Origin: Strigamia acuminata
Taxonomy: Eukaryota; Arthropoda; Chilopoda; Geophilomorpha; Linotaeniidae
Direction: 5' to 3'
Length of the DNA stretch: 64,000 bases
Assembly (NCBI GenBank): GCA_949358305.1
Contig: OX442314.1
Span: 54,135,369 to 54,199,368, forward strand
The position numbers and the translations under genes are program-made. The notes under the pieces were generated by a model. It saw only the letters and a program-made list of their open reading frames with translations, made no database searches and had not been told where the DNA came from. Below are positions 1 through 64,000 of the stretch, in pieces. How positions within the stretch are numbered: the first letter of the stretch is position 1; the number at the start of each line of letters is the position of its first letter.

Positions 1-230
1 CTTGTATGAACGAGCCCACACTTCCTGTCTTGGGGCTAATACCCTCTTAGGTGGCCGCCGGTCTTCTTGAGCCGCTCCCACAATTGGCTTCAGTGTGTCC
101 AGGTGGGTCTTAAAATGCCCTTGCAACATCAGCGTAGCTGGGGACTTTCCATCCACTCCCGGTGTACAGCCTTGGACATAAAAAACGTCCCTTATCTGCT
201 TGAGCTCAAGCTTCAGAATGAGCAGTTTCA
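1..230 (-). pseudogene. Ty3/gypsy integrase C-terminal fragment
   Basis: Read on the minus strand, this encodes the end of a gypsy integrase: a GVDGKSPATLML stretch, then HFKTHLDTLKP and VWARSYKKG. These match the post-catalytic integrase region preceding the linker to the nucleic-acid-binding C-terminus. The catalytic core is absent. It is probably part of the same dead element as the RT fragment just upstream at 548-754, with the sequence between them lost or replaced. In the second copy (57170-57390) the frame runs straight into GC-rich satellite. The identification rests on motif recognition only. Confidence 0.6.
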
Positions 231-547
231 ATTCTAATCACCAGATGGCGCAAAAAATCGTCGATTGTTTCTGACATCACAATGAGAATTTTGTAACTAG
301 ACAACAACAACCGATCAGCAAACATGGCTGAGTTGTGGATTTCTAATTTTGACGCTTGTCGACAGAACTGCATGCAGCTTTTGAGGAGTTTAGGAACGAT
401 CAGTTCGCAGATGGAAATATCGGAGAGAAAAGTCGATCTGAAGTCTGAATTTGAGAAAAGATTAAAAACGATCCTTCCGCCAGTTGTGAATACATTAACA
501 AATTCCCAGCTGCAAATACACGTTGAGCGGCGGATTAACAGCCCAAA

Positions 548-754
548 AAATCCCAGATACGCAACCTGCGTCCTGAAGAACTCGCATTTCCGTCTCACCA
601 GTCGCAGATTCGCTCTTCTGAGTCTTCTCAGGACTTCTCTGACCAACTTCACATGCTCTTCGTAAGTATCTGTCGCAATCAAAATGTCATCCTGATATGG
701 TGAGACATCATCCAGGTCAGCAAACATTGTATCCATAATCCTTTGGAATACTCC
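548..754 (-). pseudogene. Ty3/gypsy reverse transcriptase palm fragment
   Basis: This is a minus-strand stretch of about 70 residues beginning GVFQRIMD and containing YQDDILIATDTYEEH and RRKCEFFRTQVAYLGF, the gypsy palm/thumb region. The catalytic box reads YQDD rather than the usual Y(V/L/I)DD. RT similarity stops after YLGF although the frame stays open to 206, so the remaining residues are not RT. It is a truncated relic of a K02A2.6-type gypsy element, and the frame reaching 811 on the 5' side also lacks the preceding RT motifs. Confidence 0.65.
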
Positions 755-811
755 GCTGCTTGAAATAGTACAGTGTAATGTCAATAATACAAGGTACAAA
801 GCAGCATGCAC

Positions 812-1511
812 TTTCCATTTTTTTCCTCTAGTGACAGTTGGTCAGGTTACATGATAATAAAACATCTACTTGGTTTAGAGAAGTAGAGAAGGAAGTTTAG
901 GCACAATTTTCTAGCCTGGTTTATTTCCCATCTCAAGGCAAAGATGGAAAAGTGGCACCCTGACAGGGATAGGGTAAGGTTAGGGTAAGGCAAGGCAAGG
1001 GGACAAAAGCTGCAATTACCACAGCTCACTTTCGACAACCTCGTAGTTGGACTCCATTAATCCGTTAATCTTTCTTTTATCGTTTTTGGCGAAATAAACA
1101 TTTGACTCGGAACATTCAACCCTTTCGCATCGCTCTTCTCAACTTACCTTTCTTAAACACGGTGCACATTCCAAAGACTGTTGACAAGTAGAATATGTTT
1201 AGAATTTTAGGATCAACGTCTTTGTACTAGAAAAATAAATATTTGTATAAGTAAATTACAATCCCACACAAAATTCTAATTAAGTGTTTTGCATTCACGA
1301 TTTTTTTGTGACAAAACAATTTTGTTTTCACTTTCTGACCACAAGCTGATTAAATGTTCCTTGGAAATGAATAGCATGCCTACAAGTACTGTCTATAGTT
1401 ATTACAAAAAATCATCCAGTGTAAAATTTTGGTTGCAGCCAATCAAATGACTGCATTCTGCCATGCAATGATTTGGTGACATTAATTGTGTGTGATTCAT
1501 GCAAAGAAGCA
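812..1511. other. No gene recognised
   Basis: AT-rich sequence with no coding or transposon signature that I can support. A short purine-rich AGGG/AAGG stretch lies near 957-1000. Confidence 0.5.
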
Positions 1512-1864
1512 TGCACTTCATCAAATCCCGTTTCATCAAATGGCAGTTTTTTTATTGAAACGTACCATTTTTTCAAAATTTTCGATGAAACGGTACAGTA
1601 AAAAAATCCAAAAACCAAAAACCTAACCTGACCTGACCTGACCTGACCTAACCTGACCTAACCTAACCTAACCTGACCTATCACAACCTAACACAACCTA
1701 ACCTAACCACGTAGCCACATGAATAACATCCCCGATGATGGCCGAAAATTCGATGAAACGTACAGAGCGGAATTTAAATTCGATGAAACAACCCCTGTTT
1801 TCGCAAATTTAAAAAAATGATAAAAAATTAGAATTCGATGAAACGGGATTCGATGAAGGGTGCA
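1512..1864. mobile_element. Foldback MITE with GATGAAACGGGATTCGATGAA termini
   Basis: The left end (TTCATCAAATCCCGTTTCATC from about 1517) is inverted at the right end (GATGAAACGGGATTCGATGAA to about 1857), with GATGAAAC motifs repeated just inside. It encodes no protein. A degenerate telomere-like pentanucleotide tract sits in the middle. The extreme ends and target duplication are not resolved. Confidence 0.6.
1619..1708. repeat. Interstitial telomere-like CCTAA/CCTGA repeat
   Basis: A run of CCTAA and CCTGA pentamers, with a few CACAACCTAA variants, is the complement of TTAGG/TCAGG. TTAGG is the canonical arthropod telomere repeat. It is internal, degenerate and inside a foldback element, so it is not a functional telomere. 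Confidence 0.75.
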
Positions 1865-1946
1865 CTTTTTCTAAAGACGTCGAAAGAAGCAGGGTTGAAT
1901 GGGAATATTGAGGGGTCTGATTGCGTCAAAGACCACATGATACGAT

Positions 1947-2206
1947 TACCGTATTTCTGCAATTAAGAGCCGCGGCTCGTATTCAAAACGGGCATTCTGC
2001 GCCGCGGCTAATAATCGAGTGCGTCTCTTAATTCAGGGCAGCTCATATTTTAAATAGTGGGCAATACCAATGTTACGTTCATTTAACGTAACAAGCTGCG
2101 ACTATTGTTCGATGGTGGCTCTTATTTCAAACCTTCTCCCTGAGCCGCGGTTATTATTCAAGAGCGGCTACAAATCGAGCGCGACTCTTAATTGAAGAAA
2201 TACCGT
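1947..2206. mobile_element. Small TIR MITE with ACCGTATTTC termini
   Basis: The left end reads TACCGTATTTCTGCAATTAA and the right end is its near inverted complement, TTAATTGAAGAAATACCGTA, giving a TA-flanked noncoding element of about 260 bp. Internally it has GCCGCGGC palindromes and an 8-bp hairpin GTTACGTT/AACGTAAC near 2074. It directly abuts the Tc1 element. Confidence 0.6.
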
Positions 2207-2529
2207 ATTTGCAGTGACTCAAAAAATTGTTCACATGTTTGTAATAGTATCTTTTATTGGCAAAAAAAGATTTATAATGATTTCTCAGAAAGAAAATATT
2301 TTAAATTTTAACACAAATAGCTCATGATCTTAATAATTTTTAAAAATTTTAAAAAACAAAAAAGATATGACAGAAAAAGCATCGTTCTTTCATGTGAACA
2401 ATTTTTTTGCTACTCCAATGTGATTGATTTTTGGTGTTGGAATCACAGTTATTGTGCAAGTATATTCGAAATTGGGGTTATATAACAACATTATGTATAA
2501 TAGCTTTCTTTTAAACATTAGAAATCATC

Positions 2530-3850
2530 ATGTGCCCTCTCTCATTGGAAAAAAGACAAAATGTTCTAGCATTAGTTGAAAAAGGGATTTCTGTTCGAAA
2601 AATTGCTGCAGAAGTCGGAGTTAGCATTGGATGTGTGTTTAAAAATCGCAAAACATATGTTTTAAAGGCAGAAAAACCAAAATTAGGTCGCTCAAAAATT
2701 CTAACAGCCACACAGGAGCGAAACATTGTTAGGGCAGTTACATCAGTGCACCTAGATACAGCTGTAGGAATGCAAATTGATCTTGCTAAACATCATACAA
2801 CTGTTGTTAGTGCTCAAACTGTACGAAATGTGCTAAAGAGAAATGGATTAAAGTCATCACTCAATGTTAAAAAGCCCTTATTAACAGCTCGGCATAAACG
2901 CCTCAGAATGGAATTTGCCCAAAAGTACAAAGACTGGACAATATACGATTGGAGAAGGGTTATTTTCTCAGATGAAACAAAGATTAACCGTTTAGGAAGT
3001 GATGGGTGCAAATGGTGCTGGAAAAAACAAAAATCAGCATTACAATTGCACCAGATGATCCCAACAGTAAAACATGGAGGTGGTTTCTTAATGATTTTGT
3101 GAAAATCGGATGATTTTACGTGTGAATTAATTAATATTTTTAGTTACTCATTTTGATGTCCTTTAATGTAATAATTTGTTATTGAATTTTCCATTTTTAT
3201 ATTTCAATTGTATTAATTTGAAGTTATGAATTTTCCATTATTATTTCATTTCTTATTTTTTAAGTGTTGACCTGTTTGTATATTTGACCAAGATCTTTAC
3301 CCCCAACGTTAATCCAGTAATTGGTGGGTCTTCCCTAGTTTGTGAGCACCTGTTTCATTGGAGCTCAAAGTCAGGCACAAATTCTCTTACCCATTTTTCT
3401 TTTGTTTTAAATAGAATAAAATAGTGTACTTTTGCTTCTCAAGACGTGTGTTGTGTTTTTTCTTTGCTCTGACGCCATCTTTGATTTTCATCATTCTTTT
3501 CAAACTGATACATCACATTTGTATCCAGGACTTTAGAATTTGGGTTTCATTATTTTACTCGAAATTTAACAGATTTGGAGATGCATAACTGCGAATGGAA
3601 CAGGAAATCTTGTTTGTATTGATGGAATAATGAATGCAGAATTGCACTATTCTTAAAGAAGATTTGATGGGAACATTAAAATACTACAAGCTTAAAACGA
3701 AAGATGTAGTGTTTCAACATGACAATTGAAAGGAGAATTGAAAAGGTTTAGGACACAATAAGTAAAGGCACATGTCTAAAGTTAATTGACAGTATGTCCC
3801 AACATATTTCTGAAGTTCTTAAGGCAAAAGGAGGTCATACAGGACATTAA
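2530..3850 (+). pseudogene. Tc1/mariner transposase, interrupted
   Basis: The frame from ATG 2530 carries the N-terminal helix-turn-helix region (KRQNVLALVEKGISVRKIA), a second HTH region, and the start of the DDE domain with the first catalytic Asp in FSDETK, ending near the HGGG motif. A solo LTR at 3098-3571 interrupts it with a 5-bp duplication. Coding similarity resumes at 3577 (NGTGNLVCIDGIMN, then FQHDN). After that there is a small frameshift near 3655 and an internal deletion removing most of the segment between the second Asp and the C-terminus, which survives as ISEVLKAKGGHTGH to about 3848. Intact family members have about 340 residues. It is not expected to be functional. Confidence 0.85.
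3098..3571. mobile_element. Solo LTR nested in Tc1 transposase
   Basis: A 474-bp insertion starts TGTGAAAATC and ends TTTAACA (TG...CA). It is bounded by a 5-bp duplication, GATTT at 3093-3097 and 3572-3576. Removing it rejoins the transposase reading frame at this point. It carries an AATAAA-like signal near 3415. No internal retrotransposon sequence remains, as expected after LTR-LTR recombination. Confidence 0.85.
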
Positions 3851-4107
3851 AATCCATGAAAGTTCCATGGCAAAATAATTGTTCACATGAAAGAACGATG
3901 CTTTATCGGTCATATCTTTTTTGTTTTTTGAATTTTTAAAAATTATTAAGATAATGAGCTATTTGTGTTAAAATTTAAAATATTTTCTTTCTGAGAAATC
4001 ATTATAAATCTTTTTTTTGCCAATTAAAGATACTATCACAAACATGTGAACAATTTTTTGAGTCACTGTATATAAGTTATGTGCGTATTAAAATTTCAAT
4101 TGCTTAC

Positions 4108-4915
4108 TTTCCACCACTTGTCATTCTCGCCTACCACCTCTTCGACGTATATTCCATCATTAATATCTGTAGAGTCCTTCCACAATTGGACCGGATTGTT
4201 TGCGTATGGAGATTTATGGTGAAGTAAATCAATGAGTTGGTAATTAGAGCAATCCGTACTGAGCTTTCTTTTTAATTCATTTTTAGCTTTATATATTTTT
4301 TCACTGTCTGGACAACTCGCAACGAGTGGATAGTGGATAATGTCATCTCTTGCTAGACTAACAGTTTTGACGAGTGGAAAATCCAAATAAGTGATAACTT
4401 GACTGCAAACATTATAAACCGACATGACGATCAAAATTAGGAAAACCAAGTTTTTCAGTTTCTGCTGGCGGAAGGTTTTTTTTTCTGACTTCTGTATTTT
4501 TTCAAGAACCGTCTGAATTATGTGTTTCAACCTGGAATTTGCCTTTGTCATTTTACTGAACTTCATAAAGGGCACTTTGCAGCCGTGAGCAAATATTTGG
4601 ACGAGCGTTAAACAAGACATTCCGAAATAGAGTCCAATGTTTCCACCAATGTCGCACAGTAAAGAGATTATGTCGTACGAAATACGTTCTTGCAATGTTC
4701 GGACATGATTGTTGACAATGATAACTTCGAGCGCATACTGAGAACTATACAATTCTTCATATCTTATGCTAAGTGTTGTTACATCGCATAAATCGGCACA
4801 TTTGCAATGTTTTCTTAGTTTTTCTGAATCGGCAAATTGTAACAGAATTTGGAATTGCTGTCTTAGGTGAGTGTCATTGCATTTTGGTAGGTTTGTTGTT
4901 TCATAAAAGGGAGAG
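4108..4915 (-). CDS. DEG/ENaC channel exon encoding TM2 of one unit and TM1 of the next
   Basis: This minus-strand exon of 808 bp lies between an acceptor (TTTATTTTTTTTAG ending at 4916) and a donor (AAA|GTAAGC at 4107). It first encodes the end of a DEG/ENaC extracellular domain with clustered cysteines (KHCKCADLC), then the pre-TM2/TM2 signature DIGGNIGLYFGMSCLTLVQI, including the G-x-S selectivity-filter motif. About 40 charged residues follow without a stop. A second hydrophobic segment (LVFLILIVMSVYNVCSQVITYL) is followed by YPLVASCP, the family's post-TM1 signature. The order TM2-linker-TM1 in one exon implies two channel units in one polypeptide or a fusion of tandem paralogues. Phase analysis requires further exons on both sides. 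The family forms amiloride-sensitive cation channels in the plasma membrane. Confidence 0.82.
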
Positions 4916-4969
4916 CTAAAAAAATAAAATGAGTTACATTGTGTTTGATTATTGTTAAGTATATACAAA

Positions 4970-5880
4970 CATGGATTTCATGAACCATTAACTGTAGTCG
5001 AAAAGTCAGTTAAAATTTACAGTTAACCTTTTACTACACTGTAACAGCTGTGTGCTTGCTGACTGATACTGAAAGCAGAATAAAGCAGACTGCTACCTGC
5101 CAAAAGAGGAGACAAGCTACTGCACACCCAATTCTGTTTTTACACGATTTTGACAACACAGGTGTAGAAATGACAGAGAACTGTTTTGGATTTATGGGCC
5201 CTTTCATTCAATATCTAAGTGTCATTGTGTCATGACTTTTCCTATTGCTGTGACGCATTTGCATCCAAACACACCTGGTTGAATAACCATGTGGACAACG
5301 TGGTCGGTTTGTCAGAGATCCAACTTATGTTAAACCATTTTAAGGCTACTTTTGCACCATTCTACTTGCACTTGCTGCAGGTGACTCTTTAGAACCAGGA
5401 ACTCCTCCTGGCCTACTGACGAGTGTACCAAGTGGGTCATTTTGGAACTGTTGTCTGTCACTTGGGAACCGGTCGCAAAATAATCTCACAGGTCTTAATC
5501 TATCTGAGGGAATGAGTTGTTATAACACGTGTACCTGCACTTAATTTTCTTCCGGATACAAGGACTCAAGCAGCCAATTAAATTGTCATTGCAAGGATTT
5601 CGTTTTGTGCTGATGAAGTTATACTGTAACAGAAATTTAGATTCTGAATGTTAATAGAATTGAAATATAAGGAGAATTTAAACATTAATAAATATTCATC
5701 ATCCGGAGTCTGTCTGTCTATCCGACCTCTGTCTCCTTTGAAACTGATAGACGGATTTCAAGTTTGAAATGTGCAGTCGACTGCTCTTGATGGGTCGGGC
5801 CACAGGATTGGGCTACATTGGGTCAATGAAACCCAAACGAGGGCGACCAACGAAGGCGGAAGCTGTTGAAAAACACCAGG
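4970..5880. other. No gene recognised
   Basis: AT-rich intronic or intergenic sequence. A missing channel exon is expected somewhere between 4915 and 12186, but I could not find a convincing one here. Confidence 0.5.
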
Positions 5881-5881
5881 A

Positions 5882-6819
5882 ACCGACACAAATGACACTA
5901 AAATTCCTTGGATTTCCACTAAAAAAAACTAACTCTCTCATTTACTGAATTTTCCACTAACGCTCCTTTTTTGTTCCACTAAATTTAAACACTAAAAAAA
6001 AACTAAATTTCCCACTACTGAGTTTAGCCCACTATAAAAAACTAAGTACATCCACTATTTCTACTAATTTTTTTATTACAAAAGGAAGGCCTTCCTGGCT
6101 TTCGATGGTCTATCTCGCTTCCTTTTCTCGCCCAAAGGCACGTTCTACTTAGGTACTGCTCAATAATAGGACAAGAACAAGTTCCCTCATCCCAACAAGA
6201 CCTCTTCATGGCCACGCGGATGTCCACGACGACACACCACCCTCGTTCGCTCCCCGATAATCCACGGCGTGGTCGCTAGACTTCCCAATTGCTGCAGCGC
6301 CTTGCGGAGCTTCCAACAATTGGGGAGTCCGCCGGCTCATCGGGGAGCGGCAGGAGTCAACAAACGAGGGTGGTGTGTCGTCGTGGACATTCGCGTGGCC
6401 ATAGTCGTCCATGAAGATGTTGCAGCTGGCGAGGGGCCCCGAGGTCTTGTTGGGACTGGGTCCCGACACGTGACTAGAACTGGGGACTAGGACTCGGGCC
6501 TTGGCGGGGACTCGGTTGCGAGAGCGGGCGACTGTTGGGGCGCTCTTAGACCATGCGGGGAAAGGGTTGGTCGTCCTCAACGTTAGCCAAACGTTCGCAC
6601 AGCTGCAGCACAAAAAAAAACAAAAAAAAAACATAGAAGTAGTAGTGGTAACAATAGATTTTTTTTCCCAAATTTAATTTTAGTGGAAAATTTAGTTTTT
6701 TTTTATTATTAAAATTAGTGGAGCAAAAAAGGAGCGTTAGTGGAAAATTCAGTAATTAGCGAGTTAATTTATTTAAAGTGGAAATCGGAGGACATTTAGT
6801 GGATCAATAAATGGGACCC
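5882..6819. mobile_element. MULE-like MITE, copy 1, with long TIRs
   Basis: Inverted repeats of about 160 bp share ATTTTCCACTAACGCTCC and many subterminal TTCCACTAAAA motifs. The right end terminates ...AAATGGGACCC, as in copy 2 at 13550-14325, and the two copies share internal GGTCTTGTTGGGACTGGG sequence. It encodes no transposase. The right end lies inside the RT gene of the minus-strand gypsy element. The left boundary is approximate and I could not find the matching target duplication. Confidence 0.75.
6210..6400. repeat. 191-nt hairpin inside the MULE-like MITE
   Basis: The outer arms, about 38 bp each, run from GGCCACGCGG...CACCACCCTCGTT and return as AACGAGGGTGGTG...GTGGCC. They enclose a second pair GCTCCCCGAT/ATCGGGGAGC (6249-6258 and 6339-6348) and a third, CCCAATTG/CAATTGGG. 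Nearly the whole segment folds on itself. Confidence 0.8.
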
Positions 6820-8072
6820 ATGGGACTCCAAAAAGCAGTCTTCGGTCTATCTTCAGACCGAACTTCAATCTGCCAATATCCTTTGGCTAGATCAATTGTG
6901 CTAAGCCATTCAAATTTTCCGACTTCGCGCAAAATTTCCTCAATGGTTGGCATTTGAGGCGGGTTATATTTGGTGTGTGCATTGATTTTTCGAAAATCAA
7001 TACACAGCCGCGGATCACTTCCTGGTATCATGACTACGACAGTTCTCATGCTATAGTCTCCTTCAGCCTTGGGGACTATTCCTTTGTCAAGCATATCTTG
7101 GCAAAGTTGGCGAATAATTTTCCTTTTTTGTGGATTTGAGCTTTTAAAGGGAACACGAATAGGTTTGTCCGTGTCAAGTTCTATCTCATGTTGGATGAGA
7201 TGTATTCTTCCAGGTTGCTTTAAAAGAATTCGCTTGTGTTTATTTAACACTTGTTTAAGCATTAAAGTTTGTTCTAAATTTAAATTGGCTTCTTCGACCA
7301 ATTTCTGGACCACGTTTTCTTCGTTTACTTTGGCCTGAAAAATAGATGCAGAATTGTCTTTTGCAAAAATTGCAAAAGTGGATTCTGACTCTTCTATTTT
7401 TTTATTGTAACGGTCTAAAATCGCTTGTGGAATGTAGGGCAAATCGCTATTAATTGGCTCCACAAAATTCCACGACATTGTTTTCGGGTTAGGCTGTATA
7501 TTTAATTTTTTCATAATATCACAGCCTAATAATACCATGGGATATTTGTTATATATCACAATAAAGGGGTGTCGAAGAACACGGTGTGTCCATTGAAATG
7601 ACAGATGGAGAGTTCCATCGGGAATGACGTCATCGCTAGCCGTGGTGATGCGTACATCTGGTCCAATTGGTCGAATATATTTTTCTAGACCTAGGGAATT
7701 GACTACAGAGCGTGCTAAAAAACTTTTGTTAGCACCCGAGTCTAACATTCCTGTAATAGAGCCTTTTAAAGTTTGCAATTTTAGAATTGGCAAATTATAG
7801 CTGTTTGGAATTCCAGCTATTTTGCACTCAAACTTTCTACCAACTTTTGGAGCTTCTATTGGAGGCTCCAATGGTAGTTCATCTAGTAGCTCATTTGTTA
7901 CTAGAGTTGTTGCTACAAGTAGCTTGATACATTCATCAAGTTCAGCCATTTCTGGACTTGGAATTGGTTCAGTTCCTGATTTTACATTTATTGTAATTTC
8001 AGATGCAGGGCTATTTTTCTCAATAGGTCTATTAACTAATTCTCTGAAAAATGTTTCACCAATTTTGTCCAA
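6820..8072 (-). pseudogene. Gypsy pol fragment: protease and N-terminal RT
   Basis: The frame contains the aspartic protease motif MLDSGANKSFL, then the RT N-terminal region: GSDPRLCIDFRKINAHTKYN and LSTIDLAKGYWQIEVRSEDRPKTAFWSPMG, which holds the first catalytic Asp. It ends there because the MITE interrupts the gene; the YxDD box, RNase H and integrase are missing. No ATG is needed if pol is reached by frameshifting from gag. However, the -1 frame hits a TGA near 8064, so a one-base indel also separates the two frames. The family enzyme is a Gag-Pol polyprotein acting in cytoplasmic particles. Confidence 0.85.
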
Positions 8073-8213
8073 CAGAAACTTCTTTCAAGTCAGACAAATC
8101 AAATTCGGGAAAAATTAGAGGTTCTAGTTTTTCTTTAATTTTAGACGGTAATTCTAAATTTTGGTCTACTTTTTCCGAGGGTGCAGTATTCACTAGACCA
8201 GGCAAATCTGCAT

Positions 8214-11083
8214 TTACATGTTTTTTCGAAGGAGTTCAACCAAATTTCTTACAGCCTTTTCAAGTTCACCCGTTGGGGTGGACTTGCTTTTCGTTCTATC
8301 AGGACAATCATTTTGCCAATGACCCAGTTTATTACAAATATTACAAGGGTCAGTGGAAGGTGATTTTTTCGCTGCTGCTGGTGAAGCAGAGCAAGAACGA
8401 ACTGATTGTTCTGGTGACACTGCAGGTGACTTCGAATTTCTATTCGTATTAACCTTCTTTGCGTCGAATGAAACTGTTTTTGGTTTCATAGCTGGTTTGT
8501 ACTTTCCAGCTACAGGATTATTTTTTGTAAGTAGAGCGGTGGGTTTGCCATCAGTTTCTACTTGTTCTGTTTCTCCTTCAGAAACAGCTTCTTCCTCTGC
8601 ATTCGTTAAATGTGACAACATTTCAGGTGCAGGGTGAGGATTTTTTGAATCCTTTTTTGAAGAGTCTTTTTTAGAGCTTTTACTCTCTAATTCTTCCAAG
8701 AAATCATCATATCTTGGGGGAAGTAACAAGGAGAGACCATGACTGGTTTCTTTGTTACGTTCAGCGAGCTTTTTCTCTCGCTTCATGTATGCTGCTTTTT
8801 CATCAGCATTTCGATAAGCTTTATATTTCTTATCTAATGTTATTTGATTAGCTTCCATAAATTTGGATAGTTCTGAAAATTTTCCAGGATCAAGAGAATT
8901 AGACATCATTAGAATATTATTTGAATATTCAGTAGACCAGCCCTAAACTGGTCATCTACAGACGCATCACATAATTTAAGTGGCATTTTTGCTAGTAAGT
9001 TCTCCGCGCGTAATAAATAAGCGCGTAAACTTTCTCCTTTACATTGTTTCAAGTTCCTCCAGAGTAGACGAATGTCTTCACTGGATTCCCCGAAACTGTA
9101 CATGAATTGTTTTACAAAATCGTCCCATTTTGTAAAATTTCTTCTGGTAAACCAGTCGTTTGCTTCATCAAGCAAAACTTTCGGTATTAATTTGGTGAGT
9201 GCGTCTTCACACCCAAAACTATGCATTCGAGCTAGTTCTAAAATTTCAGCTAGGAATTTAGATCCGGCTAGCCAAGAACCATTAAATGCATTTGGAATTA
9301 TTCGATCCCATCGAATAAATCTTTCTTCTATCGTTCTATGCGTCCATTTATCAGACGTATATTCAGTTATCTTTTGCAAAATGACTTCATCTATTTTGTC
9401 TTTTTGCTCTATTGATTTGCTAGTCTTTTAGAGAAGCCGATCAATTTCTTCTTTAGTGTAGAACTGATTAGATTGAGTTTCATTTTCAGTTCGACTGTGT
9501 CGCTGACGTCTGGATCGTGGACAAGATCGCGAGGACTCAGCGTCTGAAGTAGATGAGCTGTGACCATTATTAGGTGGAGGATTGGGATCCGGTGGATCGT
9601 TATCGTTCGAGGGTCGGTGATTCCCATTTGGAGGTCCCCTTCCACCTTGATTGTCTTTGGAAGAGCCGTGATTACCAGAGTTACCACCTCCTCCAGGATC
9701 ATCCCCATCTGGTGGTCCTCCGCCAAGTGGATTACTTCGATAACGTGGTGGGTCACGAACATCTTCGTGACACCCTCTTTTAGATGAATTATTGTTTTCA
9801 TTAAAAGATTGTTTATCATTACGTGGGTTTCCACGTTGTCTGTTTTTTGCAGCTAACAGATCTATAAGTTTATCACCGTTATTAAAAAATCGATCAAAAC
9901 TTTGAGAGGTTTTAAGATTTTTTGAAGTCAGGTGGGTCAGGCTCACGCTTTCTCTTCTTTTGACTTCTAATGCTATGCAATGCAGTGAGTCATCACTGCT
10001 TGAGCAACCTGACTGACTCCCATTTCTAGAGTTAGTCGACTGTAAATTAATTGTGGAAGGTAATTTTGAAACATCTTTTGTAGATTTTTTGTCAGGTTTA
10101 ACAAAAACATCATCTTCACAAACTGTTTGAATGTGAGTAACTACTTCTTCAAATTCTTCTTGAGCCTTTAACAGGTCGGCACGTAAAATTTTATTTTCAC
10201 GTGTTTGTGCTGTCAAGTCGGCTCTTAGTAGTTGCTCAGCAGTAGACAAATTTTTTGTATACTGCCCTTCATTTATCACAGCCTGGTTGCCTTGCGAGAA
10301 ATACTTCATTTTCTCGTTCAGCTAATCTTTTTGCACGAGCTTCTTGCTCGGCAGAGCGTTGGTCTAACATCTGTTTTGATGCTAGAACATCACGCTCTCG
10401 TGCTTTCGAATTAAGATTTGCTGTAATTAATTCAGAATTAGCAATTTTCAAATTCTGATTCGCAGTTTCTAAATCTCTTTTAGCTTCGGATAATCTTTGA
10501 AGAGATTTTTGCTGTTCCTCGTGAGTAGCGGTAAAAACTCCAATTTTTACTTCCAGCTCGGCGATACAGAGATGATCGTTCGCTTATTGTTGCATGAGCG
10601 CCGCGTTGTGCTCTCGAAGTTCAGCATTTGACTGTTCCATTTTAGCTATTACTTCATTATGTTTATCTTGACTGTGTTTGGCTACCATAGCTTTATGAAT
10701 TTGTTCGACAGTCATTTCTTCAGTCACTTCTATTCCTGCAAGCCTTGCTTGCGTGGTGATTGCTTCCATCATTGTGTAGCGCAGCGGAGAATGAGGAGTT
10801 TCCATGTCGACATCCTCGGAAGAATCAGGTGGTCTTCTCCGTGTGCTGGTGTTGACAAGGTCGACGGCGAGTGAAATTCACTCGGCGACTCAGCTCGCTG
10901 TACGCTGACGTTGAGCTCGTCTTTTCGTGATTTGGAGCTTTCGCTCGTAATCGGAATATTTAATTCCAACTGTCCGTGGAGTGATGGAGAATCACTCTCT
11001 TCATGTAGTGGCTCTATTTCTAGAGCTTGCCGTTTTTTGGCAGGGCAACCGCGAGGTCGTTTCTCAGCAACTGACGTAGCCAA
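8214..11083 (-). pseudogene. Gypsy gag, broken by a stop and frameshifts
   Basis: The gag starts at ATG 11083 (MATSVAEKRPRG) and runs through coiled-coil-like Glu/Ala/Lys-rich segments (10805-10269), a Gly/Pro/Asn/Asp-rich stretch (about 9785-9560) and a capsid-like segment (9379-8909; NAFNGSWLAGSKFLAEIL). It ends with a CCHC zinc knuckle, CNICNKLGHWQNDC, near 8330. Coding continuity is broken by frameshifts between 11083 and 10269, an in-frame TAA at 9428-9430, and a frameshift near 8909 where one frame ends and the next begins. Its architecture parallels the large Gag of the 13.5-kb element. It is not functional as it stands. Confidence 0.8.
8220..8226 (-). promoter_or_regulatory. A AAA AAC slippery heptamer at the gag end
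   Basis: In the gag frame the last codons are CGA AAA AAC ATG TAA, placing A AAA AAC in the correct register for simultaneous -1 slippage two codons before the stop. The same heptamer sits at the gag-pol junction of the 13.5-kb relative. Confidence 0.65.
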
Positions 11084-11175
11084 TTTGTTGAGAAAAACAA
11101 AGAGAAAGAATAGAAAAAGAAAAGACAGTTACTAATGGCGGGAAATAGTTAACTAGCGAATCTAAACAATTGGAA

Positions 11176-11195
11176 ATTCCGGCCGGGCTCCCAAG
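11176..11195 (-). promoter_or_regulatory. Primer-binding-site-like sequence
   Basis: Two bases after the LTR end (CAACA), the minus strand reads TGGGAGCCCGGCCGGAA, starting with TGG as expected for the complement of a tRNA 3' CCA end. The tRNA is not identified. Confidence 0.5.
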
Positions 11196-11995
11196 TGTTG
11201 CGATCCGGGTATTTACTTGACAAAATACTAACCTTATTGTCAAGTAACATGCAATTGAGATGCCGTTGATAGGACTTAACTTTGACGCCTGTAAACTGGT
11301 GTCTAGGGGTAATTTTAAGAAAGGAAAACTACAGTTTGAATTGAATGAAAATAATTCAATAACTTTATTCGGTGAATTTACAATGAATATGATAATTATA
11401 AAACTGATAATTTTGACTAGTAATTAGAAGAATAAAATAGAGAAGGAATGAAATAGAGCGTGAGCGGTGAGACTCACGCTAAACAAAGAAATCTTTTGGG
11501 CGCGTAACAAACGGAGTTTGTCACGTACACCAAAAATGGTAAGGCGGACTCGCCGAGACAAATTTCGCCGCTCGTACGATGGGTAAACTGTAGACTCCGG
11601 AGGAAGCTCGCGGTGGTCTACAGTTGTTCTCAACTCACCAAACTAACACTATCAATACTTGAAGTTTCAGGGTTTTCCTATTCAAAGCAGTGATGTTGTG
11701 TTGTTGTTGGTGATGTGGTCGAGAGTGAGCAAAACCGCCAAAATTTGGGGTTTTTTTATGCATTCTCTGGTCCTGCGCACAAAATGTGCGTAGTGTTGAT
11801 TTTGATGCAATACAGGATGTAGTACATCACCATCATCACTCTGACGTAATGCCCTGGCTCAAAGAGGGTAAAGTGTGCCTGGGGGATTTCCGCTCCCAAG
11901 TTACACTTTTGGCGTGTGCCATATTAAACAATTAAATAAATAATTATTTAAGTGGTGACGATGATTTTATGCGAAATAAAACCAGGGTCACCACA
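11196..11995 (-). repeat. 5' LTR of the minus-strand gypsy element
   Basis: About 800 bp starting TGTGGTGACCCTGG at 11995 and ending GGATCGCAACA at 11196 on the minus strand (TG...CA), immediately followed by the primer-binding-site-like sequence and gag. No partner LTR is in the window, so a target duplication cannot be checked. Confidence 0.75.
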
Positions 11996-12185
11996 CTGTA
12001 TGTTCTGATGTTTTGGTATTGGTAAATATTCGGTAGTTTGTTGCCTAACTGCGGTAAACTGTACTTGTAATCTTTTAACAGAATATAACAAATTCAATAA
12101 ATGTTAAATTTTATTCTTTCTTTTAAACCTTGATATTGCTAAACGGTATATTAACGTGTGTTCAATTCATAAATTATTGTCTTAC

Positions 12186-12311
12186 CTTTTGCACAGTCGT
12201 TATAGCAATGGTCCTAAGAGGTTGTTCACCATCACGACTTCTAATAATCAATTGCATTTCAACATTTTCTTCATATGTAAGATGCGCTACTGGTGACGGA
12301 TGTATCAATAT
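12186..12311 (-). CDS. DEG/ENaC channel extracellular exon
   Basis: On the minus strand a pyrimidine-rich acceptor (CTATTTCTTCTTTAAAAATATAG) precedes 126 bp (42 codons, phase 0 at both ends) that end CAAAAG|GTAAGA, a consensus donor. The peptide starts ILIHPSPVAHL and ends RTIAITTVQK. This resembles the DEG/ENaC extracellular strand that typically reads V-x-I-H-x-P followed by a polar stretch. It lies between the TM1 exons (31.2-31.8 kb) and the TM2 exon (4.1-4.9 kb), in the order expected for one minus-strand gene. Phases require at least one undetected exon on each side. A 20-bp minisatellite lies immediately upstream in the intron. Confidence 0.65.
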
Positions 12312-12336
12312 CTATATTTTTAAAGAAGAAATAGAA

Positions 12337-12666
12337 AACGTTCAATTGGATCTAGAAAATTTCAATTGGATCTAGAAAATTTCAATTGGATCTAGAAAAT
12401 TTCAATTGGATCTAGAAAATTTCAATTGGATCTAGAAAATTTCAATTGGATCTAGAAAATTTCAATTGGATCTAGAAAATTTTAATTGAATCTAGAAAAT
12501 TTTAATTGGATCTAGAAAATTTCAATTGGATCTAGAAAATTTCAATTGGATCTAAAAAATTTCAATTGGATCTAGAAAATTTCAATTGGATCTAGAAAAT
12601 TTTAATTGGATCTAGAAAATTTCAATTGGATCTAGAAAATTTCAATTGGATCTAAAAAATTTCAAT
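12337..12666. repeat. 20-bp minisatellite, about 16 copies
   Basis: Unit TCTAGAAAATTTCAATTGGA with few variants (C to T or G to A in some copies). It sits in an intron of the channel gene, about 25 bp upstream of an exon acceptor. On the gene strand every unit contains TTTTCTAG, which itself resembles a 3' splice site. Confidence 0.95.
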
Positions 12667-13540
12667 TATTTACAGCCTGCCATCTCAACTTTTCCTTCTG
12701 TAAGAAATTGTTATTACATGAAAAGAAATGCTATTAGGAATGGGACTCGATTTAAGCAGCCCCGTCTTTGACTCCTTTTCCATCCAAGAATGAATTAAAT
12801 TCTCCCCACTCTAAACCATGCCGAGACAACTATTGCAACACACATGTTTCTTGACTATTTTGAAGATGAATATACGGAGCGTTTTATTGGTAATCTGGCA
12901 ATTTGTCGTCCATATCGTAAGTAGTTTGTTCCCTCACGTTACCATGTTCCTGCCTCTACTAGTAAATGTTTTTCTCTATGTAAATAAAGGAGCAGTTTCC
13001 CAGAAAAAAAGTAATAATCCACATTTTTATGAGCACATCATTGTTTGAGAGCATTTTGACATTGCTGGAAAGCTTTGTACTGTACTTGTATAACTCATAC
13101 ACTATAATATTCTTAATTATAAATTATTCCGGGTCGGAATAATTCCGTATTTTATCAAAAAGTGTTTTTATTAAATTTAGAGAGTCATTTTAAAAAGAAA
13201 CTTGGTTTCATTATTTCATATTGTATAAGTCTTTTTGAAAGCATCTGCCTTCTTCCTTTTTAGTAATAAAAAGGAAGATTTCAACAAAGTTAAAGAGGAA
13301 ATAAAACACGTTTAATCGGATTTAAAAATGACAATTATTTCCTGTTGCCATCACAGCTTTCCCTTCTTTTGTTTTTACAATACTAAACTAATGACCATTT
13401 CGCCTCATGAACTAAAATAAATTGAAATTTCTTTTAAAATATAAGGTTTATAAAACCAATTCTGTTAATCAGCAAAATTGTTTTATTTTGTTATGTTGCT
13501 GAAAACGAATGTGTAGTGCAAGAACGACCGGAGAGAACTG
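12667..13540. other. No gene recognised
   Basis: AT-rich sequence with short open frames only. A plus-strand frame at 12818 is discussed among the rejected items. Confidence 0.5.
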
Positions 13541-13549
13541 ATTTTATTC

Positions 13550-14325
13550 GGGCATAAATTAAAATCCCACTAAAGTGGCTTAGATTTCCACTAAAAAAAA
13601 ACTAAATCTTACACTGACTGGTTTTTCCATTATCGGTAATTTTTTGTCCCACTAATTTAACTAAGCCAAAAAAAACTATTTTTTCCACTAAAAATATTTT
13701 TTCAATCCAACTTATTTTTTCACTAAAAAAACTTATTACATCCACTTTTTCTCCTATTAAGAAATGAAGGCCCGGCATCTCGACGGGGAGTCCGAGGTCT
13801 TGTTAGGACTGGGTCCCGACACGGGACTAGGACTGGGGCTTTAGCGGGGACTCGGTTGCGAGGGGCATCAAAGTTTTGTTTGGTCCCGACACGTGACTAG
13901 GACTGGGGCCTTGGCGGGGACTCGGTTGCGAGGGGCATCGAGGTCTTGTTAGGACTGGGCAGGGACTTGGTTGCGAGGGGCATCGAGGTCTTGTTGGGTC
14001 CCGACACGTGACTAGGACTGGGGCCTTGGCGGGGACTCGCTTGCGGGAGCGGACGACTGTTGGAGGGCTCGTAGACCATGCGGGGGGATGGTTGGTCGTC
14101 CTCTTTGCCCGCTGAGACGGACTTGAGGTGCAAAACGTTCGCAAAACTATTTTACCAAAGTAGTAATAGTAGTGGTAAATCAGTTTTTTCTTGCAAATTT
14201 AATTTTAGTGGAAAAAATAGTTTTTTTTGCCTTAGCTAAATTAGTGGGACAAAAAATTACCGATAGTGGAAAAATCAGTCAGTGTGAGATTTAGTTTCTT
14301 TTTAGTGGGGTTTTAAATGGGACCC
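13550..14325. mobile_element. MULE-like MITE, copy 2, with 9-bp target duplication
   Basis: This 776-bp element starts GGGCATAAATTAAAATCCCA and ends ...TTTTAAATGGGACCC. It has long inverted repeats rich in CCACTAAAA and is flanked by ATTTTATTC at 13541-13549 and 14326-14334. The 9-bp duplication and GGG-start termini fit Mutator-like elements. There is no coding capacity. Confidence 0.85.
13780..14045. repeat. Internal GC-rich minisatellite of the MITE
   Basis: Three to four degenerate copies of GAGGTCTTGTTAGGACTGGG / GACTAGGACTGGGGC / GGCGGGGACTCGGTTGCGAG, unit about 75 bp. Copy 1 of the MITE carries one such unit at about 6431-6520. Confidence 0.75.
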
Positions 14326-14512
14326 ATTTTATTCAGCTAACTGGGGGTACAGAGGGTGAATACTCAAACAATAAAACACTGCAATTTTTAATTTATTTCC
14401 TTGTCTTAGTTTGTCCAATGTCCCTCCCATGGATTATCAAACATTCCCTCGTCAATATGAAAATGTTCACAATACGCTTCCGTATAAAGTGTGTAAACGT
14501 CCATAGGACATT
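14326..14512. other. No gene recognised
   Basis: Short flank between two transposons. A minus-strand open stretch of 33 codons ending in TAA lies at about 14412-14510 but has no recognisable family. Confidence 0.4.
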
Positions 14513-14640
14513 ACAGTAGCTGCATTCAAAAATTAAAATATTTGTGTTTTAACAATTTTAGTTTAAGTATATTCTAAGTTTAAATTTTGAGTGTGAGAAT
14601 TTTAACTCTATTTTAGAAAATTGACAATATGTGATAACTT

Positions 14641-14901
14641 TTACATGACATCATTGATCACCTGATGTGTAATCAATACCAAAATGAAGCATATAATACT
14701 CTTCAAGCGATTAGAAAGAAGTATGAATTGTTGGAATGTTATTATTTTTAGTGGGATTTAAAATTTTTATGCCTTGCTGATAGAAGGGAGGTAGAAATTT
14801 TAAAAGAGTATGACCAACTGACACCAGAGGTCATTGATAGCATCAATTCAAATATGAAGTCATTGGATATGACATGGAGAAAGAAAGAAGCAATTAATTA
14901 A
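14641..14901 (+). pseudogene. Unrecognised coding relic
   Basis: Two adjacent open stretches look protein-like. The first ends EAYNTLQAIRKKYELLECYY before a TAG. The second begins FLCLADRREVEILKEY, continues through QLTPEVIDSINSN and ends at a TAA at about 14900. Composition is amphipathic and charged. I do not recognise a family. Its position inside the disrupted element suggests a remnant of that element's protein, but that is inference. Confidence 0.4.
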
Positions 14902-15847
14902 TAAAGCATGTAAGTAATATTTATTATCAATCTTAGTTAGAAAAATATCAAATTTTATGGTTTGAATAAAAATGGTATAAAATTAAAGATACATGTTCAC
15001 ATGTGAGTTACCTATTTTCATGAAAATTCTTCAGAAATTGAAATTCAAAATTTTTGTATTTATGTTTTATGTGTGTGTGGCACAAAATTTTAAAATAAAA
15101 CAGGAATGTCTTAAGTTGTGAAATGATGTCATGTAATTACAGATAAAATTTTAATTTTTGAGTGCATGGATTTTAATTTAATTTAGCTTCAATTTTAACA
15201 AAACTTTGTATACAAATGTGTGACGATTCTACTTTTGGCTGATTTATTAGCCGGATAACTAGATAAATAGGTCTGAACAAGACGTTGTTAAGTCTTACAA
15301 CCACCTGACCGAGATAAGCTACGAAATGTGCGCTAAAATGAATATATTACGAATAATTACAAACTTACAGTTTTACATGCTTTATTAACGAGATACAATT
15401 GGATCTGGGTTCTATGCTCGTGTAAACGGGCGGCAACGGCTGGTTGAGGATCCGGGCGGTCCGGAAGAATAGGGCTGACTGGTCGGCATCGTCACAACGA
15501 ACGCTACGGAGACATATGGGGCTCCGTGGCTCAAACACGTTGAATGCAAAGAATCCTTCGCATTTGCCGAGTTCTAACTTACCGACCATTCAATCGAATG
15601 AGTCGGACTTCGAATACATCTAGAGCTATAAAAACATAACAAATAAAGTTAGATATTATTTTTTGGGCGGGGACAGTCACGATGGCCGTGAAACCATCGA
15701 GGGAAGTTTTGACACTTCCATTCGCCAGCATGCCTTACGATAACTCGATCTCGTGATCCAGAACCGGATAATATAATTGTTGGATTACCATGGTCCAAGT
15801 ATTTGTTTAACACAATGTAACACATTGCTCACGGGCTACCAACCCGA

Positions 15848-16270
15848 CGTGTTGCCTGTAGACGGGCCCTTTACTGACTTCCGACGATAGCGTCAGATAT
15901 CACAGAAGGACCAACAAGTTACCCTAGGTAACGAGTAACATGGACCCCAGTAGTCCGTTCGCTGACTGGAGACACGAATGTCCCCATCTACAGAAGGACC
16001 AACAAGTTACATGTGTAACAGACCCTGCGAAGTCAGTTTACTGACTGTTGGCATAAAATGCCAGTTACACAGAAGGATCCACAAGTTACCTTAGTAACGG
16101 AACCTGAGAAGACATTTTTTACCGACTGGAAACATGACATGTTCCGTATACCGAAGGGGCAACAAGTTACATGAAGTGACAGTCCCTGAGAAGACATTTT
16201 TTACCAACTGGTAACACGAATGTCACCGTTTACAGAAGGGGCAATGGTCGCCTTAGCAACAGTCCCTGAG
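15848..16270. repeat. Minisatellite inside the solo LTR
   Basis: Five to six diverged tandem units of about 80-90 bp, each containing ACAGAAGGACCAACAAGTTAC, a variable TAACAG/CCCTGAGAAG segment and a TTTACTGACTG-type stretch. Confidence 0.8.
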
Positions 16271-16461
16271 AGTGCTTAATTACAACAACCACCCATGCTA
16301 AGTTCATAGCAGTTAGTTGAGGGGCCATTTCATGTCGAAGCATGCTTATTACCGGCGTTAGCCATCCCGGATTCGCTCTGCAGCAACAATAACAGAACAG
16401 CGAATATATTAGTTAGAGAGTGGGATAAAATCCAGCATCATCAATAACATAAAAGTGATTA

Positions 16462-16631
16462 CCGTACTGCCTTAAACAATGGCCCGGGCGTTTATTTATT
16501 TTCATGACCCGACCCCACCCCGGTCGGGTCAGTACGGGGCGGCGTTTGGTGCACTAAGCGCCGCCGAGCCCCCGGCGTTTATTCGAGTCCCGGCGCTTAT
16601 TCACGCCGGGCCATTGTTCAAGGCAGTACGG
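16462..16631. mobile_element. 170-bp MITE nested in the solo LTR
   Basis: Ends CCGTACTGCCTTAAACAATG and CATTGTTCAAGGCAGTACGG are inverted repeats flanked by TA on both sides (16460-16461 and 16632-16633). The interior has a 9-bp hairpin GACCCGACC/GGTCGGGTC. Confidence 0.85.
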
Positions 16632-17248
16632 TATGCTTATTAAGTTGAGAGTTGAGGTTACCCGATGTGTCGATAAGAGAGAGAAATCAAACAATAACCA
16701 ACAATACATTACAGACATACAGATAACCAAGAGAGTGAGCGAGCGCAACTTCCGGTTAAACCAATGCTTATATAGTTCTTTAGAACAATTAGATTGGCAA
16801 TCAGTGGCTGGATCCACAGATTTGTGGGTCACTTTAGTCCGGACCTAGTAGAAGACTTGGTCTGGACCTAGCAGAGGACTGGGTCCAAGAGGAACCCAAT
16901 TGGTTCCCTTTAACAGGTAAGTAAAACATGTGTCAAATAATGTATATTCAAAGCAATAAACAATATATATTTATTTGTTTAGTTTTAATAGTCATTAAAA
17001 CTCTTAATTCTCGTATTAAACCGCGCGCATTGATTAAACAGCGCCGTCTAGTGTGAACATTCGTAAATACGGTTTTATAACCGTCACAAATGTAATGCAA
17101 AACTGCACTTAAAATTGAAGTAAAATAGAGTTTAGTAAAGTTGTATTTTAGTTTGTATTTTTACCAATTTGAGTTTTATAGTCAGGAAATGATGTCAATT
17201 TTGTTTTAAAATTGAACTAAAATACAAAATGTTTTAATTTTTGAATGC

Positions 17249-17252
17249 AGCT
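17249..17252. repeat. Target site duplication AGCT (left)
   Basis: AGCT precedes the 5' LTR and recurs at 30753-30756 directly after the 3' LTR, confirming the outer limits of the 13.5-kb element. Confidence 0.9.
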
Positions 17253-18091
17253 TGTGGTGACCCGACTGGACCGGGGTCAACGAAGAGTTTCTCTCGTGAC
17301 CTCGTTTCGGGTGTAAGGGGAGCCGCAAGCGCGTCTCCCTTCCCTCAGTGCATTGACATCTAGTCAATGGACAGGCGTCTGCCCTGAGGGAGTGGGGATG
17401 GCTCGTCCACCCCACCATTGGGTGATTCCGGTCACCTGTCAACCCCGCTTTGTGCAAAGGAATGTGCCTTGCACTGAGCGGGCAGAACCAACACAACCAT
17501 CAAACGAGAAACACACGTAAACCCGTCGTCCTACAAGATCAGGCCCAAGTAAATATACTGGGATTGACCAAGGACAAAGGACAATTTACCGTGAGTACGT
17601 TTGGTCAGTGTCAAACTCCGCAGAGTAACCTGCGAGATAAGATTACCACACTATTTTAGCACACCAGCTAGAAATAGTAAAAACCACTCCAGTTTAGCGA
17701 GTTGTGCAGACAAACGGTCGCACAAGCCTAAACTGCAGTAAAACCACGACGAGCGTTCCCGCCGCTGTGTGACCGCCGGGAGCCAGAAGAGTCCGCCGCT
17801 GTGTGATCGCCGGACACCACACAAAAACCTAGACAACAGACCGAAGTAAGCCTTTTAACTAAGCATTCACTCGCGCCTGACCAGCGTGAGCCCGAAGGAC
17901 CAGCCAGAGACGAGCCGAGTACGCCATATTGCCACGCCGGCCCAAGACGACATCACGTTGCCACAACGAGGACGCCATCTTGGACACAACCGAGACAACA
18001 GACGACCTCGCCGATTCCAGCCAGCTTTCATCTTACCTTTACCTTTCCATTTCCCATCACCCATTCCGATTTACCTTTTACTTACCTCTCA

Positions 18092-18104
18092 TATATATAT
18101 ATAA
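18092..18104 (+). promoter_or_regulatory. LTR TATA box
   Basis: An alternating TATATATATA run ending in AAG, about 25-30 bp upstream of the probable RNA start and just before the AATAAA signal. The truncated LTR at 40559-41408 breaks exactly at this run. Confidence 0.6.
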
Positions 18105-18129
18105 GATATATCTGTACATTGTCCCACAG

Positions 18130-18135
18130 AATAAA
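18130..18135 (+). terminator. LTR polyadenylation signal
   Basis: AATAAA located 26 bp after the TATA run. In the 3' LTR the equivalent copy is at 30614-30619 and would direct 3' end formation. Confidence 0.55.
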
Positions 18136-18270
18136 TCTATATTATATTTTACCTTTTATATCTGTGTAATCATTTCTTTGGGTAAACCGCTTGAGACAAA
18201 GCGGTAGTGAGTTAGTCGAATTAAGTAATCAACCCACGAGTTAGCGACGGTTAGAGTTGAGCGCGACACG

Positions 18271-18288
18271 TGGGGGCCTGTCCGGGAT
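18271..18288 (+). promoter_or_regulatory. Primer binding site, tRNA-Pro type
   Basis: Two bases after the LTR the sequence TGGGGGCCTGTCCGGGAT matches 16 of 18 positions of the classical tRNA-Pro primer site (the difference is CT versus TC at positions 8-9). The assignment is by recall of that consensus. Confidence 0.7.
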
Positions 18289-18340
18289 CAAGTTGAATAA
18301 CTGATTCTAACCTGTGATTACATCATACCCAAAGCAAGAA

Positions 18341-21300
18341 ATGGCAGATAATACTCGAGTAACAGACTCCGACTCAGACGTTAACAAACGAGCCGGTAGT
18401 CGCAAAGGAACCGACTATCATTTGAGGTCGGGAGGTCCTTTGCCCAAAGCCTCAGCGCACGAGTCTAGGCAAAAACGCCGCAAGGCCAAGCCAGACCGAC
18501 GAAGCGCTTCGGAGGCATCGCACCCGTCTCACGCCGAGACGAGGCAGCGATTAGACGAGACGGAGCGGAGTGAGGATCCGTCCCACCCCAAACCGCCGCG
18601 TCCCAATCGTGACGGCGAGACGAGCGGAAACGAGGTTTTATCCCGTAACCAATCGCCTCGTCTAACGCACGATACCGAGGTGAGCGATCCGAGAGCGACG
18701 TCTTCGATACAAAGGACGGCGTCCGACACGACAGCGAATTCAGCGCTAAACACGCCAGTTACACACAGTCGACCAGCCTCGGTAATGTCTGAAGGGCACA
18801 AGTCCAACTCGTCCTCTGTCAAGCGTGTTTCGAGCCAGCCTTACAGCGTCTCGGGCACCTTGATTGATGCGATGCAATTGGCACAAGCGGAGGGAGTGAG
18901 ATACACCCTTCCGACGGGAAAGATTACAGTGTACGAAACGTTACAAATCGTACGTGCAGCTTTAAAAGCGCACAGTGTATCCCCACAAATCACCATTGTT
19001 GAAGGTGCACACGCTCAACAATTGGTTGATTCCGCTCAATTTGAAGCGGATGCAGAGAACGAGGCTCGACAAGCCATTCGCGAGAGACGGAGGAAGCTGG
19101 CGGAAAGAGAAGCGCAAGCTCTCGAGTACGGCAGAACCCAGCCCAATCCGACTACTCCCGAGGAGGTAGAAATAGTTGACCGAGCCCTGAGAGCACATCG
19201 ATATGCTTTCCACTCGCAACAAGAAGCAGAGCGAGCATTTATGGCCAGATTGCGACGAGATGACCCGAAATCCGTTCGCAAACCAGAGGTCAGTTCATCC
19301 GAGCTGTCCGACGAGAGCCTAGAGGGAGACCCAAAGCGCACGCCGAAGGCCAAACCCAAACCCCAGCCGGAGAGGGCAACACCAGCTACTCCGCGCAAGA
19401 GAGATGCGTCGGCCAGAGAACAACAAACTCGGCCCCGCATGCAAGCTCTCGATTCGGCCACAAATAATGCGATAACGCGGTTAATCAACGCTAATAATGC
19501 TAGGCGAAATGAAGAGCAAGCTCTCACAAGCCAACAACATGATAATCCGCAAGGGACTGAGTGGCAACAACCAGTGCCCATCCTTAAAGACGACGAGTCG
19601 TCAAGGAGACAATCGCATGATCGCACCTCTTCGCGAGAAGAAGGCAAACGCGAGGAAAGACCGAAATATTATCACTACGGAAATAGTGATTCGTCGTCAG
19701 ATGGACTGGAGTCAAATGCACCCAGTCATCACGATTCGGAGAGAGGTTCCGGAGAAAGACGAAGGGAAAGAGAACGCGATGAACGCAGGGAAAAGGAACG
19801 TGACGCCCGACGTAGGGGCCGGAAAGAGTCGAACTCTTCACGGCGCAACCCGCCACGCCGCTCACCGTCCCCCGACCCCAGCTCCGACCCCTCATCCAAC
19901 GACGACAGACGAAAGGATAAATCAAGTAATCGCCGGAAGAGATCCAACTCTCCGCGCGATAGAGAGAAACGACGTCGATCGGAAAATAGCGACCACCGAC
20001 GGGAGGAGTTTCAGGACCTTCCCCGACAAAGCGCGTTTACCGATTCGACGGGTCGGCAGTATACGATGGGAGAGCTTGGAAGAGCACTACTTGGCTCGTT
20101 AAAAGCCGAGGGAATCGATCTGAGCAAACGAAATGATCGTAATCGTAACACTGGTGACCGCGTAAAGAAAAAATATGCTGTCTCCCGGCGTGATACAATG
20201 AGTGTCACCGGGAATATTAGGTGGCAATTTTATATTCAGAACCGTTTCGACGGGTCATGGAAAGCGGGAGATCGCTTCCTTGACGAAGTAATTCGAATTA
20301 AGACTGCCACTAAAGCCACCGTAGGAGACATGCTCACCCACGGTATTGTCGAGCTAATGACAGGCTCGGCACGTGAGTGGTACCAAGGATTGAAAGGCGT
20401 CAATTGGGACGACTTTTTAATGAGATTCGACCTGCGCTACGGCGAGACACCCGAAGAGGTGAGCCGAAAGATGCGAGGTCTTCGCCAGATGCCTGGTGAA
20501 ACCATAATGGATTACGACATTCGCGCCAGATTGTTGTTCGAAAAGGCCCCGATGGAATTTCATGCCACGGGATTCAACCTTTTCTTTCTCGGCGGTTTGT
20601 CGGAGTACTCGCAACGGGTGTTACTTGAAGAAAGGGCACCGACAGGAGGCAGCTACGAGGAGATGAGCGCCTTCCTGTTCGAGAACACGATAGATATCGA
20701 GAAGAGGTATTATTCCGCTTTACCAGAAGCGGAGAAAGCAGCAACCGCTAAACGTCTCAAGTTGAGTGCGGAAAGATATGGGGCGACAGATAAGATTATG
20801 CGCCCTACTGAATATCTTAGCGGTATAATGGAGCTGGCAGAAGCTAGCGTTGGTTTACAAATAAAAAATAAACTGACATCTACGCTGCCTTCCAACCCTT
20901 TGGCCGCCCCTAAAAAGGCACCGACAGCGTCAGCCATGCAAGCGACACTGGAGGAGGTCAAGGAGGGGGAGGAAGCCGGACAAGATACCGGAAAATCAGA
21001 CGAAAAAGAAGAAAAAGACGATTATTCGACGGACGAAGAAATACGAAGCTATCGCGATACCTTATCAACGGGTTGCGATGAAGAAGGACCGCTAGTACAT
21101 CTCATCCATCGAGATAGAGCGGTAGAAGAATTTCGCGCCAGGTTAAAACCAAATGCCGGCCGAATTCCGAAGTATTTTCGGAAAAATTACACGCCACCGT
21201 CGAAAGCAGACCCTGAAAAGAAAAAATCGACTGAAGCCCCAAGAGACAAATCAAATATTCGCTGTTTCAAGTGTAACCAACCGGGTCACTATTCCAATGA

Positions 21301-21424
21301 GTGCCCAAGAACAGCGAAAGAAGACGCTAAGTTTGACGCGATAATGAAGCAGATGGCAGAGATTAAACTCGCCATGGCAAAAAACGAGTCAAAAAACGAG
21401 TCAGCGCAGGCGGCGAAGAAGTAA
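18341..21424 (+). CDS. Gag polyprotein of the 13.5-kb element
   Basis: A 1027-codon frame from ATG 18341 (AAGAAATGG context), the first ATG matching a Gag-like start. Residues about 1-460 are low-complexity and charged, with an acidic/basic helical stretch around 225-300. Residues about 466-556 form an Arg/Ser/Glu-rich region (RRRERERDERREKERD, RRSPSPDPSS, KRSNSPRDREKRRRSE) resembling SR/RE domains of splicing proteins. A capsid-like segment begins near residue 628 (RFDGSWKAGDRFLDEV). One CCHC knuckle, CFKCNQPGHYSNEC, lies near residue 974. Gag forms the particle and binds RNA. The protein is about twice the usual gypsy Gag length. It ends at TAA inside the loop of a predicted frameshift hairpin. 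Confidence 0.9.
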   Translation: MADNTRVTDSDSDVNKRAGSRKGTDYHLRSGGPLPKASAHESRQKRRKAKPDRRSASEASHPSHAETRQRLDETERSEDPSHPKPPRPNRDGETSGNEVLSRNQSPRLTHDTEVSDPRATSSIQRTASDTTANSALNTPVTHSRPASVMSEGHKSNSSSVKRVSSQPYSVSGTLIDAMQLAQAEGVRYTLPTGKITVYETLQIVRAALKAHSVSPQITIVEGAHAQQLVDSAQFEADAENEARQAIRERRRKLAEREAQALEYGRTQPNPTTPEEVEIVDRALRAHRYAFHSQQEAERAFMARLRRDDPKSVRKPEVSSSELSDESLEGDPKRTPKAKPKPQPERATPATPRKRDASAREQQTRPRMQALDSATNNAITRLINANNARRNEEQALTSQQHDNPQGTEWQQPVPILKDDESSRRQSHDRTSSREEGKREERPKYYHYGNSDSSSDGLESNAPSHHDSERGSGERRRERERDERREKERDARRRGRKESNSSRRNPPRRSPSPDPSSDPSSNDDRRKDKSSNRRKRSNSPRDREKRRRSENSDHRREEFQDLPRQSAFTDSTGRQYTMGELGRALLGSLKAEGIDLSKRNDRNRNTGDRVKKKYAVSRRDTMSVTGNIRWQFYIQNRFDGSWKAGDRFLDEVIRIKTATKATVGDMLTHGIVELMTGSAREWYQGLKGVNWDDFLMRFDLRYGETPEEVSRKMRGLRQMPGETIMDYDIRARLLFEKAPMEFHATGFNLFFLGGLSEYSQRVLLEERAPTGGSYEEMSAFLFENTIDIEKRYYSALPEAEKAATAKRLKLSAERYGATDKIMRPTEYLSGIMELAEASVGLQIKNKLTSTLPSNPLAAPKKAPTASAMQATLEEVKEGEEAGQDTGKSDEKEEKDDYSTDEEIRSYRDTLSTGCDEEGPLVHLIHRDRAVEEFRARLKPNAGRIPKYFRKNYTPPSKADPEKKKSTEAPRDKSNIRCFKCNQPGHYSNECPRTAKEDAKFDAIMKQMAEIKLAMAKNESKNESAQAAKK

Positions 21425-21442
21425 TTTCTCGACCGTCTGCGC
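21379..21442 (+). promoter_or_regulatory. -1 programmed ribosomal frameshift signal (gag to pol)
   Basis: Two tandem slippery heptamers A AAA AAC (21379-21385 and 21391-21397) lie in the exact gag register. Six bases after the second, GCGCAGGCGG (21404-21413) pairs with CCGTCTGCGC (21433-21442) to give a 10-bp stem with one G-U pair; the gag stop is in the 19-nt loop. Pol is in the -1 frame and has no stop from the heptamers onward. Confidence 0.82.
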
Positions 21443-21447
21443 CATTC

Positions 21448-24400
21448 ATGAAGAAGAAGGGGTTTAACAAAGGGTTCGATAGGCCGCCACCAGTCAAAGA
21501 AATGGGTAGTGAAATAGCTAACGCCCAAATTCAAGACAGGGCCAACAACGCTTTGCAGGTAATCACCGCAAACGCTGAGGCTGAGGCGGAAGAACCGAAC
21601 CTACTGCTTGAAGAATTACCTCAAGTAGTCGAAGACACAGAAGAATTTCGTGTTTTCATGTGCAACGTGGCGGTCGAATACACCAACCGCCTATGCATGT
21701 TGCCCATGACAATAGAACGTGAAAAAATTATGGGACTGCTAGACTCGGGAGCAGATCGCTCGTTCGTTTCCGAAGACATAGTAGCATCATTGGGTCTCAC
21801 CGATAAGATAAAAGGCGTTAATAAAAATATACGTCTAAAAACCGCCAACGGAATGGCGCGTCCAAAAGGAGTTATATTATTGACCATGGAGTGGCTCGGA
21901 GGGGTAGAACAGCACCCTTTCCTGGTCCTGCCCACATGCGACAGAAGTTTTCTGTTGGGCTTAGACCTCATGGCGTCAATGGAAATACAACCAAATCCAA
22001 TAACGAAATCTTGGAATTATATCAGAAATGATAAGGAAAGACCCGCAATTGTCGTGCCACCAGCTCTTGTAAAAGAAGCGGCCGACAAGACACAGTGGGA
22101 GAAAGGCCTAAAGAAATTCGTTCAAGAGTACGATTTTAAAGCATTCGTAACAGAATTGCAACGGGACAATGTAGTGGAAACGCTTGTCGCCGACGCCGCT
22201 TTAGAATTAAACGAAGCAGCAGCCCTACGAAGGGTCCTACTTAAATATGAGGGGATCCTGTCGAAAAAACCGGGCCGAACGAATAGGGCTATTCACGAAA
22301 TTAAATTGACGGATAATAAACCTATACGAGTTGCGTATAAGGGAATGAACCCGCAAAAACGTGAAATAGTGCAAAAAATGTGCCAAGAAATGCTAGACAG
22401 TGGCATTGTCTCCGAGGCCCAGGGAGAATACGCGACGCAAGTTGTGCTCGTGATGCGCCCGGGCTCGGACCCACGCCTATGCATTGATTACCGCCCATTA
22501 AACGCGGTGACAGAGATAGATCCCATACAGATGCCGTCTATCGAATCCATTTTAAGAGAGCTTAGCCCCTTTTCTTGGGTTACGACGATGGATCTGTCAA
22601 AGGGATACTGGCAAGTGGAGATGAGGCCAGAGGATAAGCTAAAAACAGCATTTTACTCGCCAATTGGACGGTTGATGTTCAACGTCATGCCATTTGGTTT
22701 AGTGAACGCTCCCAGTACCTTTCAGAGACTAATCGAAAGCGTATTGGGTGATATCCTGCACCAGTTTGTATGGGCATACCTAGATGACATAGTTATTGCC
22801 TCTAATACATTCGAAGAGCACGTTGAGCACATCGACCAAGTGCTCACCCGGCTGGCAAAAGCTGGGTTACACGTGCACCCGGGCAAGAGCAAGTTCTGTC
22901 GAAAGGAGCTTGCCTTCCTGGGTTATCGCATTGGAGTCAATGGTTTAGCTATTGGCCCCGAAAAAATCGATGCGATTAATCGTTTCCCACCACCCGAGGA
23001 CGTTAAAGGTGTCCAACGGTTTATGGGAATGATAAACTTCTTTGGCAGGTTGCTACCGGGTCTAGCTGAAGTGGCAGCCCCAGTTACCGACCTCCTGAAG
23101 AATGAAAACGAATTTGTATGGTCAAATGAGTGCAACATCGCATTTAATGCGATAAAGAGGATGCTGACGGAAGTCGGCGTAATGCCTCTACCCGACTTAA
23201 ACCGGCCGTTCATATTACATACGGACGCCAGCAGAGTTGGGTTGGGAGCCGCGTTGCTTCAAACACACGTGCGCAACGGAGTCAAACAAGACCTGCCGTG
23301 CATGTTTATAAGTCGCAAACTCCAAGGCGCTGAAAAAAATTACAACGCCACAGAGTTGGAGTGTTTGGCAGTTGTGTGGGCCATAAGGAAATTCAGAGAT
23401 TATCTCGAATATACCAAATTTGTGGTCCACACAGATCATCAAGCGTTACAATGGCTGATGAAATTAAAGGAGCCAGCCGGTCGACTAGCCAGATGGCAGT
23501 TAGAACTGATGGCATGCGACTTGACCATTCAATACAAGCCCGGCAAATATAACGTCGTGGCTGACGCTCTGTCACGGGCACCAGTGTCAGATCCAATCGA
23601 CGCTGACGATGATGGCGAGGATGACTCCCGCATCATTTATTGCCCTACGAGTTGTCACCGTTGGGATTTAAGGAAGATGAATGAAATTCCCACCGCGTCT
23701 CCAGCAGACGTAAAATTCTGTGGATTCTGGACGCGATTATACCAACCAGCTGCTGACAATTACCCAAATGCAAAGAAGGAATTTAAGCTAGAGCGGAGAA
23801 TAAATGACCCGCTTCTAAGCGCCTTCCACGCTCGTGTCGGAAAGCAAATGAAAAGCAATCCCCCAACAAGGGAGGAAATAATTGTGCAACAAAAATTAGA
23901 CAAAAAATGTCAGGACAGAGCTAGATTCGTACTGACAGGAAAATATCCGCCCAACTTAACCAGAAGGCAGAAGCGTCGTTATGCACACGAATCCATAGAT
24001 TACCTATTGGATGACGGCCTTTTGGTGAAACATCACCCAAATCACCAAGATGACTTGAGTGAATCGGACACCGCAGTAAAGGTAGTAATACCTGCTTCCT
24101 TAATCGGTCGCGTGCTGTGGTTGTTACACGGGCACCCGCTTGCGAGCCATGCGGGAGTAAGCAGAACACTCTATCGTGCTACACAGCTTTTTCACTGGAC
24201 AGGGATGAAAAAAGATATTGCTCTTTTTGTCCACCAATGTCAGCGATGTCAAGCGTGCAAGCCGAGGAGTAAATCACCATTCGAAACTATTTTCTTAGGG
24301 CCTTACGCGCCTTTTGATTGTTTAAGTGTCGATGTGATGGGCCCAAAACCCGTTACGGGAAATAAAAATGCGTACATTATCGTTATAATGGACGTAGCAA

Positions 24401-25518
24401 CTCGTTGGCCCGAGTTGTACGCCGTCGCTAGACCTTCAGCAGAAAAAATCGTTGAATGCATCTACGACGTAGCGTTACGTTATGGATTTCCACGTAAAAT
24501 AATATCCGATAACGGACCCCAATTTATCTCGAAAATTTGGGGTAAGTTTTGTGAGAAATTCGGGATTGTGGCGTCACATACTTCGACCTACAACCCCAGA
24601 ACAAATCCCGTTGAGCGACTCAACAGGGACATTAAATATGCACTAAGCATATTCACTGACATCCACAATAGGTGGGATGAATACTTGAGGGAGATCGCGT
24701 TCAGCATACGAACAACAGTCTCGAGGACGAGAGATTTTTCTCCGGCCTACCTCAACTTCGCCCGAGAGCTACGAGTGCCTTGGGACCCACGAGTGGCAGA
24801 GTCGGTAAATGTGGTGGACCCAGAGAAACCACATGAGTATGTGTATAAATTGGAACAAACAATTTCGAGCACATACAAACATATGATGGCGCACATTTTT
24901 AACATGCGCGACCGCATTTTACAAGATAAAAGCGGTGGAAAATTCGTGAATTTCGAGATCAATGATTTGGTGTGGAAAGATGCACACACCCTCTCAAATG
25001 CAGCGAGAGGGATCACCGCCAGCTTGGCCGACAAGAGAGATGGTCCGTATGTGATCATCGGCAAGCATGGCGGTAACGCGTATAAATTACGTAAGCTCGA
25101 GGACAATACCGAGCATAAATCGATACAAGTACGAGAGTTAACTCCGTACATTCCGGAATTCCCGCAAGAAATGTGGGCCAAAGGCCAAGTCAAGTCTAAA
25201 ACTGACGGCCAAATCGTCGATATGTTCGCTGGCGAGTCGGAAAAAGCACCGCCAAGTGACAACGAGGAGTATTTCGACGCCCCTTCACCTCCGGTCAACG
25301 AGATCGTTGAATCCGTTCCGGATCCAATTTTGGTCGGGGGGGAAACAGGAGAAACTCCTGAAACAAACACAAAAAACACGGATGAAAAAGAAAACAATAA
25401 TGAGGAGGTACAGACACAAAAAACAACAAAAAATATCGTACCTGCCTCGATCCGTAACCTGCGACCAAAAAGAGATAATCCGTTTATAAAAGGCGGAAAG
25501 GTCGTAGGAAAGAAGTAA
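21448..25518 (+). CDS. Pol polyprotein: protease, RT, RNase H, integrase
   Basis: The first in-frame ATG is 21448, but the frame is open back into gag and is probably entered by -1 frameshifting. Domains in order: aspartic protease with LLDSGADRSFV (catalytic Asp at residue 99 counted from that ATG); RT with TMDLSKGYWQ and the YLDD box at 444-447; RNase H starting HTDASRVGLGAAL near 591; integrase zinc finger HPLASH...CQRCQAC from 896; and the integrase catalytic triad Asp962 (SVDVMGP), Asp1021 (SDNGPQF), Glu1056 (PVERLN), followed by a DGPY chromatin-module motif. The D-x34-E spacing is that of the NP(T/V)ER-type gypsy integrases. The acidic C-terminal tail is about 150 residues. All key residues are present. 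Confidence 0.95.
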   Translation: MKKKGFNKGFDRPPPVKEMGSEIANAQIQDRANNALQVITANAEAEAEEPNLLLEELPQVVEDTEEFRVFMCNVAVEYTNRLCMLPMTIEREKIMGLLDSGADRSFVSEDIVASLGLTDKIKGVNKNIRLKTANGMARPKGVILLTMEWLGGVEQHPFLVLPTCDRSFLLGLDLMASMEIQPNPITKSWNYIRNDKERPAIVVPPALVKEAADKTQWEKGLKKFVQEYDFKAFVTELQRDNVVETLVADAALELNEAAALRRVLLKYEGILSKKPGRTNRAIHEIKLTDNKPIRVAYKGMNPQKREIVQKMCQEMLDSGIVSEAQGEYATQVVLVMRPGSDPRLCIDYRPLNAVTEIDPIQMPSIESILRELSPFSWVTTMDLSKGYWQVEMRPEDKLKTAFYSPIGRLMFNVMPFGLVNAPSTFQRLIESVLGDILHQFVWAYLDDIVIASNTFEEHVEHIDQVLTRLAKAGLHVHPGKSKFCRKELAFLGYRIGVNGLAIGPEKIDAINRFPPPEDVKGVQRFMGMINFFGRLLPGLAEVAAPVTDLLKNENEFVWSNECNIAFNAIKRMLTEVGVMPLPDLNRPFILHTDASRVGLGAALLQTHVRNGVKQDLPCMFISRKLQGAEKNYNATELECLAVVWAIRKFRDYLEYTKFVVHTDHQALQWLMKLKEPAGRLARWQLELMACDLTIQYKPGKYNVVADALSRAPVSDPIDADDDGEDDSRIIYCPTSCHRWDLRKMNEIPTASPADVKFCGFWTRLYQPAADNYPNAKKEFKLERRINDPLLSAFHARVGKQMKSNPPTREEIIVQQKLDKKCQDRARFVLTGKYPPNLTRRQKRRYAHESIDYLLDDGLLVKHHPNHQDDLSESDTAVKVVIPASLIGRVLWLLHGHPLASHAGVSRTLYRATQLFHWTGMKKDIALFVHQCQRCQACKPRSKSPFETIFLGPYAPFDCLSVDVMGPKPVTGNKNAYIIVIMDVATRWPELYAVARPSAEKIVECIYDVALRYGFPRKIISDNGPQFISKIWGKFCEKFGIVASHTSTYNPRTNPVERLNRDIKYALSIFTDIHNRWDEYLREIAFSIRTTVSRTRDFSPAYLNFARELRVPWDPRVAESVNVVDPEKPHEYVYKLEQTISSTYKHMMAHIFNMRDRILQDKSGGKFVNFEINDLVWKDAHTLSNAARGITASLADKRDGPYVIIGKHGGNAYKLRKLEDNTEHKSIQVRELTPYIPEFPQEMWAKGQVKSKTDGQIVDMFAGESEKAPPSDNEEYFDAPSPPVNEIVESVPDPILVGGETGETPETNTKNTDEKENNNEEVQTQKTTKNIVPASIRNLRPKRDNPFIKGGKVVGKK

Positions 25519-25534
25519 AATAAATTACGAGTCG

Positions 25535-25765
25535 ATGGCGGCACTAAAAATAAATTCTAATCGACCGATAGTGCAAGCCATCACGTTGCGAGACTCGAAG
25601 AAAATTTCGCTAAGTCCAACAAAGCGATGTCGGTCGAATTCACGTCACAAGATGGCGTGGAAACGCGGGACCCGTAGCAAAATTATCGGCACGGGTCGGA
25701 TACCGCGTGCAAAAGACCCCGTAGCAGCAATCGCGCACGGGAGTGAGAACAAAGGAGACCCGTAG
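25535..25765 (+). CDS. Small basic ORF between pol and ORF3, uncertain
   Basis: A 76-codon frame from ATG 25535, 16 bp after the pol stop, encodes a Lys/Arg/Ser-rich peptide (RDSKKISLSPTKRCRSN) with no recognised domain. It could be a genuine accessory protein, but its length is within what chance allows in GC-rich sequence. No related copy was available for comparison. Confidence 0.22.
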   Translation: MAALKINSNRPIVQAITLRDSKKISLSPTKRCRSNSRHKMAWKRGTRSKIIGTGRIPRAKDPVAAIAHGSENKGDP

Positions 25766-25819
25766 CGTAACATGCGCACGGGTAGGTGCGCACTAGTCTC
25801 AAACACCCGGGTTCTGGAG

Positions 25820-25826
25820 TATATTA
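25820..25826 (+). promoter_or_regulatory. Possible internal TATA box for ORF3
   Basis: TATATTA stands alone in a GC-rich stretch, about 170 bp upstream of the ORF3 leader ATG in GCCATGG context. An internal promoter here would explain how the leader exon becomes the first exon of a short mRNA. Weak evidence. Confidence 0.25.
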
Positions 25827-25996
25827 CCCAGAATCCATCGCGATTACCTCGTGTTCACACGGACTTCCGCTTTTCACAGCTGATCACTGCATTCGTGCGT
25901 GATCCTCGTTTTTAACGTTTTTACCGAGTTTTTTTGAGATAGTTTTATCATCCTTTTTTCAATCGTGATTGAGCTTTTTTGTGCGCGCTCCTCGCC

Positions 25997-26086
25997 ATGG
26001 ACGAGGAAGAGAACGACGTGCTTGCCATCGAGCACGAGGACGAGGCAAACTGGGACCACGATGTAAACCAAGTCCCACCCGATCAG
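25997..26086 (+). CDS. Leader exon of ORF3 (30 codons)
   Basis: ATG 25997 has an ideal GCCATGG context and starts a highly acidic peptide (MDEEENDVLAIEHEDEANW). After 30 codons comes CAG|GTAGAAGT, a good donor match at a codon boundary. Unspliced, the frame would end after 44 codons at TGA 26129. Spliced to 26935 it continues in phase into the 921-codon ORF3 body. The acidic leader contrasts with the basic body. Confidence 0.65.
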
Positions 26087-26934
26087 GTAGAAGTCGGCAT
26101 CGGCACACGAGAATTAGTTCCGTGCTGCTGAAAAAGAAATTTTGTTTGACTAATACCTGACATGAGTGCTTTGCACTCGCAATAGCGTATAATTAATTAT
26201 TAACCGCGATCGCTCACACGATCGTATTTTTTCCTTGTTAATTTGTTTTCGGGATGCGATCGTAGACTTCACGTCGCCTCGCGTCTCGAAAATTCCTCAT
26301 GACATGAGTCACGAGCGAGACAATGGGCTCGAGCCATAAATAATTTTATGACAAGGGGAGAATATTCTGTAAAAGAATATTTTTCTCCACAAGTAATTTG
26401 ACGCATCAAATTGATGCAACTTAACATTCGTACGATGAATTTTTCGATGTGTTAGATAAATTTAATTTGACTTTAACTTTTTGTTAAAAAATTAGACAAA
26501 GTCCGACTTCGGAATAATTCTTTATTAGGTTTATTTATTTAATAAAATTTCGACAAGCACATTTATTGTGCAATTTTAGTAATAATTTACACCCGACGAA
26601 TTCTTTTTACGAATGACTGATAATTATTAATTTAATTATTAGTAATGTCCTAATTAACGTTAGAATTAATTTGAAGTAAAATCTGATGATAAGAATCCAG
26701 ATTAAAGGCTCGATTCCGTCTCGCTGTGCGTTTTGGACATGAGACAGATTTTTTTACGTGATGACTTCTCTTTTTCTATCCGACGAGGGACAATTCGTCC
26801 TACGTTTGCACCGATAGACAGGAATCGGTCTCGACGGACGGCTGCACGTATCGGCAACGTCCCTCGAAACCAACCATTTATCTACGTATTTAATATTAAC
26901 TTTTTATTAATTGTTTATTTCTCCACCCTTCCAG
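26087..26934 (+). other. Predicted intron of ORF3, 848 bp
   Basis: GTAGAAGT at the 5' end. A TTAAC branch-like site at 26896-26900, a pyrimidine tract and CCAG at 26931-26934 form the 3' end, directly before ATG 26935. The interior is strikingly AT-rich compared with the GC-rich coding sequence on both sides and has no long frame. Confidence 0.7.
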
Positions 26935-29700
26935 ATGGCATTACGTAAAACATGGGGACCACTAGACCCCGCTTGCATCACTCGTGGCGGGATATTTCGA
27001 GGCGCGCTGCCCGAATTTTACCGACGATGTTTCGGCGAGGACGCCGACCCTTGGCGCCTGCGAATACTACATTCCCGATGCATCGCCCGACGTTGGGTAC
27101 GAGATTGCACGCTCCTGGACACGTTCCCGGAGGGGATGCGCGAAGGCATCGCCACAGAGTTAGCTCGTGACGATGACCCGAAATCGCCAATTTTCCACCC
27201 CGGATTGTCAAGTCAGTACACTGGCAACCCGGCGGAGGAACACGTGCTGCACGCGTGGCGAGCAGCCGAGACAGAAGAGGCCCGTGAGGCCATCTATCAG
27301 CATTATAGACAACAGCTGGTGGATACGGCTGCGGCAGTGGCCGAGCGCATCCTCCAAAACGAGGGGATGACCGCGGATGATATTCATCTGTGGTTTGAGA
27401 GGCTGCGATTGGGGGAGAGTACGCCCCAGTGGAGACCTCGGATGGGAATTTTAACGTCCCAAGCCGAGATGTGGCAGCTCCACCACCTGGGGATTTTGGG
27501 GCCCAAGAGCAGCTACCCGCGGAAGAGCAAGCGCTCCAAAGGCGCCGGGGACAGCCAGTCGCGTTCCCCGGCGACAACCAAGAAGCAGCGTGTCGCTCAA
27601 AACACGACTGAAAGCAACGAAGCTGGGCCATCCACTAGTACAGTGCGTGACCCTTCGCAGTATTCCCGACCGCGAATTTTCGTAAACCGTCAGATTAAAG
27701 ACGGTAAGGAGTGCAAGGAGGTTTGGATGTCTGGTGACGAAGAGCGAGTCTCTCGTCCCAGCACTTCTAGACGTCCGCTGACTCATCGCGAGCAGCGGAA
27801 AAAAGATCGCAAGGAGCGATACTTCGCGAGGTGCGAAGCTCGGGGCCGTCCCATCCCCGAACCCGCCTACATCTCCAAGAGAGCGGGTCGACGAAGTGGT
27901 AGCCAGTCAGGTGAGCGAAACGTCCCAGCGGCAGATACGCGGGACCTTCGCGAGATTCTGACTCAGATGAAGCGGACGAAACTGACACGTTTCGATCCCG
28001 CAATGAAACACGCCAGGAAGATGGGTGTTGTCACCGACGGAATGGTGACCCCACACGAGGTGGCAAGGTGGCTCGCAGACTATATAAATTCGCGACCGCG
28101 ACCCGATGGCATGCCAACCGCCATCGTGCAGCCCTCGAGCTCCGGACAACATCTCCCGGCGCCCCAAGTCGCAATGACTGGAGTGCAGACGACGGAGACG
28201 CCACCACCGCCGACGCAGCCACCACCACCGCTGCCGACGCCACCGCTGCCGACCAAGACGCAGCCGCCTCCGAACCTGCCGCCGCCGTCGTTGCTGAATT
28301 CGAGCGATCCGCCGGATTTACCCACCGACCGCTCAGTCCTTCTCCCCGTTGGACAGAGCATTATGCAGGAATGTCGAGCCAATTTGACCGGCATTTACAG
28401 GCCGAGCCGACCCCGTCCCGGTTCCTCGGCCCTGTTCTTCGAGAGGCGAGACGAAGAAGCGCGACTCGCGAGAGAAGCCGCCAACCCGACTATCTCCGAG
28501 CTCTCAGCGTTTCGCTTCGTGATGGAAGACCCAAGAGTCTCCGCACCCGCCTTGCGAGGTGTGGATCAAGCCCAGCGATATTTCATCGAATGGGCAACGG
28601 CGATGATGAGTAAGCTCTCGTGTGCCTTCACTGCGGATTCGGAGCGATCGAATCCAGTGAATCGTCGCAGCCTACAGCTATCATTGACCAAGGTCATGAT
28701 GCAGCTGCTAACCCCAGCACTCTTCGGAGAAGGGCGTCAGGCGATGGCCGCATGGTCTGTCGTGGACAGAGAGGGTGTACAGGTTCCCCGTGCACTCCTC
28801 GCAGAGTGGAGCTCCATTCTGCCCGACCCTGTGTTGACTCGCTACGAGCTAACCAGGGATGTGGTAAACCCAGAATTTGAAGGGTACAAGTTGCGAAGCA
28901 CGGCGTTTCGTTACACCTCCGCCACCTGGACAGCGGCGCCTACCCAACAACTGCGCGCCTTGACCATCCAGACGGAAGAATCGGCAGAGGATGTAGACAT
29001 GGTGATCTCGCCGACGAGCGGAGTTCCGATTCCGCCAACGATGCCTGCGGAGATATCCCCGCAAGGACCCGCCCTGTTTGAAGTGGCGGGTAAACCCAAG
29101 CGCTTGCTGTGCCGAACGCCACCCGTCAGGTCCGTCGAGCAAACGAAGCCGACACCGCCCGAGGCCCCACCGGCTCGAGCGGCGACAACGACGCAAGCCG
29201 TGATTCCCGCGGCCACCCAGAAGCCGAAGCCGGCACCGCCTCCACCAGACTATTACGGGCGAATCATCGAAGAGTTTCCCCATCTTTCGATGACAACGGC
29301 GACCAGGAGGTTTATCCTCGCACAACGGGATAAAGGCAAATCGGTCTTCATCTGGCTTCACAACCAGATACGGAAGACTAAGGACCTCATCTTCCACCAG
29401 AGGTTGCTGAGAGCCCACCGTGCACCAGTGACGCCAGCGGAAGCCAATGCCATCCGGCATACGAACACCGGCTTCTCCGCCTACATCCCGAGCGTTTGGT
29501 TACACGAGAGGACGCGTGCCCCGCATGAGCCAGTTGACGGCCATGCATTATGCTTCATTACGGAGCATGAGGACCCCCGAGATCGGTCCTCGGCGCTAGT
29601 AGGCGATCTACCCGCGCCACCCGGCACTCAACCGCCTGTCCCTGGAGTGAGTTACGCCCAGGTGACGGACTCAGTGTCGGGTCCCCCAGAAAAGAAGTGA
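26935..29700 (+). CDS. ORF3 of the 13.5-kb element, unknown function
   Basis: A 921-codon frame from ATG 26935, which directly follows a splice acceptor. It sits where env lies in errantivirus-type gypsy elements, but I see no signal peptide, transmembrane segment, cysteine pattern or fusion motif. Visible features: an N-terminal helical region (about 1-170); basic clusters resembling nuclear localisation signals (RKSKRSK near 198; REQRKKDRKER near 290); a proline-rich block near 423-460 (PPPPTQPPPPLPTPP); a folded-looking central region (about 520-700); a second Pro/Ala-rich linker near 735-775; and a C-terminal domain starting DYYGRIIEEFP. The composition suggests an intracellular, probably nuclear or nucleic-acid-associated protein. 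The stop is about 25 bp before the polypurine tract. No family is recognised. Confidence 0.85.
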   Translation: MALRKTWGPLDPACITRGGIFRGALPEFYRRCFGEDADPWRLRILHSRCIARRWVRDCTLLDTFPEGMREGIATELARDDDPKSPIFHPGLSSQYTGNPAEEHVLHAWRAAETEEAREAIYQHYRQQLVDTAAAVAERILQNEGMTADDIHLWFERLRLGESTPQWRPRMGILTSQAEMWQLHHLGILGPKSSYPRKSKRSKGAGDSQSRSPATTKKQRVAQNTTESNEAGPSTSTVRDPSQYSRPRIFVNRQIKDGKECKEVWMSGDEERVSRPSTSRRPLTHREQRKKDRKERYFARCEARGRPIPEPAYISKRAGRRSGSQSGERNVPAADTRDLREILTQMKRTKLTRFDPAMKHARKMGVVTDGMVTPHEVARWLADYINSRPRPDGMPTAIVQPSSSGQHLPAPQVAMTGVQTTETPPPPTQPPPPLPTPPLPTKTQPPPNLPPPSLLNSSDPPDLPTDRSVLLPVGQSIMQECRANLTGIYRPSRPRPGSSALFFERRDEEARLAREAANPTISELSAFRFVMEDPRVSAPALRGVDQAQRYFIEWATAMMSKLSCAFTADSERSNPVNRRSLQLSLTKVMMQLLTPALFGEGRQAMAAWSVVDREGVQVPRALLAEWSSILPDPVLTRYELTRDVVNPEFEGYKLRSTAFRYTSATWTAAPTQQLRALTIQTEESAEDVDMVISPTSGVPIPPTMPAEISPQGPALFEVAGKPKRLLCRTPPVRSVEQTKPTPPEAPPARAATTTQAVIPAATQKPKPAPPPPDYYGRIIEEFPHLSMTTATRRFILAQRDKGKSVFIWLHNQIRKTKDLIFHQRLLRAHRAPVTPAEANAIRHTNTGFSAYIPSVWLHERTRAPHEPVDGHALCFITEHEDPRDRSSALVGDLPAPPGTQPPVPGVSYAQVTDSVSGPPEKK

Positions 29701-29725
29701 TCGCTCAGCCCCACGGTCTGAGCTC

Positions 29726-29736
29726 GGAGGGGGAAG
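29726..29736 (+). promoter_or_regulatory. Polypurine tract
   Basis: GGAGGGGGAAG lies immediately 5' of the 3' LTR, the standard position for plus-strand DNA priming. Confidence 0.85.
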
Positions 29737-30752
29737 TGTGGTGACCCGACTGGACCGGGGTCAACGAAGAGTTTCTCTCGTGACCTCGTTTCGGGTGTAA
29801 GGGGAGCCGCAAGCGCGTCTCCCTTCCCTCAGTGCATTGACATCTAGTCAATGGACAGGCGTCTGCCCTGAGGGAGTGGGGATGGCTCGTCCACCCCACC
29901 ATTGGGTGATTCCGGTCACCTGTCAACCCCGCTTTGTGCAAAGGAATGTGCCTTGCACTGAGCGGGCAGAACCAACACAACCATCAAACGAGAAACACAC
30001 GTAAACCCGTCGTCCTACAAGATCAGGCCCAAGTAAATATACTGGGATTGACCAAGGACAAAGGACAATTTACCGTGAGTACGTTTGGTCAGTGTCAAAC
30101 TCCGCAGAGTAACCTGCGAGATAAGATTACCACACTATTTTAGCACACCAGCTAGAAATAGTAAAAACCACTCCAGTTTAGCGAGTTGTGCAGACAAACG
30201 GTCGCACAAGCCTAAACTGCAGTAAAACCACGACGAGCGTTCCCGCCGCTGTGTGACCGCCGGGAGCCAGAAGAGTCCGCCGCTGTGTGATCGCCGGACA
30301 CCACACAAAAACCTAGACAACAGACCGAAGTAAGCCTTTTAACTAAGCATTCACTCGCGCCTGACCAGCGTGAGCCCGAAGGACCAGCCAGAGACGAGCC
30401 GAGTACGCCATATTGCCACGCCGGCCCAAGACGACATCACGTTGCCACAACGAGGACGCCATCTTGGACACAACCGAGACAACAGACGACCTCGCCGATT
30501 CCAGCCAGCTTTCATCTTACCTTTACCTTTCCATTTCCCATCACCCATTCCGATTTACCTTTTACTTACCTCTCATATATATATATAAGATATATCTGTA
30601 CATTGTCCCACAGAATAAATCTATATTATATTTTACCTTTTATATCTGTGTAATCATTTCTTTGGGTAAACCGCTTGAGACAAAGCGGTAGTGAGTTAGT
30701 CGAATTAAGTAATCAACCCACGAGTTAGCGACGGTTAGAGTTGAGCGCGACA
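29737..30752 (+). repeat. 3' LTR of the 13.5-kb element
   Basis: The copy of 17253-18268 at an offset of 12484. Every reading frame inside has an identical translation and I found no difference, so the insertion is very recent. It is followed by the AGCT duplication at 30753-30756. Confidence 0.95.
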
Positions 30753-30756
30753 AGCT

Positions 30757-31170
30757 GTAGTATTGGGTATACAGGGTGTATCAGAATTCATGTTACACAG
30801 AAATAGGGGGTATAGAGGGGGACCAGGAGATCACATTTCCACTAATCAGAAATTCCAAAAAAAATTTCCCACTTAGTCACAGCCCCTAAAACAATGGAAG
30901 ATTTCAAATATCGCACCATGCATATCGTCCACGTTTGCCAGGTCCAACATAAGCTTATTTTAGTATCAATATACATGTATGATGAGATAGGCAAAATTAT
31001 CTTTATAATTTTTGCAACAAAAAAACAACACTTACATTCAGATGAAAACAACGAATAGGAAATTTTAGTTTGATGACCATCTTGTAATTAACATTTCCAA
31101 ATTGAAATTGCAAGGCTAGACAAAAAAGAACTTTAAAGTAATAAACGTGCCTGTATTTCTTTTTAAGTTT
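30757..31170. other. Transposon-end-like sequence, no gene
   Basis: TACAGGGTGTATCAGAATTC at 30771 resembles the terminal motif of many arthropod transposons. A matching inverted end was not found. The remainder is AT-rich intron of the channel gene. Confidence 0.35.
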
Positions 31171-31179
31171 GTAACTTAC

Positions 31180-31252
31180 GGCTTGAAACTTGAGCAACTG
31201 GCCGTTCAAGGGTAAGTAAGTTTTGAATTGTAAGATTGCTGAGAGATTTTCC
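31180..31252 (-). CDS. DEG/ENaC channel exon 2
   Basis: 73-bp minus-strand exon between acceptor TGTTTTTGCAG (31253-31263) and donor GTAAGTTAC (from 31179). It follows exon 1 in phase 0 and adds 24 codons (GKSLSNLTIQNLLTLERP...) plus one base, so the next exon must begin in phase 1. It lies in the extracellular part just after TM1. There is no independent domain; support comes from two consensus splice sites and the open phase. Confidence 0.6.
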
Positions 31253-31311
31253 CTGCAAAAACATTTGCTTATTTACATATATGTAAAAAGAATGGAGCAA
31301 TGGAGATTTAC

Positions 31312-31836
31312 CATTGAAAAATATGCATCAGTTATGTAATTAGTTACACGCAGATATTTTAGAATCGTTTCTATTGTAGTAAATATCTTATTTCTTAAAT
31401 TATCCTTCTCTCCATACATATCATACACTCCCCAACATTGAGTTTTATAATAGTTTTTGCTTGTGTTTTCAGATTTGAAATTTTGATATTCTTGCGTTGT
31501 TTGTGGAAAAATGTAAACTTTTGGAAAATCGCCGTGTTTGGTTTCAATTAAATGCGCATCAACTGTTGTTGGTTCGGTCATGTAATACAAAATTCTTTCT
31601 CCAGTTTGGTAAACACACACTGCCAAATTCACAATGAGCAATGTGAAAAATAGAATAGACATTTTTTTTTTCTTTTTTGAAATGTTCTTCATAGATTTGA
31701 TGAATGCTGGTATCTCTGACTGCTCTGCCATCACATTGCCAACGAGGTGTCTTATTTTTCTTTGTCGACGTTGTTGGATTCGTTCAAATGGTCGATTCAG
31801 TGTGTGTTCACCCACTCTATGTATTTTTATCGCCAT
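31312..31836 (-). CDS. DEG/ENaC channel exon 1 with TM1
   Basis: The minus-strand exon starts at ATG 31836 (MAIKIHRVGE) and ends at donor ATG|GTAAAT (31312/31311). It encodes a basic cytoplasmic N-terminus, a hydrophobic TM1 (MSILFFTLLIVNLAVCVYQT) and the post-TM1 signature YYMTEPTTVDAHLIE...FPKVYIFP typical of DEG/ENaC subunits. The HG gating motif usually just before TM1 is not evident. An acceptor-like TTTCAATTTGCAG lies just upstream of the ATG, so an upstream 5' UTR exon is likely. The product is a subunit of a plasma-membrane sodium channel; the specific ligand cannot be inferred. A 13.5-kb retrotransposon interrupts the intron downstream. Confidence 0.8.
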
Positions 31837-31859
31837 ATTTGCTTAAAAATAGAGCTGCA

Positions 31860-33270
31860 AATTGAAATTCACAATAGATTATTTTTTGTTGCACAGTACA
31901 GTCGTGGACAAAAGAAACTTCCCTTCAGTTTATCTGTTTAAAGTTTATCTATCCTTATTTGCCCGGTCTATATTTTAATACTGTTGTTAGGACAAGACGA
32001 GAGACCGGGTCAAGATTGATGTCATTGAATCTCAATGGATTTTTATGCCACCACCTCCATCCTCACACCAAAAGGGTAGTTTTAGGTGCTCAGCGCTGTC
32101 AGGGCTTAAAAAATTTGAGTTTTGGTGCCTTAAAGTAACCAATTAGGCGCTACATTTAAGAAAAATCAAATTTAATTTATTTTTAAAATTTAAAATCCGA
32201 TTTTTTCACTTCTCCAATTTTGTAGAATTTTAGCGACTAATTGATCGTTTTATAGGCACCCAGTACGGAAAAGGAGGGAGCTGAGTGGTGCAGGAAGAGA
32301 AAAGAGCGCTGGGTCTCAACTGAGACAGACATGTGAAGTGAAGTCCTGAAGCCAACAAGAGCAGTCGTGCTCTGTGCTGACTCTGCTCTCCCCCTTATTC
32401 ACCACAGCAACGCTTAGTGGTGAGATGTCGAATCCACTACAGCCTCCATAAGCGGTTGCATGGGCTGTACAGGTGAGTACAGCAGAATAGTTATGTCCAA
32501 CCGGCCACATCATTCATGGGGATCACTCCCTGTGTGTGACAGGTCAGTTGCTGGTGTGGCGTGCCTTCGCCAACACGTGGGTAGACTGGAGACTTCAATC
32601 CCTAGACAACGATTAAAGGTCACTAACCCAACAATCTGGAGTCCTTATCTTATTTTACTTGAGAATGCGTCCAAACCCAGGTTACCATGGGTAAGACCAT
32701 ACCGTCACAATATTTTATTTTTGGAATTAGGGGCCCATGAAATTCAGAGTCCTAAGGGGCACCTCTTATGCCAAGGTGGAAGAAAATACTACCTGGGTAG
32801 GGAAGCACAATACCAGTTTTTTTCTGCTTGCTGGCAACCCAGCCATGCTACACCACTGGTTCTGATGGGTTTATTCTGGAACCTTTCAAAACACGTTCCT
32901 GTGCATTCGGGCAAATGTCGTAACTACGGTTGTCACAACAATCCGAAAATAATACAACTAAGTCTTTCATTACGAAAAAAAAACAGAATTTAAAACCATG
33001 TGATAATTACATTCTTTGTTGAAATACTGACTATTTTGATAGTATACTCTGTAGAGAGTGGCATTCACATAAGTTTGAATGTTATTTTGCAAATCCACTG
33101 CCTTTTTACTGTGACTTGATCCAGATTTGCAAAACTCAGATATTATTGAATATCTCCCCCATAATAACACAATGAACTGAATATAGACATGGAAAAATAC
33201 ATACGGTTTTAAAGTCCACTCAGGTGAAAACGTGGCACTCTATCCACTCAAAAACACCGCATTGCAGCTG
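31860..33270. other. No gene recognised
   Basis: Mixed-composition sequence with short open frames but no convincing protein. It contains several CACAGCAACGC-like and GTGAGTACAG motifs but no identifiable repeat family. Confidence 0.4.
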
Positions 33271-33282
33271 TATTGATGTTTT

Positions 33283-33493
33283 GTGAAAGCTGACAAGTAA
33301 TTACCATTTTAAAAAATTCACGAGATTTCTGAGAATGGTAATGAGTGGTTCGTGAAAGTTGACAAGTAATTACCATTTTAAAAAATTCACGAGATTTCTG
33401 AGAATGGTAATGAGTGGTTCGTGAAAGTTGACAAGTAATTACCATTTTAAAAAATTCACGAGATTTCTGAGAATGGTAATGATATGGTTCGTG
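33283..33493. repeat. 69-bp tandem repeat, three copies
   Basis: Each unit reads GTGAAAGTTGACAAGTAATT, then a CCATTTTAAAAAATTCACGA segment, GATTTCTGAGAATGG and TAATGAGTGGTTC. Copies are almost identical. Confidence 0.9.
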
Positions 33494-33658
33494 ACTTACC
33501 GTAGGTATCACAAATGTGAAATTTCATTTTGTGAAGTAGCAAAATACTCAATTCCCCATCACATTCGATTGTACAATTCAGGGCCGGCGCGAGAGGTGGC
33601 ATATTTCTAGGGGCGGCGTCTTTGGCGGCACAATCCGATTTTTTTCCAACATTAAAAA

Positions 33659-33830
33659 TGGAGTGTCTTACTCCATAGGTCAATCTTGACCAATCGTTAT
33701 GTTTCGGCGCTTTTAAGAGCAGCGCCACCTATATTGTAATTCTTGAATAAATCAGTCACTTTAGTTTAACTCAGCTGACATGTTGCTTTCTTGACCACTA
33801 CCTACATCAACGATAAATAAATACACAACA
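33659..33830 (+). repeat. 5' LTR of gypsy element B
   Basis: 172 bp ending ACACAACA, matching 38276-38446. The start reads TGGAGTG against TGTTGGAGTG in the 3' LTR, a 3-bp difference. Confidence 0.9.
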
Positions 33831-33848
33831 ATTGGCGACGAGGGGGAT
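33831..33848 (+). promoter_or_regulatory. Primer binding site of element B
   Basis: ATTGGCGACGAGGGGGAT directly follows the LTR. TGGCGACGAG-type primer sites are common in Mag/K02A2.6-type gypsy elements and are usually assigned to tRNA-Ser; the assignment is by recall. Confidence 0.55.
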
Positions 33849-34034
33849 CGCAATCGACGACCCACGACCAGATGCAGTATCGTATCTACTTTTTTGTGAG
33901 TTTTTTGATCGTTTGATGAACTTTTTGGCCATTTTTGACCGTTGCTGACCACGCCGTCCCCGAAGTAGGCCTAGTCGTTTTGTGCTTCGAATTTTCCCGT
34001 TTTTTGTGCCATATTCCGTCTCCTTGCCATCAAG

Positions 34035-35714
34035 ATGTCGACGTTGAAAGGCACACCTCGCGAATACGATCCCAACGACGACTGGGAACTATATTGCTTG
34101 CAAATGGCGAGTATTTTCGCCTGCAACAAAATAGTTGATGATACGGAGCAGGTTCATACGCTGATTTCGTACGTGGGAATGCCGACGTTTAAGCTTTTGG
34201 TGTCGCTTGCAGCACCCAAAAAGCCGGCTGAACTGAAGTACGCCGAATTAGTAGCGCTCGTGCAGAAGAACGCCCGCCCGAAGCCGCTTACTTTGGCCGA
34301 AATTCGACGATTCCACCGGCGCGATCGCCTGCCAGGTGAATCGGTTACCGACTATGCCGTGGTTCTGCAGGAACTCACCATGAATTGCGACTTCAAAGAA
34401 AATAAAGCAGACGAGCTGCGGAATCGATTTTTGTGTGGCCTGCAAAACGAGCAGGTCCAACAAGCGTTAACCCTGAAAACTGATTTGACTTTCGACGACG
34501 CTGTTTCTTTTGCGGCTTCCGCTGAGGTGTCATCGAAGGAGTTTTCAACTATTGCTGCCCAAAATACCACCGCCACTTCTGTGCATAAACTCCACGAGTC
34601 AAAGCCGCGTTACGAGCCGAACAAGCGAGGCGGGAAGCGTTTCGTGAAGAAAAATGCTGCTTTTCCTGTTCCACACCAACCATCTAGTAAAGGAAATGCG
34701 TCGGGGTGCTCAGCCTGTGGAAAATCGAACCACTCGCGCGATTCGTGTCGTTTTCGAGACGCCAAGTGCCACGGCTGTGGTAAAACTGGACATATTCGTC
34801 CGGTGTGTCGCTCTCGTGTTCCAGCATCGGATTCCACTCACGTTGTTCGTTTTAACGAGGACATGGACTTCTATCGAGTTCACACTGGTCCCGCAACTGC
34901 AGTTAATTCCGTGCATTTGCCACGTGTGAAGCCAGTTATGATCACCATTTGTATCGATGGTGTCAATCTCGATATGGAGATGGACACGGGGGCAGGTGCT
35001 TCAATTATTGCTCTTGATTTATATCTAAAACATTTCTCTCATTTTCCATTGCAGACCATCTCGTGCAACATGTACACGTACACAGGCGACCAAATACAGA
35101 TGGAGGGAGTTATCGAGGTTCCTGTCAGGTTCAAAAATCGAAATTTCTTATTGCCACTCTGTGTCGCACGGGATGGTCCAGTTCCGTTGTTGGGCAGAGG
35201 TTGGTTATGCATGTTCGGGCTCCTTTCAAAAACTGCTGAAGCGGTCGGCGCGAAAATCTACAAGGTCGATTCCGTTGCAACTCAGCCCGAGGTTCTTGAT
35301 TCCACTTCAGCCAAAGCTTTGGAAACGTTGTTGCTGAAGCACGAGCACACTTTCCGAAATGAAATTGGTTGCTTTAACAAGTCCACAGTTCACATTGACG
35401 TTGATCCAACGGTGCAGCCGATTTTTCTAAAAGCTTATCCAGTCCCCATAGCAGTTAAGCCATTGGTCGAGACTGAATTGGCGCGTTTGCAAGCGCTCGG
35501 TATTATAACTCCTGTCGCATCATCACGTTGGGCAACGCCCGTGATGCATGTTAAAAAGTTTGATGGCACCATCAAATTGGCTGGTTGCTACAATCGGACA
35601 ATTAACAAAGCTATTTTTCCCAACTCATATCCTTTGCCTTTATTTGCAGATGTGACCGCCAAATTATCGGGGGGGGAAAACTTATTCAGTATTGGATATG
35701 AATTCAGCTTTTAA
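34035..35714 (+). CDS. Gypsy element B Gag-protease and N-terminal RT
   Basis: From ATG 34035 (AAGATGTCG). Residues 1-200 form a compact retrotransposon Gag (FHRRDRLPGESVTDYAVVLQEL). Two zinc knuckles, CSACGKSNHSRDSC and CHGCGKTGHIRPVC, lie near 224-260. The aspartic protease MEMDTGAGASII is near 315. The RT N-terminus begins about residue 470 (LGIITPVASSRWATPVMHVKK). Gag and protease are in one frame, without a frameshift signal between them. The frame leaves RT after an 8-G run at 35669-35676 and ends a few codons later. Confidence 0.85.
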   Translation: MSTLKGTPREYDPNDDWELYCLQMASIFACNKIVDDTEQVHTLISYVGMPTFKLLVSLAAPKKPAELKYAELVALVQKNARPKPLTLAEIRRFHRRDRLPGESVTDYAVVLQELTMNCDFKENKADELRNRFLCGLQNEQVQQALTLKTDLTFDDAVSFAASAEVSSKEFSTIAAQNTTATSVHKLHESKPRYEPNKRGGKRFVKKNAAFPVPHQPSSKGNASGCSACGKSNHSRDSCRFRDAKCHGCGKTGHIRPVCRSRVPASDSTHVVRFNEDMDFYRVHTGPATAVNSVHLPRVKPVMITICIDGVNLDMEMDTGAGASIIALDLYLKHFSHFPLQTISCNMYTYTGDQIQMEGVIEVPVRFKNRNFLLPLCVARDGPVPLLGRGWLCMFGLLSKTAEAVGAKIYKVDSVATQPEVLDSTSAKALETLLLKHEHTFRNEIGCFNKSTVHIDVDPTVQPIFLKAYPVPIAVKPLVETELARLQALGIITPVASSRWATPVMHVKKFDGTIKLAGCYNRTINKAIFPNSYPLPLFADVTAKLSGGENLFSIGYEFSF

Positions 35715-38121
35715 TCAACTGGAATTGGATGAGGAGAGTAAAATGTCATGCACGATTAACACTCATTTGGGCCTTTTCAGGGTAAATAGGCTCTTTTATG
35801 GTATTTCGTCCGCTCCCGCTCTATTTCAACAAACTATGGACCAGTTGACGGCCAAGGTGAATAGTGCGCAACCATTCATAGATGATTCCGCCGTGAAGGG
35901 TGTAACCAACGCGGTCCACTTGCAAAATTTGGATGTGCTCTTGTCGACATTCGGTGGAGCCGGTCTCACGTTGAATCGCCGGAAGTGTCGCTTTTTACAA
36001 CAATCGATTCAGTTTTTAGGTTTAAATATTTCCCAAAACGGTATTTCTCCGATAGATTCAAAACTCGCTCCACTCAGAGATGCAAGGCGCCCCGATGATG
36101 TCACTTCCTTGAAGTCGTTTCTTGGCCTCATCAATTACTACGGTCGCTTTGTTGCAAATCTGTCTACTCTGCTCGAACCGTTATATCGTTTAACACGAGA
36201 CGACGTCGAGTGGAAGTGGACAGCGGAGCATGAGTCCACCTGGAAAAAGGTTAAGGTTGCTGTGTCCACTGAGTCGGCGCTAGCCCACTTTGACCAGTCT
36301 AAAAAATTATTTTTGACGGTTGATGCTTCCCCGGTAGGTGTGGGAGCATTCCTTTCTCATCTTGATTCTGATGGTAATCACAAGCCCATTGCTTTTGCGA
36401 GTTCTCTCTTGTCGGCCGCGCAGAAGAATTACGCACAAATAGAGCGTGAGGGATTCGCCATTATTTATGGCATCAGGAAATTCCACCACTACCTGTTTGG
36501 GCGTCGTTTCTTCCTGCGTACGGACCACAAACCCCTTGTTTCTATATTTGGAGAGAAAAAGGGATGTAATCAGATCGTGGCTGCACGACTGCATCGTTGG
36601 GCAGTATTTCTGTCCGCATACGATTTTATTATTGAACACGTGCCTGCTGTGGACAACGCCATTGCCGATGGCTTGTCTCGTAATCCACAACCGAGTGTGG
36701 ACAGCAAAGAAGATTTAGAAGTCGGCATTAACAAAATTTATTCAACTCTCATTTCAGATTTTCCCATGACTGCCACTTCTCTCAAAGCTGCGTACGCAGC
36801 CGATGAAGTATTGCAAACTGTTTTACGACATGTTCGCACTGGCTGGAAAACTCGCACGTCGGATGTCGCTGAATTTTACAAGCATCGAGACTCGTTCTCA
36901 ACTTTTGATGACTACTTATTTCTCTCAGACAGGTTGGTGATTCCGAAAACTGTTTGCCGTTCGGTGTTGGTCGAGCTCCACGCGGGTCATTACGGCATTG
37001 TCCGTACCAAATCGTTGGCGCGAGCCACGGTTTGGTGGCCTGGAATCGACGCTGACATCGAGCGCACAGTTAAGAATTGCGATGTATGCCAGCAAAGCTT
37101 GCCCGATCCACCTAAATCAAACACCGTCAGTTGGCCAGTTCCAGACCAGGTGTGGGGACGGGTACATCTCGATTTTGCCGGTCCATTTCACAACGCGATG
37201 TTCCTGCTGGCGGTTGACGCAAAAACCAAGTGGTGCGAAGTTCGCAAGATGACGACAACCACTGCTGCCGCCACCATTAAAGTAATCAAGTCTTGGTTCG
37301 AAAATCACGGTTTGCCATTGCATTTCCATACCGACAACGGGCCACAGTTCACCTCGCAGAAATTTCGCCAGTTCTTGGCGATAAATGGAATTCGTCACAC
37401 TCTCTCACCGCCATACCATCCAGCTACAAATGGCGCGGTTGAGGGTTTTGTGAAAACTTTTAAAACTCAAATTGACAAATTTTTAACATTGAATTTTTCC
37501 TTGTCGGACGCCGTATCTCGTTTCATCGCATCGTATCGCTCGACACCACACGCTACGACGAAAGTCTCACCAGCTGCCGCCTTTCTTCAGCGTGAAATGA
37601 GAACACGACTTCACTTGCTGAACCCACGACTATTGCCTGATGTCGACCAGATTGACATTCCGCGCCGTTTCGAAGTTGGGGATCTCGTGTTTGCTCGAGA
37701 TTATCGCGGTACGCCTAAGTGGATACCAGGAATAATAAAGAAAAAGACTTCCTCATCCACGTACGACGTAGAAGTTGCCCTTGATGTGACGTGGAATCGC
37801 CACATTGACCAGTTGCGACGTCGCGCGGATCCGAGTTTGTTGCCACAAAATGGGGGGAAAGATTGTAGAAGTTCCCTGCTCCCTTTTGCTCTCACTTCGC
37901 CGCCGACTGCACCGCCTGTGCCCGTGCTTGATCCACCACTCGTCATTCCACCTGCTGTCGTACCACAGAATGTTGTTCCCACACATGCACCACCGTTGCC
38001 CATTCGTGCGCCATCGCCACCTGCAATTGCTGGCTCGAGTGCTCCAGTTCCTTCAGCGCGTAGTCCTCGACCAGTCCGAACCAGGAAACAAACGGACTTC
38101 TTTGGTTTCCTACCAAATTAA
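35692..38121 (+). CDS. Gypsy element B RT, RNase H and integrase
   Basis: This frame continues the previous one in the +1 register, beginning at DMNSAFNQLELDEE in the RT finger/palm. It has the RT catalytic box as FIDD (35875-35886), RNase H TVDASPVGVGAFL and RTDHKPL, the integrase zinc finger HAGHYG...CDVC, and the catalytic residues in HLDFAGPF, TDNGPQF and AVEGF with D-x35-E spacing. The C-terminus is proline-rich (SPPTAPPVPVLDPP). One extra G in the homopolymer explains the split, so the element is either recently inactivated or carries a sequencing error. The first codon is not a natural start. Confidence 0.85.
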   Translation: MDMNSAFNQLELDEESKMSCTINTHLGLFRVNRLFYGISSAPALFQQTMDQLTAKVNSAQPFIDDSAVKGVTNAVHLQNLDVLLSTFGGAGLTLNRRKCRFLQQSIQFLGLNISQNGISPIDSKLAPLRDARRPDDVTSLKSFLGLINYYGRFVANLSTLLEPLYRLTRDDVEWKWTAEHESTWKKVKVAVSTESALAHFDQSKKLFLTVDASPVGVGAFLSHLDSDGNHKPIAFASSLLSAAQKNYAQIEREGFAIIYGIRKFHHYLFGRRFFLRTDHKPLVSIFGEKKGCNQIVAARLHRWAVFLSAYDFIIEHVPAVDNAIADGLSRNPQPSVDSKEDLEVGINKIYSTLISDFPMTATSLKAAYAADEVLQTVLRHVRTGWKTRTSDVAEFYKHRDSFSTFDDYLFLSDRLVIPKTVCRSVLVELHAGHYGIVRTKSLARATVWWPGIDADIERTVKNCDVCQQSLPDPPKSNTVSWPVPDQVWGRVHLDFAGPFHNAMFLLAVDAKTKWCEVRKMTTTTAAATIKVIKSWFENHGLPLHFHTDNGPQFTSQKFRQFLAINGIRHTLSPPYHPATNGAVEGFVKTFKTQIDKFLTLNFSLSDAVSRFIASYRSTPHATTKVSPAAAFLQREMRTRLHLLNPRLLPDVDQIDIPRRFEVGDLVFARDYRGTPKWIPGIIKKKTSSSTYDVEVALDVTWNRHIDQLRRRADPSLLPQNGGKDCRSSLLPFALTSPPTAPPVPVLDPPLVIPPAVVPQNVVPTHAPPLPIRAPSPPAIAGSSAPVPSARSPRPVRTRKQTDFFGFLPN

Positions 38122-38267
38122 TACTTGTGTATGTTTTAAATTAATTGATTTCATTTTGTGTTAGTTTAAATTCCAACTTTGTTCTTTATTAGCTTTTATA
38201 TACATGTGTTTAATGTTTAATTTGTTTTATCCTTTTCTTGATTGTATAATTGGTGTTTCTCCCAATT

Positions 38268-38275
38268 AAAGGGGA
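38268..38275 (+). promoter_or_regulatory. Polypurine tract of element B
   Basis: AAAGGGGA ends immediately before the 3' LTR. Confidence 0.8.
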
Positions 38276-38446
38276 TGTTGGAGTGTCTTACTCCATAGGT
38301 CAATCTTGACCAATCGTTATGTTTCGGCGCTTTTAAGAGCAGCGCCACCTATATTGTAATTCTTGAATAAATCAGTCACTTTAGTTTAACTCAGCTGACA
38401 TGTTGCTTTCTTGACCACTACCTACATCAACGATAAATACACAACA
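38276..38446 (+). repeat. 3' LTR of gypsy element B
   Basis: 171 bp, TGTTGGAGTG...TACACAACA, directly after the polypurine tract. Confidence 0.9.
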
Positions 38447-38726
38447 AAAAATTTTTTTTTACTGTTCAAATGGGCAGCATATGCCTTGCTCGCCTCAGCT
38501 GGAAATATGTGTTGCACCGGCCCTGTTGAGAATTCACCACAAGTCATCGTGGATTCTAGTCGCCGACGTGTTGAGAACCGACGGCACCGACGCCATTTTA
38601 TTTCGAAGCGAGCGACGAGAAGCCATAATCGTCGCGAGCAACGTGAAGATTTCATTATTTCTTTTCACATTAATATTGAATATTTATGTAATTTTACCTT
38701 TAATTTTATTTGTTCATTCTTTTATA

Positions 38727-39480
38727 CAGGGTGAACAAAAAGTCTGTATCTTTACTTAATATTTCTGAAAGTGCTGACAATGCATCTAATCTGATGATGG
38801 CAAAGTACTAAAGTTGGGTGGGGAAATCTTTTGATGACCCAAAATTTGACATTGAGTTGTTGCTTCAAGGTCATTGAGAAATTATCTCGGAAACCGTTAG
38901 AGATAGACTGAAATTTCCAATTGTAAACTTGTAGACCATCATTTGTTTAGTCTAAAAATGACTAATGCTCAAATCTTTTGTACTAAAATTATTTAAGAAA
39001 ATCGCAATTTTCTAAAGTAAACACAAGTAAAAAAAAAAATGCCCCAAATTGAAAAAGTGTCAAAAACGTGCTGATTAGACGTAAAATGATCCAAAAAATC
39101 GATTCCCCTGGTCGGAATTTGCATATCTAGCACCGTTGCAGAGATATGGGCAAAAAACTGAATTTTTTTATGACTTTCTTTTCAAAACTACTTTTTCAAT
39201 TGTGATTTTCTTAAAATTTTTTAGTACAAAAGATTTGAGAATTAGTCATTTTTAGACTAAACAAATGTTGCTCTACAAGTTTACAATTGGAAATTTCTGT
39301 CTATCTCTAACGGTTTCCGAGATAATTTCCCAATGACCTTGAAGGAACATCCCAAGGTCAAACTTTGGGTCACCAAAAGATTTCCCCACCCAACTTTAGT
39401 ACTTTGCCAACATCAGATTAGATGCATTGTCAGCACTTTCAGAAATATTAAGTAAAGATACAGACTTTTTGTTCACCCTG
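38727..39480. mobile_element. 754-bp foldback element with TA flanks
   Basis: CAGGGTGAACAAAAAGTCTG at the left is inverted at the right as CAGACTTTTTGTTCACCCTG. Homology between the arms extends more than 200 bp inward (the CTCTAACGGTTTCCGAG segment appears in both orientations). TA flanks both sides (38725-38726 and 39481-39482). No coding capacity; Tc1/mariner-type MITE by target site. Confidence 0.85.
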
Positions 39481-39483
39481 TAT

Positions 39484-40557
39484 ATTTCTGTAATTTCCCG
39501 TAAATTTTATTCTAGTCAAGAATAAATTAAGCGTTGTGGCAAGCACCCGTGAAATGGTCACACGAGTGCTTGGAGCAGCGTCAAGAAACGAGACGGCTTG
39601 GAGCGCAGCTCATCCCGAGCTGACCACACGGGTCGAGAGGCGGGCGTCGTCGCACGATGCGCGCCTTTGTCCGAGTTGACTCGCCGGCAAAAACGGCCTT
39701 CGCCATAGGAGTCATGTTGCGGATGATATCAGATCATCCGAGAGCGTAGCTCAGGTGGAGAAAGCTCAGATTGCCAATTAGGCCTAAAATCCAAACCAGC
39801 TAAATTAGCGATCAAACCAAACGGTGTTTAATCGCGCACAAACATTTTAGAACTGAGTCAAAAGATACAAAACAATCGGGGGAAAAGTACACACAAACAA
39901 TGCTTAGTGGTAACATTGTTTGTTTCACAAAATTAAGGACATTATTAAGAAAACAATGCAAAATCAGGGGACAAATAAATGGCTATTCTGCACAGCAGAA
40001 ACAAATCACATAAAATTCACACTTTCATATGAAAAATGAATCAATAAAGAGCTTAAAAGATGAAACAGTATAATTTATGTTAGTTTTAAGTTAAAACTAA
40101 CATAAATTATACTGTTTCATCTCCCACGGCACAAACAGTTCAAATACACTCAAATAAAGTCGATTTTACATGAAAAACCCATCAAAGCGCGTTATAGAGC
40201 GAAATACCGCGAAGCAGACGACGGAGCCGACGACTGAGCCGCCGCTCGTGGCATCGAAAACCCGATACCGAAGTGGCAGGAGGCGAGCGAAACGAGTCGA
40301 GTGCGGTTCGCTCGCTCCAAATGCGGGAAAAGGCTTCGGAATATTTCGATTTATTTTGATGTTATTTGCAATTTTGTGTAAATTCATCTTTTTTTGTACC
40401 GCCGAGTAACCGTGGTGGACCGAGGTGAACTATCGACCGGAGCGTTTTGTAAAAATAGTAAATGTATGTTTATTGATGAATGGTTGAGTCCACGATCGAT
40501 CCGGGCAGGAGGCCGATTGTCCGACCCGTCCTTCCACCCTCGAGTGTATCGGTCTAT
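39484..40557. other. Unassigned, contains a perfect palindrome
   Basis: The GC-richer first half (39530-39760) has a hairpin AAGCACCCGTG/CACACGAGTGCTT and resembles a transposon or LTR end, but no partner was found. The rest is AT-rich with no gene. Confidence 0.4.
40058..40122. repeat. Perfect 32-bp inverted repeat, 1-nt centre
   Basis: Left arm AGATGAAACAGTATAATTTA (continuing TGTTAGTTTTAA) is followed after a single G by its exact reverse complement ending GTTTCATCT. Confidence 0.95.
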
Positions 40558-40558
40558 T

Positions 40559-41408
40559 TGTTGTGACCCGACTGGACCGGGGTCAACGAAGAGTTTCTCT
40601 CGTGACCTCGTTTCGGGTGTAAGGGGAGCCGCAAGCGCGTCTCCCTTCCCTCAGTGCATTGACATCTAGTCAATGGACAGGCGTCTGCCCTGAGGGAGTG
40701 GGGATGGCTCGTCCACCCCACCATTGGGTGATTCCGGTCACCTGTCAACCCCGCTTTGTGCAAAGGAATGTGCCTTGCACTGAGCGGGCAGAACCAACAC
40801 AACCATCAAACGAGAAACACACGTAAAACCCGTCGTCCTACAAGATCAGGCCCAAGTAAATATACTGGGATTGACCAAGGACAAAGGACAATTTACCGTG
40901 AGTACGTTTGGTCAGTGTCAAACTCCGCAGAGTAACCTGCGAGATAAGATTACCACACTATTTTAGCACACCAGCTAGAAATAGTAAAAACCACTCCAGT
41001 TTAGCGAGTTGTGCAGACAAACGGTCGCACAAGCCTAAACTGCAGTTAAACCACGACGAGCGTTCCCGCCGCTGTGTGATCGCCGGGAGCCAGAAGAGTC
41101 CGCCGCTGTGTGATCGCCGGACACCACACAAAAACCTAGACAACAGACCGAAGTAAGCCTTTTAACTAAGCATTCACTCGCGCCCGACCAGCGTGAGCCC
41201 GAAGGACCAGCCAGAGACGAGCCGAGGACGCCATATTGCCACGCCGGCCCAAGACGACACCACGTTGCCACAACGAGGACGCCATCTTGGACACGACCGA
41301 GACAACAGACGACCTCGCCGATTCCAGCCAGCTTTCATCATACCTTTACCTTTCCATTTCCCTTCACCCATTCCGATTTACCTTTTACCTACCTTTCATA
41401 TATATATT
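40559..41408 (+). repeat. Truncated LTR of the 13.5-kb family
   Basis: Matches the first ~850 bp of the 1016-bp LTR with a few substitutions and one-base indels (for example TGTTGTGACCC at the start and an extra A near 40827). It ends in the TATATATA run and continues directly into the satellite region. R and U5 are missing. Confidence 0.93.
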
Positions 41409-42358
41409 TAACCTTGGGGTATGTGTGCGGATTTTGTCGGGGGCGAAAGGGTCCCGCTTTTTAACATTACGGCGGCCTATACGTTGTTTCGTTGATCGCG
41501 ACTGTGATGCGGAATTTGCGGATGTTGTTTTGGCCGAGTAGTTCGTGCGACCGAGCGCGTTTTGTTCGTTGCTTTTCGGTGTTCGGTGGGTTTTGTGACC
41601 GGTCAAGGGTTTCGCTAAAACGTGGTTTTTGTGACGGGAGGGAGGGGGGATCGGTTCATGTGCTCCGAACGCGCCGCGACGCGCCGTGACTTGGGCCAAA
41701 AACGACCCGGTCGGAAACCGGGTCCCGGGCTTCATCGAGGCGTGGTTTTTGAGAACGGGGGGAGGGGGGGATCGGGTTGCGTGCTCCGAAAGCGCCGCGA
41801 CGCGCCGTGACTTGGGCCAAAAACGACCCGGTCGGAAACCGGGTCCCGGGCTTCGTCGAGGCGTGGTCCCGATCGGGACAAACTCTTCCGGAAAATGTCC
41901 GGTGGAATGTTGAGAGTGTCGATGGACGACGTTCGAGTTTATATCGTAAGTAAGTAAGTATCTGACAAAACTTGCACAGAATTTTGTCAACATTTGATAA
42001 ATTTCCACAGAATTTAACGTTGTTTTGCTAAAACCTGCGGAAACGTGTCTAGTCGGGCAGAAACGTCTCGTAAAATGTTGCTGAAATTCCGTGGAAATTT
42101 GTCAAAAATTGACAAAAGTTGGTGACCGACCCACATCGCGTTGCGGCGCGGTTGGAGCACGCGACCCGATCCCCCCCTCCCCCCGTCCCCAAAAAACCAC
42201 GCCTCGAGGAACCCCGAGGTTCGGTTTCCGACCGGGTCGCCTCTTGATCCGACCCGGGGCGCGTCACGGCGCGGTCGGAGGACGGCCCTCGTCCCCAAAA
42301 ACCACACTCCGGGTCACGTGGTCTCGCACTCGACTTTTTCAGTTTTCCCGTTTTCGGC
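41409..42358. mobile_element. Foldback block 0 of the satellite field
   Basis: Two near-identical ~121-bp units (about 41627-41870: GCGCCGTGACTTGGGCC, AAACGACCCGGTCGGAAACC) lie at the left. Their sequence returns inverted at 42150-42250 (CGACCCGATCC, CCACGCCTCGAGG). The right edge (42250-42358) is the same ~109-bp terminal repeat that ends the later AT-rich blocks. No gene. Confidence 0.7.
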
Positions 42359-43211
42359 CCGTTACGGCCAAGGACCGTAACGGGTCGAAAACGGGCCGCA
42401 ACGGGTCGAAAACGGCCGCAACGGGTCGAAAACGGCCCGCACGGGCCGTTAACGGGCCGCCGACGGTCCCGTCACAATCCCGTAACGGCTCGCACGGGCC
42501 GTTAACGGGCCGCCGACGGTCCCGTCACGATCCCGTAACGGCTCGCACGGGCCGTTAACGGGCCGCCGACGGTTCCGTAACTATCCCGTAACGGCCCGCA
42601 CGGGCCGTTAACGGGCCGCCGACGGTCCCGTCACGACCCCGTAACGGCCCGTACGACCTCATGCGGGCCGTTAACGGGCCGTTAACGGGCCGTTAACGGC
42701 CCGTTAACGGCGTAAAACCAAAAACAGGATTCGAGATTAATGTCTATGAATGTTGTACGCGTTTTCATGTACGTGTTGTCGGTTGTTGATTTTTTCGATT
42801 TACACCATCACGGCCCGTTAACGGCCCGTTAACGGCCCGTTAACGGCCCGTCAACGGCCCGCATGGGGTCGCACGGGCCGTTAACGGGCCGCCGACGGTC
42901 CCGTCACGATCCCGTAACGGCCCGCACGGGCCGTTAACGGGCCGCCGACGGTCCCGTCACGATTCCGTAACGGCTCGCACGGGCCGTTAACGGGCCGCCG
43001 ACGGTCCCGTCACGATCCCGTAACGGCTCGCACGGGCCGTTAACGGGCCGCCGACGGTCCCGTCACGGTCCCGTAACGGCCTTCGTTCCCGGACTTCGGC
43101 TCGCCGACGGCCCGTGCGACCTCATGCGGGCCGCTAACGGGCCGTCAACGGGCCGTTAACGGCCCGTTTTCGACCCGCTACGGCCCGTCACGGCCTGTTG
43201 GCCGTGCGACC
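42359..43211. repeat. GC-rich 53-bp satellite, segment 1
   Basis: Tandem units built from CGGGCCGTTAACGGGCCGCC and GACGGTCCCGTCACGATCCC, with one polarity-switch module at about 42709-42815. Confidence 0.95.
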
Positions 43212-46200
43212 CGTGACTCGGAGTGTGGTTTTTGGGGACGAGGGCCGTCCTCCGGCCGCGCCGCGACGCGCCGCGGGTCGGACAAGAAACGACCCGGTCG
43301 GAAACCGAACCTCAGTGTCCAATCGGGCAGAAATTGTGCGGAAGTTTAACCAAAAATGGCCAAAAGTCGGTGCAAGTTTTGCACGCAACAAACGTCCGAT
43401 GTGACAGTGCCCATGCGGGTTGGACGTGCATGTGGGCGCGTGTGGGCGCTCGATTTACCGGCCCGTTGGACGAGTTAAACCAAAATTTCCCAATATCTTG
43501 CATAAATTTAAAGAAGATTTGACAGATTTCCAGATTTTAAGCGATGTTTTACATAAGTCCGTCCCATTGCTGAAATTCCGTGAAAATTTGTCAAAAATTG
43601 ACAAAAGTCTGTGCAAATTTTGTCAGAAATAGGAAACAAAAAATTTAAAATTCGTCCAACGCGCCAGTAAATCGAGCGCGCCCATGCGTGGACAGTGCGC
43701 CGGCGGGAGCCCCGGCCGTCCTCTCTCTCTCTCTCTCTCGGCCGCCAAGGCTCGCCCCTCCGCCCGTCGGCGGGAGCCCCGACCGTCCCCCCTCTCTCTT
43801 TCGGCCGCCAAAGGATCGCCCCTCCGCTCGTCACAGATTTTTGTCAATATTTGATGAATTTCAACAGATTTTCAGCAATATTTTACAGGACATTTCTGCT
43901 CTTTTGGATACATTTTCAAAGGTTTTATTGCTAAAATTCTGGGGAAATTTATCAAAAATTGACAAAAAATCGATGCAAGTTTTGTCAGAAATTGATAAAA
44001 TCTTCTTAAACTCGTCCAACGCGCCGGCGAGTGCACATGCGGGGACAGTGGGCACGTCCAGCCCGCGTGCACACTGTCAGATCGGGCGGTTTCGGGCACA
44101 GTTTGATCCGGGCAAATATCTAGCAAAACTTGCACCGATTTTTTGTCAATTTTAGACAAATTTCAGCGATATTTTACGAGACATTTCTGCTCGATTGGAC
44201 ACATTTCCAGGGGTTTTTTGTAAAACATTGATAAAATTCCGTGGAAATTTATCAAATATTGGCAAAATTCGGTGCTAATTTTGTCAAAAATTAGGAAAAA
44301 AAAATTTTCAAAACTTGTCCAACGTGCCGGTAAATCGAGCGCCCACATGCCTAGATAGTGCACGCCCAACCCGCCAAGGCTCGCCCCTCCGCCCGTTGGC
44401 GGGAGCCCCGGCCGTCCCCTCTCTCTCTCTTTCTCTCTCTCTCTCGGGCGCCCGGAGCTCGCCCCTCCGCCCGTCACCGACTTTTGACACAATTTTTGAT
44501 GAAATTCAACGGAATTTTAGCAACGTTTTACAAAAAACCTGTGGAAATGTGTCCAACCGGGCAGAAATGTGTCGTAAAATGTTGCCGAAATTCTGTGAAA
44601 ATTTGTCACAAATTGCCAAAAGTCGGTGCAAATTTTGTCAGAAATAGGAAACAAAAAATTTAAAATTCGTCCAACGCGCCAGTAAATCGAGCGCGCCCAT
44701 GCGTGGACAGTGCGCCGGCGGGAGCCCCGGCCGTCCTCTCTCTCTCTCTCTCTCGGCCGCCAAGGCTCGCCCCTCCGCCCGTCGGCGGGAGCCCCGACCG
44801 TCCCCCCTCTCTCTTTCGGCCGCCAAAGGATCGCCCCTCCGCTCGTCACAGATTTTTGTCAATATTTGATGAACTTCAACAGATTTTCAGCAATATTTTA
44901 CAGGACATTTCTGCTCTTTTGGATACATTTTCAAAGGTTTTATTGCTAAAATTCTGGGGAAATTTATCAAAAATTGACAAAAAATCGATGCAAGTTTTGT
45001 CAGAAATTGATAAAATCTTCTTAAACTCGTCCAACGCGCCGGCGAGTGCACATGCGGGGACAGTGGGCACGTCCAGCCCGCGTGCACACTGTCAGATCGG
45101 GCGGTTTCGGGCACAGTTTGATCCGGGCAAATATCTAGCAAAACTTGCACCGATTTTTTGTCAATTTTAGACAAATTTCAGCGATATTTTACGAGACATT
45201 TCTGCTCGATTGGACACATTTCCAGGGGTTTTTTGTAAAACATTGATAAAATTCCGTGGAAATTTATCAAATATTGGCAAAATTCGGTGCTAATTTTGTC
45301 AAAAATTAGGAAAAAAAAATTTTCAAAACTTGTCCAACGTGCCGGTAAATCGAGCGCCCACATGCCTAGATAGTGCACGCCCAACCCGCCAAGGCTCGCC
45401 CCTCCGCCCGTTGGCGGGAGCCCCGGCCGTCCCCTCTCTCTCTCTTTCTCTCTCTCTCTCGGGCGCCCGGAGCTCGCCCCTCCGCCCGTCACCGACTTTT
45501 GACACAATTTTTGATGAAATTCAACGGAATTTTAGCAACGTTTTACAAAAAACCTGTGGAAATGTGTCCAACCGGGCAGAAATGTGTCGTAAAATGTTGC
45601 CGAAATTCTGTGAAAATTTGTCACAAATTGCCAAAAGTCGGTGCAAATTTTGTCAGAAATAGGAAACAAAAAATTTAAAATTCGTCCAACGCGCCAGTAA
45701 ATCGAGCGCGCCCATGCGTGGACAGTGCGCCGGCGGGAGCCCCGGCCGTCCTCTCTCTCTCTCTCTCTCGGCCGCCAAGGCTCGCCCCTCCGCCCGTCGG
45801 CGGGAGCCCCGACCGTCCCCCCTCTCTCTTTCGGCCGCCAAAGGATCGCCCCTCCGCTCGTCACAGATTTTTGTCAATATTTGATGAATTTCAACAGATT
45901 TTCAGCAATATTTTACAGGACATTTCTGCTCTTTTGGATACATTTTCAAAGGTTTTATTGCTAAAATTCTGGGGAAATTTATCAAATATTGACAAAAAAT
46001 CGATGCAAGTTTTGTCAGAAATTGATAAAATCTTCTTAAACTCGTCCAACGCGCCGGCGAGTGCACATGCGGGGACAGTGGGCACGTCCAGCCCGCGTGC
46101 ACACTGTCAGATCGGGCGGTTTCGGGCACAGTTTGATCCGGGCAAATATCTAGCAAAACTTGCACCGATTTTTTGTCAATTTTAGACAAATTTCAGCGAT

Positions 46201-47066
46201 ATTTTACGAGACATTTCTGCTCGATTGGACACATTTCCAGGGGTTTTTTGTAAAACATTGATAAAATTCCGTGGAAATTTATCAAATATTGGCAAAATTC
46301 GGTGCTAATTTTGTCAAAAATTAGGAAAAAAAAATTTTCAAAACTTGTCCAACGTGCCGGTAAATCGAGCGCCCACATGCCTAGATAGTGCACGCCCAAC
46401 CCGCCAAGGCTCGCCCCTCCGCCCGTTGGCGGGAGCCCCGGCCGTCCCCTCTCTCTCTCTTTCTCTCTCTCTCTCGGGCGCCCGGAGCTCGCCCCTCCGC
46501 CCGTCACCGACTTTTGACACAATTTTTGATGAAATTCAACGGAATTTTAGCAACGTTTTACAAAAAACCTGTGGAAATGTGTCCAACCGGGCAGAAATGT
46601 GTCGTAAAATGTTGCCGAAATTCTGTGAAAATTTGTCACAAATTGCCAAAAGTCGGTGCAAGTATTGCTAGATTTGGGCGCATCAAACTGTGCCGAGATC
46701 TGACAGTGTCCACGCGGTTTTGAAGCGCCCACTGTCGACGCACGTGGGCGCTCAATTTACCGGCGCGTTGGACGAGTTTTGAAAAAAGTTTTTTCCTAAT
46801 TTCTGACAAAACTTGCACCGAATTTTGTCAATATGTGATAAATTTCCATGGATTTTAAGCAATGTTTTACAGAAGTCCGTCCCATCGGGCAGAAACGTCT
46901 CGTAAAATGTCGCTGAAATTCCGTGAAAATCTGTCAAAAATTGACAAAAGTTGGTGACCGACCCGCGGCGCGTCACGGCGCGGTCGGAGGACGGCCCTCG
47001 TCCCCAAAAACCACACTCCGGGTCACGTGGTCTCGCACTCGACTTTTTCAGTTTTCCCGTTTTCGG
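43212..47066. mobile_element. TIR-flanked AT-rich block 1, three internal repeats
   Basis: The left terminal repeat is shortened (starts CGTGACTCGGAGTGTGG); the right terminal repeat is at 46958-47066. The interior is AT-rich with three 1015-bp tandem units. No coding frame resembles a protein; the many frames are shadows of the repeats. Confidence 0.85.
43631..46663. repeat. 1015-bp tandem repeat, three units
   Basis: Landmark AGGAAACAAAAAATTT recurs at 43631, 44646 and 45661. Units differ by only a few substitutions. Each contains two (CT)n tracts, and sub-repeats sharing GAAATTCCGTGGAAATTT, GTCAAAAATTGACAAAA and CGTCCAACGCGCC, so the unit itself arose from about 340-500 bp monomers. Confidence 0.97.
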
Positions 47067-50000
47067 CCCGTTACGGCCAAGGACCGTAACGGGTCGAAAA
47101 CGGGCCGCAACGGGTCGAAAACGGCCGCAACGGGTCGAAAACGGCCCGCACGGGCCGTTAACGGGCCGCCGACGGTCCCGTCACAATCCCGTAACGGCTC
47201 GCACGGGCCGTTAACGGGCCGCCGACGGTCCCGTCACGATCCCGTAACGGCTCGCACGGGCCGTTAACGGGCCGCCGACGGTTCCGTAACTATCCCGTAA
47301 CGGCCCGCACGGGCCGTTAACGGGCCGCCGACGATCCCGTCACGACCCCGTAACGGCCCGTACGACCTCATGCGGGCCGTTAACGGGCCGTTAACGGGCC
47401 GTTAACGGCCCGTTAACGGCGTAAAACCAAAAACAGGATTCGAGATTAATGTCTATGAATGTTGTACGCGTTTTCATGTATGTGTTGTCGGTTGTTGATT
47501 TTTTCGATTTACACCGTCACGGCCCGTTAACGGCCCGTTAACGGCCCGTTAACGGCCCGTTACGATCCCGTAACGGCCCGCACGGGCCGTTAACGGGCCG
47601 CTGACGGTCCCGTCACGATCCCGCAACGGCCCGCACGGGCCGTTAACGGGCCGTCGACGGTCCCGTCACGATCCCGCAACGGCCCGCACGGGCCGTTAAC
47701 GGCCCGTTAACGGGGCAAAACCGAAAACAGGATTCGAGATTAATGTCTATGAATGTTGTACGCGTTTTCACGTACGTGTTGTCGGTTGTTGATTTTTTCG
47801 ATTCACGCCGTAACGGCCCGTTAACGGCCCGTTAACGGCCCGTCAACGGCCCGTCAACGGCCCGCAACGGCCCGCACGGGCCGTTAACGGGCCGTCGACG
47901 ATCCCGTCACGATCCCGCAACGGCCCGCACGGGCCGTTAACGGGCCGCTGACGGTCCCGTCACGATCCCGTCACGGCCTTCGTTCCCGGACTTCGGCTCG
48001 CCGACGGCCCGTACGACCTCACGCGGGCCGTTAACGGGCCGTTAACGGCCCGTTAACGGCCCGTTAACGGCGTAAAACCAAAAACAGGATTCGAGATTAA
48101 TGTCTATGAATGTTGTACGCGTTTTCATGTACGTGTTGTCGGTTGTTGATTTTTTCGATTCACGCCGTAACGGCCCGTTAACGGCCCGTTAACGGCCCGT
48201 CAACGGCCCGTCAACGGCCCGCAACGGCCCGCACGGGCCGTTAACGGGCCGTCGACGATCCCGTCACGATCCCGCAACGGCCCGCACGGGCCGTTAACGG
48301 GCCGCTGACGGTCCCGTCACGATCCCGCAACGGCCCGCACGGGCCGTTAACGGGCCGTCGACGATCCCGTCACGATCCCGCAACGGCCCGCACGGGCCGT
48401 TAACGGGCCGCTGACGGTCCCGTCACGATCCCGCAACGGCCCGCACGGGCCGTTAACGGGCCGTCGACGGTCCCGTCACGATCCCGCAACGGCCCGCACG
48501 GGCCGTTAACGGCCCGTTAACGGCCCGTTAACGGCCCGTTAACGGGGCAAAACCGAAAACAGGATTCGAGATTAATGTCTATGAATGTTGTACGCGTTTT
48601 CACGTACGTGTTGTCGGTTGTTGATTTTTTCGATTTACGCCGTAACGGCCCGTTAACGGCCCGTTAACGGCCCGTCAACGGCCCGTCAACGGCCCGCAAC
48701 GGCCCGCACGGGCCGTTAACGGGCCGTCGACGATCCCGTCACGATCCCGCAACGGCCCGCACGGGCCGTTAACGGGCCGCTGACGGTCCCGTCACGATCC
48801 CGTCACGGCCTTCGTTCCCGGACTTCGGCTCGCCGACGGCCCGTACGACCTCACGCGGGCCGTTAACGGGCCGTTAACGGCCCGTTAACGGCCCGTTAAC
48901 GGCGTAAAACCAAAAACAGGATTCGAGATTAATGTCTATGAATGTTGTACGCGTTTTCATGTACGTGTTGTCGGTTGTTGATTTTTTCGATTCACGCCGT
49001 AACGGCCCGTTAACGGCCCGTTAACGGCCCGTCAACGGCCCGTCAACGGCCCGCAACGGCCCGCACGGGCCGTTAACGGGCCGTCGACGATCCCGTCACG
49101 ATCCCGCAACGGCCCGCACGGGCCGTTAACGGGCCGCTGACGGTCCCGTCACGATCCCGCAACGGCCCGCACGGGCCGTTAACGGGCCGTCGACGATCCC
49201 GTCACGATCCCGCAACGGCCCGCACGGGCCGTTAACGGGCCGCTGACGGTCCCGTCACGATCCCGCAACGGCCCGCACGGGCCGTTAACGGGCCGTCGAC
49301 GGTCCCGTCACGATCCCGCAACGGCCCGCACGGGCCGTTAACGGCCCGTTAACGGCCCGTTAACGGCCCGTTAACGGGGCAAAACCGAAAACAGGATTCG
49401 AGATTAATGTCTATGAATGTTGTACGCGTTTTCACGTACGTGTTGTCGGTTGTTGATTTTTTCGATTTACGCCGTAACGGCCCGTTAACGGCCCGTTAAC
49501 GGCCCGTCAACGGCCCGTCAACGGCCCGCAACGGCCCGCACGGGCCGTTAACGGGCCGTCGACGATCCCGTCACGATCCCGCAACGGCCCGCACGGGCCG
49601 TTAACGGGCCGCTGACGGTCCCGTCACGATCCCGTCACGGCCTTCGTTCCCGGACTTCGGCTCGCCGACGGCCCGTACGACCTCACGCGGGCCGTTAACG
49701 GGCCGTTAACGGCCCGTTAACGGCCCGTTAACGGCGTAAAACCAAAAACAGGATTCGAGATTAATGTCTATGAATGTTGTACGCGTTTTCATGTACGTGT
49801 TGTCGGTTGTTGATTTTTTCGATTCACGCCGTAACGGCCCGTTAACGGCCCGTTAACGGCCCGTCAACGGCCCGTCAACGGCCCGCAACGGCCCGCACGG
49901 GCCGTTAACGGGCCGTCGACGATCCCGTCACGATCCCGCAACGGCCCGCACGGGCCGTTAACGGGCCGCTGACGGTCCCGTCACGATCCCGCAACGGCCC

Positions 50001-51046
50001 GCACGGGCCGTTAACGGGCCGTCGACGATCCCGTCACGATCCCGCAACGGCCCGCACGGGCCGTTAACGGGCCGCTGACGGTCCCGTCACGATCCCGCAA
50101 CGGCCCGCACGGGCCGTTAACGGGCCGTCGACGGTCCCGTCACGATCCCGCAACGGCCCGCACGGGCCGTTAACGGCCCGTTAACGGCCCGTTAACGGCC
50201 CGTTAACGGGGCAAAACCGAAAACAGGATTCGAGATTAATGTCTATGAATGTTGTACGCGTTTTCATGTACGTGTTGTCGGTTGTTGATTTTTTCGATTC
50301 ACGCCGTAACGGCCCGTTAACGGCCCGTTAACGGCCCGTCAACGGCCCGTCAACGGCCCGCAACGGCCCGCACGGGCCGTTAACGGGCCGTCGACGATCC
50401 CGTCACGATCCCGCAACGGCCCGCACGGGCCGTTAACGGGCCGCCGACGGTCCCGTCACGGTCCCGTCACGGCGCGTGCGGGCCGTTAACGGGCCGCCGA
50501 CAGTCCCGTCACGATCCCGTCACGGCCTTCGTTCCCGGACTTCGGCTCGCCGACGGCCCGTACGACCTCACGCGGGCCGTTAACGGGCCGTTAACGGGCC
50601 GTTAACGGCCCGTTAACGGCCCGTTAACGGCGTAAAACCAAAAACAGGATTCGAGATTAATGTCTATGAATGTTGTACGCGTTTTCACGTACGTGTTGTC
50701 GGTTGTTGATTTTTTCGATTTACGCCGTAACGGCCCGTTAACGGCCCGTTAACGGCCCGTCAACGGCCCGTCAACGGCCCGCAACGGCCCGCACGGGCCG
50801 TTAACGGGCCGTCGACGATCCCGTCACGATCCCGCAACGGCCCGCACGGGCCGTTAACGGGCCGCTGACGGTCCCGTCACGGTCCCGTAACGGCCTTCGT
50901 TCCCGGACTTCGGCTCGCCGACGGCCCGTGCGACCTCATGCGGGCCGCTAACGGGCCGTCAACGGGCCGTTAACGGGCCGTCAACGGGCCGTTAACGGCC
51001 CGTTTTCGACCCGCTACGGCCCGTCACGGCCTGTTGGCCGTGCGAC
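47067..51046. repeat. GC-rich satellite, segment 2, with 832-bp higher-order repeat
   Basis: About 4 kb of 53-bp units alternating GTCGACGATCCC and GCTGACGGTCCC types, interrupted by nine 102-bp modules. A landmark module start recurs at 48071, 48903 and 49735, an exact 832-bp period, and then at 50631 (896 bp). Confidence 0.95.
50627..50728. repeat. Polarity-switch module (representative of about 12)
   Basis: Flanked by a perfect 10-bp inverted repeat ACGGCGTAAA/TTTACGCCGT and containing AAAACAGGATTCGAGATTAA plus a hairpin GTACGCG-TTTT-CACGTAC (50675-50692). The satellite polarity is GGGCCGTTAACGGGCC farther left and GGCCCGTTAACGGCCC at its edges. Other copies start near 42710, 47418, 47716, 48067, 48541, 48899, 49373, 49731, 50205, 54289 and 56967. 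Confidence 0.85.
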
Positions 51047-53925
51047 CCGAAAACGGGAAAACTGAAAGAGTCGAGTGCGAGACCACGTGACTCGGAGTGT
51101 GGTTTTTGGGGACGAGGGCCGTCCTCCGGCCGCGCCGCGACGCGCCGCGGGTCGGACAAGAAACGACCCGGTCGGAAACCGAACCTCAGTGTCCAATCGG
51201 GCAGAAATTGTGCGGAAGTTTAACCAAAAATGGCCAAAAGTCGGTGCAAGTTTTGCACGCAACAAACGTCCGATGTGACAGTGCCCATGCGGGTTGGACG
51301 TGCATGTGGGCGCGTGTGGGCGCTCGATTTACCGGCCCGTTGGACGAGTTAAACCAAAATTTCCCAATATCTTGCATAAATTTAAAGAAGATTTGACAGA
51401 TTTCCAGATTTTAAGCGATGTTTTACATAAGTCCGTCCCATTGCTGAAATTCCGTGAAAATTTGTCAAAAATTGACAAAAGTCTGTGCAAATTTTGTCAG
51501 AAATAGGAAACAAAAAATTTAAAATTCGTCCAACGCGCCAGTAAATCGAGCGCGCCCATGCGTGGACAGTGCGCCGGCGGGAGCCCCGGCCGTCCTCTCT
51601 CTCTCTCTCTCTCGGCCGCCAAGGCTCGCCCCTCCGCCCGTCGGCGGGAGCCCCGACCGTCCCCCCTCTCTCTTTCGGCCGCCAAAGGATCGCCCCTCCG
51701 CTCGTCACAGATTTTTGTCAATATTTGATGAATTTCAACAGATTTTCAGCAATATTTTACAGGACATTTCTGCTCTTTTGGATACATTTTCAAAGGTTTT
51801 ATTGCTAAAATTCTGGGGAAATTTATCAAAAATTGACAAAAAATCGATGCAAGTTTTGTCAGAAACTGATAAAATCTTCTTAAACTCGTCCAACGCGCCG
51901 GCGAGTGCACATGCGGGGACAGTGGGCACGTCCAGCCCGCGTGCACACTGTCAGATCGGGCGGTTTCGGGCACAGTTTGATCCGGGCAAATATCTAGCAA
52001 AACTTGCACCGATTTTTTGTCAATTTTAGACAAATTTCAGCAATATTTTACGAGACATTTCTGCTCGATTGGACACATTTCCAGGGGTTTTTTGTAAAAC
52101 ATTGATAAAATTCCGTGGAAATTTATCAAATATTGGCAAAATTCGGTGCTAATTTTGTCAAAAATTAGGAAAAAAAAATTTTCAAAACTTGTCCAACGTG
52201 CCGGTAAATCGAGCGCCCACATGCCTAGATAGTGCACGCCCAACCCGCCAAGGCTCGCCCCTCCGCCCGTTGGCGGGAGCCCCGGCCGTCCCCTCTCTCT
52301 CTCTTTCTCTCTCTCTCTCGGGCGCCCGGAGCTCGCCCCTCCGCCCGTCACCGACTTTTGACACAATTTTTGATGAAATTCAACGGAATTTTAGCAACGT
52401 TTTACAAAAAACCTGTGGAAATGTGTCCAACCGGGCAGAAATGTGTCGTAAAATGTTGCCGAAATTCTGTGAAAATTTGTCACAAATTGCCAAAAGTCGG
52501 TGCAAATTTTGTCAGAAATAGGAAACAAAAAATTTAAAATTCGTCCAACGCGCCAGTAAATCGAGCGCGCCCATGCGTGGACAGTGCGCCGGCGGGAGCC
52601 CCGGCCGTCCTCTCTCTCTCTCTCTCTCGGCCGCCAAGGCTCGCCCCTCCGCCCGTCGGCGGGAGCCCCGACCGTCCCCCCTCTCTCTTTCGGCCGCCAA
52701 AGGATCGCCCCTCCGCTCGTCACAGATTTTTGTCAATATTTGATGAATTTCAACAGATTTTCAGCAATATTTTACAGGACATTTCTGCTCTTTTGGATAC
52801 ATTTTCAAAGGTTTTATTGCTAAAATTCTGGGGAAATTTATCAAAAATTGACAAAAAATCGATGCAAGTTTTGTCAGAAATTGATAAAATCTTCTTAAAC
52901 TCGTCCAACGCGCCGGCGAGTGCACATGCGGGGACAGTGGGCACGTCCAGCCCGCGTGCACACTGTCAGATCGGGCGGTTTCGGGCACAGTTTGATCCGG
53001 GCAAATATCTAGCAAAACTTGCACCGATTTTTTGTCAATTTTAGACAAATTTCAGCGATATTTTACGAGACATTTCTGCTCGATTGGACACATTTCCAGG
53101 GGTTTTTTGTAAAACATTGATAAAATTCCGTGGAAATTTATCAAATATTGGCAAAATTCGGTGCTAATTTTGTCAAAAATTAGGAAAAAAAAATTTTCAA
53201 AACTTGTCCAACGTGCCGGTAAATCGAGCGCCCACATGCCTAGATAGTGCACGCCCAACCCGCCAAGGCTCGCCCCTCCGCCCGTTGGCGGGAGCCCCGG
53301 CCGTCCCCTCTCTCTCTCTTTCTCTCTCTCTCTCGGGCGCCCGGAGCTCGCCCCTCCGCCCGTCACCGACTTTTGACACAATTTTTGATGAAATTCAACA
53401 GAATTTTAGCAACGTTTTACAAAAAACCTGTGGAAATGTGTCCAACCGGGCAGAAATGTGTCGTAAAATGTTGCCGAAATTCTGTGAAAATTTGTCACAA
53501 ATTGCCAAAAGTCGGTGCAAGTATTGCTAGATTTGGGCGCATCAAACTGTGCCGAGATCTGACAGTGTCCACGCGGTTTTGAAGCGCCCACTGTCGACGC
53601 ACGTGGGCGCTCAATTTACCGGCGCGTTGGACGAGTTTTGAAAAAAGTTTTTTCCTAATTTCTGACAAAACTTGCACCGAATTTTGTCAATATGTGATAA
53701 ATTTCCATGGATTTTAAGCAATGTTTTACAGAAGTCCGTCCCATCGGGCAGAAACGTCTCGTAAAATGTCGCTGAAATTCCGTGAAAATCTGTCAAAAAT
53801 TGACAAAAGTTGGTGACCGACCCGCGGCGCGTCACGGCGCGGTCGGAGGACGGCCCTCGTCCCCAAAAACCACACTCCGGGTCACGTGGTCTCGCACTCG
53901 ACTTTTTCAGTTTTCCCGTTTTCGG
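51047..53925. mobile_element. TIR-flanked AT-rich block 2, two internal repeats
   Basis: The left terminal repeat 51047-51155 is the reverse complement of 53817-53925 with about four mismatches in 109 bp (outer edge CCGAAAACGGGAAAACTGAA). It carries two 1015-bp units. This block alone has both terminal repeats full length. Confidence 0.88.
51505..53522. repeat. 1015-bp tandem repeat, two units
   Basis: Landmark AGGAAAC at 51505 and 52520. Sequence nearly identical to the units of block 1. Confidence 0.97.
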
Positions 53926-54789
53926 CCCGTTACGGCCAAGGACCGTAACGGGTCGAAAACGGGCCGCAACGGGTCGAAAACGGCCGCAACGGGTCGAAAA
54001 CGGCCCGCACGGGCCGTTAACGGGCCGCCGACGGTCCCGTCACAATCCCGTAACGGCTCGCACGGGCCGTTAACGGGCCGCCGACGGTCCCGTCACGATC
54101 CCGTAACGGCTCGCACGGGCCGTTAACGGGCCGCCGACGGTTCCGTAACTATCCCGTAACGGCCCGCACGGGCCGTTAACGGGCCGCCGACGGTCCCGTC
54201 ACGACCCCGTAACGGCCCGTACGACCTCATGCGGGCCGTTAACGGGCCGTTAACGGGCCGTTAACGGGCCGTTAACGGCCCGTTAACGGCGTAAAACCAA
54301 AAACAGGATTCGAGATTAATGTCTATGAATGTTGTACGCGTTTTCATGTACGTGTTGTCGGTTGTTGATTTTTTCGATTTACACCGTCACGGCCCGTTAA
54401 CGGCCCGTTAACGGCCCGTTAACGGCCCGTCAACGGCCCGCATGGGGTCGCACGGGCCGTTAACGGGCCGCCGACGGTCCCGTCACGATCCCGTAACGGC
54501 CCGCACGGGCCGTTAACGGGCCGCCGACGGTCCCGTCACGATTCCGTAACGGCTCGCACGGGCCGTTAACGGGCCGCCGACGGTCCCGTCACGATCCCGT
54601 AACGGCTCGCACGGGCCGTTAACGGGCCGCCGACGGTCCCGTCACGGTCCCGTAACGGCCTTCGTTCCCGGACTTCGGCTCGCCGACGGCCCGTGCGACC
54701 TCATGCGGGCCGCTAACGGGCCGTCAACGGGCCGTTAACGGCCCGTTTTCGACCCGCTACGGCCCGTCACGGCCTGTTGGCCGTGCGAC
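53926..54789. repeat. GC-rich 53-bp satellite, segment 3
   Basis: Near-identical to segment 1 (42359-43211), including one polarity-switch module near 54289. Confidence 0.95.
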
Positions 54790-56615
54790 CCGTGACTCGG
54801 AGTGTGGTTTTTGGGGACGAGGGCCGTCCTCCGGCCGCGCCGCGACGCGCCGCGGGTCGGACAAGAAACGACCCGGTCGGAAACCGAACCTCAGTGTCCA
54901 ATCGGGCAGAAATTGTGCGGAAGTTTAACCAAAAATGGCCAAAAGTCGGTGCAAGTTTTGCACGCAACAAACGTCCGATGTGACAGTGCCCATGCGGGTT
55001 GGACGTGCATGTGGGCGCGTGTGGGCGCTCGATTTACCGGCCCGTTGGACGAGTTAAACCAAAATTTCCCAATATCTTGCATAAATTTAAAGAAGATTTG
55101 ACAGATTTCCAGATTTTAAGCGATGTTTTACATAAGTCCGTCCCATTGCTGAAATTCCGTGAAAATTTGTCAAAAATTGACAAAAGTCTGTGCAAATTTT
55201 GTCAGAAATAGGAAACAAAAAATTTAAAATTCGTCCAACGCGCCAGTAAATCGAGCGCGCCCATGCGTGGACAGTGCGCCGGCGGGAGCCCCGGCCGTCC
55301 TCTCTCTCTCTCTCTCTCGGCCGCCAAGGCTCGCCCCTCCGCCCGTCGGCGGGAGCCCCGACCGTCCCCCCTATCTCTTTCGGCCGCCAAAGGATCGCCC
55401 CTCCGCTCGTCACAGATTTTTGTCAATATTTGATGAACTTCAACAGATTTTCAGCAATATTTTACAGGACATTTCTGCTCTTTTGGATACATTTTCAAAG
55501 GTTTTATTGCTAAAATTCTGGGGAAATTTATCAAAAATTGACAAAAAATCGATGCAAGTTTTGTCAGAAATTGATAAAATCTTCTTAAACTCGTCCAACG
55601 CGCCGGCGAGTGCACATGCGGGGACAGTGGGCACGTCCAGCCCGCGTGCACACTGTCAGATCGGGCGGTTTCGGGCACAGTTTGATCCGGGCAAATATCT
55701 AGCAAAACTTGCACCGATTTTTTGTCAATTTTAGACAAATTTCAGCGATATTTTACGAGACATTTCTGCTCGATTGGACACATTTCCAGGGGTTTTTTGT
55801 AAAACATTGATAAAATTCCGTGGAAATTTATCAAATATTGGCAAAATTCGGTGCTAATTTTGTCAAAAATTAGGAAAAAAAAATTTTCAAAACTTGTCCA
55901 ACGTGCCGGTAAATCGAGCGCCCACATGCCTAGATAGTGCACGCCCAACCCGCCAAGGCTCGCCCCTCCGCCCGTTGGCGGGAGCCCCGGCCGTCCCCTC
56001 TCTCTCTCTTTCTCTCTCTCTCTCGGGCGCCCGGAGCTCGCCCCTCCGCCCGTCACCGACTTTTGACACAATTTTTGATGAAATTCAACGGAATTTTAGC
56101 AACGTTTTACAAAAAACCTGTGGAAATGTGTCCAACCGGGCAGAAATGTGTCGTAAAATGTTGCCGAAATTCTGTGAAAATTTGTCACAAATTGCCAAAA
56201 GTCGGTGCAAGTATTGCTAGATTTGGGCGCATCAAACTGTGCCGAGATCTGACAGTGTCCACGCGGTTTTGAAGCGCCCACTGTCGACGCACGTGGGCGC
56301 TCAATTTACCGGCGCGTTGGACGAGTTTTGAAAAAAGTTTTTTCCTAATTTCTGACAAAACTTGCACCGAATTTTGTCAATATGTGATAAATTTCCATGG
56401 ATTTTAAGCAATGTTTTACAGAAGTCCGTCCCATCGGGCAGAAACGTCTCGTAAAATGTCGCTGAAATTCCGTGAAAATCTGTCAAAAATTGACAAAAGT
56501 TGGTGACCGACCCGCGGCGCGTCACGGCGCGGTCGGAGGACGGCCCTCGTCCCCAAAAACCACACTCCGGGTCACGTGGTCTCGCACTCGACTTTTTCAG
56601 TTTTCCCGTTTTCGG
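54790..56615. mobile_element. TIR-flanked AT-rich block 3, one internal repeat
   Basis: Same shortened left edge as block 1 (offset 11579) and the same right terminal repeat (56507-56615). It contains one 1015-bp unit (55210-56213). Confidence 0.85.
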
Positions 56616-57165
56616 CCCGTTACGGCCAAGGACCGTAACGGGTCGAAAACGGGCCGCAACGGGTCGAAAACGGCCGCAACGGGTCGAAAACGGCCCGCAC
56701 GGGCCGTTAACGGGCCGCCGACGGTCCCGTCACAATCCCGTAACGGCTCGCACGGGCCGTTAACGGGCCGCCGACGGTCCCGTCACGATCCCGTAACGGC
56801 TCGCACGGGCCGTTAACGGGCCGCCGACGGTTCCGTAACTATCCCGTAACGGCCCGCACGGGCCGTTAACGGGCCGCCGACGATCCCGTCACGACCCCGT
56901 AACGGCCCGTACGACCTCATGCGGGCCGTTAACGGGCCGTTAACGGGCCGTTAACGGCCCGTTAACGGCGTAAAACCAAAAACAGGATTCGAGATTAATG
57001 TCTATGAATGTTGTACGCGTTTTCATGTACGTGTTGTCGGTTGTTGATTTTTTCGATTTACACCGTCACGGCCCGTTAACGGCCCGTTAACGGCCCGTTA
57101 ACGGCCCGTTACGATCCCGTAACGGCCCGCACGGGCCGTTAACGGGCCGCTGACGGTCCCGTCTC
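56616..57165. repeat. GC-rich 53-bp satellite, segment 4
   Basis: Matches the start of segment 2 (47067 onward) and then breaks off at about 57161-57169 (GACGGTCCCGTCTCCC), where the duplicated segment begins. Confidence 0.95.
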
Positions 57166-57169
57166 CCTT

Positions 57170-57399
57170 CTTGTATGAACGAGCCCACACTTCCTGTCTT
57201 GGGGCTAATACCCTCTTAGGTGGCCGCCGGTCTTCTTGAGCCGCTCCCACAATTGGCTTCAGTGTGTCCAGGTGGGTCTTAAAATGCCCTTGCAACATCA
57301 GCGTAGCTGGGGACTTTCCATCCACTCCCGGTGTACAGCCTTGGACATAAAAAACGTCCCTTATCTGCTTGAGCTCAAGCTTCAGAATGAGCAGTTTCA
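57170..57399 (-). pseudogene. Gypsy integrase C-terminal fragment, second copy
   Basis: Counterpart of 1-230. Here the left junction is visible: after RSYKKG the frame runs into the 53-bp satellite, so the gypsy relic was cut at this boundary. Confidence 0.6.
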
Positions 57400-57716
57400 A
57401 TTCTAATCACCAGATGGCGCAAAAAATCGTCGATTGTTTCTGACATCACAATGAGAATTTTGTAACTAGACAACAACAACCGATCAGCAAACATGGCTGA
57501 GTTGTGGATTTCTAATTTTGACGCTTGTCGACAGAACTGCATGCAGCTTTTGAGGAGTTTAGGAACGATCAGTTCGCAGATGGAAATATCGGAGAGAAAA
57601 GTCGATCTGAAGTCTGAATTTGAGAAAAGATTAAAAACGATCCTTCCGCCAGTTGTGAATACATTAACAAATTCCCAGCTGCAAATACACGTTGAGCGGC
57701 GGATTAACAGCCCAAA

Positions 57717-57923
57717 AAATCCCAGATACGCAACCTGCGTCCTGAAGAACTCGCATTTCCGTCTCACCAGTCGCAGATTCGCTCTTCTGAGTCTTCTCAG
57801 GACTTCTCTGACCAACTTCACATGCTCTTCGTAAGTATCTGTCGCAATCAAAATGTCATCCTGATATGGTGAGACATCATCCAGGTCAGCAAACATTGTA
57901 TCCATAATCCTTTGGAATACTCC
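57717..57923 (-). pseudogene. Gypsy RT fragment, second copy
   Basis: Counterpart of 548-754, with the same YQDD box. Confidence 0.65.
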
Positions 57924-58680
57924 GCTGCTTGAAATAGTACAGTGTAATGTCAATAATACAAGGTACAAAGCAGCATGCACTTTCCATTTTTTTCCTCTAG
58001 TGACAGTTGGTCAGGTTACATGATAATAAAACATCTACTTGGTTTAGAGAAGTAGAGAAGGAAGTTTAGGCACAATTTTCTAGCCTGGTTTATTTCCCAT
58101 CTCAAGGCAAAGATGGAAAAGTGGCACCCTGACAGGGATAGGGTAAGGTTAGGGTAAGGCAAGGCAAGGGGACAAAAGCTGCAATTACCACAGCTCACTT
58201 TCGACAACCTCGTAGTTGGACTCCATTAATCCGTTAATCTTTCTTTTATCGTTTTTGGCGAAATAAACATTTGACTCGGAACATTCAACCCTTTCGCATC
58301 GCTCTTCTCAACTTACCTTTCTTAAACACGGTGCACATTCCAAAGACTGTTGACAAGTAGAATATGTTTAGAATTTTAGGATCAACGTCTTTGTACTAGA
58401 AAAATAAATATTTGTATAAGTAAATTACAATCCCACACAAAATTCTAATTAAGTGTTTTGCATTCACGATTTTTTTGTGACAAAACAATTTTGTTTTCAC
58501 TTTCTGACCACAAGCTGATTAAATGTTCCTTGGAAATGAATAGCATGCCTACAAGTACTGTCTATAGTTATTACAAAAAATCATCCAGTGTAAAATTTTG
58601 GTTGCAGCCAATCAAATGACTGCATTCTGCCATGCAATGATTTGGTGACATTAATTGTGTGTGATTCATGCAAAGAAGCA

Positions 58681-59033
58681 TGCACTTCATCAAATCCCGT
58701 TTCATCAAATGGCAGTTTTTTTATTGAAACGTACCATTTTTTCAAAATTTTCGATGAAACGGTACAGTAAAAAAATCCAAAAACCAAAAACCTAACCTGA
58801 CCTGACCTGACCTGACCTAACCTGACCTAACCTAACCTAACCTGACCTATCACAACCTAACACAACCTAACCTAACCACGTAGCCACATGAATAACATCC
58901 CCGATGATGGCCGAAAATTCGATGAAACGTACAGAGCGGAATTTAAATTCGATGAAACAACCCCTGTTTTCGCAAATTTAAAAAAATGATAAAAAATTAG
59001 AATTCGATGAAACGGGATTCGATGAAGGGTGCA
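58681..59033. mobile_element. Foldback MITE with telomere-like tract, second copy
   Basis: Counterpart of 1512-1864; the CCTAA/CCTGA tract is at 58788-58877. Confidence 0.6.
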
Positions 59034-59115
59034 CTTTTTCTAAAGACGTCGAAAGAAGCAGGGTTGAATGGGAATATTGAGGGGTCTGATTGCGTCAAAG
59101 ACCACATGATACGAT

Positions 59116-59375
59116 TACCGTATTTCTGCAATTAAGAGCCGCGGCTCGTATTCAAAACGGGCATTCTGCGCCGCGGCTAATAATCGAGTGCGTCTCTTAA
59201 TTCAGGGCAGCTCATATTTTAAATAGTGGGCAATACCAATGTTACGTTCATTTAACGTAACAAGCTGCGACTATTGTTCGATGGTGGCTCTTATTTCAAA
59301 CCTTCTCCCTGAGCCGCGGTTATTATTCAAGAGCGGCTACAAATCGAGCGCGACTCTTAATTGAAGAAATACCGT
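59116..59375. mobile_element. ACCGTATTTC MITE, second copy
   Basis: Counterpart of 1947-2206. Confidence 0.6.
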
Positions 59376-59380
59376 ATTTG

Positions 59381-61237
59381 CAGTGACTCAAAAAATTGTT
59401 CACATGTTTGTAATAGTATCTTTTATTGGCAAAAAAAGATTTATAATGATTTCTCAGAAAGAAAATATTTTAAATTTTAACACAAATAGCTCATGATCTT
59501 AATAATTTTTAAAAATTTTAAAAAACAAAAAAGATATGACAGAAAAAGCATCGTTCTTTCATGTGAACAATTTTTTTGCTACTCCAATGTGATTGATTTT
59601 TGGTGTTGGAATCACAGTTATTGTGCAAGTATATTCGAAATTGGGGTTATATAACAACATTATGTATAATAGCTTTCTTTTAAACATTAGAAATCATCAT
59701 GTGCCCTCTCTCATTGGAAAAAAGACAAAATGTTCTAGCATTAGTTGAAAAAGGGATTTCTGTTCGAAAAATTGCTGCAGAAGTCGGAGTTAGCATTGGA
59801 TGTGTGTTTAAAAATCGCAAAACATATGTTTTAAAGGCAGAAAAACCAAAATTAGGTCGCTCAAAAATTCTAACAGCCACACAGGAGCGAAACATTGTTA
59901 GGGCAGTTACATCAGTGCACCTAGATACAGCTGTAGGAATGCAAATTGATCTTGCTAAACATCATACAACTGTTGTTAGTGCTCAAACTGTACGAAATGT
60001 GCTAAAGAGAAATGGATTAAAGTCATCACTCAATGTTAAAAAGCCCTTATTAACAGCTCGGCATAAACGCCTCAGAATGGAATTTGCCCAAAAGTACAAA
60101 GACTGGACAATATACGATTGGAGAAGGGTTATTTTCTCAGATGAAACAAAGATTAACCGTTTAGGAAGTGATGGGTGCAAATGGTGCTGGAAAAAACAAA
60201 AATCAGCATTACAATTGCACCAGATGATCCCAACAGTAAAACATGGAGGTGGTTTCTTAATGATTTTGTGAAAATCGGATGATTTTACGTGTGAATTAAT
60301 TAATATTTTTAGTTACTCATTTTGATGTCCTTTAATGTAATAATTTGTTATTGAATTTTCCATTTTTATATTTCAATTGTATTAATTTGAAGTTATGAAT
60401 TTTCCATTATTATTTCATTTCTTATTTTTTAAGTGTTGACCTGTTTGTATATTTGACCAAGATCTTTACCCCCAACGTTAATCCAGTAATTGGTGGGTCT
60501 TCCCTAGTTTGTGAGCACCTGTTTCATTGGAGCTCAAAGTCAGGCACAAATTCTCTTACCCATTTTTCTTTTGTTTTAAATAGAATAAAATAGTGTACTT
60601 TTGCTTCTCAAGACGTGTGTTGTGTTTTTTCTTTGCTCTGACGCCATCTTTGATTTTCATCATTCTTTTCAAACTGATACATCACATTTGTATCCAGGAC
60701 TTTAGAATTTGGGTTTCATTATTTTACTCGAAATTTAACAGATTTGGAGATGCATAACTGCGAATGGAACAGGAAATCTTGTTTGTATTGATGGAATAAT
60801 GAATGCAGAATTGCACTATTCTTAAAGAAGATTTGATGGGAACATTAAAATACTACAAGCTTAAAACGAAAGATGTAGTGTTTCAACATGACAATTGAAA
60901 GGAGAATTGAAAAGGTTTAGGACACAATAAGTAAAGGCACATGTCTAAAGTTAATTGACAGTATGTCCCAACATATTTCTGAAGTTCTTAAGGCAAAAGG
61001 AGGTCATACAGGACATTAAAATCCATGAAAGTTCCATGGCAAAATAATTGTTCACATGAAAGAACGATGCTTTATCGGTCATATCTTTTTTGTTTTTTGA
61101 ATTTTTAAAAATTATTAAGATAATGAGCTATTTGTGTTAAAATTTAAAATATTTTCTTTCTGAGAAATCATTATAAATCTTTTTTTTGCCAATTAAAGAT
61201 ACTATCACAAACATGTGAACAATTTTTTGAGTCACTG
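59381..61237 (+). mobile_element. Tc1-like transposon with nested solo LTR, second copy
   Basis: Counterpart of 2212-4068. The broken transposase is at 59699-61019 and the solo LTR at 60267-60740, with the same GATTT duplication. All lesions are shared with the first copy, so they predate the duplication or reflect one locus assembled twice. Confidence 0.9.
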
Positions 61238-61276
61238 TATATAAGTTATGTGCGTATTAAAATTTCAATTGCTTAC

Positions 61277-62084
61277 TTTCCACCACTTGTCATTCTCGCC
61301 TACCACCTCTTCGACGTATATTCCATCATTAATATCTGTAGAGTCCTTCCACAATTGGACCGGATTGTTTGCGTATGGAGATTTATGGTGAAGTAAATCA
61401 ATGAGTTGGTAATTAGAGCAATCCGTACTGAGCTTTCTTTTTAATTCATTTTTAGCTTTATATATTTTTTCACTGTCTGGACAACTCGCAACGAGTGGAT
61501 AGTGGATAATGTCATCTCTTGCTAGACTAACAGTTTTGACGAGTGGAAAATCCAAATAAGTGATAACTTGACTGCAAACATTATAAACCGACATGACGAT
61601 CAAAATTAGGAAAACCAAGTTTTTCAGTTTCTGCTGGCGGAAGGTTTTTTTTTCTGACTTCTGTATTTTTTCAAGAACCGTCTGAATTATGTGTTTCAAC
61701 CTGGAATTTGCCTTTGTCATTTTACTGAACTTCATAAAGGGCACTTTGCAGCCGTGAGCAAATATTTGGACGAGCGTTAAACAAGACATTCCGAAATAGA
61801 GTCCAATGTTTCCACCAATGTCGCACAGTAAAGAGATTATGTCGTACGAAATACGTTCTTGCAATGTTCGGACATGATTGTTGACAATGATAACTTCGAG
61901 CGCATACTGAGAACTATACAATTCTTCATATCTTATGCTAAGTGTTGTTACATCGCATAAATCGGCACATTTGCAATGTTTTCTTAGTTTTTCTGAATCG
62001 GCAAATTGTAACAGAATTTGGAATTGCTGTCTTAGGTGAGTGTCATTGCATTTTGGTAGGTTTGTTGTTTCATAAAAGGGAGAG
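61277..62084 (-). CDS. DEG/ENaC TM2-TM1 exon, second copy
   Basis: Counterpart of 4108-4915 with the same splice sites and translation. If the duplication is real, it places a TM2-TM1 exon both upstream and downstream (in gene orientation) of the exon-1 region at 31.8 kb. That arrangement could generate tandem channel units. Confidence 0.75.
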
Positions 62085-63050
62085 CTAAAAAAATAAAATG
62101 AGTTACATTGTGTTTGATTATTGTTAAGTATATACAAACATGGATTTCATGAACCATTAACTGTAGTCGAAAAGTCAGTTAAAATTTACAGTTAACCTTT
62201 TACTACACTGTAACAGCTGTGTGCTTGCTGACTGATACTGAAAGCAGAATAAAGCAGACTGCTACCTGCCAAAAGAGGAGACAAGCTACTGCACACCCAA
62301 TTCTGTTTTTACACGATTTTGACAACACAGGTGTAGAAATGACAGAGAACTGTTTTGGATTTATGGGCCCTTTCATTCAATATCTAAGTGTCATTGTGTC
62401 ATGACTTTTCCTATTGCTGTGACGCATTTGCATCCAAACACACCTGGTTGAATAACCATGTGGACAACGTGGTCGGTTTGTCAGAGATCCAACTTATGTT
62501 AAACCATTTTAAGGCTACTTTTGCACCATTCTACTTGCACTTGCTGCAGGTGACTCTTTAGAACCAGGAACTCCTCCTGGCCTACTGACGAGTGTACCAA
62601 GTGGGTCATTTTGGAACTGTTGTCTGTCACTTGGGAACCGGTCGCAAAATAATCTCACAGGTCTTAATCTATCTGAGGGAATGAGTTGTTATAACACGTG
62701 TACCTGCACTTAATTTTCTTCCGGATACAAGGACTCAAGCAGCCAATTAAATTGTCATTGCAAGGATTTCGTTTTGTGCTGATGAAGTTATACTGTAACA
62801 GAAATTTAGATTCTGAATGTTAATAGAATTGAAATATAAGGAGAATTTAAACATTAATAAATATTCATCATCCGGAGTCTGTCTGTCTATCCGACCTCTG
62901 TCTCCTTTGAAACTGATAGACGGATTTCAAGTTTGAAATGTGCAGTCGACTGCTCTTGATGGGTCGGGCCACAGGATTGGGCTACATTGGGTCAATGAAA
63001 CCCAAACGAGGGCGACCAACGAAGGCGGAAGCTGTTGAAAAACACCAGGA

Positions 63051-63988
63051 ACCGACACAAATGACACTAAAATTCCTTGGATTTCCACTAAAAAAAACTA
63101 ACTCTCTCATTTACTGAATTTTCCACTAACGCTCCTTTTTTGTTCCACTAAATTTAAACACTAAAAAAAAACTAAATTTCCCACTACTGAGTTTAGCCCA
63201 CTATAAAAAACTAAGTACATCCACTATTTCTACTAATTTTTTTATTACAAAAGGAAGGCCTTCCTGGCTTTCGATGGTCTATCTCGCTTCCTTTTCTCGC
63301 CCAAAGGCACGTTCTACTTAGGTACTGCTCAATAATAGGACAAGAACAAGTTCCCTCATCCCAACAAGACCTCTTCATGGCCACGCGGATGTCCACGACG
63401 ACACACCACCCTCGTTCGCTCCCCGATAATCCACGGCGTGGTCGCTAGACTTCCCAATTGCTGCAGCGCCTTGCGGAGCTTCCAACAATTGGGGAGTCCG
63501 CCGGCTCATCGGGGAGCGGCAGGAGTCAACAAACGAGGGTGGTGTGTCGTCGTGGACATTCGCGTGGCCATAGTCGTCCATGAAGATGTTGCAGCTGGCG
63601 AGGGGCCCCGAGGTCTTGTTGGGACTGGGTCCCGACACGTGACTAGAACTGGGGACTAGGACTCGGGCCTTGGCGGGGACTCGGTTGCGAGAGCGGGCGA
63701 CTGTTGGGGCGCTCTTAGACCATGCGGGGAAAGGGTTGGTCGTCCTCAACGTTAGCCAAACGTTCGCACAGCTGCAGCACAAAAAAAAACAAAAAAAAAA
63801 CATAGAAGTAGTAGTGGTAACAATAGATTTTTTTTCCCAAATTTAATTTTAGTGGAAAATTTAGTTTTTTTTTATTATTAAAATTAGTGGAGCAAAAAAG
63901 GAGCGTTAGTGGAAAATTCAGTAATTAGCGAGTTAATTTATTTAAAGTGGAAATCGGAGGACATTTAGTGGATCAATAAATGGGACCC
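63051..63988. mobile_element. MULE-like MITE, second copy of copy 1
   Basis: Counterpart of 5882-6819 with the same internal hairpin (63379-63569). Confidence 0.75.
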
Positions 63989-64000
63989 ATGGGACTCCAA

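Follow-up and report, generated by a model that had tools for sequence, protein, structure and literature searches.

The third gene (ORF3) of a large LTR retrotransposon, found in the 64-kb stretch of DNA analysed here as a whole (the window), is almost certainly spliced, as judged from genomic comparison, with a short acidic leader exon being joined to a long main exon. We regard it as an accessory gene of two exons that takes the env position in a Ty3/gypsy-type element, a reading which, with a role as nuclear regulator included, appears to us evenly balanced between right and wrong. The element is 13,500 bp long (17253-30752), and its features are as follows.

17249..17252, no strand: target-site duplication AGCT (second copy at 30753-30756)
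17253..18268, plus strand: 5' LTR, 1,016 bp, identical in sequence to the 3' LTR
18341..21424, plus strand: gag, starting at the first ATG, with Retrotrans_gag and a CCHC zinc knuckle
21448..25518, plus strand: pol, with protease, RT, RNase H and integrase
25519..25996, plus strand: spacer between pol and ORF3, putatively regulatory or 5'UTR
25997..26086, plus strand: leader exon MDEEENDVLAIEHEDEANWDHDVNQVPPDQ, 30 codons, acidic, fused to ORF3 in the C6 copy
26087..26934, plus strand: intron, 848 nt, GT...AG, phase 0, missing from one genomic copy
26935..29700, plus strand: ORF3 main exon, 921 codons plus stop
29254..29601, plus strand: residues 774-889 of ORF3, a conserved C-terminal domain with 32% identity to family B
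29737..30752, plus strand: 3' LTR, 1,016 bp, identical in sequence to the 5' LTR

The domain order of pol is that of the Ty3/gypsy group (Metaviridae), and LTRs with TG...CA termini and a target duplication in the 4-6 bp range of that group are present both in the window element and in the second (C6) copy described below. A PPT-like GGAGGGGGAAG was also recognized, the gag frame is open already from 18314, and a GPY-like stretch lies near the end of pol. The named relatives of Pol stem mostly from animals, with one from a fungus, and the element probably belongs to a gypsy lineage of animals. An assignment to Troyka was rejected because the 3-bp duplications and CG...CG ends given in the available part of its description (PMC12440569) clash with the window element.

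The original prediction had proposed that a leader ending in CAG is spliced in phase 0 onto the long ORF, and its coordinates and the open joined frame are borne out. The leader ATG occupies 25997-25999, codon 30 ends at 26086 with CAG directly followed by GTAGAAGT, and the acceptor TTCCAG ends at 26934, immediately before the main-exon ATG. The intron was correctly described as AT-rich, with a GC content of 35.8% versus 56.7% in the leader and 59.7% in ORF3. Its donor, GTAGAA, fits the consensus GTRAGT weakly. The predicted junction is reproduced to the base in one genomic copy (C6:10318262/10318263), which is devoid of exactly the intron: the 1,509 nt upstream of the junction align to 24576-26086, the remainder restarts at the acceptor, and leader and body form a single open frame. 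This copy is bounded by LTRs on both sides, carries an AGTT target duplication and measures 12,658 bp, compared with 12,652 bp expected for an element lacking the intron. The copy most plausibly represents a spliced RNA that was reverse-transcribed, giving genomic evidence for an intron that was removed and a message that was copied back, and indicates that cells really splice the ORF3 intron. Note that its source RNA could have held gag-pol and is thus uninformative on whether a short ORF3 mRNA or a promoter inside the element exists. A search for further intronless junctions, exact or with up to three mismatches, yielded none besides C6, against 272 donor sites. Since CAG is found at both edges of the intron and the main exon of family A (the family of the window element) does begin with ATG, one might instead assume that translation starts at 26935 and that the C6 copy arose by a chance microhomology deletion; yet 67,870 distinct deletions of 400-1500 bp with microhomology of 3 bp or more are possible in the respective 5.8-kb stretch, and the one observed affects exactly the predicted sites. 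This explanation without splicing appears extremely unlikely, also in view of the features of the related families presented below.

The comparison of related copies which the original prediction called for likewise turned out in its favour. Of 27 loci of family A, three were duplicates, and the remaining 24 distinct copies lean towards intact ones because they were drawn from the 49 best-scoring copies; in this sample, 23 copies retain the leader, the donor and the acceptor, beyond what chance would explain, and ORF3 comprises 921 codons in 23 of the 24. The leader measures 90 nt in 21 copies and 87 nt (29 codons) in two, whereas the length of the intron varies freely (834-852 nt). At least 272 family A donor sites are present in the genome. 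Third genes homologous to ORF3 occur in families B, B2, B3 and C, again with homologous leaders and phase-0 donors. The intact ones, which we refer to as B types (six loci including B2, plus B3), have main exons open for 756-762 codons but free of Met for the first 241 codons, or 77 in B3 (first Met at codons 242 and 78, respectively), so that a spliced leader is needed; moreover, the acceptor itself is formed by an in-frame TAG in L022, L023, L026 and B3. Differences between B-type leaders fall mostly at third codon positions (3, 5 and 16 at positions 1, 2 and 3 for B/B3; 6, 6 and 17 for B2/B3; 7, 5 and 16 for B/B2), a pattern by which the leader is evolving as coding sequence. All these features speak against translation of an unspliced gene, and splicing in family B is predicted from comparison alone. 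With a pooled pN/pS of 0.21 for ORF3 in family A and a w of 0.16 at a dS of 0.76 between B and B3, the substitution patterns show the ORF3 protein to be under purifying selection in family A and the related families. Selection maintains this orphan protein family in a clade of which one family by itself has 272 or more copies with the donor. As the B-type main exons are without a near start codon, a plain ORF search misses the gene, and annotators gain a concrete two-exon model.

The sequence of the ORF3 protein is basic (pI 9.63) and rich in proline (11.2%), with basic clusters at residues 196, 288-289, 315 and 346 in family A and two such clusters in B, in agreement with the basic clusters and proline richness noted beforehand. 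Such clusters predict a nuclear location only weakly. The reported absence of a signal peptide and membrane segment was confirmed as well: by hydropathy, no membrane-length hydrophobic segment is present in ORF3 of A or B (best 19-residue Kyte-Doolittle means of 1.07 and 1.01), and direct reading of the N-terminal leader reveals an acidic rather than hydrophobic sequence and no signal peptide. Patterns of the CXXC type or Cys-His clusters were not found in ORF3 of A or B, nor was any zinc finger or RNA-binding domain recognized in ORF3. The lack of a family assignment also persisted in profile and database searches, which gave neither env nor any other family. No Pfam family matches ORF3 at E values up to 1, or up to 5 with eight A2 members; no relatives outside the source genome are contained in 7,994 and 7,996 scored candidates from approximately 5.8 billion proteins; 29 pattern stretches in viral contigs did not include a confirmed relative; and the PDB contains no match apart from a chance one to filamin (E 0.79). 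AlphaFold2 models of the family B body and the family A C-terminal piece are too poor for a judgement of the fold (pLDDT 40 and 49, respectively).

The env position and an expression by splicing, as known for the Env-F proteins of insect errantiviruses from the available part of PMC12992720, would suit an envelope protein of divergent or unusual type, or a protein for cell-to-cell transmission. However, besides the missing membrane-length segment and the acidic N-terminus, ORF3 is poor in Cys (10 residues in A, 8 in B) and in N-glycosylation motifs (3 and 1), and it does not match the transmembrane sORF2 type of about 70 residues described in the sections at hand of PMC11952523. The envelope was rejected on the basis of composition and profile searches; the product is probably not an envelope protein, and we consider such a function very unlikely.

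As to the 5' end of the ORF3 mRNA, CRE sites and a short intron in the 5'UTR occur immediately upstream of the leader in families B, B2, B3 and C alike, and motifs within the intron are likewise conserved across families B-C. Sites of the sequence TGACGTCA occur twice in each of the six B-type loci scanned and twice in B3, once in the C locus L024 and once in the entire window. The family A spacer contains one YY1-like AAGATGGCG, but no CRE, E-box or X-box was found in the spacer or intron of family A, and the promoter argument therefore rests on families B-C. The 5' end would probably come from a promoter in the pol-ORF3 spacer. Alternatively, a retrovirus-style long-range splice is conceivable, joining a donor in the vicinity of the 5' LTR or of the beginning of gag to an acceptor that precedes the leader, which is the usual route for Env-F as far as the excerpt of PMC12992720 goes, and the window element offers a donor-like GTAACA at 18359 (gag codon 7) and an acceptor-like CTTTTCACAG at 25870-25879. 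The shared elements close to the leader argue against this route, which we rate as possible but the less probable way. An RNA export element in the intron was also considered and dropped after mixed results. Over the full length, the introns fold with z values of -8.0/-7.4 (A), -6.7/-7.3 (B) and -5.4 (C, 351 of 357 nt), while the values of 12 other 848-nt windows of the element (-3.4 to -9.8) are comparable and leave a special export element undemonstrated; four such windows outside the element gave +0.8, -3.3, -3.7 and -7.1. At 270 nt, where 15 windows were compared, the strongest value (-6.4) was that of the window in the A intron, ahead of the other nine within the element (-1.4 to -4.9) and the five beyond it (-1.9 to +0.9), whereas with 200-nt windows the A intron was unremarkable (-2.2 to -3.7, with ORF3 reaching -5.4). 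Of 84 pairs predicted for B/B2/B3, five have double-sided changes and 13 have lost their pairing or contain a gap in one of the three sequences, and the covariation term is slightly unfavourable.

In the mechanism we propose for the accessory gene, unspliced LTR-to-LTR RNA would serve as genome and gag-pol template, while removal of the intron would place the acidic leader directly ahead of the basic body rich in proline, yielding a protein of about 951 residues. This protein may act in the nucleus on intron-containing element RNA, like CERV of the Cer1 element or the regulators of complex retroviruses; such a regulatory function, the most likely of those considered, is put forward tentatively, as falling somewhat short of an even chance. 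A full circuit in the style of complex retroviruses, evolved within a gypsy lineage probably of animals, would comprise a self-contained gene in the env position, driven by a CRE/YY1/E-box/X-box promoter-enhancer of its own and interrupted by a weak-donor intron; splicing of this single intron would decide between genome and regulator, and an orphan protein of about 790-950 residues would recognize the intron-containing RNA. As a whole, this circuit seems improbable. The same spliced gene may also encode a cytoplasmic or particle-associated product, either one that assists assembly or resembles nucleocapsid, or one that counteracts silencing (piRNA/RNAi) by the host. The basic, proline-rich composition would suit nucleic-acid binding anywhere, and ORF3 diverges fast, with 26-27% identity between A and B against 58-59% for RT-RNase H. 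Rapid change of this sort is typical of proteins engaged in a conflict with their host. Specific pointers to one or the other role are lacking, and a profile comparison with the element's own Gag detected no similarity (hhalign probability 0.6%), which speaks against such a product and led us to reject ORF3 as a duplicate Gag; we regard a product of this kind as rather unlikely. With the findings on ORF3, the question of how intron-containing RNA leaves the nucleus in a retroelement without a known Rev-like factor becomes directly testable.

A view on known systems shows several partial parallels. Foamy viruses express genes from an internal promoter (PMC7828637, available part). Regulators of the Rev/Tas type act on unspliced RNA, and the likeness of ORF3 to these systems would be one of logic. 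In plants, the accessory gene of Grande lies between pol and the 3' LTR and encodes a nuclear protein from its own promoter, but is antisense, according to the accessible part of its description, and Bagy-2 forms a spliced env-like RNA (PMC7264820, in part). The Env-F gene of insect errantiviruses is likewise a third gene after pol expressed from spliced RNA, but, in the portion of PMC12992720 available, its product has a signal peptide, a furin site, a fusion peptide and a transmembrane domain, and the upstream exon is located ahead of gag or inside it, according to subclade, whereas the ORF3 leader is located between pol and the main exon. The third genes of bdelloid rotifer LTR retrotransposons also include non-envelope genes in the env position, but these encode GDSL esterases or DEDDy exonucleases, besides env-like proteins (PMC5408684, as excerpted), and neither domain was found in ORF3. 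Non-envelope spliced accessory genes appear uncommon in LTR retrotransposons, and the clearest animal case found is CERV from the Ty3/gypsy-type element Cer1 of C. elegans. As described in the part of PMC10309623 at hand, CERV is a large orphan accessory protein of 517 residues encoded by five exons, the first three in the gag frame, with a possible C4-type cysteine finger, whereas both ORF3 exons follow pol and CXXC motifs are missing. Large-scale protein searches with ORF3, as opposed to a direct alignment, detected no relation to CERV. Nevertheless, orphan status, synthesis from spliced element RNA (for ORF3 suggested by the intronless genomic copy), basic stretches, resembling an NLS in CERV, lack of envelope features and fast divergence are common to both proteins.

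The giant Ty3/gypsy-type element in the window (family A) has TG...CA termini and an AGCT target duplication. Its parts are listed below; the arrangement of pol-ORF3 spacer, leader exon, intron and main exon of the third gene (ORF3) agrees with the original prediction, as does the AT-rich composition of the intron.

17253-30752, whole element, with two identical LTRs of 1,016 bp each
18314-21424, Gag, with Retrotrans_gag domain and zinc knuckle
21448-25518, Pol, with protease, RT, RNase H and integrase
25997-26086, leader exon of ORF3
26087-26934, ORF3 intron, 35.8% GC
26935-29700, ORF3 main exon

The ORF3 intron is almost certainly spliced. When leader end and ORF3 start were sought together by a pattern with a permitted gap of 0-20 bases, the two were found joined at exactly one place in the genome, with zero gap (C6:10318262/10318263), and a probe tolerating as many as 3 mismatches returned the same single place; the donor with the following intron occurs 272 times at up to 1 mismatch. 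The copy on contig C6 aligns to 24576-26086 at 96.3% upstream of the junction and at 97.0% from the acceptor on, reaches from the start of its 5' LTR (10309427) to the end of its 3' LTR (10322084), and is flanked by a duplicated AGTT. Judging from its length of 12,658 nt, with 12,652 expected (13,500 minus 848), nothing besides the intron would be missing. There the 30-codon leader continues into the body in a single open frame, as read from two overlapping loci translated separately and in agreement with a 960-codon frame found at this place with a 114-residue ORF3 probe. As the simplest account, an LTR-to-LTR RNA lacking only the ORF3 intron would have been reverse-transcribed and integrated. 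A deletion between CAG/CAG microhomologies would yield the same product, but one at the predicted sites is just one among 67,870 such microhomology deletions of 400-1500 bp in the C6 stretch, and we prefer the origin from spliced RNA.

A search of the own assembly (237.5 Mb, 157 contigs) gave at least 49 full-length ORF3 matches (48 of the 49 listed without internal stop) and at least 150 matches to the 114-residue probe (149 of the 150 listed stop-free within it). We inspected 24 distinct family A copies (27 loci including three duplicates; 24 loci for a second analysis), drawn from the 49 best-scoring and hence biased towards intact copies. ORF3 has 921 codons in 23 of these 24, with a stop after 615 in the exception (L040), and leader, donor and acceptor are likewise retained in 23, the sequence upstream being different in L047; the comparison proposed with the prediction thus turned out in its favor. 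A coding leader predicts that length changes respect the frame in the exon, with no such constraint on the intron, as is indeed seen: the leader measures 90 nt in 21 copies and 87 nt in two, while the intron ranges from 834 to 852 nt. The pooled pN/pS in the inspected copies is 0.21, with 38, 33 and 124 segregating sites at the three codon positions.

Related families were found by way of another gypsy remnant in the window (6804-8072, minus strand), which led to families B and C. RT-RNase H identity of A to B, B2 and C is 58-59%, the four are monophyletic (support 1.0; 125 RT-RNase H sequences), and in each of them pol is followed by a third gene. The main exons of B begin with IERDRETPFALPDHVPTQ directly after a CAG or TAG acceptor.

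L021, L022, L023, L026, L027, L028, B main exons (including B2), open for 759-762 codons, first Met at codon 242
L058, B3 main exon, open frame of 756 codons whose first Met, at codon 78, follows 77 Met-less codons
L057, another B-like locus, truncated at the locus end
L024, C main exon, same kind of start as B, stop after 188 codons

The leaders (30 codons in B, B2 and B3, 36 in C) all end at a phase-0 GT donor. As judged from BLASTP, the ORF3 proteins of A and B are homologous (32% identity over the C-terminal 117 residues, 7e-16; 27% in the N-terminal part, 4e-4), and the second ORF3 piece of C is 43% identical to B over 536 residues. Most leader differences among B, B2 and B3 fall on third positions (B/B3 3, 5, 16; B2/B3 6, 6, 17; B/B2 7, 5, 16 by codon position), the three comparisons not being independent of each other. 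B and B3 differ with dS 0.76, dN 0.12 and w 0.16, while synonymous sites are saturated in the A-B and B-C pairs. The B2 locus at C3:8798400-8808399 (L026) is 69% identical to B in the leader and 76% upstream, as compared with 97% in the intron and 96.5% in exon 2, and looks like a recombinant with a switch at about the splice donor.

Noncoding motifs are also conserved. Two TGACGTCA sites lie upstream of the leader in all six B-type loci scanned and in B3; there is one in the C locus L024 and one in the entire 64-kb window, and the truncated C locus L025 contains two somewhere in its sequence. Just 5' of the leader ATG, families B, B2, B3 and C each have what looks like a small GT...AG intron, with a length of 66 nt in both B and B3. 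The main introns of these families share, in the same order, what we take to be a YY1-like site (ATGGCG), an E-box and an X-box-like palindrome, the latter perfect in B3 and C and with one mismatch in B and B2. TATAAAAG occurs inside the conserved intron block of B, B2 and B3 and is absent from C; B and B3 are 81.6% identical over 267 nt of the main intron versus 67.9% over 215 nt upstream. Because these upstream and intron motifs are kept from B to C, while family A has a YY1-like spacer site as its sole such motif, an internal ORF3 promoter is a good hypothesis for B-C and a weaker one for A.

The surroundings contain further repeats. A partial LTR copy of the element (40558-41411, 98.5% identity), with no nearby second partner in the window self-comparison, is perhaps a solo or truncated LTR. 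A second LTR element (33659-38453; 175-bp direct repeats, 97%; open frames 34035-35714 and 35692-38121) has an RT-RNase H with just 28.6% identity to that of the main element. A large inverted repeat follows at 38723-39484 (arms of 287 nt, 94% complementary), and 42245-57163 is occupied by a long tandem array (unit length about 1,015 bp, with related blocks) in which a 155-codon frame recurs. Upstream of the 5' LTR, a repeat with 82-bp spacing contains or adjoins three X-box-like palindromes (GTNRCC-RGYAAC; 15918, 16085, 16247). Over 6,831 bp the window ends (1-6831 and 57170-64000) match at 100%, and on contig C1 a pair of ORF3 copies with 100% identity is separated by 56.9 kb; either a segment of about 57 kb was recently duplicated in tandem or the repeat stems from the assembly. 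Across 17253-29736, 13 windows of 848 nt, the intron included, show excess RNA folding (z -3.4 to -9.8), which may indicate genome-scale ordered RNA structure; three of four windows outside the element fold more weakly.

The ORF3 product is very probably not an envelope. As predicted, it is proline-rich with basic clusters (pI 9.63 in A, 9.23 in B) and has no detectable membrane segment; a search for CXXC motifs was also negative. The absence of a recognized family was borne out by searches of Pfam (no match with E limits of 1 and 5), PDB (nothing besides one chance hit) and about 5.8 billion proteins (no relatives at the sensitivity of the search). AlphaFold2 models of ORF3 pieces were too poor in quality for use. 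The literature, as far as covered in part (including PMC10309623, PMC5408684, PMC11952523, PMC12992720, PMC7264820, PMC11963269, PMC7828637 and PMC12440569), yielded no description of this gene. Unspliced RNA has to be exported if an element retains its intron, and here the basic orphan product is made only from spliced RNA; on these grounds we tentatively consider that this product might be a nuclear regulator of the element's RNA. The model for such a role would be CERV, the accessory protein made from a spliced mRNA of the Ty3/gypsy-type element Cer1 of C. elegans (PMC10309623).
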